NCBI RefSeq assembly: GCF_000524195.1
Contig: NW_020170481.1
Location: 29,499 to 93,498, forward strand
DNA length: 64,000 nucleotides
Origin: Echinococcus granulosus
Taxonomy: Eukaryota > Platyhelminthes > Cestoda > Cyclophyllidea > Taeniidae
Direction: 5' to 3'
Part shown: piece by piece, positions 1 through 64,000 of the stretch
Layout: each line of letters begins with the position of its first letter
Position numbering within the stretch: the stretch's first letter is position 1
The notes under the pieces: generated by a model
The model's database searches: none
What the model was told of the DNA's origin: nothing
Seen by the model: the letters and a program-made list of their open reading frames with translations, nothing else
Program-made: the position numbers and the translations under genes

Positions 1-2449
1 TGGATTTCCACCTGGGAGATATTGCGGATACTACTGTTAATGAGAACAATAGAAGCATGAACGTCCATTCGACAGGTAGTTGCCAAGACTGCAGCTGCAC
101 CAACACTTAAACTGGTGGTTTTGCCATGTCTATTCAGTTGTCACGACAACAGCACTCTCGGGTTTGGCGACAGGAAGAAGGGATCCGTTCCAGTTAGCAA
201 TAAACTGAATTTGCCTAGTATTAAAGAATATCATACGAAAAATTGTCCTACCTTCTTAACCATGCCATATACTGGCTAGAGCCGAGGCTTTTCACGTATA
301 GACGTTTATTTAACTAGAAAGCTTTTGTAATGGAAAGGTACAATAGAAATACAAATCTTCATTAAAATTTACCAAACATTGTCAAGGTTGAATGAGTGTC
401 TGCGTCTAAGACTTGACAGCGAAATCACGCACACGTCTCACGGGTCAATAGCCAGCCTCAGTTTCTTTACAAGGTCATCCTCAGTAATGTGATGCAATTA
501 ACGGATGGTAGTACAAAAGCGCCTTTTGGACAATAGGGTTAATAAAAATTACTACTTTTTTACTTGCTTTGGATATTTACGGGAGACGGTGCGGTGCACA
601 GTGAATTACTCTGTTGGGTGGTTTTTCGTTTAGGGCACCCCAAAGTGTTCTGATGTGGCATGTGTAAAGTTCGTAACGTGGCCAACATTAGCAAGCCTTT
701 TTGTTGGGAAAACGGCTTGGATTCAATTGTGTGCCTTTGAGGCATGCCTTAGCGCCAAACTTCAATGCCTAGTTGCATGTCTAGACATTTGACCCGAGGT
801 TAAATCATGAAATTGACAAAGAAATTCCAATGTATATCACCCACCAATCGACAAAATCGGGTTTATCATTTGAATAGACTGGTTAAAAGAATAAGATTTG
901 AAACAGAAATAGGTAACCAGAACGTAATCGCTCCATAGCATGGAACCTCTCCAATTCAAAAAAGGAATTAGATCCTTTACTTAATTTAAAACACAGTATC
1001 TCGTAACATAACAGTCTAGGTGAGGAGAACAAGCATTGTAAGAAATGAAATGATCAGGATGGATTTGCATTCAAAATAAGAAAAGAAGAATGTGACAAAA
1101 TAAATGTCCTGTTACTAGCTGGCGTCGACACAATTATAAACCAGGTCAGCTTCTATGCAGATTTGAATGGGTAATTGGCCTCGAGGACAGGAGTCACTCA
1201 CAAAAAGACAACTGACCGCGCTGAATGGCACACGGACGCTTTGTTTAAGCACACAAAGGGTGAGGAGTAAAGTATTATGAATGTGGCCGTTCTGCCGCAA
1301 TCAGACCGCTACACTAACGCTGTCTCCGATTAGGAGCTACTCACTCAAGCGAAATGCGAGCTGAATGCAAGAAAATTTCAAACTGTTAATAAATGTTTAA
1401 TTTTTTTCAACAATCTAGAGAATTCATCAACCAGAGTAATTAGCGTAAAAGGCGGTTCATTGGTATTTATTATAATAAAAATTTATAATAAAAAAGCATT
1501 GTATTATAATGCGTATACTTTGATTTGCCAAAGAATATTCCAACTTTTGAAGAAGCGGTACTAGATATTGTAGAAAAGATTGGATTGTGAAATCTGATCT
1601 GCATCCTCAACTGGTTTCTCCTGGGATGAGAAGTTAATTATGCAAATATCCAATCCCATTCATCTCATTCACCGAGAAAAAAAACCCCTAATCTGAAGGC
1701 CATTACAATGCTTTACGAACGAGTTGTTTAAGAAGTTCGCTCATGCTCTTAAAACTTAAAGTTTGGATGCCTTTTTATTATCATTTACTTACAACAAGGT
1801 AGTAAAACTTAATGGTTCAAGTCGCTGATGGAGGCAGTTGAATGGTACTGAAGGTTAACGCGGAGGTAGGAAGACGGCGGTTGTTCACATCGGATTGTTG
1901 AACTTCAAAGGAGTACAGAGAATCGAGATAATGTTTGTGGGATTTAGAGCTCGATAAATTAGCAATGTTTTAGAAAGTAAAAAAAAGGTTGGGAAAGGTT
2001 CTTTGCCATATTTCTTACATAGGCATTTTAGCAAGTATTTGTTTCACTGCACCGTATGGATATCAAGCCGCCTAGTTTAACGAGCCCGGTCATTTAGACA
2101 AGTCCTGTACTCTCATGAAGAGAATATGGATTCTGATCTCCCATGGATCTTGTAGGACTCATATAATTCCATTTCCAACTAGTTCATTTATTCACCCACA
2201 AATAGCTCTTTTTTGAACAAAAGGGTTTAAAATTAATGAAAACGGTTTATGCAACTCGGTTTCTGCTTCGTTATACTACTAGGAGACTGCAATAAAAAAC
2301 AGTGTGGTTGTTTGATGTTTTGTTTAACTGCGTTAGCAGTTAAGCGGGTGAGTCAGTCCGCCCTACAACATGAAACGTAGGCCATGTCGACAGCATTTCG
2401 TCCTCTTATGAGTTATTAATATATTTGCTTCATTGTACTTATATATTAA
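1..2449. other. Intergenic, no gene seen
   Basis: AT-rich sequence with stop codons in all frames. The only open frames are about 60 residues long with no family resemblance or paired splice sites. No RNA gene or clear repeat was recognised before the first LTR fragment. Confidence 0.6.
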
Positions 2450-2602
2450 ACAAATTGTCTGTTTAAGTCTTGGCTATGGTAACGGACCACTTAAGGCTCC
2501 GCCATCTTACCTTCAGGCGATACCATTGACCTACCTATCCCTTCTGTTACGCTCGAGTAGAAGTGTCTTCCTTCGTCTTTAGAGAAGTCTAGGGGCGCTA
2601 TA
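2450..2602 (+). mobile_element. Solo TRIM LTR, plus-sense
   Basis: Matches the TRIM long terminal repeat in the orientation set by its primer-binding site and polypurine tract. Shared blocks are GTCTGTTTAAGTC, CTCCGCCAT..TACCTTC and the end block TTCGTCTTTAGAGAAGTCT followed by GGGGCGCTA. The final CA is decayed to TATA. No internal region is attached, so it is probably a recombined solo LTR. The left edge is approximate. Confidence 0.65.
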
Positions 2603-2864
2603 CTTAGTCGTTTAGTCCTCTGTACTGCTTGGGCTTATTACAAGTTCAGTGAAGATGCAAGACGCTATGAAGTGCTCATTTGGAGAAAACTCCAAGTTAG
2701 AAGAGTAATTAAAGAGCTGACGGAAAGGAGAAAAGTTGTCAGCTAAGTAGAGGAAAATGTATAGCTAATCAAAATAAAATTGACCAACGATCTGAGTATA
2801 TTAGCTTGCAAAACCAATTAAGATCAGTTTAATTAAGCAGATTGGAAAACATATCTAAAGCTCT

Positions 2865-3054
2865 TGTAGCGGCCTGAGACTGCCCTGAAGACGAAGGAAG
2901 ATATAATAGTATGGTAGAATACATATTTTCGACATAGAGAAGATATTTGGGTTACTGACTTGACCCAAAGGCCAGCAAACTTGGCGTGGTCTAAAAGCTT
3001 AGTCAAAAAGTCGCTCCTAGCCAATACTGGGAGATAAACAACCGTCATATTACA
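2865..3054 (-). mobile_element. Solo TRIM LTR, minus-sense
   Basis: On the plus strand this begins TGTAGCGGCCTGAG, continues CCTGAAGACGAAGGAAG, and ends GGGAGATAAACAACCGTC then ATATTACA. At 190 bp it is a complete-looking LTR bounded by TG and CA. No internal region is attached. Its inverted partner at 2450 lies about 260 bp away. No target-site duplication could be seen by eye. Confidence 0.75.
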
Positions 3055-3869
3055 CCGGAGACAATAATTCTCAAGACAGTCATCATTACAGATAACGGAA
3101 TTTCGAGTCGCTTAGTAAAACCAATCTACGTTAAGAGCTCCAAGCACAAAAAGAGGCACATCTAAACAAGCGAGTAAGGGGAGTACTACGATACACACGA
3201 AACATACCAGTCAAGGTGATCATATATTTTTAATTTACATACATATGGGAAAAATTGACCAACATATGTAAAAAGAGCCCAGCTTTTAAAATAAAATACA
3301 ATTTGCATAATGACATGACACTTTTTACATCTGTGGCAAAATGAAAATGGTTTTAATGCAAATATACAATTGTTTCTCTTACCTGTTTGGCGTGTCAAGA
3401 TCCTTAAATCAAGGTCATGGCTTTCTGGGCATGAGCGAGCGGGTTCGTTCCGTACTTTTAAATTCAAATGTTTCCGACGTCATTCATATTAAAGCACGAT
3501 TGTAGCAACAAGGTTTCATGACTTTTTTGTCCATTTTTGCTGTTTTATGTAATTTATTTGGTGAGTACATTGGTCTCATTTATTTGCCATAACGGTGAAT
3601 GTTACGACTTGACGTATTACCATCTATGCACAATTTTTATATTACGACATAGATGTTTTCACTTTTTTTCAAGTTTGTTTTAAATAGGCAGTTTATTTTG
3701 TTATTTGCACGAAGGTTGGTAAACATACAGAGTGTTTCATAATACTATTTATCAAGGGGGTGACTTGACTAACCTAGTCTTCATTTTTATTAGTACTTGA
3801 CCACCTAGGCGAAAGTCTGTTGTGAAACTTCTTGTGTTTTTTGCTCTATCAATTTTTGATGAATACAGA
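3055..3869. other. Region upstream of AMP deaminase
   Basis: No open frame resembles a known protein. The frame open just before the AMP deaminase ATG at 3870 reads back to a GTG at 3822 but not to an ATG. A 3' splice-like AG at 3867-3868 precedes the ATG by one base, so any 5' UTR exon is probably further upstream or supplied in trans. No TATA box is evident. Confidence 0.4.
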
Positions 3870-6800
3870 ATGGAAAGGGAAATATCCGAGATAGCCGGAA
3901 GTCTTCGGCGCGTCGGTGGAACTGATAATAATACGTCTTTTCACGAAGGGTCCTTCGAATTTGATATTCCTAAGTTACCAATTGAACGCAACGAAATGAA
4001 GAACCATCTTCTTTCGCGTCAACTCGCTCGGTGAGTGTTTGTTTAAATAACTTTAATCTACGAATCGTAGGATCTATTTGATTTCAGTAGATGGTCGAAC
4101 TTTAAGCCTAAAAATAAGCTATTTCAGGATATACATACATATATGTCAACTCTTGTTGTCGTTATAGATACCTCAATTGCATAGTGTAGTAGCATACTGC
4201 TAAAGATTAAGATTTAGTCGATTATCCATACACTGAATAATGGATCTAATCTCATATTTGATTTAGTTAGAAAGTGGGACAACTATAGTAAATAAGCTAC
4301 CCTGGATGTTGCTTTGCTTTTAATGCCAGAAAATTGCATTGGCCAATTTATCGAAATTAATTAGTCACCGAAGGTTAATAATCATCTAAAAAATCATTTG
4401 TTCGTGTTGATTTTTTATGCGCAATTTTAGCTGCATTCAGCGGCATATCCGGGTAATTTTTCAATCGAAGAAAGTGATAGGAGAGTACTTCACCATATGC
4501 GGCTGATTTTTTTAGCTTAGCAATCCTAGAAAAAGGGCGTTTTTGTAAGTCTCTGGACTAATATTAATTCGTGGGATTTGAAACTTGTGGTTGTTTTAGG
4601 CATACATTAGTTGTCAGTGAGCAGTATCCTGATTATTTACCACATGAATGGGAATCAAAGTTTTTTACTTTAGAAAGCCTTTTGAGCTATGTTATAGGTA
4701 AAAAATGGTTGCACTAGCACCACCAACTTTTCTACCCATTTTTCAATCCACTTGTTTCCATCCATTCATATGTTCACCCATAGTAGGGGTCCTTATCAGA
4801 ATGAAACCTTTCACCCATTCTTTTTAACCAGTCCCGCACATGGTGATCAGCCATCCCATTTTCAAGCCTCTCCTAACCTAACACCCAAGGAGGCGCGTTT
4901 CCGCCTCTCACCCGTCCAATTTGAAACTCCGTCAGAGCCGCTCACCAACGGTAACTCCTCGGGGGGTCTCAAAGATGCCTCTTATCTTATCGCGCCACTC
5001 AAAACTTCTGAAGGTGACACAAAATTCCATGTCGATGAAGAGGATGATCTACGCACAAACAAGGTGATCCCTGAAGTCGTCAGGGCCTCACCGATTCGGC
5101 ATCTTGTTGAGTATCAACGCGTGTGCATTGGTGAAGCCAATACACCAGGCGTGAGTCTATAAGTGGCATTAAACTTCTTCATCATAAACTTCAATTACTG
5201 GGGAATATCATTACTTTGCTCACCTTTTCAAGAGAACCATTGCTATTAATTGCCTAACAGCTAATCTATCAGTACTCTCATCCCATCTATTGAAGGATAC
5301 TAACACTTCTCATCATACGAACCATCGAATACAGTTTTTATAGCTGTGATTTTGTTGCTATTTTATCTAATAGGATGTATCAGTACCAATTCGAACCTTA
5401 ACTGTTGCCTGTATGACACCGTTCTGAAAAGCTGTCATTCATAAGTAATATGCTAACAACTTTAACGTCTAATCTAGGGTACTTTTGCGTCAATTATAGA
5501 TGGTACATTTTCCAAAAAACTGCTTTTTATAAGTAGTTTATAAGTAACATCTCATTGTTACGCCTTACCGATGTATGTCTACCCCCTCGATTTTGCGTTA
5601 TGGACAGAATTCACAAGTTCTTCATAGGTAGTATTGTTCCAAATGAAAGGTGTTATAGTCTAAGTTAGATACGTTATATCTTATTAACAGCAATTACTAA
5701 TTCCAAAATGTATTACCGAAATATAAATGTTTCATTGCTCCTATATCACACCAGGAATTAGTTTTGTAGAACACGTGAATTTGACGATTAAAAATTATTT
5801 CACACCCTAATAGGTCGGTGTTGCATTCTGCCGTGTTAATCACAAAGGGTTACTTCTGTAGCTACGAACGCACACCTGCAACCTGAGGACTGTGGGCCGT
5901 CCAGAAACCTGCATAACATATCAAATAACTACCAACCTCATGTTGTCTGCTCCTGTAAAAGTCAGCTCAACAAATTTCATTGCAAGTTATCTGTGAACCT
6001 AGTTGAAAATCGTAACGGTAAAAAATTGCCTAATTAAGTGAGTAGGCGCTTAAAATGAGCGAAAGATCACGCAAATTAATCTCATTACTTTAAATAAAGT
6101 AAAAGGAACAGTTGGGACTTGTCACTGCATATAACAACGTATTTGTTTAGTACTACTTACTTGTAATTCCGAATAATTGTGTTCCTGGTATCACCTATGA
6201 AGCATCAGTAATTGTTAGTAATAATTTTCCACTCATTTGATATGCGTTGATACCATAAAGAAATGGTGGAGACAACATTTTTCAGATCACTTGGCCTTCG
6301 TGAGTGGTAGAAGTGAGGAATTGAAATTGGTAGTAAGAGATAGACTTCCGAATTAGTACTGACGAATGCTCCTTTCAATGTCGTGGTGTGTTGTCCTTCG
6401 CACGGAATAGTTTATTCTGGTTTGATTTCAGTAGTTTTTATCTCAAAAGGACACGATTTATGAGCTAATGATCTTTTGAATTTTTCAGTTTGGAAGGTCT
6501 CTTTTAATGTGAGCGAAGAGCAAAATTTTAGGCCAATTTTTTAAGTGCAGTATCCACAAACGATTCTGTCGATTCAGTAGTATGTATTCCCGCATCTGAA
6601 TTGGTAGCTTTTAGTTGAAACCTACCATGAAAGGCAAGTTTTTGAAACAATACTTTTCGTATCATTCTTGGACCAGGGATTCTTTGGCCTTATTAGCGTG
6701 TGGGCTCACATGCGAAATGGTTTTTTACTTGGATTTAAAAACCAATTTATAAGCCAGTTTCATTAGATGCTGACTATGAGCTGACACCTTTTTGACGATT

Positions 6801-9800
6801 CATAACGTTTTTTGGCAGTTGCTGTAAACGCACCTTCCTCTGTCACGAATTCTTTTTAACAGCTGGCTTTTTGATTGTTGGCAAGCGGTACAGTTTGAGC
6901 TTAGAGCTCTGCACTTTGTACATATATGTAATGCCCGAAACCTTCCCGAAGACGAAAGAAGACATATACTCGGGTAGGATACGGCTATTCGATGAGGAGT
7001 GGGGATTGGGGCTGCCGGCGCAGCCCGGACGTCAGGTCGCCCCTGGGCGGTTGTCCTCGGTGCTCCCGTCGGTCGACATTCTGCATCAGCCATCACGACG
7101 TAATTGGTGCTGTAGGAAATGCACCAACGGACCAACCGTGCCAGCCATTGAGTTTCCATGCGACTGAGAATATTCAGTGTCGCCAATCCCTCCTGGCAAT
7201 TCTGTTGGATCCTGAGTCTCATCCTGTATGGGAACTGGATTTGGAGACGGGGGAATGTACTGACCAGGACGCGTATCCATTAGTAGTCGTAGGAATACTG
7301 GTCTAAAGGCAGAGTTACATAACAAATGACGAAGTTTAGCATAGTTCCGTGGTGGTAAGGGTTTTGCTTCCATCCCTCCTTGTCACGTTCTTCTCAGCTC
7401 AGGGCTGTTCGGTCATATCTACTTGGGTTTTAGCCGGCTGATAAAGATATGGAGGAGTTGTTAATTATTCATATAATTGATATTTTCATACAGGTACCGT
7501 GGTCAGCTCCGTAATGATATTTTTTCCAGATAACTCATGACCAGTGTTGCTTCAGTTGTTAATAGCCTTTTGGTGGACCACGAGATTGGTGTAGTTGCCG
7601 AAGGTTGACATCATTTTCAGGCCTTTTTTTAGAAGTTACCGATTCACCCATCCGCAGTATATGCACTTACATCCCGCTAAGGTTTATAAACCAGCAGTAG
7701 AAAACAGGATAACTATCCTTTAAGATAGATTTCGCTTCCCGATACCACCAGTGTAGCACCCTGAGATTTGCCTGAAGATGAAAAAATGTATAATGCCGGG
7801 GTAGAATCTGTCTTTTTTGGCATAAAGAAGGGATTGAGGCTACTACCACACCCCGAAAGCCGGTCCGCATATGGGTGGTACCATAGCGAAGCTCCTGATT
7901 GGCCCGTTGCTTAAACCGAGAGTTAAACAAACCACTGACCTATTTTATGTGTTTATAAGACGGGAATCACTTTGAAATCGTTCCTGCTACATGGAATATC
8001 AAATCAAGTATTTATAAGACGAAATGACCCGAAGTGATCCTTAATTTGAATGAATCTTCTTTTCAAGTAGCGCACTTTCTCAACGCGCTTTAACCGCAAC
8101 TGAAAGCACGATTAGGTACGTGCGGGAAGTAATAAGTGTAAACATATCATCGTCGGTTGTGCTGACGGATTTCCCCATTTACTAGGTCCGGTGGTAACAT
8201 ACATAAAAATGAGTTTCTCAAAGAGACATCGGTTTAAATGCGTGTTCTTTTCACTTTCAAGTCTAGTAGCAAAAGCTATTGCCCTTAGGCAATGGATTGG
8301 GTTAGTCTTAATTTACCTTGTATTTCGCTTCGAGGTCACTGTGGACGATCTACAGGAAGCTGCAGTGGCTCTCCTCAAGTCCATGGAATTGCGTGACAAG
8401 TACATGAGGGCGTCTCTGCAAAAAAATGGTCGGGTTGCCAAACGCTACCTCAGACTGGCACGCCTTGGATCCAGGGAGGAGCTGCAGCCTCCGAGGGACG
8501 CTTTCTACTACACTACATCTTCTTCCACTAGGGGTATGAATTTTTTACGTAAAAATAACAAAAATGTGGTCGGAGTTTTATTTGTAGTGGATATTTGTTG
8601 TGGATTATGCATCTAACATGCAAAATTCCTCGTAGGCAGCTAAATTACAAAATATAACCATATAGTTTATTGCTCACACTTTCTTTATTCAAAAGACGAA
8701 ATAGTACATGAGAGGAATTTTGAATGGACATTGGAATAAATTTTACCCAATCGTCTGTTAGTACAAAATCCCAGCGTTGTCCCTAAGTCGTCTATACTAC
8801 TGAAGACTTTATGAGTACGCCTTAGAAGGGGGGTTTTCACTTGCTCTGCGTTTATTCGACTGCCCTCGAGATTTTAATACTACTTTCACAGTTATCACCA
8901 AGTTGATTTACTCGAAAATTTATTGAATTATGCGGTAATTGTCCAGGTTGAAAATAAGCACTGGGATTTAAGCAGTTCATTCAAAACATACATGCCCAAT
9001 GTACGGAGGAGTGATACAGAGCAGTCGTCCAGCCTATGGAGACTAAAGTGTCGCGCAGTTCAAGAAGCACGGGTCTTTCATTACTTCATTTTATTCATTC
9101 AGTTTATAAAAAAAATAATCCAAACAGAACACTGTTTTGCTTTGAGCTACAAATTAATGCGGAATTAAAGTCAAGCATGAGAAGTATGTTAAAAAATTTC
9201 GGGCTCCTGAATGGATACGCATAAAAGTATAGCTGAGTTCACTTTTTTTCCTTGTCTCGGTTACGCCTAGGCGGTTTGCCCTCAAATTACCGCGATAGAA
9301 CGATACACGTCTCCATCTCACGTGGTCTGATGGGCACACGCCCACTTAAACGGTTAGGCGTCTCCTATTAATCACTCAAAACATCATTTTCCAATAAATG
9401 CTCGATATTCTGAGCCTTCTTTTGTAAGTCTTAGTTTAGTTTTTTGGTCTCCTGGTAACTTCTCCTACTGTAGCGTTCCGAGGTTTCCTTGAGGAGTAGA
9501 ACATGTATTTATTCGACATCAGTAGGGCTTGGTGCTACTGGCATGACTCGGAGGCCAGCCTACCCAGCGAAGGAACAATAACGGCGCACCTAGGTGGCCC
9601 CCTTACCAAAATCTGACTGTTCAACAAACAACCGGCGTAGTACGCTATTCATAAAGTGAAAACACGAGTTATTGGCTTGAGATTATTCTCCGTCTGGGCA
9701 TAAAGTTTCTAAAAGACTGTTGTCCGAGTATTTTGTCTAATCAAGGAAGAGATAATGCTTTGTTCTAAATCTGACATTTAAATTTTCAGCTGCTGTTTTC

Positions 9801-12800
9801 CTGTGCTGGAGGTAGACATAGCAGTGGCTCGTTAAGCACCTTTTACAACTTTAAAATTAGGATGGCTTTTATCATTGGATGTATTGTATTAATCTTTTAC
9901 ATCTAAACTGATCATTTTTAACAAAAATCTCAACGTTGGGGTACAGATAATTGGAGAAAATACGTTACTGAAGCAATAAACTTTCTGATTCAATTTATTG
10001 ACTCGTGATTTGAAAAAAAGAAGTATTTTAGTGGGTTATCTTTACAAAAATTCATCGTACCGAATTCATTTTGATCCTCCACATTTTCTTGTTTTGAAAA
10101 AATGGCTAATTCTGTTATCATCATTGTTAAATTGGTTCGGTCCCATGATCGCTTTGTCACTAGTGTTGATTTACGGTTCGTCCAAGTCAGTGCCGTGGCA
10201 AGGCCTCCCTCAGGTGCTGCCAAGATATTGTTGTCCTGATGACGGCTAAATGCACCTCTCTTGACCCGTCTCACCAACGCCAAGATTGGAGGCGGTGATT
10301 TATAACCAGGGCGGCTTTATTGGAGGCTGACTTCCATGCCGTCCACTCACTGCCCACACTTTTTACTAAATAAAGGCTTGCAGAATCGGTCATTAAAGAC
10401 TGGTTATTATTTCGATTTCAAGGTTGAGATGTTTATGCAGTAGTATTGGTTGTACATCTATTTAATGAAGTGTTCAAGTGTTCTGTTTACGCTCCCCAAG
10501 ATGTCCTTCCGGTTGAGGGCATACAGCTGGCAATCGTTTTACTGGCTACCCCCAAACGGTGAACGTTGTAATTTGAGTCGGATTTTGGTTGAGGGATGTC
10601 TTACTAGACGATAATGTGGTCATGCAAATTTCTCGTCATCATCCATTGCCTCGTAGCGACCAGGTGAGCCGGGGAAGGATTCTATTGAAGCACCAATCCT
10701 CCAACGCGTGCTTAATGGGGTGGACAAACCGAATGTAGTCACAAAATGGAGCCCCTTTTTCCAGCCAAATCTATGCTCACACTTCATTTGCAAGTCATTT
10801 GTTCAACTTTTGAAGGCGACTTTCTGCTTCCTGTGGCATTTTTAAGCCCCCGTGTGAACTATGTGTAATGCCATTCTACTCAAACCTGTGACTGCGAAGA
10901 AAAGTCAGATTTAGGCGTAATTATATTTCTCTGAAAACTCCTTATTGACAATTTGGCACTTTTGAAACGTGCGATGATGATTTTGCTGAATGGGAGTGTC
11001 ACTGCTCGCTAGACATTCCCCGACCTTAACGTGAATTGCAAAAGTTTATGCGGCCAGGAGGATCATGTCAGAAACCGATTGTTGTTTATGATTTCGAAAA
11101 TGCCAAAAAAAACAATTTGATACTATCTTTTGGTCCAGCAGAATGTTGCTTACTTTTTGGACAAAGTTGTTTTTACCGTTCTGGAGAAAAGTGAACCAAT
11201 TTTACCTATCTTAATGCTAAAAATGCTAACCAAAGGTAAACATTGAATGAATATTTGTGTGTTCGTTGAATGTACTTCTTGTGTAAGAAATCTATTCTTG
11301 CAGAGTAGGGGGATTGTCATTCGACCCTCGTATTTGTAGGTTCAGCTGGAACTCGTCAATGCCGTGTCAGACCGGACAGGCCGCTGTTAATGTTAACAAA
11401 GATGACTAGTTTCATCAGTTTTGGGAATGTCTCCAAACTATGTAGCAGGCTGTAGCGTCCCGAAACTTCCCTGAGGACTAAAGAAGGCACAATGCTTGGG
11501 TGGTATATACACAGTAGGGCTTGGGGCTGCTGGAATGGCCTGGGGTTCAGCGAACCCGTCGAAGGTACAATGGCGGAGGACCTGAGTGGCTCCTTTACTA
11601 AAACCGGGAGTTAAACAAACAACGTATTACAGACTTCTCATCTAGCCACATCAGCTTTAATTCTCGCAAATTGTAATTCTGATTTCCTAACTATTTTTTC
11701 ATTGACAGCGAAGTGGGAATGTTGGAACGAAAATGAAGGTAACGTGCCAAGACAAACAAGCATTTGCGGCATGCTTTGCTATGGGCAAGTTTGCGACAAA
11801 TCCGAATTTGCGACTCTCTTTTTTCGTTCTACCTTGACTCAAACTTTAGAGCGTAAACGTCATTTTCGCCTACATTTTAGTGTTAAAAAGAATTTGCACA
11901 GCTCCCTCCATAACGTCTTTTTATGGATATTGTCGGCGAGGGGTTTAATTGGGTTTTTTTTTTAAATGCTGGATTAATTTCTGCTTGTTTCGAGGATTAA
12001 GCTTAGAAGCCTCTGCGCGGTAATACCCATCCTGAGTAAATTGGAGATTAGAGTCATTTCTCCCTCAAATTCTTTTAAAGATTGTTCCTTGTTAATGACA
12101 GTATTCGAGTACCCGAGGGATAAGTAACGCCCCTTTGCCTTGCCTAGAGCCGATGGTCTACTCAGAAGATAAACCGAAATCGTCCTCGTAGAACCACCAA
12201 CGAAAGCACGTTGTTGCCTCTGCGGTGATTGACTACTTTTTTTTTGCATGCAATCCATTTAAAATAATGCAAGGTGCATGGCTTCGAATGAAGTGTATTT
12301 TTTTGTGTGGGACTTAAAGAGCTATGATGTTGTTTTTTCCCCCTTAGATTACCCCGTCCACCCGCCGGAGATAGAAGGTGATCCATTCGCTGTCAAGTAT
12401 TGGCCAGAAGCACTGCCCGCTGTAGTTTGTTTCCACAAAGGAATCGCCAAGTTAGAACCGATCTCTAAAGCCGGCCTTGCCAACACCCAATTACCTCAAC
12501 TTCCTTTTTTCACTCTGGAGGATTTTATTCGCGATGAAAAGACCATGCGGATGTTTGTAGCTAATGGACCGCTGAAATCCTTCGCTTACCGTCGTCTCTG
12601 CTTTCTCAGTTCAAAGTTTGACCTGCATGTACTCCTGAATGCGGGTGGTGAGACGTTGGAGCAGAAAAATGTACCACACCGCGATTTCTACAACATTCGA
12701 AAGGCAAGTCTCCTTGGCCGAAATGGAGGTGGTGTGTATTGGAATTGGACACTTAAAAAATGACCCTTTTTATATATTTTTTTTTCAGGTGGACACACAT

Positions 12801-15800
12801 GTGCACGCCGCATCTTGCATGAATCAAAAGCATCTGCTACGATTCATTAAAAAGTGTATGCGTTCGCGGGCGAATGAATTTGTGTGTTTGGATAAAAATA
12901 CGGAAGAACCGATCACTTTAAAGCAGGTAGGTGGTGAAATGAGGATATGCGATTCAATATACAAACCCTAGTGGCGTTGCACGCATTCCCACTCTGATGT
13001 TGTCAACGCATCACTCCAAAGAAGCCGATTTTCGGCTTCTAAACTAAAATGATTTACTTGACAAATGAGATTAATGTTTTTTTAAATGTTTGCTTTATCA
13101 GTAGGAAGTGCGTCAACATTGGCTTTCCAATGATCATAAATCCTATCCTAATTTATAAGAGAATCAAAATCGCGTAATTACGAATGTGCAACATTTAAAG
13201 AGGGAGTAAATAAGTAACTCAAATGGTCGGCATTATTACACGCCTAAATTAATTGACTGGCATTCAGTGACATTTTCACCCCCCCTCCCCCGCCTCCCGC
13301 AACGTTTTAGCTTATGGAGCAATTGGGCATTTCTCCATACGACATGAATATTGACAACCTCGACGTCCACGCAGTGAGTATACTAACCGTTTATTCAGAT
13401 AAGAAGCCTTTTTTGTCTTTATTGTACTCCCCAACTATAAGTGTATTAATCTCTCGGCGTTACTGACAACTGTGTCGACTGCTTATTTTATTGCTCATCT
13501 ATTATTTGTGCATTAATGCTGAATTAAATCTTATTGTACCAGGTTGAAGGATTTTGTGTATATCTCCTAGGATCGAAACACCTTTCACCGATTCGACAAG
13601 TTCAACGCCAAATACAATCCCATTGGTCAGAGTCAATTGCGAGAAGTCTTTCTAAAAACTGACAACTACTGCAAGGGCGCGTTCTTTGCTCACGTCCTAA
13701 AGGTGAAATAAATTTTGCCATAATTGAAGGGCTAATATTGTGGATGAGAACTGGTGTTAAAAAATCCCAAGTTTTAATACATTCCGCCTGCATTTATGCG
13801 GTAGACGGTTTACTGTTGGGAATGGTGTTGTTTCAGTTGTTAATAGTTTGCCTACAGATCAAGGGCCTGGGGTAGTTGCCTAAGGTAGACGTCATTTTTA
13901 GCCCTTCTGTTGGGGTCTATCAGCGTCCATCCCATCCGCGGTATATGCGCTTCTTCCGCCCCGCTACTTGGGTTAGGTCCTCCAAGATCGGATTTGCTAT
14001 CCCCAAAGTGACGTGACATTCTGGCCAAAATTGAGGATTACCGATTTAGCAAAAACGACGTTGAAACCCACTGTGATAATGAAAGGTGTGCATATTTCAG
14101 GAGGTGTTTTCGGATCTGGAGGAATCAAAGTATCAGAATGCAGAACCGAGGCTATCCATCTACGGTCGCTCCCGTCACGAGTGGGATGACCTTGCTAAGT
14201 GGGCCATAGACTTTCGTGTATACTCTCCCAACATTCGGTGGGTCATACAGGTGCCTCGACTCTACGACGTCTACAAGTCCAAGAAGGCTGTTGAGACCTT
14301 TCAGGTGAGCTCGGATTCACTGCTGACAAAATTTCATAATTGACAAAAAAAACTGGCTGAAATATGTTTTATTGGCTTGCAGGATATGATAGTCAACATA
14401 TTCCAACCGCTGTTCGAGGTGACCCTAGATCCTGCCTCCCACCCGGAGTTGCACGCCTTTCTTGAGCACGTGAGTGCCTTCGACTCCGTTGATGACGAGT
14501 CTAAAGTTGATCCCATCCACTTCGACTACGGTGTGCCCACTGCGGATCAGTGGAATAGAATAGAAAATCCTCCCTATACCTACTACATTTTTTACATGTA
14601 CGCCAACATTGCCGTGCTCAATCAATTGAGGCAGTAAGTGATGAATTCACTTTTTCATTCTTGTGCTTTGAACATCTCTATGTGTCTGCTTGCTATCCAT
14701 CTAAAATCCATTATCACCTTTATTTTGCACCTTGATGCCTAATGAAAGTTATGTCCCATTTAAATGCCTTAATGTTGGATAATCTTGGCGCATTTGTAGT
14801 AGTAGTACTTCCTTACTGTAATATGTTTTAAATTCTTCTTTTCTTCTTTACTTCAGCCACCAAAAGTTGCACGTTTTTGCTCTTCGACCACACTGCGGAG
14901 AGGCGGGTAGCGTGAGTCATCTGATCTCTACCTTCCTATTGGCTGAATCAATTAATCACGGTCTTCTTCTGAGAAAGGCACCCGTTCTCCAATATCTCTT
15001 CTACCTGTGCCAGGCACGCTAGAAATTAGACAGTAATTTCTCAATATTTATTTTTTTGGTGAGAGCTTTAGCCAAATACGAATAAGTCATATAACTAATT
15101 GAAATTCCAGTTAAATAATTGTAAATAAAGTGAGTTAGTTGCTCCTCCGTACTGGAGGCTTGATTGATGCAGCTTTGAAGTGCTGCGAGATTAAATTAAA
15201 GTGGCTCGAATTTTACGCAATTCGTCTCAGCAATGAGAGAGGACCGACTGAATCATAATTTTTATTTACCATGAGCACCAAAGTTATTTACAACGTTTGA
15301 CGGCGAGGATTGATTGTTTTGTTTTTTTGCATTTTCATCCACAGATTGGGTTGGCAATGTCACCACTAAGCAACAACTCACTCTTCTTGGAGTACCCCCG
15401 AAATCCCCTGAAGGATTTTCTGGCGCGTGGGCTTCATGTGTCCCTGTCCACGGACGATCCGCTGCAGTTTCACTTTACCAAGGAGCCTCTCATGGAGGAG
15501 TACAGCATCGCCGCGCAAGTCTGGAAGCTTAGCTTTACTGACATGTGCGAATTGGCGCGCAACTCCGTCCTCATCAGTGGCTTTCCCGATGTGGTTCGTT
15601 TGCAATTTTATTACTTATATTCCATTTTCTACTTGTTTAAGCGACAGTGATAATTATAGAATCTTTCAGCAGCTCATTAAAAAGTACTACTTTTCCTTGT
15701 TTGAGCGACAGTGTCATAAGTTGACCATTATGAGTTCTAACACGATATCCGCTGTCTTACAGGAAGCCATTCTTTGTGTATTTTTTCCTCAGATGTTCTC

Positions 15801-16311
15801 CAAATGCCATCTGAGGATGTTATGAGTTTTTATGGCAAAGATAAAGATTAATAATCACTTCAGTGAGCCAAATCTAATCTTTAAAAATCAACTTTAGTTG
15901 GAGAGCTTAATGCAGCTGCTGCACCACCCTTAACTTACTGATAAGCTGAAAATGTTTTTACTTGTAAAAATAAGTAAACATAATTTCGTATTTCAGGTAA
16001 AGTCGCATTGGCTTGGGTTGAACTACTGGCAAGAGGAGGAGGGTGTGGTCAGCAACGACATCACGCGAACCAACTTGCCGAACATTCGTCTTGCCTATCG
16101 CTATGAGACACTGACCCACGAGTTGCATCTTCTGGTCACCGCAGCTTTGGATGTCAATATCACTGACGACGGTGGTGGCATAGGCTTCAAGAACTCCGAC
16201 CTCTGTGCCTCCCCCCTCCATGTAATCCCATCCAACCTTCTCCAAATGAACCATTTTGATGATAATCACAGATGTGGGGATGGATATGATGACGATGATG
16301 ACGTCAACTAA
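3870..16311 (+). CDS. AMPD: AMP deaminase (12 exons)
   Basis: Cytosolic enzyme that deaminates AMP to IMP in the purine nucleotide cycle. Twelve exons keep phase throughout and give about 847 residues, close to vertebrate AMPD2: 3870-4030, 4832-5150, 8335-8533, 12348-12703, 12789-12926, 13311-13373, 13571-13702, 14101-14304, 14383-14633, 14857-15013, 15345-15593, 15997-16311. Family motifs seen are [20 protein letters not shown] (metal-binding HxH), [62 protein letters not shown] and [11 protein letters not shown], so the catalytic core looks intact. The N-terminal exons are divergent, as is usual. Two introns (12704-12788 and 15014-15344) use GC donors. The 15593 donor (GTG then GTTCGT) was chosen because it restores family length. 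The start is the first ATG, one base after an AG acceptor; a further upstream coding exon cannot be excluded. Introns 2, 3 and 7 contain TRIM-derived repeats. Confidence 0.93.
6927..7945 (-). mobile_element. TRIM retrotransposon copy A, PPT region deleted
   Basis: Near-complete copy inside AMP deaminase intron 2. The right LTR (about 7752-7945) starts TGTAGCACCCTGAG and ends near GTTAAACAAACCACTG. The left LTR (from 6927, CCCGAAACCTTCCCGAAGAC) is cut short at about 7050 and runs straight into internal sequence, so its end and the polypurine tract are lost. Internal landmarks shared with other copies are GTTGCTTCAGTTGTTAATAG and CCATCCGCAGTATATGCACTT. Next to the right LTR, TTCGCTTCCCGATACCACCA is a decayed primer-binding site (complement). 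No transposition protein was recognised; a 95-residue minus-strand open frame (7086-7373) matches no family I know. Confidence 0.8.
9469..9643 (-). mobile_element. Solo TRIM LTR in AMPD intron 3
   Basis: Plus-strand sequence begins TGTAGCGTTCCGAGGTTTCC and includes AGTAGGGCTTGGTGCTACTG and CCCAGCGAAGGAACAATAAC. It ends near CAACAAACAACCGGCG. LTR only, with no internal region attached. Confidence 0.75.
11451..11631 (-). mobile_element. Solo TRIM LTR in AMPD intron 3 (181 bp)
   Basis: One of the best-preserved single LTRs. On the plus strand it begins TGTAGCGTCCCGAAACTTCC, passes AGTAGGGCTTGGGGCTGCTG, and ends AGTTAAACAAACAACG then TATTACA. TG/CA termini are intact. The flanking pentamers (CAGGC on the left, GACTT on the right) do not match, so no target-site duplication is preserved. 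Confidence 0.8.
13838..14015 (-). mobile_element. TRIM internal fragment in AMPD intron 7
   Basis: Fragment of the TRIM internal region near its primer-binding-site end. It shares GTTTCAGTTGTTAATAG, GGGTAGTTGCC, GGTAGACGTCATTTTTAGCCC and CCGCGGTATATGCGCTTCTT with copies A-D. No LTR is attached. The insertion sits in a 398-nt intron without disturbing the splice sites. Confidence 0.7.
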
Positions 16312-17167
16312 TTGTTTTCGCTCTCGTACCCGTCTTTAATTCTCCATTCAACTACACACGCACAATCTTAGCCTGTTTTCTACCTGTTAACGATAATCTA
16401 ATGAGCTTTCCAAATCCAAAACCATTTAAAGGATCCAGGTATTAAATTCCTAGATTTTGTAAAAGTTTGTTGACTGGTCGCGTGCATTTTTTATAATTCC
16501 TCATCAACAATGAGTCCTTTATTAGTGGTGATGATTGTAACGTTGATTAAATGCCTAATTTTCTGTGTTTTCTTTTAATCGACTGCCTTAACACCTTGGT
16601 TCCCAAATCCATGGTTTAAAATGATGAGTTTCGTTTTTGATAGATTAAATGGTATCCCTAAGAGGGTGACGGAAGGTTTATGTGATCAACCTGTTATTCC
16701 GATTGGCAGCTGTGGAATTAGTTCCAAAGGTCTTTAAGGTCTCGTTTTTTGTCCTTACAAGGTCCTCTATTCGGGCTTACAGCCCCCACCCTTAATATCA
16801 AGTTGTAGCGCATACTCGTGTGGCTTATTACACCTTCAGGGTAGGCTCGGGGCGATAACCTGCTTCTCTGTCCTTAGATCACCCTTTAATTTAAGGTTTG
16901 ATAACGAAATCTGAAATGCATCGCAGTGCCTTTAGAACTGTAGTGAATGATACCGTCACAAGTCCACCGTTTGAAGGACTTCGTAAAACATAAAATAAAA
17001 ATTTGAATTTGATGTAGCTTGCAAACTGACTGGGTTGTTTTGATGATGTTACACATTAGTCCAGATTGCACGCTCATGGGGTGTCCGCTTATTTTCATTT
17101 CTCACAACTTTCTGGAATCGTTATTCCCACCGGAAGTTCAATGCCTCTTTAACTTTCTAAGCGCTAG
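16312..17167. other. AMPD 3' flank, no gene seen
   Basis: Probably contains the AMP deaminase 3' UTR, but no convincing AATAAA close to the stop at 16311 was found. No other coding or RNA feature was recognised. Confidence 0.4.
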
Positions 17168-17360
17168 CTACTTGGATGTTGAGTGTCTAACTCTTGGTTT
17201 TGGTAGAGGGTCCACTGAGGTGTTTCACCATCGCACCATCGACGGGTGGGCTGGCCTCCAGGCCATGCCAGTAGCGCCAGCCCTACTGCATTTCACGTGT
17301 TTATATTCTGCCTGGCTATTATGTCCTCTTTCGTCTTTAGAGAAGTCTTGGGGCGCTACA
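17168..17360 (+). mobile_element. Solo TRIM LTR, plus-sense
   Basis: Contains TCTAACTCTTGGTTTTGGTA, GACGGGTGGGCTGGCCTCC and TCTTTCGTCTTTAGAGAAGT, and ends TTGGGGCGCTACA. This is the reverse complement of the LTRs at 2865, 9469 and 11451. The left edge is approximate. LTR only. Confidence 0.75.
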
Positions 17361-19026
17361 GAACTGCTCCCTTTGCAAATTGGCAAAGAACATTGCATTC
17401 AAAAGCAATGCGTCACAACAACTTGTCGACTGCTATTTGGCGTGGCCTATGCGGGTACAGTAATAGCCCCAAAAAACCGAAACGGTACCAGATTTTACTA
17501 ATAGGTTATATTATAATAAGGCGTATTTGTAAAGCCCTTGGGAGTGTGCGGACTTCAGAATTTCAGCCGCTTTGTTCACATTTAGCCTGCAAGGGGTGTC
17601 ACTTTTGGGAGTGAAGTAAACATTTATCCGTGGCTAAGTCGGTGGGACTCTAATGCTAGTTGCGTTTACAATCCGGATTATCGCTTTGTTTAGCTTATCA
17701 CCAAACTGGTGACATGGTTTACACTGCGTTAATGTCGTTCAGTGGACGATTAATGGACCAGCCAAGTGAGCTCATGCGCTTCTTTACTGTGGACGTTAGG
17801 TTTTCTGCCCAAAACGCCTTTCTCCAATGAAATAAAAACCCAAAAGTTTTACTTTATGAAACGTTTCAACCCTAGAAACAAAAACTCCTTGTATTAGTTA
17901 CGTTTAAAGTCCCACTTCCAATTTTCGCATACCTGACGCCACAACATAGACAACAGATATTACTTTGGGGGACATGAGAGCGGGATCGCTCTCGCCCCCA
18001 ATCTAAAGCTCGAATCATATTAAGGGTGAATTTTATACTTATAGTAATGCGGTCACACAGAGCCTTGCAGGAATACAACTTTCAGTTGACTTGTCAATGT
18101 AGCTTGAACAGGCTTGAGTTGTGTCCAGTGGATAGGCAGTCGTAAATGCCATTCGGCCTTCCAGTAGGTAGACCAGTTGGTCTGCAGTCAGAGGGCATAG
18201 GCTTCTGGGGTCCAAGTCGAGCGTGGCTTTGAAGTGTGGAATGGGTAGTGAGAATAGCCGTATCTCCTTGAAAAGCCACACAATACATTCCACGAGTAGC
18301 TCTTGCAGATTTAGAGTCGAGCAGGGCAGACCGAAGTAGATAAATTATGACCTCTCACAAGGCCCAAACAAGTTCCAACAAGACACCACTACACAGGTCA
18401 CGTGACAAGCACAGGACCAATTGACATGACACTTCGCAAGTGACAAGACATGAATTCCAACTATGAGAAGGGGAAAAATTGGCACGTGCTCGCCACAAAA
18501 TAAAATTCTGCAATGCACAGAATCACACAATTGAAAACAACCCATAAAGCCTAGATTTTGTGATATCTAATGCTAATTTCACATTAAGTATCACACCGTT
18601 GTTGTAACCACCCCCAACCATGATGATCACGTCTTCACCCACAGATTCAACAAAGAGCAAAATAAAAAAAAACGTGATTTATTATTCTCATTTAGAAAAA
18701 GAGCATTGACATAATCAAATAGAATTTCGGATGAACGACGATGTTGGTAAAAATTTGGAAGACATTCAGAGGACTGAGGAAGTCATTCTAATAACTACTC
18801 CTTCTAAAATGAGGGAAAGAGGAATAGGAACTTCAAAAAGAGACAGAGAAACAAAACATTTTTTTAAGTAAAAGGGAAATAAAGGCTCTAGAACCACAGG
18901 CTTCTTAAAAAATTGCATTGCTGTTTAAAAAAAGTCGCCAAGGAGTACTTTATTCCGATCAATAGAACTTGAAGGAAATCTCGGTCGGTTGATAAAGGGA
19001 CACGCAAAATAATTAGAAATGATGAT
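17361..19026. other. Intergenic between AMPD and perilipin genes
   Basis: No supported gene. Minus-strand open frames of 66-84 residues at 17872-18545 have no recognised motif and no credible exon boundaries. The true 3' end of the perilipin gene may lie in the right part; TTTATT at about 18678 would be AATAAA on the minus strand. Confidence 0.4.
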
Positions 19027-21743
19027 TTAACTGATCGGTACCGAAAAGCACCACGGTCCTACATAACTGGGTGTAAAGGGAAAAATTATTTCCATTCTTT
19101 TTGCTTGAATGTTCACTAAATACACTAATAAGTGACCAATTAAATGCGTGAAGGTGCTACTGGTAGAGGGTGGTATGAGAAGGGTTAGCTTTACCAACAT
19201 TATCAAAGAATCGCTGACCTTCTCTGTGCTAGGCTTAGTCTCAGCGGAGGGGCCATGAAGCCATCTTTCGCGACGCTCGTTAAGGCTCAGCAAGGTGCTG
19301 TGCAGCCCGTTCACTGTGGCCTGCAGCTGGTCAATGGCCATTTGGGTCACGTTGTCGGTCTGACGGAGGCAGAGGAAAAAGAAAAAAAAAATCCCGTCAG
19401 GCGGACGTAATCCACAATGGCGCATGTAAACTAAACCTTTTGGACGCTAAAATGACCGGTTTGTGCCTGCTCTGATAAGGATTCATCCCACGACTTCAGC
19501 GGCGTCATTCAAATAGGGTTATTTTTTCCGGACAATAGCTCAAGTGATAGGAAAATATGAACAGCTCCGAGGCTGGAGATGGGAGAGGAGGAAAGAAAAC
19601 AATGCTCACGCATAGCTGTGGTTAATTTCCATTTCAATAATGCCAATCACTAACTGCACTCATTGAAGACGACGACACTCCAAACAAATGGGACATCATG
19701 AAACTTTATTTAATCAGATCGTAGTTTATGGAGCTTTTCAAACTTGATCTAGTATCACACCACCCTGTTTTCAAGTTCAACCACCCGCGTGAGCAAATCT
19801 GCACAGAGACAGAAGCATGTGCACACAAACGGAAAGTTCCGAGAGGTCAGTCATCATAAGATGGCGTGATAATGCTAATTGAAAGGTGCAGACAACGTCA
19901 TTTCCTGTTAGACAAGTACCACAAAATCCTGTCTTACTGGGGAAGTTTGGGATTGTTCAGGTCGTGTAAGTGATAAAAAATGGTTCACGACTACTTGTAA
20001 AGACAATATATCATTACAAAAAGTCACTACATCGTGCAAAAAGGAAGATGGGCATCGTTTGATACAGGAATCGCAAAGAGATCTAAATGAATTACCGTCA
20101 TGTTTAATTTGTGGTTTTCAAAGTGCTACTGACTCCCCACACAGATGAACATTATAATGAGTTTTAGCGGACGAATACAGTTTTGTTAATAAACAAATGT
20201 TGAATGATGCTGGGTGTTTCAAAAAACCATTGTACAGAACCGAAAATGGTTGAAAAGTGCGTTGATGATACAGTTGAAACTGAGCCGCGGAAAGGGCTTA
20301 CCAAAACGGTGCCCTGAAAGAGTAGCTCACAAGTCATAAGCAAACAGGAACCGCAAAACCGAAAATATCCGCAATGTGTTTTCTAAACAAAGTCAAATAG
20401 TCATGCACTAAACCGTGGTTACTATTAATGACTAGCATAAAAAAGAACATTTCAATCACATGAAGCTCCCCAAAAACAGTATACCGAGCATTTCCGTAAA
20501 AATGAATATCATTTCATCGCTCGCTCCACAGAAATCCAAGCCCGTTTCAGACAAGACCACACTCAAAATGAAGTCATGAAGTAGAAAAATAATTACAGTA
20601 CTGAATACACCCGGCTATTAGCTAGTTCTCTCGGTTCGCCAAACCATTTCAATAGTAAAAAAATTACCCAAATGCAAATTGGCTGAGAAAGGAATGAAAT
20701 GTCCTGGAAATCCCCTGTTCTTTAGTATAATAATGGACATTCTGATGACGAGCCTCAAGCCAGGGTTTAAGAAGGCAGTTAAAAATCGGACCAACCCCAT
20801 AGTAAATAAGTTTATCAATTGAGTGGGTGAGCAAACAGTCCAATCATACGGATAGAATGGCAATAATAGTCAATAATAGTTTCTTGACTCGAGTTATTGA
20901 TTTAAGACAAGGGTCACTACCTGACGTAGTTCCTGAGTGAAGTTATGCAGTTGAGAGATGGCGCCCGCGACGAAGGCTTTGAAGCGTGGAAAAGCCACCT
21001 CTGCCGCTTGTTTGTATTCGGTGGCAAGGCTGCTGATAATAGAAAGCATGGCTTCGCGTTTATCTTTGGAGGTAACTGCTGAAAGCGATGCTAGCTGGTC
21101 CTGAATCCCCTTGTAGGCGTTGGAAATGGTGTTCTGCGCTGCCTGCACTTTCTCCGAGTTGACCAGGGCACTTTGCAGACGCATTAGACGATCGTAACGA
21201 GATGCCACGGCTTTTCCCTCCTACAGCACACCGACTTTAGACATTTGTTACGTGGATGAATTGCAAAGTTTAAAGTAAAAACCAGTTAGAGTGCTTACAA
21301 AGTCGGTCTTAGTGTCAGGGAGGAAGTATTCAAGGTAACTTTCGGCAGCATCAAGGGCACGATCAGCAGTTTGACCCAGCAGCTCTCTAGTGGGTTTTTT
21401 CACCGAAGGTATTACGGCTTCAAGGCGATCCAATATTTGACGACAGGCGATATCATCTAGCTTGGTTACAGCATCTGCAAATCAAGCGACCGCAGAGCTT
21501 AAGAAAACTGAAGCAAAAAGTACATTGAATCATAAACAAAATTAAGGCACAAAAATTGCAGAAAGTACCAGTGCTTGCAAGCGCCTTTGCCTGATCTCTA
21601 ATAGCGGAAGCTGCGCTTTCACTAAGCTGAAAAATGCTGCGGAACCTTTCACCACTAGAGACCCAATTGTAGGCATCGGAGGCAGCTTTCAATGAATCAC
21701 TGATAAGTGGATAATGGGACAGACGATCAGAAAAGGTGGCCAT
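19027..21743 (-). CDS. PLIN: Perilipin-like lipid-droplet protein
   Basis: Perilipins coat lipid droplets and control lipase access. Exons in transcript order are 21743-21569, 21474-21299, 21220-20921 and 19359-19027, with matching phases (1, 0, 0), giving about 327 residues. The start has the PAT-domain pattern (YPLISDSLKAASDAYNWVSS), followed by SAASAIRDQAKALAS. The second exon has DAVTKLDDIACRQILDRLEA and ALDAAESYLEYFLPD, matching perilipin LDKLEE and VDxYLP segments. The third has long amphipathic helices (RLMRLQSALVNSEKVQAAQN). The fourth begins TDNVTQMAIDQLQATVNGLH. The final exon may be read too far: after SDSLIML there is a GTAAAG donor, and the following hydrophobic tail is unlike perilipins, so the true last exon could lie downstream. 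The ATG at 21743 is the first in frame; an AG acceptor about 20 nt upstream suggests a 5' UTR exon. The assignment rests on pattern and order, not strong identity. Confidence 0.7.
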
Positions 21744-21758
21744 GTGGTCAGTAAACAC

Positions 21759-23072
21759 GATGACTGCGAGACAGGCAAGTGCGAGGCCGATTCGACCTAA
21801 TTGATGATCTTATTGGATAAAAGGTTACCCAATCATATGCATAAAATAAAACGTCCAAACAAAACCAGTGCGAAAATTTCACAAAACACTAGCGCTTTCG
21901 AACAGACTTGCACAAGCAATTTTCACGAATATATGCATTTGAGTATATGACATGTAATTAAAGTAATGGCTTATAGTAAAAGGATCAAAATTTAAGAAAT
22001 TACGAAAGAGATCTAAGATTAGACCCTAAAATTAAACAAACTAGAGGCGTTATTGTAAAATAAAATGTGATAAATCTATTCTACAGTTAGTACACTCAAT
22101 TAAGTCTATCTACAGTTAAAAATAATACTTAAATCTGCAGGAAAGGAACGACTTAAGTATGGGATAATTGATGTAGGAAAATTTTAAACAAAAGGCATTT
22201 GAAAGTCTCTTGTGTGGCAAAGTTTCAAGTATAAGTGTCTTTTTAGATATTTGAATAGCACATCAGTGTAATCACCTTCACGCTTGGCGAATTAAACTCT
22301 TCTACAAATTAATAATTGAATGTCTGTAACTTACATGTTGAACATTTATTTGTCTTAAAAATTTTGCCTTAATGGCAAACTAAAAGTAGGTAATTCAGAG
22401 TTGCAACTCAGCAAAACGCCTCCCTTAGTCAGATACATTCCTCAGTATTTGCACCAGTCACTCGGATAGACGCCTAACAAGAATATTTTCACTATTAGTT
22501 TTTGCCTTAGTCTAAGTTATGAATGCATAAGTAGCAGTTTGATTATTTTTAGTAAAGTGTCCACTGAAACAGTATGCAAGATTTCAGTTTTCTTCACTGC
22601 TTGCAAAATACAAATCATAAAATAGTTCAAGTGGCAGTGACAATATGTACAAAATAAACAGTCACGTTCTTAACCAGTACATTTTTGCTTGGCATTATCG
22701 AAAAATATTTCTATCTAGTCATAGCAAAATTTGTTACCGCTTTTCTTTTGGAAAGAGTTGGCTTACTCCTATTCATTGATCAAAATATGCCATGCGAATT
22801 TCCATGGGTTACTCGTTAGTGGGTCATCACTTTTATCAAGAGAATCTCTGTTTGAAAACAATTATAATTAGGTGGTTTTCAACCACATATATTAACTTTA
22901 AAAGTGGTTTCTGGAGACGCGATGACGGCGTTGAAAGAATAAATGAGAAAATACGTTGTTACACATTAACACCCTTGTCTGATTCCAAATTCAAGTGTTA
23001 TGCAACTCCGCAGGATTTTTTTTGAACACGAAAGAAGATAAAATGCTCCGCCATAACATATTGTCATGAAAT
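21759..23072. other. Intergenic upstream of perilipin gene
   Basis: AT-rich, with no open frame of interest except a 77-codon unrecognised one at 22792-23025. It would hold the 5' UTR and promoter of the minus-strand perilipin gene, but no core promoter motif stands out. Confidence 0.4.
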
Positions 23073-23248
23073 GGTTGTTAACCCCCTGTTGTACTAAGGA
23101 GCTACTTATTACTCGCCCATTGTACCGCACTGGATAGGCTGACTTTTAGGCTACCCACTAGCTCTAGTACCTTCTCTGTTCTAAACACGTATATTCTACT
23201 CGAGTGTTATGTCTTCTTTTGTCTTCAGGGAAATCTCGGGATGCTACA
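23073..23248 (+). mobile_element. TRIM LTR, plus-sense, in inverted pair
   Basis: Runs from GTTGTTAACCCCCTG through CCCATTGTACCGCACTGG and ATGTCTTCTTTTGTCTTCAG to CTCGGGATGCTACA. It is immediately followed by an LTR fragment in the opposite orientation. The left edge is approximate. Confidence 0.7.
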
Positions 23249-23261
23249 ATTTAAACTAGAC

Positions 23262-23381
23262 ATACAGAATGTACTAGGCCTATTGGCGTGGGCCGAAGGC
23301 AAGCTCACCCAGCTTGGTACAACGGTCAAGTCAAAAATTGCTCTTCACCAGAGCCGAAGGTTAAACAACTATCGTATTACA
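23262..23381 (-). mobile_element. Truncated TRIM LTR, minus-sense
   Basis: Plus-strand GGCGTGGGCCGAAGGCAAGC, CACCCAGCTTGGTACAAC and GGTTAAACAACTATCG then TATTACA match the second half of the LTR read in the other direction. The first 60 or so bases are missing. It lies 13 bp from the preceding inverted LTR. Confidence 0.65.
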
Positions 23382-24737
23382 GCTGCGGCTATTCGATAGA
23401 TTTTTAACTTTGTTTGGCTGTGTGGTCAGATTGTACATCCGCTTGAAGACATTGTCAAAAGCCCCATCTCTTCTCTACGTAAGTAATATACTGTCCGTCA
23501 CGCTATCATGGCTTTTAGGAATCTGATGAAGACTCAGGATTAAGCAGTTCCCTAAAGCCAAGATTAGTTTAAGCTAATTTATTAAAAGATCAATTCAAAT
23601 TGTAGTAAAGGCCATAACTATTCGCTTAGCGTAAACGCTTTTTTTAAGCGCACTTGGAATACCTATTTATCGCTTAGGATTAAGGGCTCTGTTTAAGAGT
23701 TAAGTAATCAACAGATGTGTTAAAGGGTGACGAAGGTTATTACGTAGACGAAACGAGGCTTGCTATGCTACTAAATAAATGATTTACCCTTTAGTACTCT
23801 GCCTTTCGAAACCAAGACGTGAGGCTCGAGGTTGCGCAGAATTAAAAAATATTTCACTAATCATGGTAGGGATATGTGAATTAGTTCTCCGAATGTCATA
23901 AATACTGCAATGATTGGGCCCTCAAAATCCTATGCAAACGGTAATCAGGGCAAAAAAGCGGTTCTAAGTAGGATGAGGTGTGGGGTAAATCATGGGAATA
24001 TGCTAATAATTACCCGGAACTTTGTGCCACATTCAAGGACACCAACGCCAGATTAGTAACTGAAGTATTATACGTTGGGTTTTTGATTCGTTAGCCTTTC
24101 TACATTATCACCAGTGCTCTCACGTTCCATGTCATATGGATTACTTTTATGTAAAATGAGGCTCGAGAAGAGCTTTATTTGTGTTCTATTTTACTTAAAC
24201 AATGGTATTTCATGTTTGTCACTTGTTTACTTCTTGAGTAGTCTTATTATTATTTGAGTTTGGACGTATTCGAGGAATAGTTAATTTGAATTCTCAGGAA
24301 TGATATCCGGGTTCTACACTACTTTTATTTTTAAATCCGCCCTGCAATAGGTGGAAAAGTTATTTTTGACAATTTTTTGATGCATAAGATCTACCTGTTT
24401 TAACAAGGGGCACCTGTCACAGCAGCCTCAATTTTTGCCATTTAAACGCAAGAATCTTAAGGATTTCGTGGTTCTTTGAGCAGGAAATTCTTTGCCTCGT
24501 CTAGTAGCTTTATAGTGGAATTTGGCCAAGCACTGCATTAATGGATTGCGTTTCATTATTTGATATCACACATTGCCGTCCTTTGGATTACGTCAAGTTC
24601 GTTCGTGTTTGAAGTCCTCGCCATCAAAATAATTTTTACGGAACTATCGCTACCCTTCCTTTAGTTAAGTTCATTTGTACTGATGATGAATACACTTTTG
24701 ACTTGCTAAGTTACCCATCATCCTAATCACACTTTAG
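23382..24737. other. Intergenic upstream of FAM114A gene
   Basis: No coding potential was recognised. The last bases before the ATG at 24738 form a 3' splice-like site (CACACTTTAG) directly abutting the start codon. Confidence 0.4.
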
Positions 24738-27700
24738 ATGGCCGACGAAAGCGGCGACGAAATATTTGCCAGTGCTGACGAGGGCTCAGATAATGAATCT
24801 ACTTTAATGAAGTCAAATTATGTGGTAATTCAAATAATGACAGGCTTAAAATTTGACCGAATCATATGAAATTGAAATGATTAATTTGTCTTTAGAAACC
24901 GTCAGGTGGTGATGAAGATCTTGTCACTTCTCTTATCGATGTTGGCCCGACAAAAAACACGAATTTGACTAAAGACAATAAGCAAGTTAATGTTGAGGAT
25001 AAGTGGGATTTTTGGTACGAGGATTCAACTCCGATAGTGGATACTCTCCCTCTCCAGAAGCCTATGGGTGTTTCTCCTCAAAAGGACATTGATATTGATG
25101 CCTGCAAGTTTTCTTTATCCTCCGATCCCTGGGATGTCAACCGGGACGAAACTCTGCAACACCACACTGAAGTTTCTGCCTCTGTTGATGTCAATCAACC
25201 CCTTATCGACCTAGATGAAAAACCCGAAAGCAGAGTGGCAGACCTGAGTGAATTCATTCAGACTGAAAGGATGCATTCCAAGGACGATGACTTGGATGCG
25301 ACTAAGATTGTGCCGTCTGTGGAAAATACCGAAGCCTTAACTTTGAGAGACGATCCGCAGGCAAGTTCCCGAACGCTAAACGCTGAGAACCCAACTGGGT
25401 TAACTGAATTTTTTTCGAATGAGTTCAAAACGGCCGACTCGATTGAGAGCAAACGTTTGGAAATGATTGAAGACCCAGGACTTGCCAACGAGGTAGACTC
25501 GTGGGACTTAGATGATCCATGGGCAAGTTCGCAAACACCAAACACTGAAGCTAGCTCAACTGAGATTGATGAAGCTGTGTCTACTAATGATGAAAGTCAA
25601 AATAGTGTTAGTGCAACGAAATCGAAAAAGTTTGCGAACTCGGACCCTGCTAAGGAGACAGACTGGTGGGATAGATCATGGGATGGCCCACGGGCAACTT
25701 CGTCAGCATTGGAACCTAAAACTCGTCCCATGATGACTACAGAATCCCAAGATCAGGATAAACTCATCTGCACGGAAGCGGTGCAAATTAAAGATACAGA
25801 TTTGAAATTAAACGAGGCGCAGGAAGCATGGGATTCGATAGACGATCCATGGACCAGTTTGCAGTCAAAAAATGTGGAAGATCCTCTAGTCATCAATTCT
25901 GAAACTGTCCCCGCCCAAACCACTCAACAGGAAAAACTCATTTCTACAGGGGAGGTGCAAAAAAATATTTCAATTCCACTGTCTGATGAAAAAGTGGATG
26001 CCTGGGATCTGGAGGACGACCCTTGGTCAAGTTCAGGGACAGTAAAGCCAAGTACTTATTTGGCTTCAGATACCGTGAAAATCAGCGATAGCGTTCCCAT
26101 ACCCAAGGCCAAGAAAGATGATTTGAATATGGAAGTGGAGGAGGATTGGGACAGTATGGAAGACCTTCAGATAAAAAGTCCAGCCGTGATTACGTCACAG
26201 GAGTTGACTTCCGCTGCCACAGCACTGGTCAAGTCAGTGGGTGGTGGACTGGCAAGTTTTGTGGGAAGCTTTAAGCTTTCCAACCTCTCTTCCACGTTGG
26301 CGGCTTTCGAGGAGAAGACGCTGCCGAAACCAGTAGAGTGCGAGCAGCAGCAAAAACCTCCACAGTCGGAAGCTTTGGGATCCCGCAGCGATGATGGCGA
26401 TGGTGGTACCGCTGCTGATGGTGACGAAGCCAGCGGTGGTTGGGGCGCTTGGGATTTAGGCTCCTTGGCCAAATCCCTCACTTCGGCTGTCGAGAATACA
26501 GTGAGTCTGGAAGTTGTTTTTTATAAAATCATTTTTGTCTAATTTCCGATAGAGTATGTAAGTAGAACAACCGACGCTTCACTTAGGTATCAACTTACTT
26601 GGTTGTTTGGGTTTTTTAAACCACGTTATGAAGTCTAATGATGATCTCCATTGAAAAGGCGATGGTGGCGTACACTGATCAGCGGTGGTATTGTAGTCCT
26701 ATGCATTGATGCTGATATCATGCCTCCTTAAGGTCGTCCACAAGCATGTAGGGCTATTCATTGTGCGGCTTTGAGGGGTTGCTTTAAAAAAACTTATGCG
26801 GTAAGCATATTTTAAAGTAGTTTGATCTCCAAGCTGCTTTATCTACCTCATTTTGATTTCTCGAAAGCACCCACCAATTACAAATTTTATTAATTCGATG
26901 TGGCTATTTCCAATGTATGGCATAAATTACATTTTCAAATATTACAAGCATTCTGCCTTCTTGTCTTAGTTTTTGGTTTCTTTACTTGCCCATGACAGTT
27001 TTTTTGTGATCTCTTGATAAAAGCAGATGGGTAGATTTATGCTGGCACCGCATCAGCCTGACGTGGCGCTTCTTTAGGTAAAATCCTCGCTTCGTGTAGC
27101 TCTAGTGCCAGTATCAACGCAATTTATGGAAATTCACACCTATTATATGTGTCATTGGTGAGCGTTTTGATTGACCATTGGCTCAGTTCTCCTATCCAAA
27201 ACGACAGTTTTGACAAATCTGACGCTTTTTTGTGCTACTGGTATGCTACACCCACAAAGGCTGTTTTTTTTTTCTAATTCTGGGATTGACACAGTCCCTT
27301 TTTGGCACGCTTTATTTACCCTCCTCCTGCCGACAATACCCATAATTGACTAACTTAAATACAAATGCCAAATGGTAAACTGATACCTCACTCCAGGAGC
27401 CATATAATCACATTTACCCAACTTTTCAGTTAACAAAACGCTTAGGCCTTGTGCTAGTTGTGTGGGGCTGTGCGGTTACATTGATTGTCAGTTGGTTGGC
27501 TGGTTAATTTGTAGGGTCTGCAAATCATACACGGTGGTGTGGATGTGCTAGAACAGATCGGGCGGAAGACCTTCACCGCTTTGAAGGAGAACGATCCAGG
27601 ACTGGTCTACACAAAGAGCTTCCTTCGACCCGCTGGCAACAGTCAAGTCTCAAAGCTGTCTCAAGTAATCTGTCCAGAGTTGTTTCTGGTTTCTCCCGAT

Positions 27701-30700
27701 TATTCTACAATTTGAATCAGTACTACTTTCTTCTAGTTGCAAAAAAGGTTTTAATGTGCAACATTCAATTCGTGTATCGAATTCAAGATATCGAAGTTCC
27801 ACGACTCGAGAAGTGTATTTTCAGAAGAAACACGGAATTCGAGCAAAATCTTTTACGCTTTTATGAGACCTGTGTGTTTTAAGCCCCTTCAGGATTATTT
27901 TGTCCTCAGGTCTTGTAACGTTCAAGTTACAGTGTGAGAGAATTCGCTTTTCTGCTGCCTTATGACATGGCAAATACACTCTTGTTTTATAATTAAAATG
28001 CTAATTTGAACTATCCCTAGATAAATTGCGGGCCTTTTTGCAGATTTGTGAGCTCTACTGGAGGGTTTTTTTGCCTTTTCTTTTAAAGACATCATTGGTG
28101 GATTCCCCACTTTTCTAAAAGGGCCCACAGTGCAGGCTTAAAGTGATTTTGGCATTATTTCTTGTATATTCTTGATGAATGATGTGAACACATCTAGCTT
28201 CAGTGAACGTTAAGCGACATTAAACGGTTTTTTGGTCACTTATAGCTTGGGGTAGCTTTAGAATTTAGCAGGGAAAATGCTTCCGTATCCCAACTCATCA
28301 CCACTGTGATTAATGAGACTCTTCCGTAATGGTATTTTGGACGCATGCCAAATCTCAGTTGCTTCTAGATTGATGCACTTTTTACGGGGTTCTATGTGTT
28401 CATGTGTTTTGTCCTTTTTGCGTGAGAAATTGTGGTGTTGCTTGAACCATATTTACTTTGACCTATTAGTTTTTCGGAGGTTCATTTGTTACACCTCCCT
28501 CTCCTATATTTGTAAACACATTTTAGTGTGTTAAGTGCAAATAGTTCCTTTATTCTGCGAAAAACGATAGTTTAGGTGGATTTTTTACCACTGAGAATCA
28601 TTTTAAGCCCGGTACGATTTTAGTAAACCATAGCGTTAAAATTTGGGTTGATAATCCAATCATTCAAGCGCGCCGTAAAGGCTGGTTTGTAGTTTCTCCT
28701 GCAGAACATCAGTAGTTAATGCTCCTGCTTCACTATGACAAGTATTCTGGTAACTAAAAAGAGAAGTCAAGTTTTCTCTATCACTCTCCAGGTGCTACGC
28801 GAAGCCAGCGACCAACACACTGCACAGCTTTCTGACGAACCTCTCTCCAGCCAATCGGAGGCGCGTCGTGGTGACCTAGCCTCTCAGCTGGAATCACGCC
28901 TCGCCCTGGTGCACATGGAGGCACTGAAATTGCTCAGTTCCCGTGCTTCCGCACGCCTTGGCATGAAGTTGGCACAACTGGAAGGTCCCCACAACAACGA
29001 TGACGAGGAGCATCATCACAGTGTTCGCAGTCTCACCGCAGAAGGTGGTGTCCTAGAGCGCATCTGGCAGACACTTCAGTTGAAGGATCAAGAGGAGAAG
29101 GAAGACGTGACGGAAGAAGAGGCCTCTGTTTCCGCAACTACTCTTGTTGGAGCGGTGACGGCGTTGGAGGCGGTGGCTCCCGGAAATGCGCTCTTGAAGG
29201 TCTTACCAGCACTTGGTCTGTTGTCTTACCCCTTTGAACGTCAGTTTATTGTTGCTATTTTCTGTGGTTCAGACCTGCGAGGAGGTGCAGCAGAAGTGCA
29301 AGCATTTGGAGTCTGATGTACCAATGAAGGTAAGTAGCTGGTATGAATTCGGGCTGTTGAATTCATGAAGAGTTTCTATCATTAAATCGGAGTAACTCAG
29401 AAGCGTAAATTACTGTAAAACAAAGTTACTCTACTGTTTACATCTAGTTGGAAAGTTTTAAAAGAAGGTAATAGACACTTTGTAATACTTCATTCGACTA
29501 GTTACTCCATGTTTAGGATTAAAAACTAGTTTTTTGTTGCATCTGTTTACCCCCTTCCAATTTGTGCCTTTGTTAGGAGATCTTTTATCAAGCTGTTGAG
29601 GCGTTGGCAGACCTGACATCGGCCATTCTCGCCTACCTACACAAACTGGCCGAGTGTCTGCTCCTCCTTGGTCACAACCGTGAGCTATTCAACACTAGCT
29701 TCCTCGATGTGGCCGAAAAAGTCGCCAGGTCTGTCTCCCTCTCTTAGCACTCTAGCATTATTAACTAATAGCGGCACGAATTCGGCAGTTTTCTGTTGGT
29801 TTGTCCTTTTCATTATTAGTACACTCGATCATACTTGGAGTTGGGGATTTACACAAATCAACTTTGTGATAGCAGTCCTTATTTGATCATCGTCTTTTGC
29901 GTCTTTGAATGCACTTAAATACTTTTTTAAGGGTCTTCTGGTTTTAAAAGCTTCGAATGATACCTACTTAGTGAATGTACTATTACAAAAGTTTTAATGA
30001 GCGGAATATTGAGGCATCTTACGCAACGGTACTTTACTAGTTGAGGCCATTAACAATGGAGCTAGAATGATGCCGACTTGCACACCTTGGAAAAACAGAA
30101 GAAGTCATGCTCTGCTTATTTGGGAGCGGGAATTTTGCCAGATGTACTGTTGCATTAGTCTGAGAGGGGGGGAGGGCAGTTGCATTGAGTGGCAAAAATG
30201 GCACAGCAGACTCATTAAAGCGTTATTTCTCCTAATTCAGTATTCTCACTGCGGCAAAAAGGCAAAACGAGACCATCTGTTCGGTATACGTTGGGCATTT
30301 GAAGGCGGTAAGTCTGGTCTATGTGATTAAATCAGCTTCCATTTAAATTAGAAGAAATCCTAGTTTACCAAGACTTAGTAAATTGATTTGACTTTATGCA
30401 AATAAAAGGCCTAATGTCAAGCCACGAGGCTTCCAGTAGGGCTTGGGGCTACTGGCACGTCTCGGGTGCCAGATCACCTGGCGTAAGTACAATGGCAAAG
30501 TACCTAGGTGGCCTCTTTACCAATCACGTGAGTTGGACGGACAACCAGCGCACTACACAGTCCTCCTCCTCTTTTGAGCCTCGTCCTCGATTCCTCCCTT
30601 GGTCAACCTCCACAACATACTCGGTGGTGCTGGAAAAAATCCCACTAGCCGACCCTTCCCAGTCATCGGATTTTCATGCAATTGAGGAGACACTTGACTA

Positions 30701-32226
30701 TAACGAAACTGATCCCTCTCGACAACCCCGTTGAATCTAGGATTTTGTTCTGTATGGGAACTGCATCGGTGGACAGGGGAATACGCTAGCCATCACGCGC
30801 GTCCATAGCTAGAAACACTGGCCTAAAGGCAGAATCATGTAACAAAGAGCGGAGTTGATCATAGTTCCATAGGGTTAGGGGTTCCCTTTTTTCTCATTTC
30901 AGAGCTACCTAGCCATATATATCTGAGTGGAGGAGGTATCACCTGTTCACATATTTGACAGCTTCATACAGGTACAGCAGGCAGTTTCGTGATAAAACTT
31001 TTCCAGATGGTTTATGGCTAGCGTTGCTTCAGCTGTTAATAGCTTTCATTTGGACCAAGGCTCTAGGGTAGTTGCCAAAGGTAGACGTCACTGGTTCTCT
31101 CATTCCGCCCCGCTAAGATTTATCATCCAGCGGGAGAAATTAGGATAGAGGCCCTTTAAATTCGGGTTTGCTTTCCGCTGCCACTAGTGTAGCCCCTCGA
31201 GACTCCCCTGAAGCTCGGGCAGGGCTACTGGCACGGCTAGGAGGCCTGCCTGTTGGCGCAGTTCCCCAAAACAAACAAGTTATCACTATGCGACTTGTAG
31301 CTATTCAAGCGGATGTACGCGCCTTTGTGTGTCGGGTGGCGTTATGACTTGCGGTGTTCCTCTTTGATTGCATCATAATGTCACGTTGACAGTTGCCCTT
31401 CTTGGCAAAATTACAAGGAAAGTCATTTCGGTTACAAGCTAGTAGTGATTGTATGATCAAGTTTACGAAGTACTGTCAAAAAAGTGGACTTTCCGGCCAC
31501 TAATTTGTGGGAATGTGACTGTTAATTTTTTGGGCCACCATTTACTGCAGGAAACTTGTACACGTAATAATGGTGCCTGGTCGTGTTTTTCTCAGCACGA
31601 TCATTTCCAACGGAACGGTAAATCTCTTCAGCACGAAGTATGAAATGTGGCCATTGGCTAGGGTTAAAATTACTTCCTTCCATTGTTTTATCCGTGTCGG
31701 GTTTGGGTCCCAGTCAGTGGTTTTGACGCCTTATGGGGACCATTCCTTTGTCCAACAGATTGGGATGTCTTGCCTCGGAGAGAGGCTTTGCTTCGTCAAC
31801 GATGCCGGTTAGACTATGGTGAAATCAGCATAAAGCCAATGAGCTGGTTCAAGTGAGATCTAAATGATGAAGTAGGTGGGCAGCGATAAGGTTTGCAAAC
31901 ACTTCTTTTATTTCGGCTTCACTTGAAAAACACATACATGCCCTAATACGTATATCGACTACCAAGTGAGTTATTTTCGCATTGTCTAGGCGGCCTCAAG
32001 CAACAGCACAGAGGAAGGGGTGGAGGAAGCATTAACGACGAGTCGTCGGCTAGTGGCAAACCTCTTTTTGGAGACAGGAATGGCAAACAGCTACTTAGAT
32101 GATGCAGCCGCCAATCATCTTGTACCAGTCCTCCAAGTAGCTTGTCTGGACGTCTTCCTCCCGGAGTCTACATTGACACCAGCATCGTGTCATCCACCGA
32201 TGTCCATGAAGGCCAAACAGCGTTGA
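24738..32226 (+). CDS. FAM114A: FAM114A (NOXP20) family protein
   Basis: FAM114A proteins are peripheral Golgi or trafficking-associated factors of uncertain function. Exons seen are 24738-24824, 24896-26500, 27515-27664, 28792-29199, 29273-29329, 29577-29728 and 31990-32226. Family landmarks are GGWGAWDLGSLAKSL (the WGxWG..LLS segment), GGVDVLEQIGRKTFTALKEN, then VLREASDQ, YQAVEALADLTSAILAYLHK, and the C-terminal LVANLFLETGMANSYLDDAA. The 535-codon second exon is very acidic and carries a repeated WDxxDDPW unit, with DPW near residues 106, 236, 346 and 404. Exon 6 ends in phase 2 but the last exon starts in phase 0, and about 20 family residues are missing, so a small exon between 29729 and 31989 was not found; a TRIM copy occupies that intron. 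The 29199 donor (GTCTTA) is weak. The start ATG directly follows an AG acceptor. Confidence 0.85.
30436..31286 (-). mobile_element. TRIM retrotransposon copy D
   Basis: Two LTRs in direct orientation, both shortened: the left one (about 30436-30557) lacks its first 40 or so bases, and the right one (31188 to about 31286) has an internal deletion. They flank about 630 bp of internal sequence. A pyrimidine tract (30561-30575, polypurine on the minus strand) follows the left LTR. At the other end TTTGCTTTCCGCTGCCACTA before the right LTR is the complement of the primer-binding site. Internal landmarks are GCTTCAGCTGTTAATAGCTT and GGGTAGTTGCC. It lies inside the last FAM114A intron. Confidence 0.8.
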
Positions 32227-33041
32227 CGTCGTGGGTGATTTTGACGCAACAGTGGAGACCGAACTGTCTTTCCACCTGGCATTTCTTCTTCGCATCTCCT
32301 CTCTCTTATCAAGCCTTCTTGGAGGTATCGTCTGCCTGTCAGTGCATGGTTAGGTGCTTGTATGGCTTGAAGAGGTAGTCGAATTTCTTTGAACGATCGT
32401 CTTGAATATAAATACCACAATTGCCAAGCTGTGTTATCTTTTTCTAACCTATGGCCATTTTGGAAGTAAAGGTCAGTGACGTCATTGGTTTTTTTTGTCG
32501 AAGGACTCACCTACAGTCGTAAGGTTCATCTTGGAGACCGAATTGGTCAACCTGTCTGCTTGGCCACTATTTCGCAGGGCATTACAAAACAGTAATAGAT
32601 AAACGATAATTTTTTATTTCGCTACATATCCCGTTCTACACAGCACTGCGTGAAGAATTGGCTAAATTTGTTCCACTGGAGGTATTTTGGTGCCTCAAAT
32701 ACACTACCAAATGACCAGCAGTGCAAATTGGAGGGGCCACCCCCAAGGGTGGTCTTTTGACTCCGCGTGGTAGTGCCGGTTTGGCTGGTTTTAGCCATTT
32801 GAAGTCGCGGGGCCCGAATCACGTCGCTGATCCAAGTGTCTTCAGTCCTTTCGGACATTTCATTCCGTTCCTAAACCGGTAAAATTGCAATGCTTTGTCC
32901 AAACAGAGAATCCGGGGAAAAGAGTCAAATTTACTTAAAATACCAGTACCAAATACAGTGACATATCCGAATGTGCCAGACAACACGTGAAAGCAAATGA
33001 AAACACAGTTGTTTGTACAAAAAAATGCTTGAAAGGAAAGT
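32227..33041. other. Convergent 3' flanks of FAM114A and BRAP
   Basis: Must hold the 3' UTRs of the two convergent genes. Minus-strand open frames at 32095-32510 are shadows or non-coding. A small inverted repeat with arms CCACCC and GGGTGG lies at about 32737-32754. Confidence 0.4.
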
Positions 33042-36000
33042 CTATCGATTCTTCTTGCGTCGTCGTCGTTGTGTCGACTCCGTCACTGTTAACGCACTCT
33101 CAGCCAATTCTCCAGAGGTGATCTGTAAGTACAAAGCAGAGGCCAACAATTTCAATTCAGTGCATCTGAACAAAGGCGGCGAGGGATAAAATTACTACAC
33201 TGAAGGCCTACGCAGGTTCAACTACACAAATTGCTTATTCCTCACGGCAACGTGGATTCGCGTCCCTGCCCATGGCCTTCAAGCCCTTCTTTTCTCCAAT
33301 AAGCAAATCTTTTATTAGTGGTTTCCATTATTGTGCCTTCAGAGGTGACGAAAAAAGCGGTACATTGCTGATAATAATAGGTGCATCCAATCTAGATGAA
33401 AAATAGTTCTTATCTCATTTCTTTGATTAATCATGCCCTCAAACAGGCGCACAGTTTCGCCTCAATAAAAACTACTTTACTTTTTAAGAAATCAGATGGT
33501 CGATTCAAAAGTAGGCTATAAGGGAAAAACCAAATATTTGTGGATAAAATTTGAGTGAAAATTGAAATGAAATATTATCCCGAACGCAGCAAAATAAAGG
33601 GCCAAAGAAACGCACGTAAGGAGTTAAAAAAGCATTTGGTGCGGTGATTGTCATTTATAAGTAAAAAAGACATCTAAGGCAGAAAAAAACTTCAATCTAC
33701 CGCGTTTGAGGAATTGTTAATTGTGCATCTCATGTCAGAAGAGTCATCCCAATCAACACTGCCCAACAAACACAAACGCTGTGCAAGAAAGAGCTAAATT
33801 TGGACACTGGACCACTGAATTCACCAAACTTTTCGTCAACCGCTAAAATCAACTGGAAATTGTCTTCCATACTAAACCTCTTTGGTGCGCCACAAAGTAA
33901 TACCTTCCAGCCTCCGGATTTTTTTTCACAGCCAAAACTAAGTAAACATGTGAATGAGAAAATGATTTCACCCCTAAGAACTTCAACCGGAAATGAAAAA
34001 AGACACACATCGTTGGCAGCAGAGGCCTCAGCGATTTTGTCTCGCAGTTCGAGGTTCAGCAACACCTCCCGCATCTCCTCCTGGGTGCGCGCCAGCTCCG
34101 CCTCCGCTCGCTTGGCGCGCTCCTGCCATGCGGCCTGACTGGAGGTGAGGCCCGCAATCAGTGCCTTCTCCTCCGACAGCTCCGCCTGCATCCGTTGCAC
34201 TGACGCAGTGCTCTACGACGTGGCACAAGTTCAAAAAAGGTGTATTACAAACTGGTTTTATGATGACCTGCTTAGGTTGGCTAAACTATCCTGCCCGTAA
34301 TCACCTAACCGTTGAGACACTGAAACCTCGTCCTTTGGTGAAGTGGAACCGCGGAATGAACAGCAGAAAGTGACATAAATCGATCAAATAGATATTTCAG
34401 GAGAGCCGTGGGAAACATCACAAAGAGATTCGCCAAAATAATTTAACTAGACACTGGAATTCAGAGACAAAAGGAAGGCAACGGCTATACAATTGCTAAC
34501 CACGTAGGGCAAGCTTGAAGACTATACTGTAAAAGGCAATAGGCTTCAATATGAGTAGTTTCGAGGACAATCAGATTAACTAGCGCTTTTTGCCTCCCAA
34601 AGGCTACTAAAACCAACGAGGCATATGGTGACATTCAATCAAGTAGACTTTTAGGGACTCATACTCTGCAGTCAAGAGTACCCTCAGGAATGGCAGCAGA
34701 TCAAGTGCTCCACACTTACTGGTAGACGTCAGAACAGTAACCTTGTAGTTGGGAACCCCACCATTCGAAATGATTTACTAAAACCTAGGATCCTGAAGCC
34801 CTCTAAATGCATACAACTTCTATAATCTGCATTTCGTTTTGTAGATCCAAATAAAATATAGCCAGTCCTTCCAGGTAAATCCCACACCTATTCACGCAGG
34901 GACATCGGAACATGGGCAGCAGACTAAGAATGTTGAACCAAAGTGAAGCAAAACTGTTTTGTGATGAAGCGAAATTCCATGTGTCAGTTTCTGAAATCAG
35001 TTATAATACATAAAACAAAAATCAGAGAGGAGAAATATAATAAAAGGTAAAAAAACAATTTTGAGGCAAAGACCACAATCCTAAACACTAAGCTACAGGC
35101 TCACCTGCGCGAGTTTATGTGCAATGAGATTCTTTTCCTTCATTACAGCCGCCAACTTTGTCTCCATCTCGGCAATACAGGTCTTAGAACTCTGGAGATC
35201 ATTCTCGATGGCGCAAATACGCGCTGCTGACTCGCTGGTTATAACTTCCAACTGAGACTCAAAGTATTGTCGCTGAGACTCCAGCTGGCTGACTAGAACT
35301 GCACTGAATTCCATACACAAGCCATCCGCTTTCTTGTCACCTGTCTCACCTCCCTCGCCCACCTGTGATGAAAAAGTTGATTTAGTTGTTCGAATTGACG
35401 GTTTTAGTGGCTAACCTGGACCAATTTGCCATCCTCATGATTGACAGCAATTCGATGAACGTAGGCATCGTCTGCGTAGTCCCAAACCATATTCTTACCC
35501 AGTTCCAAAGCAAATGTGTGGCCGGTTTTTTCGAAATGACGGTAAGCATGTTTATGACCATAGCGACCACAACCGAGATTACCGCAAATAAGGCATATCC
35601 ATAGGTTGTCTCTTAGGTCGCAATCAGCACACTGACTGTCCTCCTCCATTTCTGGTGATTGTACGTATCGGCATACTGGACACCTACCAAACAACAAAGA
35701 CAAAATATGACCATCCGGTCTGAAAGGGTGATATTAAAAAAAGGAGCCAAGGCGTACTCACACAGTATCCGTGGTTTTGGATATGCATTGATCGTGAAAG
35801 GAATGATTGCACAGAATTGTTGTAAGGATGCCAGCGACTGGCTCATCCTAAATTAGAGTAGTCATTCGAATGGCCCAACTTACCAACTTCTCGAGACATA
35901 CAGGGCACGAAGGCAATTCAACCAGACCTTTTAAGGGAAAAGAGGCACCACAGGAACCATTTGAAGTCGTAGTTATGGCTTCAACGTGTGATACATAGGC

Positions 36001-36460
36001 CATTTGACAGATATCGGGTTCAAGGCTGTTGTAAGAGCTGCCGTTAAATGTAGCATAAAATTCATCAGCGTCCACCTACATAGTGTTAAAGTGAAAAGGG
36101 AGAACGCACAGTGGATTTAAATTTGAGAAGAGCCATATAATGCCCAATGAGATGACATTTGACAATTTTTAACTCTGTAATGCCTTTACTATTCAACAAT
36201 CAGTAAACAAGATGACGAAACCTCATAGGAGCAATAAAATACAGAATATCCTTTGCAGTAATGCTACACGGGATACCCAATATACAAAGCATCTCAGAAG
36301 ATTGCCCCTTCTTTGAAGATGCTTTGGGAGACCTAAAGAAAGGTCGTGCAAGGAAAAGAAATAACTTTGTGAATATATGAACTATCCCTTCCGTCTGTTC
36401 ATTTAGTGGATTCCCAGAAAAAAATTTGATATCATCGGTCTTCTTCCATGCGTTTGGCAT
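33042..36460 (-). CDS. BRAP: BRCA1-associated protein-type E3 ligase
   Basis: BRAP (IMP, RNF52) is a Ras-responsive E3 ubiquitin ligase that restrains MAPK signalling. Exons in transcript order: 36460-36366, 36332-36209, 36172-36110, 36075-35884, 35847-35762, 35683-35416, 35362-35105, 34212-34009, 33122-33042; about 456 residues. Domain order matches the family. An RRM-like BRAP2 domain has [43 protein letters not shown] and [16 protein letters not shown] has [17 protein letters not shown] and CPVCRY. A UBP zinc finger has [38 protein letters not shown] and [13 protein letters not shown] coiled coil starts [15 protein letters not shown], and the basic tail is QRRRRKKNR, as in other members. 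Introns of 33, 36 and 36 nt occur. The boundary at 36209/36172 is the least certain. The first ATG follows an AG acceptor by 2 nt; the N-terminus is shorter than in human (592 aa). The RING lacks the usual Trp before its last CxxC. Confidence 0.92.
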
Positions 36461-37826
36461 GTCTAAATAATATAAGGAATATAAGCAGAGCAAACTTTTA
36501 ATTGTGGTTATAGTGTATAAGGAAAATTCTCTAAATCCAAGGTAGATGGCAGTGTTAGTATCGGAGGTACTAGAGTTTGGGACTATCAAGTCATCCAAGA
36601 ACGAAGAAGCTATAAAACTAAAAAATAAAAGCAACTTATACCAGAATAATAAAGGCTTTCACGGAGTTTTGGGGTCTTTTCATTAAACAAAATTATTACT
36701 GTGTTGCGACCATCTGACCCCATCAAGACCAAACATACCCAAATTTAACGGCCTGCAAAAGTGGCCAATGAGCTCATGGCAGCACGACCTTATGCAGTTA
36801 TAAATGTGTTTAGAAAATTAAGCTTGTTTATCAAAAAATGTAAAGAGCGTCACCCAAAAATACTTTTAACATTATTTAAATTTTGTTAAACAATTCTTTC
36901 CCAATTTAAAATTTTTAAAACTGGATATTAATTGTTTTCTCCCGTATTTGACCCATAAACCTACAGTATTTCTTTGAATATAGCGACAAACAGATCGAAC
37001 ATCCCACTTTTTACCGGAGCTTTACATAAAACCCCTTTGTATATTTACAATCGGATTACTGCTCAAATGCAGTCCACTTCCCGACTTTGCCAATGCAACA
37101 CAATCTCCTAAATTGATACACCCCTGCAAATTTACCAGAACTTGTTTACTTATTAAAAGTATACGAATTTTGCACTTGCCGGAAGTACACAACTATGCTC
37201 TTAAGGAAACACTCTCACAGCGAACCATGAATTGAAAGTGCACTCCTATGCGGCCACGAGACCCGCTTTGAAAGAATAATCGGCCATTGGACAGTGGCCA
37301 CGCCCACCTAACCAAAAAAAAAACACTCTCTAATGTCGGTAGACAGTGAATACTTCCATGGGTTATAACACGCGGCCACACCACGACCCCGCCACCACGA
37401 GACACTTCCATGAGCAGCTTTGGCAGTGGTGCAAACTCTAAATAACCAAATCTACCTAAAGAAGGTATTTATAAAGCTGGCAACTTGCAACCACCCGCCA
37501 AAACAGTAAAAATGATTGACTTGAACTCCAACAGACCATTACAGGAGTTATGTGCCAGAATCAACAATATGATTTAAAATTGGCCTTATTAACAAACTAC
37601 GTCTCTACAACACACGACTAATGCGTCTTAAAAAATTGAGACAATTTTATCGTTGGCGCTCAGAAACTGCAGTGAAGACGAAAAGTAAAGGAGTAAGTTA
37701 CTTGAGCACATGAAAAAAAAAACAATAAAAATGAAGTCCACACATTCATTTTATAATTTACATCAAATAAATATAAGAAGAAATCCACCAGCTATATACA
37801 AGGGAGTGGGAGTATGAAGGAGGCAC
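36461..37826. other. Intergenic between BRAP and the low-complexity gene
   Basis: AT-rich, with no further exon supported. The frame upstream of the BRAP ATG stays open to 36634 (region encoding SSFLDDLIVPNSSTSDTN) but has no convincing donor into the first exon, so it could be an alternative N-terminus or chance. Confidence 0.4.
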
Positions 37827-40625
37827 CTAAAGTGCACTGTAGACAACCTTCTCGTCGGGGGCAGCACTTGCTTGCACCACCGCCGGCGTCGTTACGGCCG
37901 ACACTGTAGCGCCGGCCTCATCACCACCTGCTGCGGTTTGAACGAGAGGCACCGCAGAGGCATTGGCAGCGGGTGTCTGAGTAAGTGCAGGCACTTTGAG
38001 ACCCGGTCTTGGAGCTGAGGAGAGAGCAGAGAGGAAGTGAGGCATCGCACTACCACCACCCCCCATCGTCATGACCTTGAAGGGGCTTTCCGCTGCACCT
38101 GTGGTAGCGGACGATGGAGGGGGCGGTGCAGGTGCGGTGGAGTACGGCGCGGAGTGCATAGCAGCGGCTGCTGCAGCGGCAGCGGCGGCGGCAGCAGCGG
38201 CCGCTGCGGCCTGGTGTTGGTCTGGCACAAAGACACCCGCAAAAGTGGTCTGTGGGTGACAGCCCACTGGCAGTAGGTGATACGATGTGGGACTAGCAGC
38301 TGTAGCAGCTGAATTTTTTGGATAATGAGCAAAATCCAGTAGAAGAAAACGCATCTATTGCTTACCGTCTCCCCACCACTATATTGTTATTGACTAACAT
38401 TGTTATTTGTAATTTAGGTAAAATACTTGGGAATTAGTGAAGTAATAAATGTTTGTATTTTTCTAACTTCATGGTATCAATGGCTTGAATATCATAACCG
38501 AACGGCTAGAAATACTCGGTATTACATCATACAAAGTAAAAGTGAAACTACTGAAGCCGTATTCCAAAATATAGTCAAAGTAACAAGCAAATAATAGTGA
38601 TTTGGCTGTAGCTATTCTCGAAGAGGATGCAATTTCAAAAAGTGTAAGCAGTGAGTTGTACCAGATTGTTGCAAAATAACAATTAAATCAACAGATATCT
38701 AAGTGAAGCTTATCCAAATAACCAACGAATGCTGATTGCGCCGTTGTCGTAGAACTGCTAAATTCATCAGCAAAAACAAGGCCATATTCCAGACGCTTAG
38801 AAATCCTCATTTACCGAGGTTTAGACGGAAAAAAGGTGACAGACGCAAAGCCAAGTACACTTCGCACTCACCTGGCGCAGACGCCAAGTAGAGCTGCTGG
38901 GGATAGGCTGCCGCAGGAGTCGCTGCCGGCGCAACCGTTTGTCCTCCAGCAAACACAAAGTGTTGCTGTGCCGATTGTTGCTGCTGATGATGCTGTGAAA
39001 ATGGGTGTTGGTTCTGCTGGGATTGCTGTTGTGAGTGTTGCTGTGAGGAGCCCGAAGAGGCCGTAGCTGCTGCTGCGGCGGCCGCCGCCGCTGCGTGCTG
39101 ATAGGCGGACCATGCGGCTGTAGGTTGCCAGGCAACCATGCCTGCAGGCTGACCCGGCGCCGATTGACCCATGAGGAAGGGCTGGAAGGGAGAACCATAG
39201 CAAGCTGCAGCGGTAGTTCCTGGCGCCGGGGCACCAGAAGCAGCCAAAGCTGCCTGCTGGGTGCTTGCTGCGGGGACTGCGATTGACACCATGGGCGTAG
39301 CGGTCATGAGCTGACCATTGGCGGAGACGAACATCTGGTGAGGCTGGGGGTGTGTTTGAGAGGGCGCAGGTGCCTGGAAATGAGTGGCGGGTTGCATGGC
39401 GAAGATGTGTGGTGGTTGGGGTGCCGGAGCTGAGGCCTGCAGAAAGGAGGGGTGAAGGGGCTGTTGAAACTGGTCGGCGGGGATGAAGGGGTTAGGTACT
39501 GAAATGGCCTTCACTGCTGCGTTGTCGCCACCCACGCTCGATTGTTGGGGAGTTAGCCCACCGGTGGGTTTCTTCTTCTTCCGAGGCGATGCTGGAAAGT
39601 TAACAGGTATTGTACTAATTTTGTCAAAGTAGCATAGCCGGAATATAAAAATATATGCACAGGTAATAAAGGCTTCACTTTAATAACAAATGAAGTGGAC
39701 TAATGACAGGGTTTGATGAAGAAGTGCCAAAAAGCAAGAAACTCGCAATAAAATGTTTGTTCGGGAGACTAGTTTCTAGCCGAAAATTGTTGTTTTAAAG
39801 AATGAAGAAAGTTCAAATAAAATGAAAATACGGTGAAGTGTTGATGAGAGCGGAAAATCATTAAACAAATCGAGACAGGAGATAATCCACAGGCTTTCCA
39901 TTTATTAAAAAGTATTAGAAAAGTTCTTTAAGGTTTTGAAGGTGCCCTATCATGACCCAAGTACAATGTGATAATGGTAAAATAAAGACTCAAAAGGTTG
40001 AAAAAACGGCTGCGAATTTACTCCTATTTTAAAAGGTAGGTTTTTGCTTAGCCACTAATGAGGGTGATGGAGCGTCGAATGTCGGATAGAAAGAATGGAA
40101 TAGTCTAACTAAAGGAAAAAAGCGGAAATTATGGACGGTAATCTACGCCAAGAGTTACTAATTCGTTTGAAATTTTAGGGCGGAAATTACGTTAAAATGA
40201 ACGCATCCCCATTTGAGATAATAGTGTTGAGTGTCTCCATAGAAGGACAAGATGATGAAGTTAAAAGGGAGAAGTAATTGTGTGTGGCTCACTCCCCAAG
40301 CACCTGTAGTTGCTCCAATATGTTTACGATACTAACGTTATACTGACTACTTTTAGGGTTTGAATGAACAGGAAAGTGAAAACTAATTTTAGTGAACAGT
40401 TAGAGAGGGCGCGGCATATCAAAATCGGAAAAAATTGGTTAATTTGCTGTCAAAACTGCTTAATTTGAGATAAACGATGAGGATTTACCTGCGAGAAAGT
40501 AAATTATACTATCTTAAGGAGAAAATTAGATAGAATTAAACCAGTGATTTTCTAACTCAGATTACCCCATCTTTCGTAGCCGAACCTGCTCCACAAAGAT
40601 CAGAAAAAGCCACCTCAGCAAACAT
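37827..40625 (-). CDS. Ala/Gln/Pro-rich low-complexity protein
   Basis: Not recognised. Two exons are well supported by splice sites and phase: 39591-38872 and 38308-37827 (stop at 37827; both joints phase 1). They encode a basic start (SPRKKKKPTGG, a possible nuclear signal), then stretches rich in P, A, Q and H, including Ala runs of about 11 and 17 residues, a Q/H-rich segment (SQQHSQQQSQQNQHPFSQHH), and an end DEKVVYSAL. Composition resembles transcriptional cofactors or RNA-binding regulators, but no folded domain is seen. A small start exon at 40625-40586 (MFAEVAFSDLCGA, donor GTTCGG, phase 1) would make a free-standing protein of about 413 residues, with a CpG-rich promoter-like region just upstream. 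Alternatively the same acceptor fits in phase to the TDG exon ending at the GTAGGG donor near 41935, making this a TDG C-terminal extension. The sequence alone does not decide. Confidence 0.55.
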
Positions 40626-40759
40626 GATACATCAAAAATACACGAATCAAGCTTCATCTAATGAATCACTTTCTTCACTAAATCGAATGTGAGATTATTA
40701 CTCGAAAGGGCTGGAGAGAGTGCGGCGTTTTATCCCGGTTGTGCACAAAAATTAACCGT

Positions 40760-41370
40760 CAGCCAATCAGTACATCACGCACAGACCGTTCTGCTAGCAG
40801 GCTAGAGGGTAAAACGGCTGACTCGACGGTATGCCGCGTCACCCCACAAGCACCCTCTATCCATTTCGGCCCTATTATCTCACCCTCTTTCCCTCTCACT
40901 CGTTTTCGCCCTCTCCACAACCTGCATCCATCTGCCCATCCATCTCTCGCTTGCGCACGCGTTCGACTGTTCGCGTGCGTACGTGCACGCCGCACAGCCA
41001 GTCGCACGTACATGCAGGCGGAGAAAATCGATCGATTCGCTCGTGCCACGCGCGTACGCGCCCGACTGCCCGCCTGTCTGATCCACTAAACGGGAGAGGT
41101 AGAGAGAAGAGAGAACGAAATGGGGACACGCACAAAGCGCGCACAAGGAGGTACGCGTGCGTGCGGAGAAAGAGAGGGCAGAGTGGTCGATTTGATGCGG
41201 CGGTGTCAGTGTCCACAGGCTAGCTCGTGAACGGGCTGTGTTCCGACGAGGTTGGAGGAGAGGGAAGGGGGAGAGGCCCAGAGAGGGTAGTGCGAGGTAG
41301 GGAGAGAGAGGAAGTGAGAGACCTCTGTCACGGAGTGAGACTTTAGGGAGTGAGAAAGATAGCGCAAATG
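40760..41370. promoter_or_regulatory. CpG-rich, GA-rich candidate promoter region
   Basis: A local island rich in CpG and alternating pyrimidine-purine steps (for example CGCGTGCGTACGTGCACGCC and CCACGCGCGTACGCGCCCG at 40970-41070), followed by GAGAGA-rich sequence to 41370. It is unlike the AT-rich surroundings and is open on both strands over 100 codons only because stops are rare in such sequence. Its position fits a promoter for the low-complexity gene starting at 40625. No TATA box was seen. Confidence 0.4.
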
Positions 41371-41887
41371 AAGTTCGGAAGCGCAGATTTGCTAACCTAT
41401 TGGAAGTTACACAGCCGAAAGTCTAAATTTTTCCACTTTTTAAGGAGTAAGTTACCAAGTCTAAGTATGTAGATGAGTGGGAGCCATGTCCAAAATAAAT
41501 TTCTCGAAAAAAACTCAAAGAAGCATACTTATGCAAACGGAAATTCAGTTGTTTAGGTTCAATGTATTCAGGGAATTTCTCCCTTAAGATATCAAAAATG
41601 CAGTGAACTGGCGGCCTCACATCCCAGAAATACCTTGCCAATGAAAAGGTATTCCGTAAATTAATTCAGAATTTGTTGACGCCAAAGGCATAGCCAATCT
41701 ACATATTCGAAATTCACCAATTATTTTCATGAGAAATAGCCCGGTGAAATGCGATGGAAGAAAAAAAAACTTAATAGAAAATATACAAGCTGGGAGACAT
41801 AGATGGTTCAGAGGCACAATACCTGAGCCAAAAAACCCGTTAAATCAGTAAATCGTATAATAGACCCATCAAGAACTAATGGCCACT

Positions 41888-43116
41888 TCAAGAATCACGA
41901 AGAAAAGTGAAATGTGAATGTAAAGCCCTACCAGAAGCCAAAACACTGCCTTCCGCCACCCTATTCGCCTGTTCAATAGCAGCAGCAGCGGCGGCGGCAG
42001 CGGCCGCTTCTGATTTGCGTTTCCGCCGACGCTCTGCTTTTCGTAGGCTCTTTGGGTCTGGCGTCGTCACACGGAATTCGGTGTAGTCAGCGAAAATGAC
42101 TTCTGAATCCTCAAGATGAGGTCGTTCACCTCTCAGATGCTCTCGTAACTTACGGAGAGCCACGAAGAAGGGAAGTTTATCTTCAGCTCTGGGTAACTGT
42201 GCACAACGAGCACTTGAAGAAGGCATGACGAAGATGACCTAAAGTGAAGAAATTGCTGATAGGTGAGGGATGATCTGAAATCTAGAAAATGTAGTAAGGC
42301 TGCGACACTCACTGTATTTGTGCCTTCAAGGGGTTCCGGCTGCTTGCCCATACTGAAGTTTTTATGGCCGACGAATGTTTCGTAAATTCCTGAGAGAAAA
42401 CGGGAAGATTCATGTGGGCATAAAACCAGCTGAACCGGGTTGCAAGAGTGAAAAATTATTTGAAACGGTAATCATTATAAGACACGTAAAATAAACTTCT
42501 ACAGAATACTACAGTTCCGTCTTAATCGCGTTACATTAGACAGAACCTACCTTTGCCATTAAAGACAGCAATTTTGGGTTTATAGCAGCGAATTTTCTCG
42601 AGCATAGCAACGGAACCCTCCTTAACATCCTTGCGAGAGAGATCAGATGTGCCTTTTGCCGATCTGGTACAAATATTCGTAAAACCAATACCGTATTTTA
42701 AGACAGTGGCATCATCCTTGAAATCCACAGGAACAGGAACTAGTCTTGACTCATATAAACAAGTCCCTAATGAGAACAATTAAAAAATATGAGCTATGAG
42801 GAATACAAAAGTGATTCCCTGTTCCAGCGTAGTGATGACAGATGTTTCCGGATCCTAGACTGGGATTGATGCCAATCTTAAAACAAGGAAAATCGGGATG
42901 TTTCACTACACTACCACAACGATGTCCAGATTTTCCTTAAGATAGTCAGGGAGCATAACTCCAGCAATGCTACTTCCAGCTGCGTCTTTTTTCTCAGTAT
43001 TTTCATTGTCGTTAATACTTGAGTTAGGGATTTGTGCGTTAACGTTCATTGAATGTGTATATGGATTCTCTACCTTTAATGGGGAGTTCAGAGCTGTCCC
43101 AGACAAAGACCTACAT
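41888..43116 (-). CDS. TDG: G/T mismatch thymine-DNA glycosylase
   Basis: TDG removes T or U mispaired with G (and oxidised 5-methylcytosine in animals) to start base excision repair in the nucleus. Exons: about 43116-42915, 42876-42807, 42766-42551, 42389-42313, 42238-41888. Family signatures are LPDYLKENLDIVV, IGINPSLGSG (the catalytic-site Asn of GINP is present), HHYAGTGNHFW, YGIGFTNICTRSAKGTSDLS, KPKIAVFNGKGIYETF and VMPSSSARCAQLPRAEDKLP. Introns of 38 and 40 nt occur. The last exon has a basic stretch (RKAERRRKRKSE) and a run of ten Ala, then reads to a stop at 41888 unless the GTAGGG donor near 41935 splices on to the low-complexity exons. The N-terminus is incomplete: a 57-nt ATG exon at 43438-43382 (MQIDSTAFTRLNQPWNITQ) is a candidate, but its phase 0 does not fit the phase needed at 43116 or 43110, so another exon is missing. 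Confidence 0.88.
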
Positions 43117-43842
43117 CTAAAATGAAGGCGTAAATCAATTACATCACAGCATCCTTCGTTTCAACAGAGGGTCTATAGCTTTGGATCCAAGCCATAACGT
43201 AAACTTGATAAAAAAATGCACCTATGAGTTGGAACGCATCTAGGTCAACATCTAGCATTGTCAGTATAGTTACGTCTAAATGCTTGTTAATACTGATGTG
43301 ACTTTACTGCCGCAAAATGGCACGTTAGGGTCAAAACTTCTCATCAATAACTTTAGAACTTTTACTTGAAAGTTTTGTTACCTGAGTTATGTTCCAAGGC
43401 TGATTTAATCGAGTGAATGCGGTAGAATCAATTTGCATCTTAAGCTACTGTTGCAAAAAGTGGTATTGGTAACATTCTCTAATTATAAGGACTAAAACAA
43501 CAACTTTAACAATTTTGACATTAACTGTTTTGAGGTACTTTAAAGTATGCGCATAACCCAGCCACCGTGTTTTAGCGGTTACTGACGTGAGTACCAAAGT
43601 TCCACAATATCTAACCTTTTCTAGTCATGCGTCAACTTTCAACAGCTTTAATGTTTTGCAACACTTTATCTCTTTGCCTTATATGCAAATACTAGACTGG
43701 CCACTTTATCATTGCTTAATAAAAACACATTGCAGGAATTTCAATAATACATTTCTTACAAAATGACCCATTCAACAGAATAGTGTTCATCAGAGAGAGT
43801 AAATGAACCAACAATCATGTGGAGGGAATAAGGAGAAAAAAT

Positions 43843-45948
43843 TTAGTAAAAAAGACACCACATGATCAGTCCAATCATGGCAAAAAGTGAGACTTTCAGG
43901 CCGCAGGCAACACAGAATGGCTCGTTGGTATAGGGTGGAGCACACATGGCATATTTCATTGCTTGGGCAATGAAGGTATTTTCAACCGTTGAATGAAAGA
44001 GGTAACTGAAGGGACCGTTGGCAAATACTGCCACATCATCACCACCATGAGTTGACCAGTTGATTGGTATGAGAGCCTGAAGTTGTGTGTCTTTGTCATT
44101 GATGTATGTATCATTCATTTTACTAACGTCGTCCCTTGTTGTATTCATTTTTGCTCCAGGTCCAGTCATATAGCCTATTGGTAGCATTCCCTTCTTGTCC
44201 AGAGTCTATAAGGTGTAGTTTAGAAGTAGGTAACATTTTAAGCATCCATAAAGCTAAACTAGGTACTTAAAGTAATTAAAGCATTTTAATTGTAAAATTT
44301 TTGGACTCCATACTTACCTGTTCACCCTTGATTTTGTCAGGAGCAAAGAAGGTGCTGAAGCGGCTCGGTTGACCTACCAACGCAAATGAATGCGAGTGGT
44401 CGGCAGTGACAATTAAAAGGGTCTCTTTTGGATCCACTCGTTTAAATACTGCATGTATTGTCTTATTGAATGCATGCATTTCAGCAAAGGATTTCCTAGA
44501 AGTAAAGAACGGTAGATGTGTGAGAAATATGGGTTAAAAGACGGTCGTAATAAAAATGAACCATTTAAGCCTACTTTGCACGGTTTTCGTGGTGGGCTTG
44601 ATCAATTCGAGCACCTTCTACGAACAAGAAAAAACCGTTGGGGCTCTTTGTGAGGATATCAAGCGCAGCCATGGTCATCTCATAAAGGCTTGGGTTGCCT
44701 TGCTGCTTGTCCAGCTCATAGGGAAGATGTGATGCACTGAGTAGACCTTTATCAAGGCAAGTAAATTTTTATACAATATTCTTAACACATTTTAAGAGAG
44801 TTAAATATCAAGGAAGTCTTACTTAATGCATAATCATATTTGGAAAAGGTAGTTTGCTTGAATTTTTCAGGGCCATCAGCGTAGACATAATTACGGCCTT
44901 TGAGTTTCTGATTCTGTTCCCACATATCGGTCAGTCTTCTTCCATCTTTCCTATTGCCTTTTTGATTAGGTTCTGATGGTAACTGGACTCCTGCTGGATA
45001 GAAGTTCCTTTGGCCTCCTCCCATCAATACGTGAATGTCTGGATGTTCAGTTACCAGTTGATAGGCTAAATCTGTGCATCCGTTGTTGGGTAAATTCCTA
45101 AAATTACAGCAAAAAAGTAGATGAATATGCATTAATAATACCACTACATCATTAAACCAGACTAAATTGAGCACCAAATCATTGAAAAAGTCCACGAAAA
45201 ATAATGCAAAATAAAAAAGAAAAAATATGATGTGAAAATCAGTACTTACGCATCACTCTCCCAATCTCTATGAGCTACGTGACCATAGCAACCAGAAGGA
45301 GAGGCATGTGTGATTCTAGACGTTGTTACAATACCCGTCCACTTTCCAACTTTTTCAGCAGCCGTAAGAGCCGACTCTGTCTTCTCTTCATCAGCGTATA
45401 GACTGCATTGCTTAACTAGCACCGCTCCTGTGACACCGATCATGGCTGTCCTAGTCTTGGTGCCTATTAAATAAAGTAAGTAATCATTAATAGACATTTC
45501 CACATTTATCTGACACTCCAGAAACCTAGAGATCTGATATATACGTACCCGTGAGGTAGGCGGTTGCTGATGAGGCGGAGTCAGTGACCGTGGTCTCGAG
45601 ATCGTAAGTCCGACAAAGAGTTCCAAATTCCCAGTCCTCATACGTGTGCTTAGAGGGTATGCCCTTTGCGTAGTTTTCATCAAACCTAGTGGCTGACACT
45701 GTAGGGACACCCATACCATCACCAAGGAAGAGAATGACATTTTTAGCCTTCTTGGCAACACTAAACCATTCAGGAAACTGTCGATTGGATCGATCAAACT
45801 CCTTGCGAGCCAAATTCTCCCAGTACTGGGGACTTATCTCCTCTTTCTTGATTGTGAATGGAGGGTAAGGAAGAGGAACGCGAGGCAGCTCGACATTTGC
45901 CAGAGCCACCTGCAGGAGGATGACGCATATGAATGCCGACTTAAACAT
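43843..45948 (-). CDS. ALP: Alkaline phosphatase 1, predicted GPI-anchored
   Basis: Secretory-pathway zinc/magnesium phosphomonoesterase. Six exons: 45948-45549, 45463-45250, 45097-44823, 44746-44575, 44495-44318, 44205-43843; 533 residues, normal for the family. It has a signal peptide (AFICVILLQVALA). Catalytic blocks are all present: FLGDGMGVPT (metal Asp), TDSASSATAYLTG (nucleophile Ser), RITHASPSGCYGHVAHRDWE, FVEGARIDQAHHENRA (metal Glu, Asp, His), TADHSHSFALVGQ (Asp-His) and STHGGDDVAVFANGP (metal His). The C-terminus ends in a Cys-bearing segment followed by a hydrophobic run (VSLFAMIGLIMWCLFY), the usual signal for GPI attachment, so the protein is probably on the cell or tegument surface. 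It lies head-to-tail with a second copy 1.8 kb upstream on the same strand that has equal internal exon sizes. A TATA-like box sits about 30 nt before the ATG. Confidence 0.95.
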
Positions 45949-45976
45949 AGCGATGAGATAAATACCTTTTGGCTTG

Positions 45977-45984
45977 TATTTATA
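45977..45984 (-). promoter_or_regulatory. TATA-like box of ALP 1
   Basis: TATAAATA on the minus strand, 28-36 nt before the ATG at 45948. If used at normal spacing, transcription would begin within about 10 nt of the start codon, giving a very short 5' UTR. Confidence 0.45.
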
Positions 45985-46324
45985 CAGATTTCCAAGGATG
46001 GGTGGGTGTGTTGAGAGTCCACACAATGTATTTTAATTGGATGTTGTGTTGAGCCTATGAGGCGTTGCAAAAACTCATAGTGATTGCACTCATTAATCAA
46101 AAAAAATTACCTTTAAAGATTTTTTTCTTTGACTTAGTCTGTTATTTGTGTTAATTTGTGAAAACACTAAAATTGAATAATTTAACAACTATAATGGTGG
46201 ACTTTTTTTCCACTTAAGGCTGATTGAGGCGCATATTGGTTGAGGCCGTTTTAGAAACACTCAAATTATTTTTTTTTAAATACTTAGCCCCCTTTGACAC
46301 TTTTTTTTCCTACAAACTAGGAAA

Positions 46325-46830
46325 GTGCTTAGTTGCTCTCCTCTATTAAGCGCAGTCAGCAGGCCCCACGGACCAGTAGTGCCAGTCTCCGACTAGCCAT
46401 GCAAACGAGGAGGTACTCGATCGCAGCGCTACTGGTGCCCCTCGTTAATTCTACCAGACTTGGAGTTTCGTCTTGCATGGAAACCGCATTCGGGGCGGAA
46501 AAACTCGGTGGTCATTACGCCTATTTATGAGTGTTCGTAGGGATACTGGCTTATAAACAGAGTCATGCAATGAAGGGCAGGTTTCAGAATAGCTTCGTGG
46601 GAGGAAGATTTTGTGTCTGTTCCACCTTGACACGTTGGTTTCACTTCCGTGCTATCCAGTTGTATCAACCTAGATTCTGTCTAGGTAGTAGAGAGGTAGA
46701 GAGAGAGATCCGGAACAATACTTTTTTTTTGATTATTTACAGCTAGTGTTACATCAGTTGTTAATAGCTTTCCTCCGGACCAAGGACTTGGAGTAGTTGC
46801 CGAAGATTGAAAAAGTTTTCGACCCTCCTA
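46325..46830 (-). mobile_element. TRIM internal-region fragment
   Basis: Matches the internal region of copy B over most of its length: ACGAGGAGGTACTCGATC, CGTTAATTCTACCAGACTTG, CATTACGCCTATTTATGAGT, then TTACATCAGTTGTTAATAGC and GGACCAAGGACTTGGAGTAG. No flanking LTR was recognised on either side, so it is a decayed or truncated copy. Confidence 0.7.
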
Positions 46831-47743
46831 TTACAGTTGAATAAGTAATTAGGTGCATTCAATGCTTGAAGAAATTCCTCTTCACATGCATTTTACCTTT
46901 GAAACTGTGATGAGCAAGAAAAGCACTTTTGCCCTGTTGAGATGCTTGAATGTGCGTGCGGTGGCCTCCTATGAGCTTGACATGGGTGGATCTCTACAGA
47001 GGTTAGATAAAATACGACTTTGTGATACCAACTCCGATGTCAAAGGGAGGGTCCTTTGGAATTAAATTAGGCTGCCTGTCACAGATACCGTCAAAGCAAT
47101 TATCTAGGTTGAAACCATAACTGCTCCGATATTACGCCTTTGAGGCGTGACTGGACTCTGGGCTATGCCAGGAGCCCCAAGCTCTACTGTGGGCCGGCAA
47201 TACACATTTAGCAAAGTGTCGAGGCGCCAAATAACAAAGGCCATTTGCAAGTTATCAAAAAAAAGAACGCAAAACACAGGACTGCTCATATTTTTTGCCC
47301 TTGGAAAGGTAGATAATAATTGGATCTAGACACAAGTTCAGTGAGCCAAAATGTCTCGCCTAGGCGTCGGTGGGTGTGTCTGATTTGCACCATTTAAGTG
47401 TAATAACAGGGTGGTGTGTGAAGGATAATTTTTCCAAGCCTTTATCTACTTCTCGCCTTTGAAATCAAGAAATTAATTGCTCTAGGCCTTTATTTTTCAT
47501 ATTTCGTTCAAATTTGAAGTTGCTTTACCATTTGCTCACCTACTTTGTTGAACGCCCCACTCACTCTGATGGTCGGTTAAAATGACCAAAATCCTCCAAT
47601 CCCTCTGCCAACTCATCAACAAGGAGACTTTATATGTGAAAAAAATATCACTTCATCGTAACTTGACGACAATTCTTTGTAAGTACAAGGGTTCAAATAG
47701 TTGATTCTGAAGTAGCAAGGAGGAGGTTACATCAAAATTAACA
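46831..47743. other. Spacer between tandem ALP genes
   Basis: Includes a probable plus-sense TRIM LTR piece at about 47120-47200 (CTGGGCTATGCCAGGAGCCC, AAGCTCTACTGTG). A 70-codon open frame at 46853-47065 has no recognised motif. Otherwise no gene was recognised. Confidence 0.45.
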
Positions 47744-49722
47744 TTATTCACAAGGTGTCTTTTTCTGGTCAAAAGGATAGGCACCAAGAGCAAACTTCAT
47801 GGCCTGTGCAATCATCGTGTTGTCAACGGTTACGTGGAAGATGGGAGACATAGGTCCAGTGGCGTAGACTCCAACATCATCACCTCCATGCGACGAGTAT
47901 GGAAGGGGCACCAGCGTCTGTTGCCTGTAGGTCCATGAAAAGATGTCCAGAATACCTGGATTTCTTCGGGCCTCATTTATCAATCCATTAGGCCCATTCA
48001 TGTAGTTCAAGCCTTGAAGTGGCATAAGGTCATTGGTCTACAAAAATACGACAATGTTCTTGTGTTTTAAAGTGCCACAATCACTGGACTATAAGCAGTA
48101 ATGTTAAAATTCTAACTCACGTTATTACTGTAGTATTGGTCGAGACCAAGCACGCTCTGGAATCGGCCTGGCTGTCCAACCAGTTCAAAGGAATGCGAGT
48201 GGTCCGCCGTCACAATTACTAGAGTCTCGTCCAAGTTGACTGTATTTTCAATGTAAGCAATGATCTCATCGAAGTGCTTCATCTCATCCAGCGATCGGCT
48301 GACAAAAGAACTCCAATGTGATCATCAGGCAATAATTCTCCCAGTTTAATTACGGCTCTACTAGCCCAAACTTACCGGCCCTCGTTATTGTGATGAGCAT
48401 GGTCAATGCGACCACTTTCGATGAAAAGGAAGTAGCCGTTTGCTTGACGATCCAGCACTTTCATTGCCTTCCGAACGTAGCTCAGGAGGTTTGGCTCATC
48501 CCAACTGATCATGTGATTGTACGGCATGTGATCCGCATATGGCAATGCTGTGGCAAAATTACAAATTTAACACGCTCGACGAGTTTATTTTGATATGTTA
48601 GTGATATTAGTTGCTTACCCAAGAGGTAATCCACCGCAGAGACGTCACATGAAGCTAATTCGCTTGGTTTGCTCACAAGGCAGTATTTATGGCCTTTACT
48701 CTTATGATAATTAACCCATTCGTCAACAAGACTTCTATTATCCAATCGAACTCCTTTCACAGATAGATCGGCTGGAAGTGCGACATTTTGGGGATAAAAA
48801 TTCTTTTGGCCTCCACCTATCATCACGTTGATGTAAGGGTGATCATTAATCAGTTGGCAGGCCAGGTCCTGACATTTCATGTTTTTATATTCATTTGGAC
48901 AAAATTTCTTAAGGTTGCTGTTAAAATAAAAATACGTAATTGTAAAAAATTAATAATCAAAGTCATTTTAGTTGAAGCGGCTTACTTACGCATCACTCTC
49001 CATATCTCGATAGCTCACGTGGCCATAACAACCACTGGGAGAGGCATGAGTTATTCTTGTGTTAGTAAGGACGCCTGTTGCCTTTCCAACCTTATAAGCA
49101 GCTTCTAAAACAGACTCAGCGAAGTACGCTTTGTCCCATGTTCCGCATTGCTTGACACCGATATCCCCGGTAAGTCCAATCATTCCAGTCCGTGTTTTCG
49201 TGCCTTAATGAAGACAAAGATTAGAAGCCCAATCGAGTGCTCACCAGTCAAGTAGGCAGTCGCAGAGCTGGCTGAGTCAGTGACCGAAGTTTCCAAATCG
49301 TAGGTTCGTGCCATAGTGTTGTAAGGCCACTCCTCAAAGGGATGCTTTTTGATGGAACCATTGAGACCAATCTCTTGAGCTACGAAAAAACGTCCTGCGG
49401 AGATGGTTGGCAATCCCATGCCATCGCCGAGTAGAAGGATGACATTCTTTGCTCTTTTACCATTTTTCATAGTGGGAAAGACTTGACAGTCTCGCTCAAA
49501 TCGCTCTTTAGCCAAGTTGTACCAGTAGGTTGGGGACCTTTCATTCTCAACAATTGGCTGTTGTGTGGTCGTTCCTGGTGTAGTCGTAGTCGAATATCCA
49601 TAATTCAATTCCTCCGTAATTACGTCATTCTCTGTGCCTAGATTTTGAGAATTTGTCGCTTCTTGTACTGCTGAGAAAACTACGAAGAACGTTATCAGAA
49701 TGATAGCCCTAGTAGCCTTCAT
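47744..49722 (-). CDS. ALP: Alkaline phosphatase 2, predicted secreted
   Basis: Second alkaline phosphatase of the tandem pair. Six exons: 49722-49245, 49203-48990, 48917-48619, 48547-48376, 48298-48121, 48037-47744; 544 residues. It has a signal peptide (AIILITFFVVFSAVQ) and then a Thr/Pro-rich, probably O-glycosylated linker (YSTTTTPGTTTQQP). Catalytic blocks are intact: LLGDGMGLPT, TDSASSATAYLTG, RITHASPSGCYGHVSYRDME, FIESGRIDHAHHNNEG, TADHSHSFELVGQ and SSHGGDDVGVYATGP. Exons 2, 4 and 5 have the same lengths as in ALP 1 (214, 172 and 178 nt) and every phase matches, so the pair arose by duplication. It differs at the C-terminus: it ends FDQKKTPCE with no hydrophobic tail, so it lacks a GPI signal and is probably secreted or held by other means. 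Intron 1 is only 41 nt. Confidence 0.95.
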
Positions 49723-49765
49723 GATTATCAAGAAGTTGAGCTAAATCTGAGAGACCCCTTCAAGC

Positions 49766-49772
49766 TTTTATA
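49766..49772 (-). promoter_or_regulatory. TATA-like box of ALP 2
   Basis: TATAAAA on the minus strand, 44-50 nt before the ATG at 49722. The spacing predicts a start site at about 49740 and a 5' UTR of roughly 20 nt. The paired occurrence in both ALP genes supports a genuine core promoter. Confidence 0.5.
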
Positions 49773-49779
49773 CCTCACC

Positions 49780-50644
49780 TTAATCCGCGCTCATTGGTGG
49801 ATGCATTTTTGCAAGTGCGTGTGTGCGTGCGCAAGAGCGCGCATTTGAAGGCCCGTATGAAAACGACAAAAAATGTTAAAGCCCCTTTCCTCTCCAGGAA
49901 ATTTGTAGAAAAAAAAGCATTTTTATAGACACCTGGAACTATTGATACCTACTTCTATTTTTTCGGGTAAAAAGAAACATAATTTATTGAGCCGATGATA
50001 ATATGGAATTGTAATTCCCTCCCCATGGTCAAAATACAACCAAATGGTAAACCAAGAAAGTTAGAAGAGGTTCTGTTGGCAAGGCGAGGTAGTTGGTGCG
50101 GTTTTGCTTTTCTAGTTACTTATTTTGATCAGAACCCACTGTTTGGTGGTGGCAACATGTGCAGTCAATTTGTAACTACAGAGCTAGACAATGTGAAATA
50201 ATTGTAATTACCCTTCTGGACAAGTAAATTATTTAGTAAAAATAGGTTGAGCAACTAGTCTTTAGGCCACTGGTGAGCAAAAATTGAGTAACTATTGAGA
50301 TACTGCTGCGTAACTACTTCTTAGGAGGTCATTGAAGAAAATTCGTTACATGCCTAACTTTAAGGCAAAATAAGCACATATTCTAGGCACACAAACATTT
50401 AAGGTGTTCAATTCTGGCAACAACTTTTTGGATTTTTTCATGTGATAAAAGATAAAGGTTTATCAAAACAAGGCGGGTCAGTGGCTATGTAAACACCCAT
50501 TGACAACTTTTCATTTGCATCATGTCTTAACAATAACACCCTATGAAGGTCATGATTTGTTCAAAGGAAAGGAACGGTCTGGGAGTATGCGTAAAGCATC
50601 TGTTGTAATGTGTTGGTAGCTTGTTTAAAGCCCGATTTTCGTGA
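49780..50644. other. Region upstream of ALP 2
   Basis: Contains a short GTGTGTGCGTGCGC purine-pyrimidine alternation near 49818-49840 and no recognised coding sequence. It presumably includes ALP 2 upstream regulatory sequence. Confidence 0.4.
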
Positions 50645-50799
50645 AGGGTTGTCACCTAGGGGCTCCGCCATTGTACCTTCCCCGGGTGCGTTGGCCTCTG
50701 AGCCACGCCAGTAGTCCTCAGCCTTGCCGTATGTTGAATATACAAATTCTGCCCAAGTATCATACTTCCATCGTCTTCAGAGAAGTGTTAGACGCTACA
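50645..50799 (+). mobile_element. Solo TRIM LTR, plus-sense
   Basis: Carries GGGCTCCGCCATTGTACC, GTTGGCCTCTGAGCCACGCC and CCATCGTCTTCAGAGAAGTG, and ends GACGCTACA. The first part of the LTR is missing or too diverged to see. No internal region is attached. Confidence 0.7.
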
Positions 50800-53497
50800 G
50801 TCTATCACAAGAATATTTTTAAAGTCCTTTTAATTAAATTCTGAAGGCTAGAATCGTAATGCACAAGTGGTGCGCACTGCGATAGACTCAAGGTGGACTT
50901 AATCAAAAGACCGATTTTTCTCCTGACATTTCAAAAAGTACCAAGTTTTGGGATGGTTAAGTGATCATTAAATGTGACACACCTAGGTGGTGGTCATTGA
51001 CTTGGCTTGTAAAGGGAAAAAGCCACACCCGAGCTCAAAAGCTTATGACGACGCGACAATTTGAATGTATAATCCCCGAACTTTAATGCAACCTTGTCGA
51101 TGAGAATGGTGAGGGGTTCGTGGCCGTGCCTCCACCGATGAGACAACAGCAAAATAGCCATATTATTCGCGCCAAAACACTTATTCAAGATTTGCACTTG
51201 TTAACAAATATTAAACGCAAAGGAAATGCAGTCGCCTGATTTCGCTACCTATTACAAATGGTTTCTCACCACTCTTAAGAGTGGTTCGTCTGAATTAATA
51301 GCCGTACAGGCTATATCCCGTCAGGCCATTTGGACAAATGTCAAAATCATTTGCAATTACAACGGCTTTTTTCCTCTTCTTGACAATAAGTTGTTTAGCA
51401 TGCTTGATAAAGTACAAACTCATTGTTTGCTAACACTGAGTGCTTTTCATACATTTGAAGCTGTACAGGATGCTAGCCCCCTACAAAGAATGCTTATTCC
51501 AGGTTGCTTTGAATAAACTCCCATTCAGAGGTCGCATAATACAGTTTAGATAAAGTCAAAATAGAAAATTAGTTTCACAGTTTTTGCTGAGTAGGTTTTG
51601 TTGCAAAGTATTTTGGATATTCTTTTTGGAAATTATACACTATCTGATTTCTAATCCAAAGGCTTACGTGGATTTGAAAATAAGAACAAGAAAAATTGGA
51701 AGTTATAACACAGGATTGATGAAAGTGTGCGGCTTAGACTGGTTGACTTTAAGAGAAACTGAGTTTTGAAATAAAAGCCTAGAAGGCAGGAAATTTAATT
51801 TTGTTCATGAAAGAACATATGTCACTGACGCTAACCCGGCACATTTACATTTCGCGGGTTGAGGATGCAGAATGACTACGCTGGCAATCATGTACTAAAA
51901 AGGGATTTTTAATGTGCGTTTTGAGGGTAATGGTCGCTGCAATCGACTAAGTGAAAAAGTTAAAGGGCATTTTTTGGCGCCTCCAGGCCTAAAGAAGCTC
52001 TTTGCGACACCTTGGCGGAAACAACCAAGCCCACACAATAGAGATAACACAAAAAAGGTAGGATGAAAGGATTCACTTGAAAGAGACGTCATAAGCCGAA
52101 AAGGGATTACGCCGCACGCTTTGGCTCACATTCATGGCTTTAAGATTGCAGCACCCATCTCAGGAAGGTGTATCCGCCTCTCGGGTGTGCTACGGTGTAA
52201 CTAATAAGTGTAAGCGGAAGAAATAAAAATTGGTGGTGATTTTATGCAACGGTTTGCGTGAATTTGAACCCATCGTCGGGTATGCGTTATCCTGTCTGCC
52301 ACGCGGTGGTAAACAGGCCAAAATTTTAAGTGTCGCCTCCATGGTAATTATTCCAATCCTTCTCCAATAAACGACTCATTTATGAGTACTTTTAAGGCAA
52401 TATCATGATCACGGAAAAGCATTTTTACTCGTAATTACAGTAAGTTATTGCAATTATTGAAACGAAGTGCTTTGTCGAGCCTAAACAATTTGCATCAAAT
52501 GAAGACAAATCGAGGGAAATAAATAAGCAGAAATTCATCCTAATTCTAATTGCTTCAAATTTAATGGAAATTATTTAAGCAAGAATACTTAATTTCTATA
52601 TCATGAAGTGTGAATTCTACTATTTTAGGTTTCCAAGCATGTCAAAATACGGAAACTGCTTGCCTGCAATAAAAGATTTATATATTTGCAACTAGGTTGC
52701 ACAAATTTTCACCGACACGGTATCAAAGTGACAGACACAAAGCAAAACTAGTCTGTAGGAAAAAATTACAATTTCGCTAAATTGACTAGCTTCCACAATA
52801 ATGCTCCTACCTAACCAAAAATGGATTGTAGATAAAAGAGACTTTCAGGATTCTCATGTTTTGTTGTTAAATGGAAAACAGTCCCTTTGAATCTACAAAT
52901 TATGCATGGTAAATCACTGTGGGAAATCCTGCTAAGATCTTAGGAAAATAACGAATTATGCTTTCTTTGATTTGGTATTACGGGACTGGGAACATAAACA
53001 TAAACACTGCAAACGCGATTCACACAAGTCAAAACTTGTTGAAAGGCGCTCAGATGGTAAAATTACTCAATCAGACATTTTAAAGCAAACGTTTAATGCA
53101 AGCGTAATTGTGTATCCGAAAAAAATCGGTAAGGAAAATAAATAATTAAGTAAACCTGTGCTGCGGACGGAGAACATAAAGTAATATCTTTTTTCCTGTT
53201 TGTTAACTTATGAACAGGACAAAATCAGAAAAATACTGACAAAATTAATTAATATTTTGCAGGGTTGAAGAACACTTAGAGTAGGGTACAAATTTCGCAA
53301 GAGGACTTTGTAAAGTACGCGGACTTTCTAAGCAAATGCAAGAGCTAACCCAGTTAGTGCACTAGTGCATAGACATGCTACTGTTCTGCCTTAGTAACAA
53401 GAGAACCTATTTGCAAGGATTACACTTTGCCGCTGATACTGACGCGAGTTATGAAGCAGATTGCCCTGTCACACTTACCAACATCTAGTATGCTCAA
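50800..53497. other. Intergenic, no gene seen
   Basis: 2.7 kb with no open frame above 96 codons and no recognised protein, RNA gene or TRIM piece. Confidence 0.5.
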
Positions 53498-54584
53498 TGT
53501 GGCGTTTCAACACTATCCTGGAGACGAAAGAAGACATAATACGCGGGTAGAATATGCATATTCAACAAACAGAAGAACTCGCGGCCACTGGCACGGTCCG
53601 GAAGTCAGGCAACCCGGCGAAGACACAGTGGCGGAGCACCTAAGCGACCACTTAGCCAAAACCGAGAGGTAAACAATCAACCAATGAACTGCATATCCTC
53701 TCCTCCACTTTTGAGCGTCATCCTCGATTTTCCCCTCAGTCGACATAACGTAATCGGTGCCGTGAGGATACGCCTACGGAACAACTGCTCCAGTCTCCAA
53801 GTGTCTATGGAAATGAGGAGGTACTCGATCATAGCGCCACTGATCCCCCCCGTCAATTCTACTAGACCCAAAGTTTCGTCCTTCATGAAAGCTGCGTTCG
53901 AGGCGGAACAACGTGCAAGTCATTACGCTTATTTGTGAGTGTTCGTTGGAACATTGGCTTATAAACAGAGCCATGTAACGAAGGGCAGGTTTCAGCGTAA
54001 TTCCGTGGGAGTTAGATTTTACGTCTGCTTCTCCTAGACACGTTGTTCTCACCTCAGTGAAATCCAGTTGTATCTACCTGGATTCTGTGTAGCTGGAAGA
54101 AAGGTAGAGAGGGACGTCCGCATACAGTCACAGTACGCGGCTCCGAGGCAAACCATTTTTTCAGATGATTCACAGCTAATGTTACTTCAATTGTTAATAG
54201 CTCTCTTCCAGACCAGGGACTTGGAGCAGTTGCTGAAGATAAGCATAATTTGCAGCCCTTCTGTTAGAGGGTACCACTGATTCTCCCAACCGCGGCATGT
54301 GCACTTCTTCCGCCCCGCTAAACACAATAGCCCAGTAGTAGGAATGAAGTTAGTTCCCCTTTTTAAAATCGGGTTTGCTTTCCACTGCCATCAATGTGAC
54401 GACCCAAAGCTTCCGCAAAGAACAGAGAAGCTATAAAACTCGCGCAGAATAGATGTATATATATATTTGGCATAAGGTGGGGCTTGGAGCTACCGGCAGC
54501 CCGCCCGGCGAAGGTGCAATGGCAAGGATCTGAATTGGCCCCTTTACCGAAACCAAGGGTTAAACAAACAATTAAAGTATTACA
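53498..54584 (-). mobile_element. TRIM retrotransposon copy B
   Basis: Two direct LTRs, about 53498-53692 (starting TGTGGCGTTTCAACACTATC) and 54397-54584 (ending AAGTATTACA), flank about 700 bp. After the left LTR lies a pyrimidine tract at 53695-53711, which is the polypurine tract on the minus strand. Before the right LTR, TTTGCTTTCCACTGCCATCA is the complement of a slightly mutated primer-binding site. Internal open frames under 95 codons show no gag, protease, reverse transcriptase or integrase signature. Flanking bases do not form a clear target-site duplication. Confidence 0.85.
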
Positions 54585-54795
54585 CCAGCATTGGATGGAC
54601 GCACCCAAAAAACTAGTTTTGGCAGTGGGAGCAGTAGTGTAAACACCGCCTTAAGGTTTACACAAATAAGTGCACCACATAGAAATAGGAAGCACTGTGA
54701 AAAGACACCTCAACGAAACGGATAAATAACAAACAGGAAAAATAGTGTAAAATTAGGTGCTTTTCAAATGTGATTACACTTATAGTCAGGTACAC

Positions 54796-55370
54796 TTATA
54801 ATTTGTCAACTTCCTTCCTCAATGCATCCACGATCTCATTTGCACTGACGGTTAGTCCCTTCTGCCTACTACGGCATGAACGCAGGAATCATGAACCGCA
54901 CCGAACCACACTTTGCAGACTTCCAAATGTTTCAGCGCAGATTGATCAGCGAACCTTGACCACCGAAATGGACTCCAGCGTCGATACAATCCCGGCGGAA
55001 TACATGCCCTTTACAGACTCGAACAACATAAAGCTGGTGCACAACTCCACGTGTCCATTCGTCACCGTTTTAGCAGTAGAACTCGAAGTTCCCATCCACC
55101 CATCACATGTGTCAACAGACAACGACCCAAAACACATCCCAATACCTGCTGAAACAAAATGACATGCAAAAAAACAATCTCAATCATGATGAAGTTATGC
55201 GATAATCGTACGTACCAAAGTCCTCACCACCTCGGCTTATGTTTGTTCAAATGGCAACTGCTAAAGTTGCAGAAGACGTACTTCCATTCACCGATGGAGA
55301 AGAGCACAGCTGAGTTTTACAGAGGGTAACTGCGGCTGTATCTGCGTCCAGTAAGCAGGATAGATTGGAT
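54796..55370 (-). CDS. 3' exons of unrecognised gene or pseudogene
   Basis: Three minus-strand blocks with good splice sites and compatible phases: 55370-55216 (acceptor CCATTCAG, donor GTACGT), 55148-54955 (acceptor TTTTGTTTCAG, donor GTTCGC) and 54861-54796 ending in TAA. Translations read like protein: SNLSCLLDADTAAVTLCKTQ; GHVELCTSFMLFESVKGMYS and GIVSTLESISVVK; then KGLTVSANEIVDALRKEVDK. I do not recognise the family. The first block has an in-frame TGA about two-thirds through, with coding-like sequence continuing to the donor (NISRGGEDF). So this is a pseudogene, a misplaced exon boundary, or a read-through/recoded TGA. Upstream exons were not identified. The long plus-strand open frame over the same bases is taken as its antisense shadow. 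Confidence 0.4.
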
Positions 55371-56508
55371 CTGAATGGATATTATAACAATTCAGACAAT
55401 GCAACCATCACCATGCAACTATGAAAAGACTTTGGGAAAAAGATCAATAGCAAATCATCGCCTAAAACACGCACATTGGATGCGCTTGTTACATTTTAAC
55501 AGACTTGCATGATGTGAAAATAATGGATCGAGTTACCTCAACCCCTAAAAAACCACAACTTACCACAAATAAGTGAGAGGAAGCGCTACAACTATGCGCA
55601 CCTTCAATTAATGCCCCTTAATTCTTATGAATGCATAACCTACTTTTTAGCAATCCGATAAAATACACTTAAGAGGAACCCAAAGACCTACTAAGGACCA
55701 GAACATTAGTAGTCCCAAGTGCAGACCAATGTTTCGTAGGATTTCCCCCTTTCTTTAAAACGGAGCTCCACTAACCACAATATTGGCATAATTAAAAGCA
55801 ACAAACGATTCAACATACTAACAGGAGGACAGCCGGGCGACCCTGAAATCTAAAATTTATAGTGGCGATTTTAAGAAGTGCTCAGTATAACAACTAAACC
55901 CAGTTGGGTTTTCATTCAAAAATATTGTTTTGTTAACTTCTTGCCTTGCACATGTTAGTTATAATTGTGACGTTAAAACACCTCAATGAATACTCGTATG
56001 GGTTTACACATGTAAGTTTACGGAAGTATAAATAGTATGTGCTAATAATGGCAAAAGAATAATAGCCACAATATTTACTTATGCAGTAACAATGGGTTTA
56101 ATAAAAATAACTGATATTTAGGTGCTGCTAACAAAACCAAGCGTACGTTTGCAAATTGAGGCAAATAAGTTTCTCGTAAAGTATTTTACATGATTTTGGG
56201 CGGCACTATTTACATCCTAACTGCCATACAATGATTTTCTTTAAAAATTCGTGCACTCATTAAAATAGCTAAACTATACCTTTCACACTGCATACGAATG
56301 GTTTGCGTAAACCCAAACGGCATTCTAAAATAGAGACCTTGTTGTCATACTTCTCAATTGGCTGTTAAAATACTCAATTCCTTCATCGCATCTATTCTTC
56401 GCTCCTCTCTGAACTAAATAGTAGAAACGTTCGCACATATACCTAAAATTCACTTCATCATTGTCCTTCAGGAGTCGCGGAAGAGAAAATACTTACTAAA
56501 TAATCATT
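55371..56508. other. Intergenic, no gene seen
   Basis: Upstream exons of the minus-strand candidate should lie here if it is real, but none could be identified. AT-rich sequence without repeats recognised from elsewhere in the window. Confidence 0.4.
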
Positions 56509-56939
56509 ATGAGTACTTCTGCTCCAATTCATACTAAAAAATTACCTCAGGCGAAATCCAATTCTACACAAAGAGGAGCCGGGCCAGCAAGCCAGTCAAC
56601 CATACCATCATGGCATGAACTCGCAAAGCAATATTGTTATAGTTCATTAAGACAGGGAGCTGCGAAGAGAAATTATTGCAAATGGGTTGAAATGATAATA
56701 GCAACATGCAAAAAGTAAGTTACCGAAGTATTTTAAATTGTTTACATTAATTAAACTTGTCAACTTTGCACAGGCATTGTGTTGGCAATATCCATATCAG
56801 TTGTAGATTATTTAGACCTCATCATTTTTTTAAAATTAACTTTAGGAAGATCAATATACTTCTGTTATTTTTAATGCCGATGCATGTATTGCAGTATCTG
56901 GAGATGCTGTTGCTTAATTGCATAAAAAGGACAAAATAA
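56509..56939 (+). CDS. Possible two-exon small protein
   Basis: An ATG exon at 56509-56714 ends at a strong donor (AAAAAGTAAGT) in phase 2. It can join an acceptor (AACTTTGCACAG) at 56774 and read to a stop at 56939, giving about 123 residues. The first part (TIPSWHELAKQYCYSSLRQG) looks helical and coding-like. The second part is hydrophobic and low in confidence (INILLLFLMPMHVLQYLEML) and may be intron. No family was recognised. Confidence 0.25.
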
Positions 56940-59584
56940 ACCAATTTTTTTGTTCATTTACGATTCTTTAAGACAAAACCTAGACGAGCATATTTGTTAT
57001 ACTGAACAATACTTGGGCAAATACTTTAGATTGTGGTCGCTGTTGGGTTCTTAGCTGGCTTCAGTGGCGCCCGAATTTTGGCTGAAGAGACACTGTTTGT
57101 TAAAAAATAGAAAGTTTCGGCTTAATGTTGCGCTCTCCTCGCCGGAAATTACATTTCAGACCTTCGGTTAGACAGGACTGTCTATATCTAATGCAGCAGT
57201 ATCTTACAACCATGGCTGTATTAGCGAACGGGACTAAATTCCAACCTCGCGTTTGGTATTACTTTGCACATTGCTCAGGTGAGAATGGTTTGCAACTCAT
57301 CGGTTGTCATGTGCCTTGAGTGAATTACTACGAGAGAGACGTATTTTTGGGCGGCAGCGTGTTTTTACCCTATATCCCCAGACCCTTTCTTGATTGTACA
57401 TGGTAAAATAGGTTTTGGTAAGTGTTTAACCCTATTTTTTGGTCTCCGTCTGGTTGCTTCTGCTTTTTCTTGAATTGTGGGTGATGTAGAATCTTTTGAA
57501 AAGTGTAAACCCTTCAAAATTGAGGAGTTATTGGCATTTGCAGACTACTTCTTCGGCTATGGCGTGGATGAAACTGCCCTCCTTGTGCCTTGAACACCCC
57601 CCCTTCCCCATTTGTCTGCGCCAATTAGCAGTCTCTCGCTCATTTAGTTAATGGGGTAGGGCAAACGCCCTCACGCTGACATGTATCAGGATATATGGGC
57701 GGGCTTATCTCTCTTGCGGTGTCAAGCCACCAGCTCTTGTGTGGCATTTACGGAAGAAGAAAGCTCACTCTACATTCCTCTTTAGACAAGTACCATATGC
57801 CAGTTCAAGGGGGAAGGCATTTTTGCCAATTTGCCGGTGGTGCCTCAATCAAGACACGCATGTCTTTACCTATTCTCATCCTTTAGCAAATTTTGCTGTT
57901 CTGCGAATTCGTCAGGTAACAGGCGTCATCCACTTGTCACCCCGTCGATGTCATGCCTTCTTCCAGCGTTGGATTGTTTGATTTTTAGAATGGACATCAG
58001 CACTTGGCTAACCTCACGCATACACAGTTACGCATGGTGATTCGTGTCCAGTTCACCAACGCCCTGGTAAGGCTTATTATTATTATTGGCGTGTCGATCC
58101 CTTAACTTTGTCATTTCTTTTGTCTTTAATAAACGGTTTTGGGCTGTAGACGAAGTTGTCGTCCATTTCAATGGTGCACTCTGGGCGTTTTTGAGCGGGA
58201 CGCTTCGTCGCGTCTTTGATCCAACCCTCAGTCTTGTCCGGGCTGGGTCTAGTCAGCGACTCCTCTATCCTCTCCCTACCTCGCATAGTTCGCAGAGCCA
58301 ATCACAACTGTTCAATTTTGTCGATGGACTCTCGGCTTAACTTTTCCATGAGGTAATTGCTCAACTGAGCCATTATTTGTTTGTCAGCATACTTCATTGT
58401 TGCCTAAGTGATTGCCACACGGATGTCCTTCCCTACTAGCCAGCCGATAGATCCACACTTGATTCCTTCAGTCTTTTCATTATTAATGCATAGTGAAATT
58501 TGCATTTTCAATTTTACTGTGCTATCCATACGTTGTAGTCATTCCAACTGCCACGTGCGACTCAGCTTGAGTTCGTTGGAATGCCACTTTGACTGTGCAA
58601 TTTCCAAGTTGCAGGCGATGCCTATGGTTGCATTCGCGACATGGCATAACATGTTTTCCCTAATCGAGCACTGGAAATCACACCTACACGACTTGTCACT
58701 TCGCATACCATGCAAGCATAACCACTATTACCTACCGGACGATTTTGGCTATTTTAAATGTGTGCCGATGCACTACATCGGTGCACATGGTTAAGTGGAC
58801 TCGCTTGAAGGTGTGCTCATTTCTGCCATCCTAAATTGTTTAAGGTTTTTGCTGAAGATGCAACAATCCCCAACGCATTCTTGGCTGGCCTCCCCCAGTC
58901 TGGTGACATTCAACAGGTGTCTACGGTACGAAGTGCACTGGAGAAGTTGGAGCACATGTCTTGGAGGAGGTGGGCTGACACTCCTCGGGAACAGATGGAA
59001 GGTGCGACGAGGCGAGGGGCAAACTGGTAAGTTAATTCCTAATCAAACAACGCGCTGAACAAGTTGCATTCCATTTCACCATCTGCTCACCATGCGTGCT
59101 TTGCCTCGTGCTCAATCTCACAGTGATTTCTGCATTTCATTACTTGTATGCATGCGTTTCAGCATCACCTGTACGGCAGAGGAGGAAGACTCGCAGTCTG
59201 AACCAGTGGGTTGATAGGAGTGTTCGCTTGGTCCCCTCGCCTGCATTCACCATTGCGTGGTGTGAGATGACGAAGTCAGCATTTGAATGACGGGTTGGTA
59301 TGCTCCTCGCAGCTCCAGTGGCCATAACCAGTCCCTCCACCGGCATCTTACACAGACACTGGGAATCGACTGTACACAGGTTGCTGGCATTAAAGCGCTC
59401 TGCTTTTGTTTTCAAAGTCCGCCTCCGCATTGCGTTATTGGGTTGGGAAGTGCCTATGTCAGTAAATGTCACTCATGTCAGATGTTTTACCTTCACCCCC
59501 GGTGCTGTAGTTCACAATGTATCCGGCGTTGACGTGGCTTTTGTAGCGCTACCTCGGCCAGGCGATCACACGTGCACCCCCTTA
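56940..59584. other. Region without recognised gene
   Basis: Scattered open frames of 60-128 codons on both strands (for example 58408-58794 and 58834-59030) have no recognised domain and no consistent splice pattern. Probably degenerate repeats. A short ATT repeat sits at about 58075-58087. Confidence 0.35.
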
Positions 59585-59690
59585 AAAGGATCGCCCTCGC
59601 TTTCTACTGTCACTAATGCAGCCCCGCGGGGCCGCTCTGCAGACGGAAGGAGACATTATACTCGGCCGGCATATGTATTGATGTATGCAT
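59585..59690 (-). mobile_element. TRIM fragment: PBS side plus LTR edge
   Basis: TCGCTTTCTACTGTCACTAA followed by TGCAGCCCCGCGGGG and GCAGACGGAAGGAGAC matches the junction of the internal region and LTR seen in copies A-D, decayed. The rest of the LTR and internal region was not found. Confidence 0.5.
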
Positions 59691-59851
59691 GGATGGATGT
59701 AGAAACACGGAGGGGGAAATGGCAAAGCGGCACTGTGAGTAACTGTCAGTTAAGAGCTGACTACAGGTAGACGGAGAGACCCGGAGGGAGACACCAGGCG
59801 TCATTTAGCAAGTGCCTGTGTGTTGGGATGGGGCATGAATGGAAGTGATGT

Positions 59852-60066
59852 GAGGCGGGGAGGCAAGAAGGCGATCTGCAGTTCCACACAACCGCTTTCG
59901 GCGCCCCAAACCTCAACACCCGTGAGATGTCTTCAAGAAAAAGAAGCCACGACTCTCTTTCCATTCGTCTGACCTGCCAACATCACCCACGGATTGTGCT
60001 GTGGCGAAGTTGCCTACTCCATACATTTCCTACAAGTCATGGAAAAAAACAAACAAATCATAAAAA
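59852..60066. repeat. Dispersed repeat family 2, copy 1
   Basis: Shares GGCAAGAAGGCGATCTGCAG with position 62104, followed by alignable stretches (CCGCTTTC; TGTGGCGAAGT; CATACATTTCCTACAAG) in the same order and orientation. About 200 bp. No TG/CA ends or coding sequence were identified. Confidence 0.55.
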
Positions 60067-60687
60067 GACCTGAGGATATGGAGTAGAAACACGCTACCAC
60101 CCCAAATCGACCACACTGAGAATACTGCGACACGAAAGACACAGCAGCTGATGAGTTGCAAACCATTCTTGCCTGACTAATGCGTGAAGTAATATCAAAC
60201 GCGAGATTCGCATTTAGTTTTGCTTGATGATACCTCCATGCTTATCAAATAATGCTCCATTTGAGACACATTCTTGTCAAATTAAGGGTGCAAGACGTCA
60301 TTGTTCCAAGCAGAGCTTAATAATTTACCGAAACTTGACTTTTTTGAAGGAACGATACCTTTCCAACCAAAATCCCGGTGTTATCAAAAACGACAACAGA
60401 TCCAACAATAAAGATGATTTAAAGTGACCATGTATGGAGCCGTTCATCAAAACGAGTGAACGGGATTCTGATCTTGTCCTATAACCAAAACAAGGAAGCA
60501 GTAAAATTCATTTAGGTGAAAGAGAACAATACTCGGGCAGAATATATATTCAGCATAGAGAAGGTGTTTGGGGTACTGGCATGGCCCGAAGGGCTGCCCA
60601 CCCAGCGAGGTACAAGAAGGCAAATCCGAAAGTTTAAAAGTAGCGCCTCACCAATACCAAGGGATAAACCACCACCGTCTTACATAG

Positions 60688-60701
60688 CCTCCCCCTCTTT
60701 T
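60688..60701 (-). other. Polypurine tract of TRIM copy C
   Basis: CCTCCCCCTCTTTT on the plus strand is AAAAGAGGGGGAGG on the minus strand, starting 3 bases internal to the LTR. Equivalent tracts occur in copy D (30561-30575) and copy B (53695-53711). Such a tract primes plus-strand synthesis in LTR retrotransposons. Confidence 0.75.
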
Positions 60702-61155
60702 CAGCGTCGTTCCCGGCGCTCCCGCAGGTCAACCTCCCGCGTCAGCCATTACAGCGTAGTCGGTGCTGTGAAGGAACACCCACGAGCCGACCGTACCAGT
60801 CACCAAATTAGCGCGCAACTGAGGGGATACTTGACCTCAACGTCGCTGATCCCTCTTGGCTGCTTGACTGGATCTGCAGTTTCGTTCGGTTTAGGGATTT
60901 GATTCAGGACGGTAGGGGAAATCCGTAACGAAACTTCCAGATGGTTCACGGCTAGTGTCGCTTCAGTTGTTAATAGCTTTTCTGCAGAACATGGGACTGA
61001 GAGAGATGCTGAAGGCGGACGTCAACATCAACCCCTCTATATGGGGTCCTCACCATTCTCCCATCCGCAGTATATGTACTTCTTCCGCTTTACTAAGGCT
61101 TATCACGCAGAAGTGGAAAATCAGGATACATATCCTTTAGGATTGGGTTCGCTTT

Positions 61156-61167
61156 CCGCTGCCACCA
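61156..61167 (-). other. Primer-binding site of TRIM copy C
   Basis: Minus-strand TGGTGGCAGCGG one base from the LTR end. Its complement CCGCTGCCACCA equals the acceptor end plus CCA of many eukaryotic leucine tRNAs, and similarity extends into a T-arm-like GGGTTCGCTTT. Decayed versions occupy the same place in copies A, B and D. Confidence 0.75.
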
Positions 61168-61364
61168 ATGTAGCGTCCCAAAACCTCCCTGAAGACAAAA
61201 GAAGACACAATACTTGGACAGAATATATAGTCAGCACAGAGAAGGCGTTTGAGGTACTGGCATGGCCCAAAGGCAGCCCACCCAGAGAGGTACAAGAAGG
61301 CAGAATCCCTAGGTTCAAACGTGGCGCCTCACCAGTACCGAGGGATAAACCACCATCGTATTAG

Positions 61365-62092
61365 GATACATGTATAATTAATAATTTTTACGTGTACCCA
61401 TAAGCCTAAAAGAATCTTTCATTTAAGATATTTGTTTTATGTTAAGTTACTGAAAGCTAAAACATCAGGTTAAATATGATCCTCAAATAGTTTTGTAGGC
61501 ATTTTTGACAGTACAATCATTCTATTCTTCCTGTAGTGATTTCCATCTATGACCTCCCACTTCATGAACCAAATTAATAGTGCTTGCAAGGCTTTTGCGA
61601 CTAACTTTGCGCAAATAACTTTGTACGAATGACTTTTTGTTTTCTGTAGAATGTGCTTCTTGCATGATGATTTGAATGCAAGACTTAGCTCATTTGGTAG
61701 CTACAATAACTTGTTGCTCGAGTTGTGGAGTGAATGGGCTTTGGACGCAAGAATGCACCCTCTTATACTTGCAGTGCGCCATATCTGTCTTTGTCATTTA
61801 CCTTAAATGAATCCGGGTTTGGGTAGAATTTGTGAGCACGCAATTGGCAAACCGTGTAAAAACATACCATTTGATAACTTGGCCTTATTCCTGGGCTTGA
61901 AATTAATTCGACTATGCTAAAATTGGAGCAAAATAACTAACTCTAAGATCAATTAGATCGTGTAATAAAAATGCCTTGGCAACACAGTGTTGCGTCAGCC
62001 TAAAATGAGTGTAACGGTGTGTTGCCAAGTAGCGTGAACTTGAGCTTTCTAGGATGGCTGCTGTGAGAGAACTGAAATGAGCACGTAAGTGG
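61365..62092. other. Intergenic, no gene seen
   Basis: No coding or structural feature recognised. An 85-codon minus-strand open frame at 61912-62169 overlaps the family 2 repeat and has no domain. Confidence 0.4.
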
Positions 62093-62290
62093 AAAGTGGG
62101 GCGGATAGGCAAGAAGGCGATCTGCAGACTCACGCATTCGCTTTCTGCTTCCAAGTCCTTAACATTCATGACATGTTTGTAAGAAGAAGCGAGAGCTCAT
62201 TAGCCAACACCCCCCACGCATTTACTTCAACTGTCTTGTGGCGAAGTCACCAACACCATTTACTTTCTACAAGGCATGACATAAACAAAT
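62093..62290. repeat. Dispersed repeat family 2, copy 2
   Basis: Direct repeat of 59852-60066, with GGCAAGAAGGCGATCTGCAG, TGTGGCGAAGTC and CTTTCTACAAGGCATG in the same order. The pair could be terminal repeats of a larger degenerate element spanning a TRIM insertion, or two independent copies. Confidence 0.55.
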
Positions 62291-64000
62291 GATGGCGTCA
62301 GAGAAGGCATAAGAACACATGAGATAACATATCAATGGATTGTTCCATTAACGCCCCAAGTGCCCTTTTCTGCCATAGAAATAGCTAAATCGGACATTTG
62401 GGAGAAGGCGCAGCAACCATCTGCAGGTAGTGCTACCTACAGCCCCAAAAGCGGCGCCTGCGAAATTGTGCCCATTTACTTACTTTGGATGGTTTTGACC
62501 ACTTCATCCACTCCATCATCAACCCGACTGCCATATTCATTCCACACATTGAGGCTAGGCTTAGATAAGCTCCAAGAGCACAAAGGCGCCTCCTCGTTGT
62601 AAGAGATTGTCGGCTCCACATCCGATATATCTCCGTCATAATGCTACCCTTTCCTGAGGTTCAAATATCTAGTTTACTCTGTTTCACTAGTATTATTCTT
62701 TGGCGTTTCGCCTGTCAGACCAAGCTATCAAAATGTGGTCTTTTGAAATACCATCTCTGCATAACCACTGGGGCCTATCCACCACTATCATTCTTCCTTC
62801 CTCTTCCTCTTTCTCTCTTTCTTCCACACACCATGGCAAAGGAATAAACCATCAACAGTAGAGGATTAAATCAATGACTCTGTGACTTTTGTGTCTTGCT
62901 TTTAACCTCTTCTCTTCCATTCCAGCATATGATTTATGTGGTCCTTTTTTGACTACTTCTGGTTTTGCATGCAGCCGCCGGAAGCACCTCCTATCCGCTA
63001 AACTGATATGACCCCTTTTGAACCACCAAATCAACACATTGTTCAGTGAGAGATGAATTTGTGATCCCATCATGCTCTTGTTTACACTCTTATGCATGTG
63101 ACAGAGCGTCGTTTGACGCAGTTCACGTGGTGACCTGGTTGCTATATCAAAGTCTGAGTTAAAACTCCTCTTTGTGTCCACCTTAATCAACAATCAAGCA
63201 CACAATCACATGTGCGAGTAGAAGGACGTATCATCTGTGTAATAAAATCGTATTGCAGTCCTCAAGACCGACGCAGTCCACCACCACATCTGCATCAAAC
63301 ACACCACGCAAACATCTAACGTCACTTGATGCACATAAAGGGCACAACAGCTCGTATCACGGAGGTCTTCTCTATCACCACTGCCATCGGTCAAAATAAC
63401 CCAAGGCTTCTTTTTGGGTTACTGGATGCAGGAATTTTGACCTCAGATGGCAAAGTCTGCAACTTTCCAATTACAAGCTTCTTTGAATATAATAGCAGTC
63501 ACTCCTAGGAAGATGCCGTTCCCCCTCCCCTCAATTCCCCTCTCCTAACTATTTAATTCTATAAGCAGTTTGGAATAGGTCTGTTCAAATCCCCTTACTG
63601 GTAAATACGAGGTGCAGATAATAAACATTCACAGTAGGGTCAAGGTCATTTAAACAAGAATGTAATGAACAATCGAGTCCTTAAACGATTTCAACTACTC
63701 CAGTTGTGTCACAACTCCCTGCGACACAGACATGCAAAGCTAGTAAAAAACAGTTAATAAGGAGAATTTACCGTTTCGGCTTGATCTAGTCATCAAGGCG
63801 TTACCACAGAATATGATCTTGGTGTGATCCTGTGTGTGCCACTTTATGCGCACCGCTTCAGGCTAAACACTGTGTAGGAGGGAATCCATGGAGTAAATGT
63901 TGTCGTCACGACCACCTTGCTACTTCACGAGATTGGCACAAACCCATCAGTAGGGGAGGAGAGATGATGAGGCCAGAAACAGTCCGCAACGTGTTTCTTC
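62291..64000. other. Terminal region, no gene seen
   Basis: Open frames of 60-113 codons on both strands have no recognised domain. A pyrimidine-rich tract (TTCCTTCCTCTTCCTCTTTC) lies near 62791-62826. No TRIM piece was recognised here. Confidence 0.4.

Follow-up and report, generated by a model that had tools for sequence, protein, structure and literature searches.

The window analysed here is a stretch of 64,000 nucleotides of Echinococcus granulosus DNA belonging to contig C172 of the genome that was searched (103.6 Mb in 272 contigs). On its minus strand, from approximately 60518 to 61365 (earlier delimited as 60508-61364), it carries a short element bounded by long terminal repeats (LTRs), hereafter copy C, composed of the following parts:

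61169..61365, minus strand: 5' LTR, with inner end CTACA and CC where the outer TG belongs
61156..61167, minus strand: primer-binding site TGGTGGCAGCGG, exact over 12 bases and separated from the 5' LTR by a single base (61168)
60896..60916 (G000:C172:90394-90414), minus strand: short-form junction, with one CCGTCC in place of the CCGTCC and additional 109 bp of the common form
60688..60702, minus strand: polypurine tract (PPT) of 15 purines, followed by CTA and then by the 3' LTR
60518..60684, minus strand: 3' LTR, starting with TG at 60684, its final ~30 bases gone

The two LTRs are direct repeats with 86.7% identity over 158 bp, and the primer-binding site at 61156-61167 on the minus strand is the sole exact match within the window. 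The original prediction presented copy C as the full layout of an LTR element without genes, bounded by TG and CA. Its two direct LTRs, primer site and purine tract are all found, but TG and CA are missing from the two outer ends: CC takes the place of the expected TG at 61365-61364, the start of the 5' LTR, and the 3' LTR is recognizable only to ~60518, the missing ~30 bases including CTACA. A target-site duplication was sought around the copy and none was found. Copy C is damaged and shortened, and full layouts with duplications are encountered at other loci of the genome.

These loci were collected around 100 of the 200 exact primer sites of the genome (99 loci, the hundredth site being that of copy C) and from the 30 best DNA matches to copy C; at first look, 40 of 2,261 candidates were scored. 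The final set of 102 loci includes four window copies, was deduplicated by flank with 13 same-locus duplicates taken out and required an internal match. Both LTRs were mapped at 62 of the 102 loci, showing that the repeats are LTR-flanked at many independent places, and over many copies the anatomy reads TGTAATAC..CTACA, Y, TGGTGGCAGCGG..AAAAGAGGAGGGAGG, CTA, TG. In copy C and in many other copies, the PPT comprises ~15 purines and lies three bases upstream of the 3' LTR. The LTRs of common copies, a size class defined below, start with TGTAATAC in 42 of 58 cases; this count, the open reading frame (ORF) count and all trees were obtained from an 88-locus set in which loci sharing their first 60 internal bases had been treated as duplicates, a criterion that eliminated distinct young loci too. 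Exact 4-bp target-site duplications border 28 of the 62 two-LTR loci (shuffled mean 1.1, maximum 6) and two of the 62 display an exact 5-bp duplication without a 4-bp one. The main text describing ta-TRIM, a non-autonomous LTR retrotransposon of taeniids, reports duplications mostly of 4 bp in E. multilocularis and of 5 bp in Taenia (Koziol 2015, PMC4558846); judged by this contrast, an Echinococcus is the likeliest host.

Eight genome copies were checked against the primers that had been designed for ta-TRIM in the published work on E. multilocularis. RACE2 and WISH_F match exactly in six of eight copies each and RACE1 in three, and the WISH reverse primer, with 4-6 mismatches in each copy, in none. 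Copy C itself shows no mismatch to WISH_F, one to RACE1, six to RACE2 and six to the WISH reverse primer, to be compared with 5 to 9 mismatches, by primer, for the best of 20 shuffles. LTR length, PPT spacing, internal length and 4-bp duplications agree as well. The original prediction had left undecided whether the family was the taeniid one or a new one; since the ta-TRIM primers match the window family, its guess of a taeniid TRIM was right and the family is already known. The small new part consists of three nested internal sizes, changed at one spot. A new TRIM family, considered as a candidate, is ruled out by the matching primers.

The window was searched with 16 real copies originating from other contigs. 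Thirteen places covering 6,422 bp were recovered, and none in the reversed window, so that the copies A, B and D announced beforehand, together with fragments, do exist. Besides copy C, the places are listed below, all fragments being those returned by the window search:

2545..3054, both strands: ta-TRIM-derived fragment(s)
6925..7935, minus strand: copy A, of the old long form; two mismatches in the primer site at 7739-7750
9498..9633, minus strand: ta-TRIM-derived fragment
11449..11632, minus strand: ta-TRIM-derived fragment
13823..13969, minus strand: ta-TRIM internal fragment
17178..17364, plus strand: ta-TRIM-derived fragment
23023..23382, both strands: ta-TRIM-derived fragments
30434..31213, minus strand: copy D, an old form that underwent additional losses; one mismatch in the primer site at 31175-31186, PPT present
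46358..47212, both strands: ta-TRIM-derived fragments
50601..50800, plus strand: ta-TRIM-derived fragment
53495..54584, minus strand: copy B, of the old long form; two mismatches in the primer site at 54382-54393, 5' LTR starting with TGTAATAC
59579..59686, minus strand: weak ta-TRIM-like fragment

Copies A, B and D are older than copy C, to which they are ~70% alike in the matched pieces. The density of ta-TRIM in the window is somewhat high, with 13 places against 7.8 per 64 kb near other copies. Twelve additional places were counted in the 98,465 bases surrounding those copies, and none in 27,015 bases at 15 element-free loci.

Coding capacity was assessed in 53 copies. No ORF exceeds 120 codons in 50 of them; the other three are decayed old copies with ORFs of 149-154 codons, the latter value being the longest of all. 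A limit of 120 codons is likewise given for ta-TRIM in the main text of PMC4558846. Four ORF products, two of them from decayed old copies, found no match in Pfam. No gag-pol was thus detected in the 53 copies, and a hidden one was rejected on account of the short ORFs and the lack of Pfam matches in the four products. Together with the exact 12-base site in copy C, this result supports a TRIM with a primer site of the leucine tRNA type.

The sequence following the LTR reads Y-TGG-TGGCAGCGG. The CCA end of tRNAs is added after transcription, and eukaryotic tRNA genes carry no CCA tail; TGG complements CCA. The primer site therefore comprises 12 bases and begins one base from the LTR when CCA is counted, whereas nine complementary bases located four bases from the LTR were reported in the main text of PMC4558846 from a comparison with tRNA genes. 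As eukaryotic tRNA genes lack CCA, the two descriptions are reconciled, and the restated site agrees with ordinary tRNA priming. The 12-mer TGGTGGCAGCGG occurs 200 times exactly in the genome, compared with 18 times for its reversed form, and 15 of the 99 fetched loci hold no match to a ta-TRIM copy. Four patterns, one of them with faulty spacing, recovered no leucine tRNA gene from the assembly. In an RF00005 search, 63 of 4,447 candidates were scored and gave at least 11 matches; the eight tRNA genes examined, distributed over seven loci, were of the Thr, Ala, Asn and Gly types and none was Leu. One of the four patterns, designed for tRNAs of class II (Leu/Ser), returned nothing genome-wide, and tRNAs were few among these 63 of 4,447 candidates. 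In this assembly, tRNA genes may be missing or masked.

Using one real common copy as reference, the 102 loci were ranked by internal size into 41 common, 14 called old, 9 short, 6 other and 32 partial loci. The old class is reduced to 13 once L078, which is a common copy carrying an insertion at another position, is set aside. The internal region of common copies measures 595 bp. The 13 old copies are ~70-86% identical to the reference and carry a net 77-146 bp extra, and the nine short copies, copy C included, have 107-110 bp fewer (109 bp at the junction); the share of short loci does not reflect a random sample because most were found using copy C as query. The size changes of these two classes lie near reference base 460, and short repeats occur at the junctions. 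The short-form join reads CCTACCGTCCTGAATC, and in the common form a CCGTCC repeat flanks the 109-bp piece; in the old copy L098, an ACCGT repeat flanks the piece that is absent from common copies; L005, which lost ~198 bp, shows GCCG at one of its breaks. Genome-wide and at up to three mismatches, the short junction was found 12 times (control 0) and the common junction 86 times (control 1). Of the 12 sites, eight are verified short loci, two fall on the downstream repeat in common copies and two are candidates. A short pair of contig C264 was missed by this pattern. Its members, L015 and L016 (G000:C264:1813040-1813825 and 1841008-1841793), lie 28 kb apart and have an identical upstream flank, which probably denotes a segmental duplication, and they were counted once. 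The main-text sections of PMC4558846 that were compared make no mention of ta-TRIM size classes; in the main text, the word 'deletion' appears once, for decayed expressed copies, and 'shorter' and 'indel' are absent.

The divergence between LTRs differs among these classes. K2P distances range from 0.005 to 0.231 (median 0.092) at 33 common loci devoid of N, 6 of the 39 two-LTR common loci having been left out of the dating as N-containing. They range from 0.058 to 0.197 at eight short loci, where the value of copy C is inflated because the end of its 3' LTR is missing, and from 0.204 to 0.492 at the measurable old loci, L078 aside. Two of the 33 common loci fall below 0.03, and one deletion copy stands at 0.031. 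For copy C, a divergence of 13% over 158 bp translates into an age of the order of ten million years at a rate of 7.1e-9. Two common copies with LTR pairs 98.0 and 99.5% identical look young from their sequences; by arithmetic at the same rate, the youngest would be less than half a million years old. This rate is that of PMC4558846, whose main text gives 6.1% as the minimum LTR divergence of ta-TRIM in E. multilocularis, and the two copies would be younger than any reported there. Gene conversion or assembly copying may also account for the high LTR identity of the youngest copies.

When 17 old copies are compared with one common copy, conservation amounts to 75.7% in interior 213-457, to 69.5% in 566-775 and to 65.2 and 64.3% in the LTRs. 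The primer site reaches 96%, a biased figure since most loci were chosen by their exact primer site. RNAalifold, run on the internal 5' part of 66 copies (246 columns, five windows), revealed no conserved RNA structure, and a set of 25 old copies gave none either; because of neutral decay, this null result is uninformative.

The relationships between copies were investigated with a tree of 58 copies from which the variable stretch was excluded, copies without the needed stretches being left out. The 16 old rows occupy one side of a branch whose support of 94/93 falls short of the program's star, and they are arranged as a ladder beneath the other copies; the data therefore fit a single first loss. 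Judging from divergence and from this tree, the size classes would have succeeded each other from old-long to common to short. The origin of the short form is less straightforward. The short loci could be ordinary insertions, each of them shortened in place by the same 109 bp, the 6-base repeat on which the break sits acting as a slippage hot spot. The best tree argues in that direction, since its nine short rows are scattered and require at least four changes (a single clade has an AU p of 0.050), but part-trees do not reject one short clade (AU p 0.22 for the left part and 0.5 for the right). Moreover, all nine short loci break at one repeat, later substitutions allowed for, and the other net losses in the 102 loci (L003, L005, L074, L120) each have a unique size. 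We regard in-place loss as rather unlikely. Exact 4-bp duplications flank four of the eight short loci with both LTRs; as these are intact and all different, the short elements probably inserted as such. From these sequences, the short form was probably mobilized as such; its loci may go back to one origin, to repeated loss at the repeat or to exchange between packaged RNAs.

Another way to generate size classes would be the packaging and insertion of spliced ta-TRIM RNA. Cis-splicing does occur in some ta-TRIM loci according to the main text of PMC4558846, but inspection by eye of the printed copies showed that no register allowed by the repeats gives the removed stretch GT..AG ends, and splicing appears highly improbable as the source of the classes. 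A further reading, somewhat more likely than not, is that ta-TRIM shrank while moving, losing ~117 bp and then 109 bp at one point, in addition to ~198 bp in one young copy, that all forms jumped and that the family was recently active in this genome. If true, the genome would constitute a natural deletion map in which both ends of the internal region, but not its middle, are required in cis.

Among the 15 fetched loci without a match to a ta-TRIM copy, two, L044 and L066, are alike just before the 12-mer. L066 contains pieces of reverse transcriptase (RT), of RNase H and of a DUF5726 protein, and its relatives across the genome account for at least 62 matches (40 of 222 candidates scored). 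In L066 591-1232 (minus strand), the DUF5726 frame runs through and past a second, inverted stretch resembling the primer site, the locus being scrambled; this arrangement points to DUF5726 as the Gag protein in the lennie-like element. Three relatives of L066 (L137, L138 and L139) display the LTR start TGTAATACTTATRTTG, found 390 times in the genome at up to two mismatches (control 7). L138 (G000:C105:14730-15230) also carries a ta-TRIM LTR, oppositely oriented and separated by a few dozen bases from the lennie-like LTR start. Put together from two ends at different loci, the lennie-like element has an LTR that starts with TGTAATAC and ends with CCTACA, followed by C and the 12 bases. Its first eight LTR bases and its primer site, which is present in L066 and L044, are the same as those of ta-TRIM. 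The lennie Pol protein has 1327 aa (PMC12471100, main text). Among the frames listed at 26 RT matches, none corresponds to a full-length Pol and the longest has 694 aa with one stop.

This likeness raises the question of whether ta-TRIM is a decayed autonomous retrotransposon, a deletion product of lennie, and not a TRIM with its own history. The first eight LTR bases, the CTACA end of the LTR and the primer site are shared, and some old copies exhibit a short extra likeness at their LTR ends. Past the first eight bases, the latter is slight, few copies are individually significant and the copies, being related, do not count as independent. In copy B, the first 19 bases of the 5' LTR (54566-54584) show two differences from the lennie-like start, a score attained by 9 of 100 window shuffles; this likeness may reflect common ancestry of the LTR ends. 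Against such a derivation, 16 copies compared with the lennie-like sequence, itself partial, gave nothing better than E 0.01 beyond the LTR end with the primer site and a neighbouring ta-TRIM LTR, and none of the four ORF products tested matches Pfam. We consider it improbable that ta-TRIM derives from lennie by deletion.

It is very probable, in our assessment, that copy C is an old, damaged, short-form ta-TRIM, belonging to a family mobilized in trans and marked by two internal losses. In the corresponding scheme, the LTR promoter, which has been published elsewhere, would produce a short non-coding ta-TRIM RNA; the main text of PMC4558846 reports transcription from the LTR in germinative cells. 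This RNA would be packaged and copied by proteins acting in trans, most likely those of a lennie-like Ty3/gypsy element. A leucine tRNA with the 3' end CCGCTGCCA plus CCA would prime the minus strand at the 12-base site present in the copies, and the purine tract would prime the plus strand. Integrase would then join the TG..CA ends, with the 4-bp duplication observed at the target. The forms and junctions found here indicate that the internal region lost DNA at one place, between short direct repeats, presumably twice and in the order given above. Reverse transcriptase jumping between the repeats would be the likely cause of these losses.

Several known systems can be compared with this element. 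The Helenus and Ajax TRIMs are gene-less LTR elements, some of which use a leucine tRNA, and in this respect they resemble ta-TRIM; according to PMC10886601, they originate from small-RNA genes. No Rfam family was matched in five ta-TRIM loci or in the window, and a small-RNA-derived TRIM was rejected on this ground. The lennie and Saci2-like Ty3/gypsy elements share with ta-TRIM the LTR start TGTAATAC, the CTACA end, the primer site and its distance from the LTR, as far as the published main texts go (Koziol 2015; PMC12471100). They differ by encoding RT and RNase H, and the remainder, of which only pieces were compared, is without a match better than E 0.01. The main text of Koziol 2015 (PMC4558846) makes the same case for lennie as the partner of ta-TRIM. 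With ta-TRIM as described there, our copies have in common LTRs of ~198 bp, the LTR ends, the leucine primer site, the PPT and its 3-base spacing, an internal region of ~590 bp, 4-bp duplications, the letters of the primers and the absence of coding capacity. They differ by forming three nested size classes, a division that the compared sections of that main text do not describe. To the known ta-TRIM, the present analysis adds the nested shrinkage at one point, the restated primer site and the two youngest copies, and the size classes amount to a natural experiment on the internal bases required for a TRIM to be packaged and copied, a question left open in the compared sections of PMC4558846.
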